DNA from: Planctomycetota bacterium | GTDB taxonomy: Bacteria > Planctomycetota > Planctomycetia > Pirellulales > Pirellulaceae | DNA: 14,714 bases | Reading direction: 5' to 3' | NCBI GenBank assembly: GCA_029259935.1 | Contig: JAJDEH010000362.1 | Coordinates: forward strand, 1-14,714 | Shown here: positions 1-14,714 of the stretch, piece by piece | Layout of the letters: each line of letters opens with the position of its first letter | How positions within the stretch are numbered: the stretch's first letter is position 1 | The notes under the pieces: model-generated | Told to the model about the DNA's origin: nothing | The model's database searches: none | The model's input: only the letters and a program-made list of their open reading frames with translations | Program-made: the position numbers and the translations under genes

Positions 1-167
1 AGCCGAAAACCAAGCTGCGATGGAATGCTAGGCTTAAGGACGATCGCCTAAAGACCTCGCTGGGCAACATTCTAAAAGTTCGATCGGCGCGGTAGAATCA
101 AACCTCTCCAACCGACAAAAACCACCGTCTTCACGCCAACAGCATATCTTCGTTGTATCGGCAAACC
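1..167. other. Upstream region of the DUF1549/DUF1501 operon
   Basis: No gene is supported here; open frames on the minus strand are antisense to the real gene. The region should contain the operon promoter, but no clear promoter boxes or Shine-Dalgarno sequence could be picked out. Confidence 0.4.
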
Positions 168-2870
168 ATGAAGCCACTTGCACCCTATTTTTTCGCCGGA
201 CTGTTGCTTGGCTGGTTGCCCTTGGCCGCAGCCAGTGAGGCGGACCAGTTCTTTGAAGCAAAAATTCGGCCGCTGTTGGCCGCCAAGTGCTTCGAATGCC
301 ATCGTGGCGGCCAGGTCGAATCGGGGCTGCACGTTGATTCACGAAATGGACTGCTTCGTGGCGGAGATTCGGGGCCGGCGATCGTGGTCGGGGAGCCGAG
401 CGACAGCTTGTTGATTCGGGCTGTATCAAGAACTCACGACCGCTTGAAAATGCCGCCCGGCCAGCCGTTGGCGTCTCATGAAGTCGAGTCGCTCAAACAA
501 TGGATCGAAAACGGCGCGGCTTGGCCCGTCTCACGGGAAGAGTTTTTTGAATCGCGGATCCAAACCGTGCTGAGGAAGAGTTGCGTTTCGTGCCATGGGC
601 CGTCCAAACGGAAAGGCGGTTTGCGATTGGACTCGCGCGAGGCCGTCTTGAAGGGCGGCGATTCAGGGCCCGCGATCGTTGCCGGCGATGCCGAGAAGAG
701 CTTGCTGATCGCGGCGATCCGCTATCAACATGACGATCTCAAGATGCCACCTAAAGAGCCGCTGACACGCGGTGTAATCAAGCGATTCGAAAAATGGATC
801 GACGACGGTGCCGTTTGGGCTCAGGCGGCGGACGGTCCGTCGGCCTACGTGATCAGCCAAGAGCAACGCGACTTTTGGTCGTTTCAGCCCGTGTCGGCTC
901 CGAAGGTGCCCATGGTCGCCGCCGCGCGTTGGAAAGCGAATCCCATCGACGCCTTTGTCTTGGCGGAACTAAACAGGAAGTCGCTTTCACCTGGCGAGCC
1001 AGTCGGCCCAGGGACACTGATTCGCCGTACAACGTTTGATTTGACCGGTCTGCCGCCGTCGCCCGAGGAAGTTGATTCGTTCGAGCAAGACTTCGCTCGC
1101 GATGCCGATGCCGCGATGCGAAATCTCGTCGAACGTTTGCTTGCCTCGCCCCAATATGGCGAGCGGTGGGGAAGGCACTGGTTGGACTTGGTGCGTTACG
1201 CCGACACCGCCGGTGACGCCTCGGACTTTCCCATTCCCGAGGCGTACAAGTATCGAAACTATGTGATCGACGCGTTCAACGACGACAAGCCTTACGACCA
1301 GTTTGTCCGTGAGCAAATCGCCGGCGACCTGCTGCCCTTTGAAAACGACGACCAGCGCTGGCAGCAGACCATCGCCACCGGCTACATCGCGATTTCGCGC
1401 AGGATTGGCGTCAGCCCGCACGGCCTGCGCCACATAACTATCGAAGACACGATCGACAATTTGGGCAAGACGTTTTTGGGTTTGACCTTGGCCTGTTCAA
1501 GGTGCCACGATCACAAGTTCGATCCGATCCCGACCACCGACTATTACGCCCTCTACGGCATTTTTGATAGCTCGACCTATCCCCACGCGGGCGCGGAACA
1601 TAAGCCGTGGCGGCAAGATTTCGTCTACCGAATCGGTAAAGAAGAATCCGATGAAGTGTTGCGGCCCTTTCAGGAAAACCTGGAAGATTGGAATCTCAAG
1701 GAACGGGCCAAGCTGGAAGAGTATCGCGACTTCCAAAGAAAGAAAATCACCGATCCCACGCAGACGCGCGAACGAGCTTGGAAGAGAGTCCTGGCGTTGC
1801 GCGAGCAGCGCCGGCCCCATGCTGAAGCGTTTCCTGATTTAGAAATTGCGTATGCCATTCAAGAAGGCGACGCTCACGACGTGTATGTGCAAAAGGGAGG
1901 CGATCCTTCGCCGAATTCAAGTGGGCCGCTGGTGCGTCGTGGTTTCTTGCGAATTCTGGGAGGCGAGAAACTGCCGGACGACGCGAGCGGAAGTGGCCGC
2001 CTGGAACTTGCCCGCTGGATAGCGAATGAAGACAACCCGTTGACGGCGCGCGTGATGGCCAATCGCATTTGGCACCATCACTTTGGTCGAGGTCTGGTTC
2101 GCACGACCAGCGATTTTGGCGTCCGCGGATCAGCGCCCACGCACCCGGCATTGCTCGACTTTCTGGCCAGTTATTTCACGGGGCACGGCTGGTCGATCAA
2201 AGACATGCACCGCCTGATGATGCTTTCGCAAACGTATCAGCTTGCCAGCCGCGATATCCCAGCCAACTCGGCCGTCGATCCGGAAAACATCTTACTGTGG
2301 CGGGCGAATCGTCGACGCTTGGATGCCGAGCAAATCCGCGATTCGCTGCTGACATTCAGCAATGAACTTGACGACTCGCCCGGCGGAAGGCATCCCTTCG
2401 GTCACCGCTTGACGTACTTCTACCGGCAGCACGAACCGTTCGTGGCAGAATTCCCCACCAAGCGGCGCAGTGTCTACATGATGCAACAACGCATTCAGAA
2501 GAACGCCTATCTCGATCTGTTTGACGGTCCTGACGGCAACGTTCCGTTGGGACGGCGTAGGGCGACGACCACCACGTTGCAGGCGTTGTTCTTTATGAAC
2601 TCAAAGTTGATTCACGAGCAGAGCCAAGCGATCGCCACGCGGCTGCTGTCGCGAACGTCGAATCCGAGGAACCATGTGAATTGGGCCTACCGCATGATTT
2701 TCGGTCGAGCTGCCAGCGAATTCGAAATCGCTCAAGGTGAGAAGTACCTGGAAGCCTTGCAAGGTCAACTGGCACGGCTCGAACAGGACGAGGAAGCTCG
2801 GCGCCTGCAAACTTGGGCCGCGTATGTTCGCGGGATGCTCAGCAGTAACGAATTCCTATTCGTGGACTAA
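168..2870 (+). CDS. Secreted planctomycete cytochrome c / DUF1549 / DUF1553 protein
   Basis: 900 aa. The ATG at 168 is preferred to the in-frame TTG at 153 because it opens directly on a signal peptide (MKPLAPYFFAGLLLGWLPLAAAS), so the product should be exported. Domains in order: two PSCyt1-type haem domains, CFECH at 41-45 with an LKMPP motif at about 94-98, and CVSCH at 139-143 with a second LKMPP at about 192-196. Next comes a PSCyt2/DUF1549 domain at about 258-470, containing the conserved CSRCHDHKFDPI segment with a third CxxCH (443-447). A PSD1/DUF1553 domain follows at about 608-890. The reaction is not established for this family; it is linked in planctomycetes to periplasmic oxidation or polysaccharide breakdown. 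A DUF1501 gene begins 34 nt downstream, the usual partner, so the two are probably co-transcribed. Family assignment is firm; the substrate is unknown. Confidence 0.93.
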   Translation: MKPLAPYFFAGLLLGWLPLAAASEADQFFEAKIRPLLAAKCFECHRGGQVESGLHVDSRNGLLRGGDSGPAIVVGEPSDSLLIRAVSRTHDRLKMPPGQPLASHEVESLKQWIENGAAWPVSREEFFESRIQTVLRKSCVSCHGPSKRKGGLRLDSREAVLKGGDSGPAIVAGDAEKSLLIAAIRYQHDDLKMPPKEPLTRGVIKRFEKWIDDGAVWAQAADGPSAYVISQEQRDFWSFQPVSAPKVPMVAAARWKANPIDAFVLAELNRKSLSPGEPVGPGTLIRRTTFDLTGLPPSPEEVDSFEQDFARDADAAMRNLVERLLASPQYGERWGRHWLDLVRYADTAGDASDFPIPEAYKYRNYVIDAFNDDKPYDQFVREQIAGDLLPFENDDQRWQQTIATGYIAISRRIGVSPHGLRHITIEDTIDNLGKTFLGLTLACSRCHDHKFDPIPTTDYYALYGIFDSSTYPHAGAEHKPWRQDFVYRIGKEESDEVLRPFQENLEDWNLKERAKLEEYRDFQRKKITDPTQTRERAWKRVLALREQRRPHAEAFPDLEIAYAIQEGDAHDVYVQKGGDPSPNSSGPLVRRGFLRILGGEKLPDDASGSGRLELARWIANEDNPLTARVMANRIWHHHFGRGLVRTTSDFGVRGSAPTHPALLDFLASYFTGHGWSIKDMHRLMMLSQTYQLASRDIPANSAVDPENILLWRANRRRLDAEQIRDSLLTFSNELDDSPGGRHPFGHRLTYFYRQHEPFVAEFPTKRRSVYMMQQRIQKNAYLDLFDGPDGNVPLGRRRATTTTLQALFFMNSKLIHEQSQAIATRLLSRTSNPRNHVNWAYRMIFGRAASEFEIAQGEKYLEALQGQLARLEQDEEARRLQTWAAYVRGMLSSNEFLFVD

Positions 2871-2904
2871 GACGGTTGCCATCGAAAACGATGACGAGAA
2901 ACGC

Positions 2905-4278
2905 ATGATGAAAACAACGCGACGACAAATGATCCGATCGTTGGCGGGCGGCGGCTTGCTGTTGCCCGGTTTATTATCGGAGTTGCTCGGTGGCGAGTCG
3001 GCCGGCGTGCATAGGGATAGCGCGCATGTGCCGCGGCCGCATTTTGCTCCCCACGCGAAGCGCGTGATCTTCCTGTTCATGACGGGCGGCGTTTCGCATG
3101 TCGATACTTTCGACCACAAACCGTATCTGACCCAACATCACGACCAGCGCCGAAATAAGAACCAAGTCTACAAAGGGACGGGTTGGAAGTTTCGCCCCCA
3201 TGGCCAGAGCGGCATTGAAGTCAGCGACTTGTTTCCGCGCATAGGAAATGTCATCGACGACATCTGCGTCATCCGCTCGATGAAGAACATTAACGGCGAT
3301 CATTTTGGGGCCACGATCGGCATTCACACCGGGTCGGCCACGTTCAATCGCCCCAGCATCGGTTCGTGGGTTAGTTACGGGCTGGGAACGGTCAATCAAA
3401 ACCTGCCGTCGTTCATGGTCGTTTCACCCGGTCTGCCGTACGCGGGCGGCCAGAACTGGGGTTCCGACTTTTTGCCCGTTCTGCATCAAGGAACGCGGAT
3501 CGTTCCCGGCGACGAGCCGATCGCGAATATGCATCGTCGTTCGCTTTCGCGCGGCTTGCAGCAAACGGAGCTTGACCTGATCGAGTTCTTTAACAAGCAG
3601 CATCTACAAGGCCGCGACACCGATTCCAACCTAACGGCCCGCATCAAGTCGTTTGAAACCGCCGCCGGGATGCAGATGGCAGCTCCCGAGGCATTCGATT
3701 TATCGCGCGAATCCGAGAAAACCCTGAAGCTGTATGGCCTCGAGCGCGGCAGCACCAGCGGATTTGGCTGGCAGTGCCTCGTCGCGCGGCGTCTGGCCGA
3801 GCGGGGTGTGCGGTTCATCGAACTGATCGACGGCGATACCAGCATCGACAAAAACTGGGACGCTCACGCCAACCTCACCAAGTACGACAAACTGGCCCGC
3901 AACGTCGACCAACCGATAGCCGGTTTGCTGCAAGACCTGAAGTCGCGGGGACTCTTGGAAGACACGCTGGTCGTGTGGACAACCGAGTTCGGACGCACGC
4001 CGTGCGTTCCGGCGGCGGGCACCAACGGCCGCGGCCATCATGCCCGCGTCTATTCTTCTTGGCTGGCTGGCGCGGGCATTCGCGGAGGCATGGCCTACGG
4101 CGCAAGCGACGAGATTGGCGATAACGTGGCGGAAAACGTCGTCGACGTTCACGACTTCCAAGCGACGATCTTGCACCAGTTGGGGCTAGACCACGAGCGG
4201 CTCACCTACCGCCACGCCGGCCGCGACTTCCGGCTCACCGACGTCCACGGCCGAGTCATCCACGAGATTCTCTCGTAG
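2905..4278 (+). CDS. DUF1501 family protein (sulfatase/alkaline-phosphatase-like fold), Tat-type signal
   Basis: 457 aa from ATG 2905; ATG 2908 is equally possible. The long upstream extension of the open frame overlaps the previous gene and is not used. The N-terminus MMKTTRRQMIRSLAGGGLLL has a twin-arginine followed by a hydrophobic stretch, which suggests Tat export of a folded protein. Family hallmarks are MTGGVSHVDTFDHKP (about 59-73), a GDHFG segment, TTEFGRTP (about 359-366) and GRGHH (375-379). The first and last of these are where metal ligands lie in the related alkaline-phosphatase superfamily. It follows the DUF1549/1553 gene by 34 nt, the standard planctomycete pairing, and they probably work on the same periplasmic process. 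The stop lies only 17 nt from the first attC site of the cassette array, so this gene marks the array's distal border. Confidence 0.92.
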   Translation: MMKTTRRQMIRSLAGGGLLLPGLLSELLGGESAGVHRDSAHVPRPHFAPHAKRVIFLFMTGGVSHVDTFDHKPYLTQHHDQRRNKNQVYKGTGWKFRPHGQSGIEVSDLFPRIGNVIDDICVIRSMKNINGDHFGATIGIHTGSATFNRPSIGSWVSYGLGTVNQNLPSFMVVSPGLPYAGGQNWGSDFLPVLHQGTRIVPGDEPIANMHRRSLSRGLQQTELDLIEFFNKQHLQGRDTDSNLTARIKSFETAAGMQMAAPEAFDLSRESEKTLKLYGLERGSTSGFGWQCLVARRLAERGVRFIELIDGDTSIDKNWDAHANLTKYDKLARNVDQPIAGLLQDLKSRGLLEDTLVVWTTEFGRTPCVPAAGTNGRGHHARVYSSWLAGAGIRGGMAYGASDEIGDNVAENVVDVHDFQATILHQLGLDHERLTYRHAGRDFRLTDVHGRVIHEILS

Positions 4279-4295
4279 CCGGCCACTGGCGAAAG

Positions 4296-4369
4296 ACCTA
4301 ACGCCGAAGCTCCCCAGGCCCAGCGAACGATCCGATTAGCCCCTCGGCTTCGGTGCAGCATTGTTGTGA
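4296..4369 (-). repeat. attC-like recombination site, distal end of array (cassette of 4382-4765)
   Basis: Read on the minus strand, the site begins with TCACAAC and ends with GTTAGGT, a perfect GTTRRRY R' box. The left arm AATGCT-G-CACCGA-A-GCC has the same base order as the other sites of the array. The right arm GAGCTTCGGC pairs with CACCGAAGC (one mismatch). The arms are less symmetric than in the best sites. It follows the stop of the 4382-4765 gene by about a dozen bases and ends 17 nt from the DUF1501 stop, so it is the array's last site. Confidence 0.7.
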
Positions 4370-4381
4370 TCGGCCGTTTTG

Positions 4382-4765
4382 CTACCAGAAACCAACAACG
4401 AACTTGATGGGCCAAAACCGAGGATTCGGTGGTTCGCGTATCGCGACGAACACGTCGAAATAAGTGTATCCGAAATCGTGGGGACCAGCGTCCGCAACGA
4501 ACGTGTACCGAATCCGGCATTCGCCGCCATCATCATCGGGAGCGGCCAGCACCTCGACGAATGTAGCGGAAAACGTGCCAGCGTGTTTCATGAAATCGTA
4601 CAGCAGTGTTTCGGCCTGTTTCAGTAAAGGCTGGATCGATTCAGCAAGCTCATAAGCGATCTGCAGTCGGGAATCACCGCCGTAGACCTCGTAGTCAAGG
4701 CCGTCTGCGTCCTCGAATCGGACGAAATCAGAATGGCGTTGGAGATTACGAGGTTCAAAATCCAT
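4382..4765 (-). CDS. Hypothetical cassette protein, 127 aa
   Basis: The family is not recognised. ATG 4765 (MDFEPRNLQRHSDFV) is preferred to a TTG six codons upstream; no clear Shine-Dalgarno sequence is visible for either, which is common in planctomycetes. The protein looks soluble, with no signal peptide or membrane segment. A helical middle (about 40-75, AYELAESIQPLLKQAETLLYDFMKH) is followed by a C-terminal half of probable beta strands ending in FWPIKFVVGFW. It is rich in aromatic and acidic residues, a look shared with other small planctomycete cassette and immunity-like proteins, but no function can be assigned. It is the last cassette of the array, followed by an attC-like site at 4296-4369. 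The upstream side carries a short palindromic repeat (4802-4823) instead of an attC. Confidence 0.7.
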   Translation of the reverse strand: MDFEPRNLQRHSDFVRFEDADGLDYEVYGGDSRLQIAYELAESIQPLLKQAETLLYDFMKHAGTFSATFVEVLAAPDDDGGECRIRYTFVADAGPHDFGYTYFDVFVAIREPPNPRFWPIKFVVGFW

Positions 4766-4801
4766 CTGATGTGTGTTGACCAATCAAATCACGAATAAAA
4801 T

Positions 4802-4823
4802 GGGGTCGGGAGCTCGCGACCCC
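4802..4823. repeat. Short REP/MITE-like palindrome (GGGGTCG...CGACCCC), copy 1
   Basis: A 22-base near-perfect palindrome: seven outer pairs (GGGGTCG/CGACCCC), one G-G mismatch, then three inner pairs. Its left 11 bases GGGGTCGGGAG and its right flank CGACCCCTTTCATGCACC also occur in the larger copy at 5346-5462, so the two belong to one family. The flank supplies the TGA stop (4826-4828, minus) of the neighbouring gene. Strong dyad symmetry may also act as a transcription terminator or RNA-stabilising hairpin. Confidence 0.8.
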
Positions 4824-4825
4824 TT

Positions 4826-5302
4826 TCATGCACCCGACTGGACACGGTCTGGGATAGGTATTGGTCTCGTGGTGAGCGACCCTGAAATCACAGAAACCTT
4901 TTTCTCACCAGGTTTGGGTGAGAAATGGAATACAATTTCGGGTGCTCGTTTTATGAAGCCAAAGAGCGGTTCGGGTGATGTCACTGACCCAGTAGTGACC
5001 GTGTGTGACTTCGTCCCATCATCAGTGAACGTAAAAAAATCGACCATTTCCCAGCCATTCCAGATTGGTTCCAAGTCGGGATTCTTAGCGACGAATGTGT
5101 ACGTTACTTCGACCGATCGACCCAAGCGTCGAATTCTCGTGATCGTCAGTCGAAAACTTTCGCATTCAACTGTTGATTGATTGACAAGCGGGGGCATGCG
5201 CCAATTTTCCCTGTCGTAACTTGGGAAACCACAATACCGCAAACAGAAAAGTCCGCAAGCCAACATCCCACAAAGCGTCATTAGCAGTTTGTAACGATTC
5301 AT
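4826..5302 (-). CDS. Membrane-anchored or secreted hypothetical cassette protein, 158 aa
   Basis: The family is not recognised. ATG 5302 opens MNRYKLLMTLCGMLACGLFC, a short basic start followed by one hydrophobic segment (about 5-22). This is a signal peptide or membrane anchor; the MLAC stretch is only a weak lipobox. The rest (about 43-150) is rich in alternating polar and hydrophobic residues (SFRLTITRI, SVEVTYTFVA, EIVFHFSP), suggesting a beta-sandwich exported domain. The last codons and the TGA lie in the flank of the REP-like palindrome at 4802-4823, so the natural C-terminus may have been replaced when the repeat arrived. No attC is visible on either side, unlike most other cassettes here, which fits local degradation of the array. 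Confidence 0.68.
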   Translation of the reverse strand: MNRYKLLMTLCGMLACGLFCLRYCGFPSYDRENWRMPPLVNQSTVECESFRLTITRIRRLGRSVEVTYTFVAKNPDLEPIWNGWEMVDFFTFTDDGTKSHTVTTGSVTSPEPLFGFIKRAPEIVFHFSPKPGEKKVSVISGSLTTRPIPIPDRVQSGA

Positions 5303-5308
5303 GGTTGC

Positions 5309-5629
5309 CTATTTGAGCTGTTCGGGAATGGATGATGTAAAAAAAGGGGTCGGGAGTCTTTTCTTGGTGGGGCGAGGGGGTAGGATGCCAGGACTCGGCT
5401 TACTGCGCGTCCCCATCCGCTTTAGCGCCAGGTGAAAAGACTCCCGACCCCTTTCATGCACCATGAAAATGAATGCTGCGCTTGGATTCGTGGGATTCCG
5501 CAGCTTCTCAGCAGTCGGAACGTAGCTTTTGATGTCGCACCCAGCGAAAACGGCGAGCATCGCGAGCGTCAGCGCGAGGCGACTGCGGTTTGGACCATGT
5601 GCTGTAACACTATGTCGCACCGTGTTCAT
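5309..5629 (-). pseudogene. Lipoprotein cassette gene running into a REP-like insertion
   Basis: ATG 5629 lies just after the GTTATCTGCC end of the attC at 5633-5708, as expected for a cassette gene. The start is MNTVRHSVTAHGPNRSRL followed by ALTLAMLAVFAGC, a good lipoprotein signal with lipobox VFAGC. About 25 further residues (DIKSYVPTAEKLRNPTNP...) look native. From about 5465 the frame enters the REP-like element at 5346-5462 and reads its arms as protein (HERGRESFHLALKRM...), ending at a stop beyond it. The mature part is therefore probably truncated, and the 107-aa product is likely non-functional. The alternative that the repeat-encoded tail is used cannot be excluded. Confidence 0.65.
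5346..5451. repeat. REP/MITE-like element with 17-bp perfect inverted repeats, copy 2
   Basis: The left arm GGGGTCGGGAGTCTTTT (5346-5362) is exactly complementary to the right arm AAAAGACTCCCGACCCC (5435-5451), enclosing 72 bases. The arms and the CTTTCATGCACC flank are shared with the 22-base palindrome at 4802-4823. The element lacks coding capacity and would have to be mobilised in trans, perhaps by a REP-associated (RAYT) or IS200/IS605-like Y1 transposase elsewhere. It interrupts the lipoprotein gene that starts at 5629. Confidence 0.85.
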
Positions 5630-5632
5630 GGC

Positions 5633-5708
5633 AGATAACGCAAAGTTCACGCGGCGGGCGCGCGACTTTGATTTCAGAACCGACGTTGCCGCCCGCTCGC
5701 GTGCAACG
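5633..5708 (-). repeat. attC site body identical to the one at 11351-11426; first box missing
   Basis: Bases 5629-5708 are identical over 80 nt to 11347-11426 in the same orientation. On the minus strand the site ends with GTTATCT. Its arms pair as GTT-[G]-CACGCG-[A]-GCGGGCG against CGCCCGCCGCGTGAAC, with two extra bases six apart. The loop holds TGAAATCAAAGTC. The first box (GCATAAC in the other copy) is absent: identity stops at CGTT, where a different hairpin site (5701-5757) begins. It directly precedes the lipoprotein gene at 5629. Confidence 0.8.
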
Positions 5709-5757
5709 AATTGCGATCTATCCGGCTGCTTTGAGACGGATAGATCGTGCGTTGAAC
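5701..5757 (-). repeat. Short attC-like hairpin site fused to the neighbouring attC
   Basis: On the minus strand the site reads GTTCAAC (perfect RYYYAAC) and ends GTTGCAC. Between them is an 11-bp perfect stem CGATCTATCCG/CGGATAGATCG with a 12-base loop and no extra bases. A 43-base part (5705-5747) recurs in inverted orientation at 10848-10890 with one mismatch. Its final box overlaps the arm of the adjoining attC (5633-5708), making a hybrid double site. Confidence 0.65.
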
Positions 5758-5834
5758 TTTGCCGCTTCGTGGCCCGCGGCTATGCGGATTCAAAGAGGCC
5801 ACAAAGCGTGCTGAGGCCATCTTAACGAATGGCG
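5758..5834. other. Remnant between the hybrid attC and the IS91-type element
   Basis: No convincing gene. A 48-codon minus-strand frame from ATG 5820 exists but runs through both hairpin sites, so it is not called. The 12 bases AACGAATGGCGA (5824-5835) also occur at the edge of the hairpin site near 10840, suggesting that this is the surviving half of another short site at the transposon border. The border itself cannot be fixed by eye. Confidence 0.4.
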
Positions 5835-5992
5835 AAGGTGATTCGCAAATCGACGTAGCCTGATGTCGGGCGGGAAACAGTGTGTTGTCGTGGTGAGAAG
5901 GAAGATTTTGGAGAGTTGGTGCATACGGCCTTCCAGCTCTCGATTCCAGAGTGGTCCGATCGGTCGGGTTGAAGTCGCGTGATTCATGAGCG

Positions 5993-7300
5993 TCATCCGT
6001 CTCGTGGGCGAAAGGGGTGGTACCAACTCGGGCGAGCCTCGCTGGTCATCACGTCCCACCAACTCGGACGACTCGTCTCCAGGAGGCAGGTCAGCGGTTG
6101 GCCACATGTGGGGCAACAGACCGTGGAAGTGTCGGATGGTTCGTCGTCCGTTTCAGGCTTGTTGGCGGAAGCGTCGTCGGAGCAAGTGCTCACGCCTAGC
6201 AGTTCGCGACAACGTTTGCCGTACGACTCGGCCTGCCGGTTGCTGTAGCCGCCGTAGTAGCGGACCTTCGTAAAACCCTTCGGCAAGATATGCAGTGACC
6301 AGCGCCGGACGAACTCGAGGCCGTCGAGGGTGAAGGGAGCTTGTCCCGCGCGACGTCCAGCGGCCGGTTTGTCGAGGCGGCGAGCGAGGAAGGTGACTTG
6401 GCCTTGCTCGCGCGAGAGTAAGCGGCGATCCGAAATCGGACCGCCCGTCAGGTAACGCGCCAAGTACTTCAAGACCTGTTCCGGCGACGTCTTCCTGCGT
6501 GGCGGGCCTTGGATGAAGACGCACCAGTCGCACAACGCCAGTTTGCTCAACAAGTCCTCCAGCTTCGGGCTGCCGTCATGCGAAGCATGTTCGCTGGGCC
6601 AGTGCAACGCGCCGTTGTCACGCAGCTTCTTCAAGCCCGCTAGGAACAAATCGCGAAAGCGCGTGCTGAGAAGCCGGTTGTCGACCAAGTACGGCTTGCG
6701 TCGCCGACGATGTTTCGGATGACGGCTTTCAATCCAACCCTCATCCGAGAGTGACGGGCCTCCGCCGGGAACCAAGGCATGGACATGTGGATGGTGCTCC
6801 AGCCGTTGGTTTCACGTGTGCAGCACCATCAACGCGGCGGGCTGGAAGCCGCATTGCTGTTGCACCACGTCCCGCAGCGCCCGCCAAGCCGAACGGAACA
6901 ACAAGTTGTAAAGCTCGCGGCGATGGCCCAACACCAGCGAGGATAACTTGTCGGGCAACGTGAACACGACTTGAAAGTAGTTCACCTCCGGCAGCAACAG
7001 CGTGCTCATTCGCTCCAGCCACTCGGCTCGCCGGGCGCCGCGACATTGCGGACAATGCCGATCCCCGCACGAGTTGTAAACGACGCATTGCCCCGCGCAC
7101 GACTCACATCGCAGCAGCCTGCCTCCCAAGGCCGCCGTACGGCACAGCGACAACTTGGCGAGGGTGCTCTGCACTTGCGGCACGGCTTGGCGGGGATATT
7201 GCTTGACGAAGCCGGGCACGTACTGCCGCAACAAGTTGGCGACGGTCAGTTGCCCGGGCCGGCTCCGCCCGTTTCCGGCGGTTCCTGCCAACGAGGGCAT
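5993..7300 (-). pseudogene. IS91-family (HUH, Y2) transposase, interrupted by an in-frame TGA
   Basis: One frame runs from ATG 7300 (MPSLAGTAGNGRSRPGQL) to the stop at 5993, about 435 codons, a normal IS91 length. It is broken only by a TGA at 6812-6814 (codon 163). The expected sequence is LHTW-NQRLEHHPHVHALVPGGG, and the intact relative at 13615 has LHTWG here, so the change is most simply TGG to TGA. Domains: N-terminal zinc ribbon (Cys 65, 68, 78, 83, 86; CGDRHCPQC), HUH motif H172-V-H174, and the catalytic tyrosine pair KYLARY (Y279, Y283). A CCPTCG motif lies near the C-terminus. The enzyme would nick and transfer single strands at the element's end in rolling-circle transposition; without readthrough it lacks HUH and both tyrosines. 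It overlaps the recombinase gene by 55 nt. Confidence 0.88.
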
Positions 7301-8160
7301 TGACGCACCGGCAGCCAATCGATCGGGCTGGGCGTCGAGTGCAAGTGCGGCCGGCGAACGTGTAGATAAATCATCGTGCTCATGAAACTGGAATGGCCCA
7401 GCAATTGTCCGATCGTCAGCAAGTCGACGCCCGCTTCCAAAAGTCCCGTCGCGAAACTGTGACGCAAGGTATGGGGCGTGACGGCCGGCGAAAGTTTCGC
7501 CTCGCGGGCCGCGGCTTTGCAGGCTTTCTGAATGGTCGTCGAACTGAGCGGTGCCTGGCCGTCTTTGCCGGCGAATAAATACGCCGCGGGCCGATACTTG
7601 CGCCAGTAACTCCGCAGGGCCTCCAGCAGCCGCGGCGACATCGGCACCAGCCGTTGCTTGGCCCCTTTGCCGTGCAGCACGCGCAACTGCATCCGCGACG
7701 AATCGATGTCGCCGACTTTCAAATGCGTTGCTTCGCTGAGCCGCAGCCCGGCCGCGTAAAGCGTCAAGAGAACCGTTCGATGTTTGAGATTCGTGGCACA
7801 TTCAATGAACCGTGTTGCTTGCTCGTGCCCCAAGACCAGCGGCAGCTTCTTGGGCCGCTTGCCGAAAGGAATCATCGCCACATGCCAATCGCGGGGGATC
7901 GTGAATCGATACAGAAAGCGTAGCCCGCAAACCGCTTGGTTGAAGCTGCTCCAGCCGACTTTTCGGTCCTGGATCAGATAGAGCTGATACTCGCGGATCT
8001 GTTCCGGACCCAGCTCTTCGGCAGCCCGCTGGAAGTGCTGTTCAAACTTCGCGACGTGATACGTGTAGGAATCGATGGTCCGTGGCGAGAGATTGCGAAT
8101 TTGCATGTCCTCGGCCATGCGCTGGCCAAGCGGAGTCGGGCGGTTACGAAACGGCGTCAT
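7246..8160 (-). CDS. Tyrosine recombinase of IS91-type composite element 1
   Basis: 304 aa from ATG 8160 (MTPFRNRPTPLGQRMAEDMQ); an upstream non-ATG extension is not used. An N-terminal SAM-like DNA-binding domain (about 12-95) is followed by a catalytic domain with the complete set R140 (GLRLSE), K165 (HGKGAKQR), H230 and R233 (TPHTLRHSFATG), H256 (LGHSS) and Y265 (MIYLHV). All active-site residues are present, so it may still be active. It lacks the extra helix/insert (with its GxxWPWFWVF-type motif) that marks integron integrases between the second and third catalytic boxes, so it is not IntI. Its 3' end overlaps the transposase start. It probably resolves or assists insertion of this IS91 derivative; a direct role at attC is untested. 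Confidence 0.9.
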   Translation of the reverse strand: MTPFRNRPTPLGQRMAEDMQIRNLSPRTIDSYTYHVAKFEQHFQRAAEELGPEQIREYQLYLIQDRKVGWSSFNQAVCGLRFLYRFTIPRDWHVAMIPFGKRPKKLPLVLGHEQATRFIECATNLKHRTVLLTLYAAGLRLSEATHLKVGDIDSSRMQLRVLHGKGAKQRLVPMSPRLLEALRSYWRKYRPAAYLFAGKDGQAPLSSTTIQKACKAAAREAKLSPAVTPHTLRHSFATGLLEAGVDLLTIGQLLGHSSFMSTMIYLHVRRPHLHSTPSPIDWLPVRQCPRWQEPPETGGAGPGN

Positions 8161-8339
8161 CCAAAAACCCTTTGCTGAGCGAGAAGAACACAGGGCGTCA
8201 CCGAACAAACGCGACGCCTACAACTCAGCATCATTGCCCGCCGAAAAAGCGCAAGTCTCTTTTATCGAAACGTTCCGCACAATCAGAACAGCTCAGAGTG
8301 AGCTAAGACAGCCTGAACAACCACCCGCGAAGCGGCTTA
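8161..8339 (-). other. Leader region of element 1 upstream of the recombinase
   Basis: About 180 bases with no gene. It contains the palindrome AGCTCA-GAG-TGAGCT (8290-8304) and runs up to the R' box of the attC at 8340-8429. It should hold the recombinase promoter, but no convincing -35/-10 pair or Shine-Dalgarno sequence could be singled out. Confidence 0.4.
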
Positions 8340-8429
8340 GTTCAACGTCTGCCGTAACCGGGCACGAACGGAAGACTTTGATTTCATTTGCCGCGTAAAA
8401 GAGTGCTCCGGTTCACGGCTTTGTTCAAG
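8340..8429 (-). repeat. attC site of the 8437-9120 cassette
   Basis: On the minus strand it starts CTTGAAC and ends GTTGAAC, which fits GTTRRRY exactly. The arms pair as GCCGT-[G]-AACCGG-[A]-GCAC against GTGC-CCGGTT-ACGGC: 15 pairs interrupted by two extra bases exactly six apart, all in the first arm, as in classical attC sites. The loop holds TGAAATCAAAGTC. Symmetry continues beyond the boxes (AGCGGCTTA / TAAGCCGCT). The gene's TAG stop lies 8 nt before the first box. Confidence 0.88.
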
Positions 8430-8436
8430 TAAGCCG

Positions 8437-9120
8437 CTATTCGGCCGTGCAAACCTCGGCGATATCCCAATTGCGAAGTGTGACAAAGTAGGCGCGGAAC
8501 TCCGGATCGCCTTCAACCTTGTACGATATCTCGATTGTGTTTGAATCATCATAGATGTTGATGCCGACATGCCGAATCAACCGTGCAGAAAGCTCGTCTG
8601 ACGTTTCGATTTCGGGGTGGCACTTGGCAAGAGCCGAACAGATGTCCGGCCATAGTCGAACGTGACGTTCCCGAAGTTCATTAATTAGGTCACGGTGGTG
8701 TTTGGACGGCCCGGATTCATCGGCCTGAAGATGAAGATGTGCTGATTCGATCGGCGTAGAGTCAAACGCGATGTCGGCATCCCACGAGTCAGTGTAGTAA
8801 TCCATTTGGCCGAAATCGGGATCGTCGATCGTTTTTTTGGGACTACCGGTCATGCCGTGGGGATCGTCGTACTCGCCAACAGGGAGAATGCGAATTGTGA
8901 TTTCATCGCCAGTTGTAACTTCGGGCGACGGCCACGCCGCATGATGTTGTCGATCTTTTGAACCATCAAACATTCCAAGGCCACCGATGTGGAGATCGTG
9001 GGTCAGTTCTTGCCCCGGATGTTTGACGTAGGTGAGCCCGACAGAAAGCACACCATCGCCGTTGATCCCAGAGATGCAGACAGGTTCCCCGTTCTTCAGG
9101 ATTTCGAATCGCGTTGACAT
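8437..9120 (-). CDS. Hypothetical cassette protein, 227 aa
   Basis: The family is not recognised. ATG 9120 (MSTRFEILKNGEPVCISGING) is preferred over a TTG six codons upstream. No signal peptide; a soluble acidic protein. The first half looks like beta structure (VCISGINGDGVLSVGLTYV, GDEITIRILPVGEYDDP). A helical stretch (about 140-170, HHRDLINELRERHVRLWPDICSAL) follows, then a C-terminal strand-rich tail (TIEISYKVEG...RAYFVTLRNW). It is the largest cassette gene in the array. It is bounded by a candidate site at 9145-9205 upstream and a strong attC at 8340-8429 downstream, with its TAG stop in the sequence ATAGCGGCTTAC that also precedes the attC at 12507-12596. Promoter unseen; cassette genes often depend on a distant integron promoter. 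Confidence 0.78.
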   Translation of the reverse strand: MSTRFEILKNGEPVCISGINGDGVLSVGLTYVKHPGQELTHDLHIGGLGMFDGSKDRQHHAAWPSPEVTTGDEITIRILPVGEYDDPHGMTGSPKKTIDDPDFGQMDYYTDSWDADIAFDSTPIESAHLHLQADESGPSKHHRDLINELRERHVRLWPDICSALAKCHPEIETSDELSARLIRHVGINIYDDSNTIEISYKVEGDPEFRAYFVTLRNWDIAEVCTAE

Positions 9121-9144
9121 ATCAATGAATGGTTTCAATTAGCG

Positions 9145-9205
9145 CCATAACGTTTAGCGTTCTATCGTCTCGTAACGCAGCCATGAGCGTTGAAACATGT
9201 TGAAC
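9145..9205 (-). repeat. Candidate attC site of the leucine-rich cassette
   Basis: On the minus strand it begins GTTCAAC and ends GTTATGG. The arms align as GTTT-[C]-A.CG.TC against GAACGCTAAAC with mismatches, so pairing is imperfect. The final box lies about 25 nt before the start of the next cassette gene, where a cassette junction is expected. An inner GCGTT/AACGC stem is also present. Weaker than the sites at 8340, 11351 and 12507. Confidence 0.5.
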
Positions 9206-9438
9206 TGAGCCGCGTCGCTGTTGGTGGCTGACTATTTGGGAATTGTAGCGATCCGCTAGGACGGGCGAAAGTTTGCCGGCCGCCGACAGGGGGCTTCGAG
9301 ACCGTCAACTGGCGACAGAAATTGCACCCTTACCCGGTAATGGCAAGCTGTCACCTGCGTGCTTGACGAGACTCGCGACGGTCACCTGGAATCATCTTAC
9401 TACTGTCTCCCGGGGCGCTGAACCGGATTATTCAGTGA
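9206..9438. other. Non-coding stretch of the leucine-rich cassette
   Basis: About 230 bases with no supported gene. A small TAGCG-GAT-CGCTA hairpin (9246-9258) is visible. This is long for the space between a cassette gene and its attC, which suggests that the gene once extended further or that a second open frame has decayed here. Confidence 0.4.
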
Positions 9439-9675
9439 CTACTCCGTTTCAATTTCACAACTTGGCAATGCAGCTCTTAGCTCTTGTAGTTGCGAGCTAG
9501 AAAGAGCAGTTCTTCGTACATCCAGGTATTGAAGTTTCGTTAGCGAGTGCAGTGGTTTCAAGGAGTCGATCTCGCAATCACACAAGTGCACTTCGGTGAT
9601 GCCGGGGTCACCCTTGGCGGGAAACAGTGACGTTGTTTCGCATCGAAAGAAGATGGTGTCACCGTGGTCTTCCAC
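9439..9675 (-). pseudogene. Leucine-rich-repeat-like cassette gene, probably broken at its 5' end
   Basis: The 78-codon frame starts with GTG directly after an in-frame TGA (9676-9678). It encodes VEDHGDTIFF...ITEVHLCDCEIDSLKPL and LTKLQYLDVRRTALSSSQL, two short leucine-rich repeats, ending LPSCEIETE. Upstream of the TGA the same frame stays open for about 35 codons and reads DRHCVLAIVLSVLTASSHRA, which resembles the hydrophobic core of a signal peptide. The simplest reading is an exported leucine-rich protein of a type common in planctomycetes, interrupted by a nonsense mutation or small indel. No ATG start is visible for the full version, so a short 78-aa protein starting at GTG remains possible. 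Confidence 0.5.
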
Positions 9676-9862
9676 TCACTGCATAGCGGATCGCTGCCGC
9701 ACGGCTCGGTGTGAAGAAGCCGTCAAAACCGACAAAACGATGGCAAGGACGCAATGGCGATCAGAAATCCTCGCAAGCCAAATTGACGATTCCAGCGAAG
9801 CCTTTAGCGCGTTACTCCTGCCTATCTGACTTTACCTGAATAGCATGACCGTCACCGACCGC

Positions 9863-9939
9863 GGCGAACGACATTGATCTCAATTGCCTTAGGCGTGTCC
9901 GCTCGAAGACCCGTGAAGTCAAAGCCTGACTCGTTATGC
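9863..9939 (-). repeat. Candidate attC site of the HAD-like phosphatase cassette
   Basis: On the minus strand it begins GCATAAC, identical to the first box of the strong site at 11351-11438, and ends GTTCGCC. GGC..AACGA pairs with TCGTT.GCC at the ends; inner pairing is poor. Its place about 30 nt after the phosphatase stop and its 77-nt length fit a decayed attC. Confidence 0.42.
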
Positions 9940-9968
9940 CGTCAGCCGTGTGTTCCCAGAGATTGCAG

Positions 9969-10343
9969 TCACTTTGCGTTGAGTTGGGTGCTGATCCATT
10001 CCCGGATTACTTCGTCGCATGGCATGAATACGAGTATCGAAGCGTCGACTAACGTGACGACTTCTGGCATGTCTTCGAAGAAGATATCGGGTCGCAACCG
10101 GTTGACCAAGTTTGCCTTCCATTCATGCAGCGATTGGGTCGCGGCTTTTCCGTGATCCGGATCTGTCGAAACGAGGACTTGGTCATATCGAACGCCGACG
10201 GAGTCTAGATATTCCTCCGTTTGCGCCTTGTTGGCCCTGAACGTGACAATCGTGATCCGCGCATCAGCGAATCTATCGCACAGTCCAGCAAAGAACTTTG
10301 GAGCGTAAGTGATTGTGTCATCAACGTCGAGGCAGATGTGCAT
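9969..10343 (-). CDS. HAD-superfamily phosphatase-like cassette protein, 124 aa
   Basis: ATG 10343 opens MHICLDVDDTITYAPKFF. The DVDDT box gives the expected nucleophile D6 and acid/base D8 of HAD hydrolases. IVTFRAN (T34) fits motif II, WKANLV (K77) may be motif III, and FFEDMPE (E90, D91) fits motif IV with its acidic magnesium ligands. All four motifs occur in order in a minimal, cap-less protein, so a small soluble phosphatase acting on a nucleotide, sugar phosphate or nucleic-acid end is plausible; the substrate cannot be told. No signal peptide. The gene sits as one cassette, with a decayed site upstream (about 10363-10391) and a candidate attC downstream (9863-9939). It is the only cassette protein here with a recognisable enzyme fold. 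Confidence 0.82.
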   Translation of the reverse strand: MHICLDVDDTITYAPKFFAGLCDRFADARITIVTFRANKAQTEEYLDSVGVRYDQVLVSTDPDHGKAATQSLHEWKANLVNRLRPDIFFEDMPEVVTLVDASILVFMPCDEVIREWISTQLNAK

Positions 10344-10362
10344 TGCGTGGCATTCTACGGAG

Positions 10363-10418
10363 GCGGGATAATGAATTGCGATTACGAATTGTCTATATCA
10401 AGCAGCCTGATCCGCCAT
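10363..10418 (-). repeat. Degenerate short site after the 10393-10818 gene
   Basis: On the minus strand ATCGCAATTCATTATC...CGCC resembles the end of the short hairpin class (ATCGCAATTCGTTATCTGCC at 10881-10897, plus strand). GGCTGCTT just before it matches that class's loop. G of the expected GTT is A here and arm pairing is weak. Probably a decayed relative lying across the 3' end of the gene. Confidence 0.3.
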
Positions 10419-10818
10419 GCAAGGTGAAAGGGGCCGACGAATCCAGCGAAGTCAAATGCCAACTCTCGTAGCCGTCAGTCGACGCAACCGTGAGTGTCAT
10501 CGCGTTTGATAAATCGAGCCGTATTGCGCCATCCTCTTGAGCAATCGCGTTGACGATGGTGCAACCAATCAATTCCAAGAGTGGTTGAAGTGTCTGTGGC
10601 GCGAATGTCGTGCCGGGCTTCGCTCCTTTGAGTGTTTGCGTCGAGTTGCCACGTGACAAGATTAGCGAATCTTCTATTGCGAGCGTTGTTTCATTGTCAG
10701 CCTTGCTGCGGAAAATCAACGTCACGAGGCGATCAATCGCAATTCGGACTTCGGCAACCGTGTCCCCGATGATCGGAAGCTCTACGTGCCGACCGCGTTT
10801 CTTGAGAGGCTTTGTCAT
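10393..10818 (-). CDS. Hypothetical cassette protein, 141 aa (possibly DUF6188-like)
   Basis: ATG 10818 opens MTKPLKKRGRHVELPIIGDTV. A soluble protein with no signal peptide. It has repeated short strand-like blocks (VTLIFRSKADNETTLAIEDSLILSRG) and ends in GYESWHLTSLDSSAPFTLHGG. The YESWHL...G tail recalls small bacterial DUF6188-type proteins, which often sit beside toxins or in cassettes, but this is a weak resemblance from memory and no function follows. The last residues GGSGCLI and the TAG stop fall in sequence resembling the short hairpin class, so the C-terminus may have been reshaped by cassette junction changes. It follows the site at 10835-10894 by 17 nt. Confidence 0.75.
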   Translation of the reverse strand: MTKPLKKRGRHVELPIIGDTVAEVRIAIDRLVTLIFRSKADNETTLAIEDSLILSRGNSTQTLKGAKPGTTFAPQTLQPLLELIGCTIVNAIAQEDGAIRLDLSNAMTLTVASTDGYESWHLTSLDSSAPFTLHGGSGCLI

Positions 10819-10834
10819 TTGGTGAGTTGCAACA

Positions 10835-10894
10835 TAAAAACGAATGGCGATCTATCCGTCTCAAAGCAGCCGGAAAGATCGCAATTCGTTATCT
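10835..10894 (-). repeat. Short attC-like hairpin site of the lipoprotein cassette
   Basis: On the minus strand it begins AGATAAC, which contains the TAA stop of the preceding gene, and ends GTTTTTA, a poor R' box. The arms pair as AACGAAT, GCGATCT and TCCG against CGGA, AGATCGC and ATTCGTT, with single mismatches between blocks and a 12-base loop. No extra bases protrude. Bases 10848-10890 match 5705-5747 in inverted orientation with one mismatch. Confidence 0.65.
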
Positions 10895-11344
10895 GCCATT
10901 TTCGTGAGGGAACGGATCCGTCGGTAAGTCGCAGATGTGTAGAATACTAATTTCACGATTGTGATGCAGGTCCCATTCGCGCCATGAATACTGGACCTTG
11001 ACTTTGCCATCCTTGGGCATTTCTTCCTCAGCTACTTTGATGATCGCGTAACCATTTGCAGCGTCGAGATCGTAGATGTCACTGACCCACCGTCGACGCA
11101 CGGAACTTAAATTGAAGTTCGATCGCGTGATCACTTTTTTGTCTTCATTATCACTCGAACGCCAGACGAGCGAATGAAACTCGTACGCTCTTACGCGAAG
11201 CTCGGGCACCGGGACTTCGATCTGGAACAAGATCAACTGCTCGCCGTTGCTGGATAAGGCTTTCGCAGATTCGCGAAGCTGTGGTGGTTGATCCATAGTG
11301 CAGCCAAGAGCGAGCAACCCGAGGACTAGAATCTGAGGCTTCAC
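10889..11344 (-). CDS. Lipoprotein-like cassette protein, 151 aa
   Basis: GTG 11344 is chosen although the frame is open further upstream. It lies six bases after the final box of the attC at 11351-11438 and opens directly on a lipoprotein signal, KPQILVLGLLALGC (lipobox ALGC, Cys about 15). The longer frame would read through the attC. The mature part has no recognised family. It contains strand-like blocks (GEQLILFQIEVPVPELRVRAYEF, GYAIIKVAEEEMPKDGKVKVQYSW) and may be an exported beta-sandwich, as in the 4826-5302 protein. The TAA stop lies inside the first box (AGATAAC) of the next site, a typical tight cassette arrangement. Confidence 0.75.
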   Translation of the reverse strand: MKPQILVLGLLALGCTMDQPPQLRESAKALSSNGEQLILFQIEVPVPELRVRAYEFHSLVWRSSDNEDKKVITRSNFNLSSVRRRWVSDIYDLDAANGYAIIKVAEEEMPKDGKVKVQYSWREWDLHHNREISILHICDLPTDPFPHENGR

Positions 11345-11350
11345 GTTGGC

Positions 11351-11438
11351 AGATAACGCAAAGTTCACGCGGCGGGCGCGCGACTTTGATTTCAGAACCG
11401 ACGTTGCCGCCCGCTCGCGTGCAACGTTCTTGTTATGC
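11351..11438 (-). repeat. attC site of the 11433-11855 cassette (reference copy)
   Basis: The clearest site of the window. On the minus strand it runs from GCATAAC to GTTATCT. The arms pair GTT-[G]-CACGCG-[A]-GCGGGCG against CGCCCGC-CGCGTG-AAC: 16 pairs with two extra bases six apart in the first arm, the same spacing as in the classical aadA1 attC. The loop holds TGAAATCAAAGTC. The TAA stop of the upstream gene lies in the first box. Bases 11347-11426 are repeated exactly at 5629-5708. Confidence 0.9.
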
Positions 11439-11855
11439 GACATTTCTACGGCGGATCCAGAACGTCGTTGCACCGTTAAAGATACAGCGACCAAGTTCGT
11501 GGGTCTGAGTGTCTATGAGTTCATTCAGCCAACTGGGAACATCAGCCCCCCATTCGACTCCTTCGAAAGCGTATGGATAGTTATCGCGGTTTGGGTTTGG
11601 TGTGTGCAGGTAAACGGCGTCTTGACTTGAATCATTTTCGTCGATCACGATCCACTGCTGTACTGGCTTCGTCCAATTCGCTGTGTGTGCTTCGACATCG
11701 TGCAGGAAATGTAAGAGCCGCTGAATTAACGGTCGTCGCTCTGCGATTCCACGGTTTCCGTCACCATTCCAATCGATGTGACTGTGCCAAAGGTCGCACC
11801 ATCCATCTTCATCCGGGATGCGGACGGTTTCGGGGTTTGGTTGGGAGTCATTCAC
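11433..11855 (-). CDS. Hypothetical cassette protein, 140 aa
   Basis: The family is not recognised. GTG 11855 (MNDSQPNPETVRIPDEDGW) is the first usable start; the nearby ATG at 11851 is in another frame. The protein is soluble and rich in tryptophan and acidic residues (CDLWHSHIDWNGDGNRG, QWIVIDENDSSQDAVYL, FEGVEWGADVPSWL). It has a helical stretch at about 43-56 and a basic C-terminus FWIRRRNVA. Such compact acidic, aromatic proteins are frequent among integron cassettes and immunity-type proteins, but no role can be named. The TAA stop lies in the GCATAAC box of its attC. Upstream, a site with a decayed final box (11870-11958) ends 14 nt before the start. Confidence 0.72.
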   Translation of the reverse strand: MNDSQPNPETVRIPDEDGWCDLWHSHIDWNGDGNRGIAERRPLIQRLLHFLHDVEAHTANWTKPVQQWIVIDENDSSQDAVYLHTPNPNRDNYPYAFEGVEWGADVPSWLNELIDTQTHELGRCIFNGATTFWIRRRNVA

Positions 11856-11869
11856 GAAGCATCTAGTTG

Positions 11870-11958
11870 CATCACAGTCAGGCTAACCGAGTCGGCGGAG
11901 AAGACTAACCATTCAAAACGCACGTTGTTCGCCGCTTCGGCTCACGGTTTTGTTCGCT
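11870..11958 (-). repeat. attC-like site of the 11966-12484 cassette, final box decayed
   Basis: On the minus strand it begins AGCGAAC, then AAAACCGT-G-AGCCGA-A-GCGGCG, matching the base order of the strong sites. The second arm CGCCGACTCGGTT pairs over AGCCGA and CGGCG with mismatches. At the expected 89-nt distance the final box reads TGTGATG instead of GTTRRRY. A GTTAGCC at 11881-11887 could serve instead but would unbalance the arms. The gene's TGA stop lies seven bases before the first box. Confidence 0.6.
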
Positions 11959-11965
11959 GGGCCAG

Positions 11966-12484
11966 TCAGCAATAGCCGATCAATGGTCCAACAACTCGGT
12001 CACAGAATAGATTGTACAGCCTATATGCTTCGGTGCGTTGCCACGACGGTGGATCATGCGAATTCCACAATTCTTGATAGTTACGATCATAGGTTTGCCT
12101 GTCGCAGGAGAGAACGGTATTTTGCTCCGAAATCGTGTTGTGTGAAAGTTGCTGATGGAAATCGGGCCAAGCGACTGCGAATTGACGATTAAGGATGTAT
12201 TGAATGACTCCGCGCAATACGAGTGATTTATCGATTTCCAATTGCAAACATGCGTTCTTGAACAGCCGGCACCGGCGAAGTTGGCGGTCAAGGTCACTTA
12301 GCGGTTTGCATGGCTTCAACCCAATCAAGGCAGCAACATCGTCGATCAGCAGATATCGGTCCTCTGGGTTAAGTCCTTCCAGCAAATCGAGAAAGCGCTC
12401 CAACGAAACGGATTCATGCGAGAGATCTGCGAATGGAAAAACCGCATGAACGGGATGAATGAAGGTGACGTTTTGGCGGTCCAA
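11966..12484 (-). CDS. Hypothetical cassette protein, 172 aa
   Basis: The family is not recognised. TTG 12484 (MDRQNVTFIHPVHAVFPFADL) is the only start near the attC end; no in-frame ATG exists and an in-frame TGA lies just upstream. No signal peptide. The sequence looks mostly helical and soluble, for example ESVSLERFLDLLEGLNPEDRYLLIDDVAALIG (about 24-55) and DLDRQLRRCRLFKNACLQLEID. Cysteines and tryptophans cluster toward the C-terminus, which ends GPLIGYC. The length and isolation between two attC-type sites (12507-12596 and 11870-11958) mark it as one cassette. The lack of a strong start signal fits expression from an upstream array promoter. Confidence 0.7.
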   Translation of the reverse strand: MDRQNVTFIHPVHAVFPFADLSHESVSLERFLDLLEGLNPEDRYLLIDDVAALIGLKPCKPLSDLDRQLRRCRLFKNACLQLEIDKSLVLRGVIQYILNRQFAVAWPDFHQQLSHNTISEQNTVLSCDRQTYDRNYQELWNSHDPPSWQRTEAYRLYNLFCDRVVGPLIGYC

Positions 12485-12506
12485 CTCAATTCCTCACACT
12501 GTCCAT

Positions 12507-12596
12507 TGCGAACGTCTAAAATCACCGAGTTGCCGCCAGCGACGTTGACTTCAGATTCGGCCCGGGCGGCAGCTCCGGTGCATTTTTTTGTTCAAG
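12507..12596 (-). repeat. attC site of a cassette whose gene was lost
   Basis: On the minus strand it begins CTTGAAC and ends GTTCGCA. The first arm AAAAAT-[G]-CACCGG-[A]-GCTGCCGCC pairs with GGCGGCAACTCGGTG-ATTTT (one G-A and one C-T mismatch), again with the extra bases about six apart. The loop TGAAGTCAACGTC is close to the TGAAATCAAAGTC of other sites. The 20 bases 12588-12607 are identical to 8421-8440, which there hold the end of a cassette gene. Here the gene is missing and element 2 begins. Confidence 0.82.
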
Positions 12597-12672
12597 TAAG
12601 CCGCTATCGCGGCGGGTTAGATTGAGTGTACTCGATTTCTCGGGCATGGGGCAATTTTGTCGGGAATGCTTT

Positions 12673-12706
12673 CCTTGTTGATCTTTCTTCTTCTCTCTCA
12701 ACAAGG
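12673..12706 (+). promoter_or_regulatory. Hairpin that overlaps the recombinase ribosome-binding site
   Basis: CCTTGTTGA (12673-12681) is exactly complementary to TCAACAAGG (12698-12706), with a 16-base pyrimidine-rich loop. The second arm contains the AAGG of the Shine-Dalgarno AAGGAG (12703-12708), nine bases before the ATG at 12718. In the folded mRNA the ribosome-binding site would be partly hidden, which could keep recombinase synthesis low. Confidence 0.65.
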
Positions 12707-12717
12707 AGACGCCTCAC

Positions 12718-13611
12718 ATGGCCAAGCCTACCTCTTCTTTCTTCGTCGATCCGCTCTACTCACGCATGGCCGAGGATCTGCATTTGGGCGGGATGAGTCA
12801 GCGGACTCATGATGGCTATTTGCGGGCGGTGCGGCAGTTGGCGGACTACTGTCAAACCTGGCCCGAGAAGATCACGGAGGGGCAACTCCGGCGATACTTC
12901 CTCTATCTCAAAAACGAAAAGCAGTTCGCTTATGGGTCACTCCGCGTCGCCTTTTCCGGCATCAAGTTCTTCTACACGCGGACCTGCAAACGGGCTTGGG
13001 ATACGCTCGCTCAGATGAAGCTGCAGAACGTGAAGAGCCTGCCGGAAGTGATCACGATTCCCCAGGTCCACCAGATCATCGACGCGACCACCAGCCAGCG
13101 GATCGCCGGCTACTTTTGGACCGTCTACTCGCTCGGGCTGCGCATGCAAGAGGGACTCAACCTGCAAGTTGGCGACATCGATGCGGCACGCGGCTTGGTG
13201 CATGTCCATCGCGGCAAGGGAGCTAAAGACCGCTACGTGCCGTTGCCCACCTCGACCCTTCGTCTACTGCGCGAGTATTGGGTCACGCACCGCCACAAGC
13301 GTCTCTTGTTCCCCGCCGAGGGTCGCAGCCACACGGGGAACTCCACGGCCGCAACTCCGATGAGTCCCACCGCGGTCCAGAGAGCGATGAAGAAGATCAC
13401 CCGCCAACTTGACTTTGGCAAGAAGGTCTCGATCCACACGCTGAGGCATTCCTACGCGACTCACTTGCTCGAAGCGGGCGTCTCTTTGCGAGCGATCCAA
13501 CAGTACCTGGGACACAGTTCGCTGCAAACGACCCTGGTCTACTTGCACCTGACCGACACGGCGGACGTCCAGGCACGTGAAGTGATCGAGCGAATCTTCA
13601 AGCGCGGATAA
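12718..13611 (+). CDS. Tyrosine recombinase of IS91-type composite element 2
   Basis: 297 aa from ATG 12718, with AAGGAG nine bases upstream. An N-terminal SAM-like domain (about 12-95; MAEDLHLGGMSQRTHDGYLRAV resembles its partner in element 1) is followed by a catalytic domain with R142 (GLRMQEG), K167 (RGKGAKDR), H240 and R243 (SIHTLRHSYATHLLEAG), H266 (LGHSS) and Y275 (LVYLHL). The set is complete, so the enzyme may be active. Like the recombinase at 7246-8160 it lacks the integron-integrase insert, so it is not IntI. The transposase gene begins 3 nt after its stop, so the two are translated together. Expression is probably damped by the hairpin over the ribosome-binding site. Confidence 0.92.
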   Translation: MAKPTSSFFVDPLYSRMAEDLHLGGMSQRTHDGYLRAVRQLADYCQTWPEKITEGQLRRYFLYLKNEKQFAYGSLRVAFSGIKFFYTRTCKRAWDTLAQMKLQNVKSLPEVITIPQVHQIIDATTSQRIAGYFWTVYSLGLRMQEGLNLQVGDIDAARGLVHVHRGKGAKDRYVPLPTSTLRLLREYWVTHRHKRLLFPAEGRSHTGNSTAATPMSPTAVQRAMKKITRQLDFGKKVSIHTLRHSYATHLLEAGVSLRAIQQYLGHSSLQTTLVYLHLTDTADVQAREVIERIFKRG

Positions 13612-13614
13612 GCC

Positions 13615-14370
13615 ATGCCCACCGTTGCGGACTGCCTGCGGCAGCACGCACCGGCCTACTTGGCGAAGTTTGGCCCTCGCGTTCCGATCGGTCATCGTAA
13701 GGTGATCGACGCCATTACGCGTTGCCGGACCGGAGAACTCGGCGGAGTCGTCTACCAGTGCGATGACTGTCAGCGGAGTCACTGGGTCGGTCGCTCGTGT
13801 GGCAATCGTCATTGCCCTGGCTGTGGCAAGGAGAAGACCGGCGCTTGGCTCGCCAAACAACAAGATCGCCTGATGCCGGTGCATCACTTTCTGGTCACCT
13901 TCACGGTTCCGGACCAGATCCGCTCGCTGCTGCGCGGCCATCCCCGGGGTGGCTACCGGGCGTTGTTCGCCGCCGCCGCCGAATCAATCCGTGACGTGGG
14001 TTCGGCGACCAAAAACTTGCGTGGTTGCCGGTTGGGATTCTTCGGCGTGCTGCATACTTGGGGTCGCGACCCCATGGTCTATCATCCTCACGTTCACTTC
14101 GTCGTTCCCGGCGGTGGAGTGCGCGAGGATCGATCGGCTTGGCAAGCGACCCCCAAGAACTTCCTGGTGCCCCACGCCGCCCTGACCCGCGTCTACAAGG
14201 CGAAGCTTGCCGATCACTTGCGCACGTGTGGCTTGTACAATTTGGTTCCTCCCACGGCCTGGAAGGGGAAGTTCGTCGTCGACATCAAGCCGGTCGGCGA
14301 CGGCCGCGCGGTGCTGAAGTATCTTGCTCCTTATGTGAACCGCGTGGCAATCAGCGATAACCGTGTGTAG
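13615..14370 (+). pseudogene. IS91-family (HUH, Y2) transposase, C-terminus removed by an IS21-type insertion
   Basis: ATG 13615 opens MPTVADCLRQHAPAYLAKFG. Visible parts are a zinc ribbon (C49, C52, C62, C67, C70; CGNRHCPGC), the HUH motif H159-V-H161 in LHTWGRDPMVYHPHVHFVVPGGG, and the catalytic tyrosines Y236 and Y240 in KYLAPYVNRVAISDNR. At residue 250 the frame meets the IS21 tip, whose TGTAG supplies a TAG stop. About 100-150 C-terminal residues normal for the family are missing. All catalytic residues remain, so partial activity is conceivable, but the element also lacks its transposase-side end and cannot move as a unit. Confidence 0.9.
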
Positions 14371-14469
14371 CGACAATTAGTTTTCCCGGTCAGCGACCAT
14401 TAGAAGCCCTGGGTTGACGGGAATTGCTAGCTTTGTTTGCGGGGCGATTCTTCCGCCAGCGACAATTAG
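14368..14469 (+). repeat. Three 13-base terminal repeats of the IS21-type element
   Basis: TAGCGACAATTAG (14368), CAGCGACCATTAG (14391) and CAGCGACAATTAG (14457) are direct repeats differing at one or two positions. They are spaced 23 and 66 bases apart. Repeats of this kind in IS21-family ends are transposase-binding sites. Confidence 0.85.
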
Positions 14470-14529
14470 AATTCCCGCCCAACGATGTTTCCTTCAACAT
14501 CGCATCTCCCGATTCTCATGGAGGTTGCG

Positions 14530-14714
14530 ATGATCACCGATGGACAAGTCAAGGAACTGCGGCGAATGCTTGCGCAAGGCAAGCCACTGGCCGCTTCGGC
14601 AAGGATGACACTCATGGATGAGAAGACTGCACGCAGCTATCGTGACGATGATCGTCTGCCCTCCCAGCGAAAAAGGCCTCGCGATTATCGAACTCGCGCC
14701 GACCCGTTCGCGGA
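14530..14714 (+). CDS. istA: IS21-family transposase IstA, N-terminal part (runs off the window)
   Basis: 61 codons visible: MITDGQVKELRRMLAQGKPL, then AASARMTLMDEKTARSYRDD and DRLPSQRKRPRDYRTRADPF. This is the characteristic IstA start, a helix-turn-helix for end binding followed by the KTARxYRDDDRLPSQRK linker. The DDE catalytic core lies beyond the edge. ATG 14530 is chosen; an in-frame ATG at 14518 is possible, but GGAGG (14520-14524) lies five bases before 14530 and favours the latter. Family assignment is firm from this N-terminus. Confidence 0.9.
   Translation, partial: MITDGQVKELRRMLAQGKPLAASARMTLMDEKTARSYRDDDRLPSQRKRPRDYRTRADPFA

Follow-up and report, generated by a model that had tools for sequence, protein, structure and literature searches.

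An IS91-group transposon with attC-like ends in a planctomycete cassette array suggests that some transposons can travel as integron cassettes

The stretch of planctomycete DNA analysed here (the window, 14,714 nucleotides) contains a decaying array of integron gene cassettes, the features of which are summarized in Table 1. Judged by its sequence, the array is either a CALIN or the distal portion of a chromosomal integron running off rightwards, a reading based on independent matches to an attC covariance model (R1) and on relatives of the 8340 site in IntI-bearing genomes. One cassette, element 1, is a transposon whose ends resemble the recombination sites of the array, a resemblance suggesting that the integron cassette is a form in which some transposons can live and travel. 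We give a probability of about 0.7 to the overall explanation, namely, a decaying planctomycete cassette array in which one cassette is an integrase-bearing transposon of the IS91 group with cassette-like ends.

Table 1. Features of the cassette array and its surroundings, by position in the window
Feature	Position	Strand	Evidence
Neighbouring operon, two large ORFs, the second DUF1501-type (name from the sequence-only reading)	153..4278	+	ORF
Weak attC, left end of array	4296..4369	-	R1 20 bits, E 0.0019
ORF, 133 aa, no family	4382..4783	-	ORF; Pfam none
ORF, 158 aa, no family	4826..5302	-	ORF; Pfam none
Small ORF directly behind attC, running into palindromic repeat	5309..5626	-	ORF
attC, second copy of 11351 attC	5633..5719	-	R1 46.1 bits, E 2.4e-10
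Short attC, R'' GTTCAAC, 3' end of element 1	5701..5757	-	Arm scan 13.9; DNA fold z -4.3
Element 1	5707..8345	-	Recombinase + IS91-family transposase; defined ends
IS91-family transposase, in-frame stop near 6812	5993..7246	-	NF033538 140.8 + 116.7 bits
Tyrosine recombinase, 320 aa	7246..8208	-	PF00589 E 2.6e-36; TIGR02249 180.2 bits
attC; R' box = first bases of element 1	8340..8429	-	R1 54.2 bits, E 1.8e-12
Cassette gene, 233 aa, no family; stop adjoins attC 8340-8429	8437..9138	-	ORF; Pfam none
ORF, 124 aa, HAD-type-phosphatase-like (reading only)	9969..10343	-	ORF; Pfam none
Cassette gene, DUF6188	10393..10818	-	PF19686 E 2.8e-13
Short attC-like hairpin, R'' AGATAAC, R' GTTTTTA	10835..10894	-	Arm scan 14.1; DNA fold z -7.5
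Cassette gene, ~152 aa, lipoprotein-like start (reading of sequence)	10889..11347	-	ORF
attC	11351..11438	-	R1 52.5 bits, E 5.1e-12
Cassette gene, 140 aa, no family	11433..11855	-	ORF; Pfam, PADLOC none
Degenerate weak attC	11869..11957	-	R1 17.2 bits, E 0.01
Cassette gene, 172 aa, no family	11966..12484	-	ORF; Pfam, PADLOC none
attC	12507..12596	-	R1 56.4 bits, E 4.6e-13
Element 2	12591..14370	+	Recombinase 12718-13611; IS91-family transposase 13615-14370

Models of planctomycete attC sites have been published (PMC8352920). Plain single-strand folding did not find the three sites at 12507, 8340 and 11351 exceptional (z values of -2.1, -1.0 and -1.1 among them) and, over ten stretches with z from -7.5 to +1.4, failed to separate attC sites, for which reason a covariance model was used. 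R1 was built from 32 attC sites at 10 loci of other planctomycete genomes, chosen for containing an IntI match, and includes no site of the window. The arm scan (score of at least 12.8, length 84-102) had offered 45 candidates, from which we dropped L168:8189 (a near-copy of the 8340 site), L168:16000 (ambiguous orientation) and 11 others that were long, divergent or similar to retained ones. Run unfiltered over the window, R1 yielded four strong and two weak matches, all on the minus strand only, and the next-best match had an E of 0.94. The sequence-only reading had taken the region for an integron cassette array and had proposed a covariance search, to be held against it if 8340, 11351 and 12507 gave no significant match; all three were matched to the base, and the array is supported. 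Six clustered sites exceed the two that a CALIN calls for, their architecture is R''-L''-L'-R' with extrahelical bases, and they fit the structure of R1, which shows covariation. In the arm scan, 11351, 12507, 10835, 8340 and 5701 ranked highest (score of at least 13.9), a level reached 0.03 times per window in 60 dinucleotide shuffles; outside the array the best score was 11.8, at 2484, inside coding sequence.

The cassette at 11966..12484 starts with GTTCGC, which pairs with its own end GCGAAC, and that at 10889..11347, whose stop codon lies inside the adjoining attC-like site, has ends (GTTATCTGCC and GGCAGATAAC) that are complementary at 10 of 10 positions. The attC at 5633-5719 shares 80 identical nt with 11347-11426, with the end of element 1 standing in place of its R'' side. 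The earlier claim that repeats separate most genes holds for the named sites but not for five gaps (4784-4825, 5303-5340, 9139-9438, 9676-9968 and 10344-10392), where neither R1 nor the arm scan found an attC; palindromic GGGGTCGGGAG repeats occur at two of them. The 17-nt spacing from the DUF1501 stop (4278) to the last attC (4296) was correct, but that attC is a weak one. Over the window, Rfam gave a single chance match and no attC family, and a tRNA scan gave none; megablast of the array against plasmids and PADLOC on ten ORFs gave no match.

The array had also been described as lacking an integrase. Indeed, none of the window proteins scanned exceeded the IntI cut-off of TIGR02249 (265 bits), but there are two IntI/XerC-like tyrosine recombinases, one inside the array (element 1) and one at the right edge (element 2, 146.8 bits). 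Both are without the 31-residue IntI segment, and in the recombinase tree both fall outside the clade formed by the five IntI rows. With up to four candidates scored per genome, 19 of the order's 196 genomes contained relatives of the 8340 site (up to 95% identical) and 11 contained relatives of the 11351 site; IntI was present in 12 of the former and in only two of the latter.

The genes are not small cassette genes throughout, as had been thought, since 5993-8208 and 12718-14370 are pairs of an IS91-family transposase and a tyrosine recombinase. The first pair lies in element 1, a single 2.6-kb cassette that the sequence-only reading overlooked. Its XerC/IntI-like recombinase is intact and retains the catalytic residues, and its transposase, although broken, is assigned to the IS91 HUH transposases by NF033538 (cut-off 125). 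The element extends from G|TTGAACTAAGCCGCT (5') to AGTTCAAC-hairpin-CG|TT (3'). Its start, G|TTGAAC, fits the integron core GTTRRRY, and the 3' end (GTTCAAC, hairpin, CG|TT) forms a short attC belonging to the element, found at the same place in relatives; element 1 has the marks of a cassette: an attC of its own at the 3' end, an R'' complementary to the start, and limits at G|TT. R1 missed the two short hairpins (5701 and 10835), which are without the usual extrahelical bases. The idea that these two hairpins represent an inverted cassette was dropped, and L168:6313-6378, which lies in an IntI-linked array where the neighbouring cassette ends fit as read from the sequence, points to a short type of attC.

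We scored 33 recombinase copies. A 5' motif was common to 27 of them, preceded by G in 21. Eight of these 27, in five genomes, lay directly behind an attC in the same orientation, although L239 and L241, both among the eight, are one duplicated place; two others adjoined an attC in reverse orientation, and 17 had no attC at the 5' end, which for L207 and L210 was so even with the R1 filters off. The 3' motif AGTTCAAC (at most one mismatch) was accompanied by a hairpin in 17 copies, the arms of which differ yet pair. At L210, the neighbouring cassette begins at the CG|TT of the hairpin and has matching ends of its own (GTTCGGCGA with TCGCCGAAC). Four near-identical copies in G383 define the element ends, and the repeats flanking two of them imply that the empty site had a single GTT. 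In a genome where neither IntI nor attC was detected, copies retain the element ends and are located at G|TT. Genomes G180, G196, G205 and G510 present the same layout as element 1; the copies in G070, G034 and G442 deviate from G|TT. The clade of element 1 (support 100/98 in the recombinase tree) comprises genomes with 14, 15, 27 and 41 R1 sites. Since such counts come from 150 first-look candidates scored per genome, a zero is not absence: G205 had a count of 0, yet its attC is visible. Labelling the tree by array gave 3 changes against a shuffled mean of 5.9, with so few in just 6 of 500 shuffles, a result given little weight because 16 of the 33 rows were left out and a near-copy pair was included.

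Element 1 most likely represents a lineage of IS91 elements that bears an integrase, has cassette-compatible ends and has settled in integrons. Its circular form would carry one attC (GTTCAAC-hairpin-G|TTGAAC) and, as gene cassettes do, would exchange strands at G|TT to enter arrays as well as chance sites. In integron hosts IntI would perhaps move it, elsewhere its own recombinase, its transposase or both. The lineage may have specialised on integrons, and the copy described here would now depend on others for movement, since its transposase is interrupted. A bolder version, which we regard as rather doubtful, is that these are self-moving cassettes: their tyrosine recombinase would recombine the attC-like end, in its folded form, at G|TT, spread them without IntI and perhaps shuffle ordinary CALIN cassettes as well.

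An alternative that we consider unlikely, though it is the strongest rival, is that the 3' hairpin is merely the oriIS of an IS91-type element, with an HUH transposase that integrates immediately 5' of GTT. The R' boxes of attC would then simply be good targets and the cassette look a by-product, with neither IntI nor the element's own recombinase being needed. Such insertion would yield the same junctions as a G|TT crossover and agrees with the copies in genomes without an IntI match; IS91 elements are described as having hairpin ends, using single strands and making no target duplication. Plasmid IS91 elements have similar ends, and so does ISAzo26, an IS91-group element outside integrons, which is why the hairpin may simply be oriIS. 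IS91 insertions adjoin GTTC/CTTG. The copies are not bound to that target, however, for their right flanks begin with GTTA, GTTG, GTTT or GTTC; moreover, both element ends conform to the integron boxes and are complementary to one another as those of a cassette are, and eight copies stand exactly behind an attC in cassette orientation. It is far less probable that an ordinary IS landed by chance in a CALIN among attC sites belonging to other cassettes. CALINs do accumulate insertion sequences and the transposase of element 1 is broken, but this idea is largely contradicted by the copies in other genomes, four of which repeat the layout, and by the hairpin kept in copies far from integrons. Finally, that the repeats are terminators or REP-type palindromes, as the nearly perfect stems at 5701 and 10835, the GGGGTCGGGAG palindromes within the array and the unexceptional plain folding of the main sites might suggest, can practically be dismissed, being contradicted by four strong R1 matches on one strand, AAC/GTT boxes, strong covariation and close matches in IntI-linked arrays.

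Oriented opposite to attC 12507-12596, element 2 starts (TTCAAGTAAGCCGCT) at the R'' box of this site, and its transposase is truncated at the 3' end (NF033538, 263.5 bits, positions 1-254 of 356). We abandoned its reading as a cassette with reversed genes because the flanking attC differs from that of L217. Group IIC-attC introns (PMC7923331) likewise enter attC on its R'' side and run against the cassette genes, but they are retroelements and element 2 is a DNA transposon. On the other side of the array, the operon has relatives, up to 80% identical, in MAGs of planctomycetes and of other bacteria; 20 of 20 DUF1501 loci of relatives searched (out of 80), some reaching only a few kb downstream, had no R1 match at E 0.01. 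The array is no fixed neighbour of this operon.

These observations touch on two open questions: where gene cassettes and attC sites come from, and how a CALIN can change when it has no integrase. A lineage of transposons that has ends in cassette format and a recombinase of its own, and that occurs inside and outside integrons, offers a concrete and testable link. Some of the cassettes counted in surveys based on attC may be transposons, and copying of the IS91 type could multiply cassettes. If the self-moving version were true, a single recombination system would serve both integron cassettes and the IS91 transposons that bear an integrase, and attC sites could originate from such transposons.

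Among known systems, the array resembles CALINs and sedentary chromosomal integrons (PMC9024848) in its several attC and unrelated genes in the same orientation and in having no IntI inside the window, but one of its cassettes carries both a transposase and a recombinase. In the open-licence PMC text searched, we recognised no paper that treats integrase-IS91 elements having attC-type ends collectively. ISAzo26 and further IS91-family elements adjoining a tyrosine recombinase gene share with element 1 the gene pair and similar ends, although no integron array was seen around their copies, inspected without R1. The GIsul2 integrase on the CR2-sul2 unit (PMC9376610) differs from element 1 in using att core sites in a genomic island and no attC, but it is also a recombinase that moves an ISCR unit by site-specific recombination. 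Isolated precedents for insertion sequences in an integron or attC context are ISShvi3, a single instance in a Shewanella integron (PMC9229058), and ISCR28 in sul4 modules. For the latter, the accessible text of PMC12772301 mentions no integrase partner, unlike element 1; like element 1, ISCR28 is IS91-like and is reported to have an attC at its end, and its shuffling is regarded there as passive.

We built a covariance model of attC (R1) from 32 sites in other planctomycete genomes; the sites came from ten loci, all fetched around an integron integrase (IntI) match over cut-off. Its structure (R boxes, spacers, L arms and two extrahelical bases) was paired in 90.9% of cells, with both partners changed in 20 of the 25 pairs, a level of pairing and covariation that 500 shuffles and six slid versions all failed to reach. 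The strong matches in the window had E values of 4.6e-13 to 2.4e-10 (filters off); all six matches listed below lie on the minus strand, and the next-ranked had an E of 0.94. A separate scan for paired arms found five window sites scoring 13.9 or more, against 0.03 per shuffled window. Thus, the inverted repeats at 8340, 11351 and 12507, taken for attC sites in the sequence-only reading, were borne out by both searches; plain single-strand folding did not single out these three as exceptional. R1 missed a short, nearly bulge-free attC type (window 10835-10894 and 5701-5757, and 6313-6378 in L168, a locus from another planctomycete), and attC searches may undercount such sites.

attC sites of the window matched by R1
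Feature	Positions	Strand	R1 match
attC	12507-12596	-	strong
attC	8340-8429	-	strong
attC	11351-11438	-	strong
attC	5633-5719	-	strong
attC	4296-4369	-	E 0.0019
attC	11869-11957	-	E 0.01

In an integron cassette, the R'' box at one end pairs with the first bases at the other. This pairing holds for the cassettes of 10889-11347 (GTTATCTGCC with GGCAGATAAC, 10/10) and 11966-12484 (GTTCGC with GCGAAC) and, over 23 nt at 87%, for element 1 (5707-8345, minus strand; inverted-repeat pair I7). The stretch 4296-5633 lacks such pairing; it appears to be rearranged and contains GGGGTCGGGAG palindromes. These REP-like repeats lie at 4788-4834 and 5332-5462, inside or between cassettes, with 21-nt arms at 5343-5363 and 5434-5454 that are 100% complementary. 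The array is decaying; five of its gaps yielded no attC by R1 or arm scan. A leucine-rich-repeat fragment (PF12799, below its cut-off) at 9439-9675, in an attC-less stretch, is perhaps a decayed cassette.

Among 196 genomes from the order of a Pirellulaceae MAG, relatives of the 8340 site (E 1e-3 or better; identity up to 95%) were found in 19 and those of the 11351 site in 11. IntI over cut-off was present in 12 of the former 19, against 48 of the 196 overall, and in only 2 of the latter 11; in G133, G087 and G152 an attC relative lay 3-9 kb from IntI. Since R1 matched at none of 20 DUF1501 loci searched in relatives, the array does not constantly accompany the DUF1501 operon.

The small, mostly unrelated cassette genes of the earlier description do not extend to 5993-8208. 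Overlooked there were a tyrosine recombinase gene with an open reading frame and a transposase of the IS91 family that an in-frame stop interrupts. The nearest PDB chains to this recombinase by sequence are XerC-like, IntI4 and XerA; it scored 180.2 bits against the 265 demanded of IntI, lacks the 31-residue IntI segment and falls outside the IntI clade in the tree. Judged by its sequence, a single cassette extends from the 8340 attC to the 5701 hairpin and reads G|TTGAACTAAGCCGCT ... AGTTCAAC-hairpin-CG|TT. Its start (TTGAAC after G) matches the core site GTTRRRY and its end (GTTCAAC) matches RYYYAAC, the R'' box consensus. Passages of PMC8876359 place the GTTRRRY crossover between the first two bases, and one of PMC7923331 prints the consensus as RYYYACC. 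Element 1 appears to have entered an inner GTTGCAC of a second 11351-attC copy, which lost its R'' side.

Recombinase relatives occurred in 10 of the 196 genomes of the order at E 1e-40, in 13 of 392 genomes of the phylum at E 1e-50 and in 408 plasmid records at E 1e-30. We scored 33 copies, from the window and from loci fetched around most genomic relatives. The 5' motif TTGAACTWARNCG was present in 27 of them: exactly in 18, with one mismatch in 7 and with two, the most allowed, in 2. The base before it was G in 21, A in 5 and C in 1. Eight of the 27, from five genomes, immediately followed an R1 attC and shared its orientation: element 1, L201 (within about 1.5 kb of IntI), L203, L204, L216, L240, and L239 and L241, whose attC matches are partial (E 0.0039) and represent one duplicated place. 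Two more, element 2 of the window (12591-14370, plus strand) and L217, stood in the opposite orientation at an attC's R'' box; the remaining 17 had no R1 match at the 5' end, five of their loci being searched without filters. Near both L239 and L241 (genome G510), in opposite orientation, lies another integrase-IS91 element, similar in kind to element 2. Behind the transposase, 17 copies carried AGTTCAAC (at most one mismatch; 13 exact) and then a hairpin, whose arms vary in sequence among seven genomes and keep their pairing. Folded as DNA, four 3' hairpins fold well (z -3.1 to -4.3) and that of G383 is unexceptional (z -0.1); the L210 stretch used was cut through its hairpin. The element 2 transposase stops early at 14370, beside a 28-nt direct repeat pair (82%), where, after the interval 14369-14485, an ORF (14485-14712) runs off the window; this region, which had no NCBIfam match, resembles an IS21-type insertion.

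In the four near-identical copies of genome G383, all sequence between G|TTGAAC and CTCTTGG|TT is common; this genome had no IntI match and no R1 match at E 1e-4 (150 first-look candidates scored per genome). Because two copies lie within attagctgttagcc repeats, the empty site probably had one GTT. Crossover at G|TT explains these junctions; they would also follow if an IS91-type transposase had inserted the element immediately 5' of GTT. The ends of the G070, G034 and G442 copies deviate from G|TT. The flanks of L242, L243 and L212 are alike (CCTATTTA before the element, TTATG after) and differ from G|TT sites elsewhere, perhaps marking a dif-like target. For crossover at G|TT, and with the structure, positions and recurrence of the element as observed, we envisage that its circle would present one attC, that IntI or the element's own recombinase would join it to the G|TT of an attC or a chance site, and that the transposase may provide the single-stranded form used in attC recombination.

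Passages of PMC9024848 and PMC8352920 already describe CALINs and planctomycete attC sites, and one of PMC9376610 describes site-specific recombination in which an ISCR unit is moved by the integrase of GIsul2; our searches of open-licence PMC literature turned up no description of a transposon lineage whose ends have the cassette format. Six recombinase rows, five of them array copies, form one clade (support 100/98), the genomes of which hold 14, 15, 27 and 41 R1 sites (150 first-look candidates scored per genome). To judge from such sequences, the lineage of element 1 uses cassette-like ends in integrons. The ends of plasmid integrase-IS91 elements of Aromatoleum (ISAzo26), Bradyrhizobium and Herpetosiphon are recognisably similar, whereas those of a Sphingomonas plasmid element are similar only in part; such ends therefore look old in the integrase-IS91 group.
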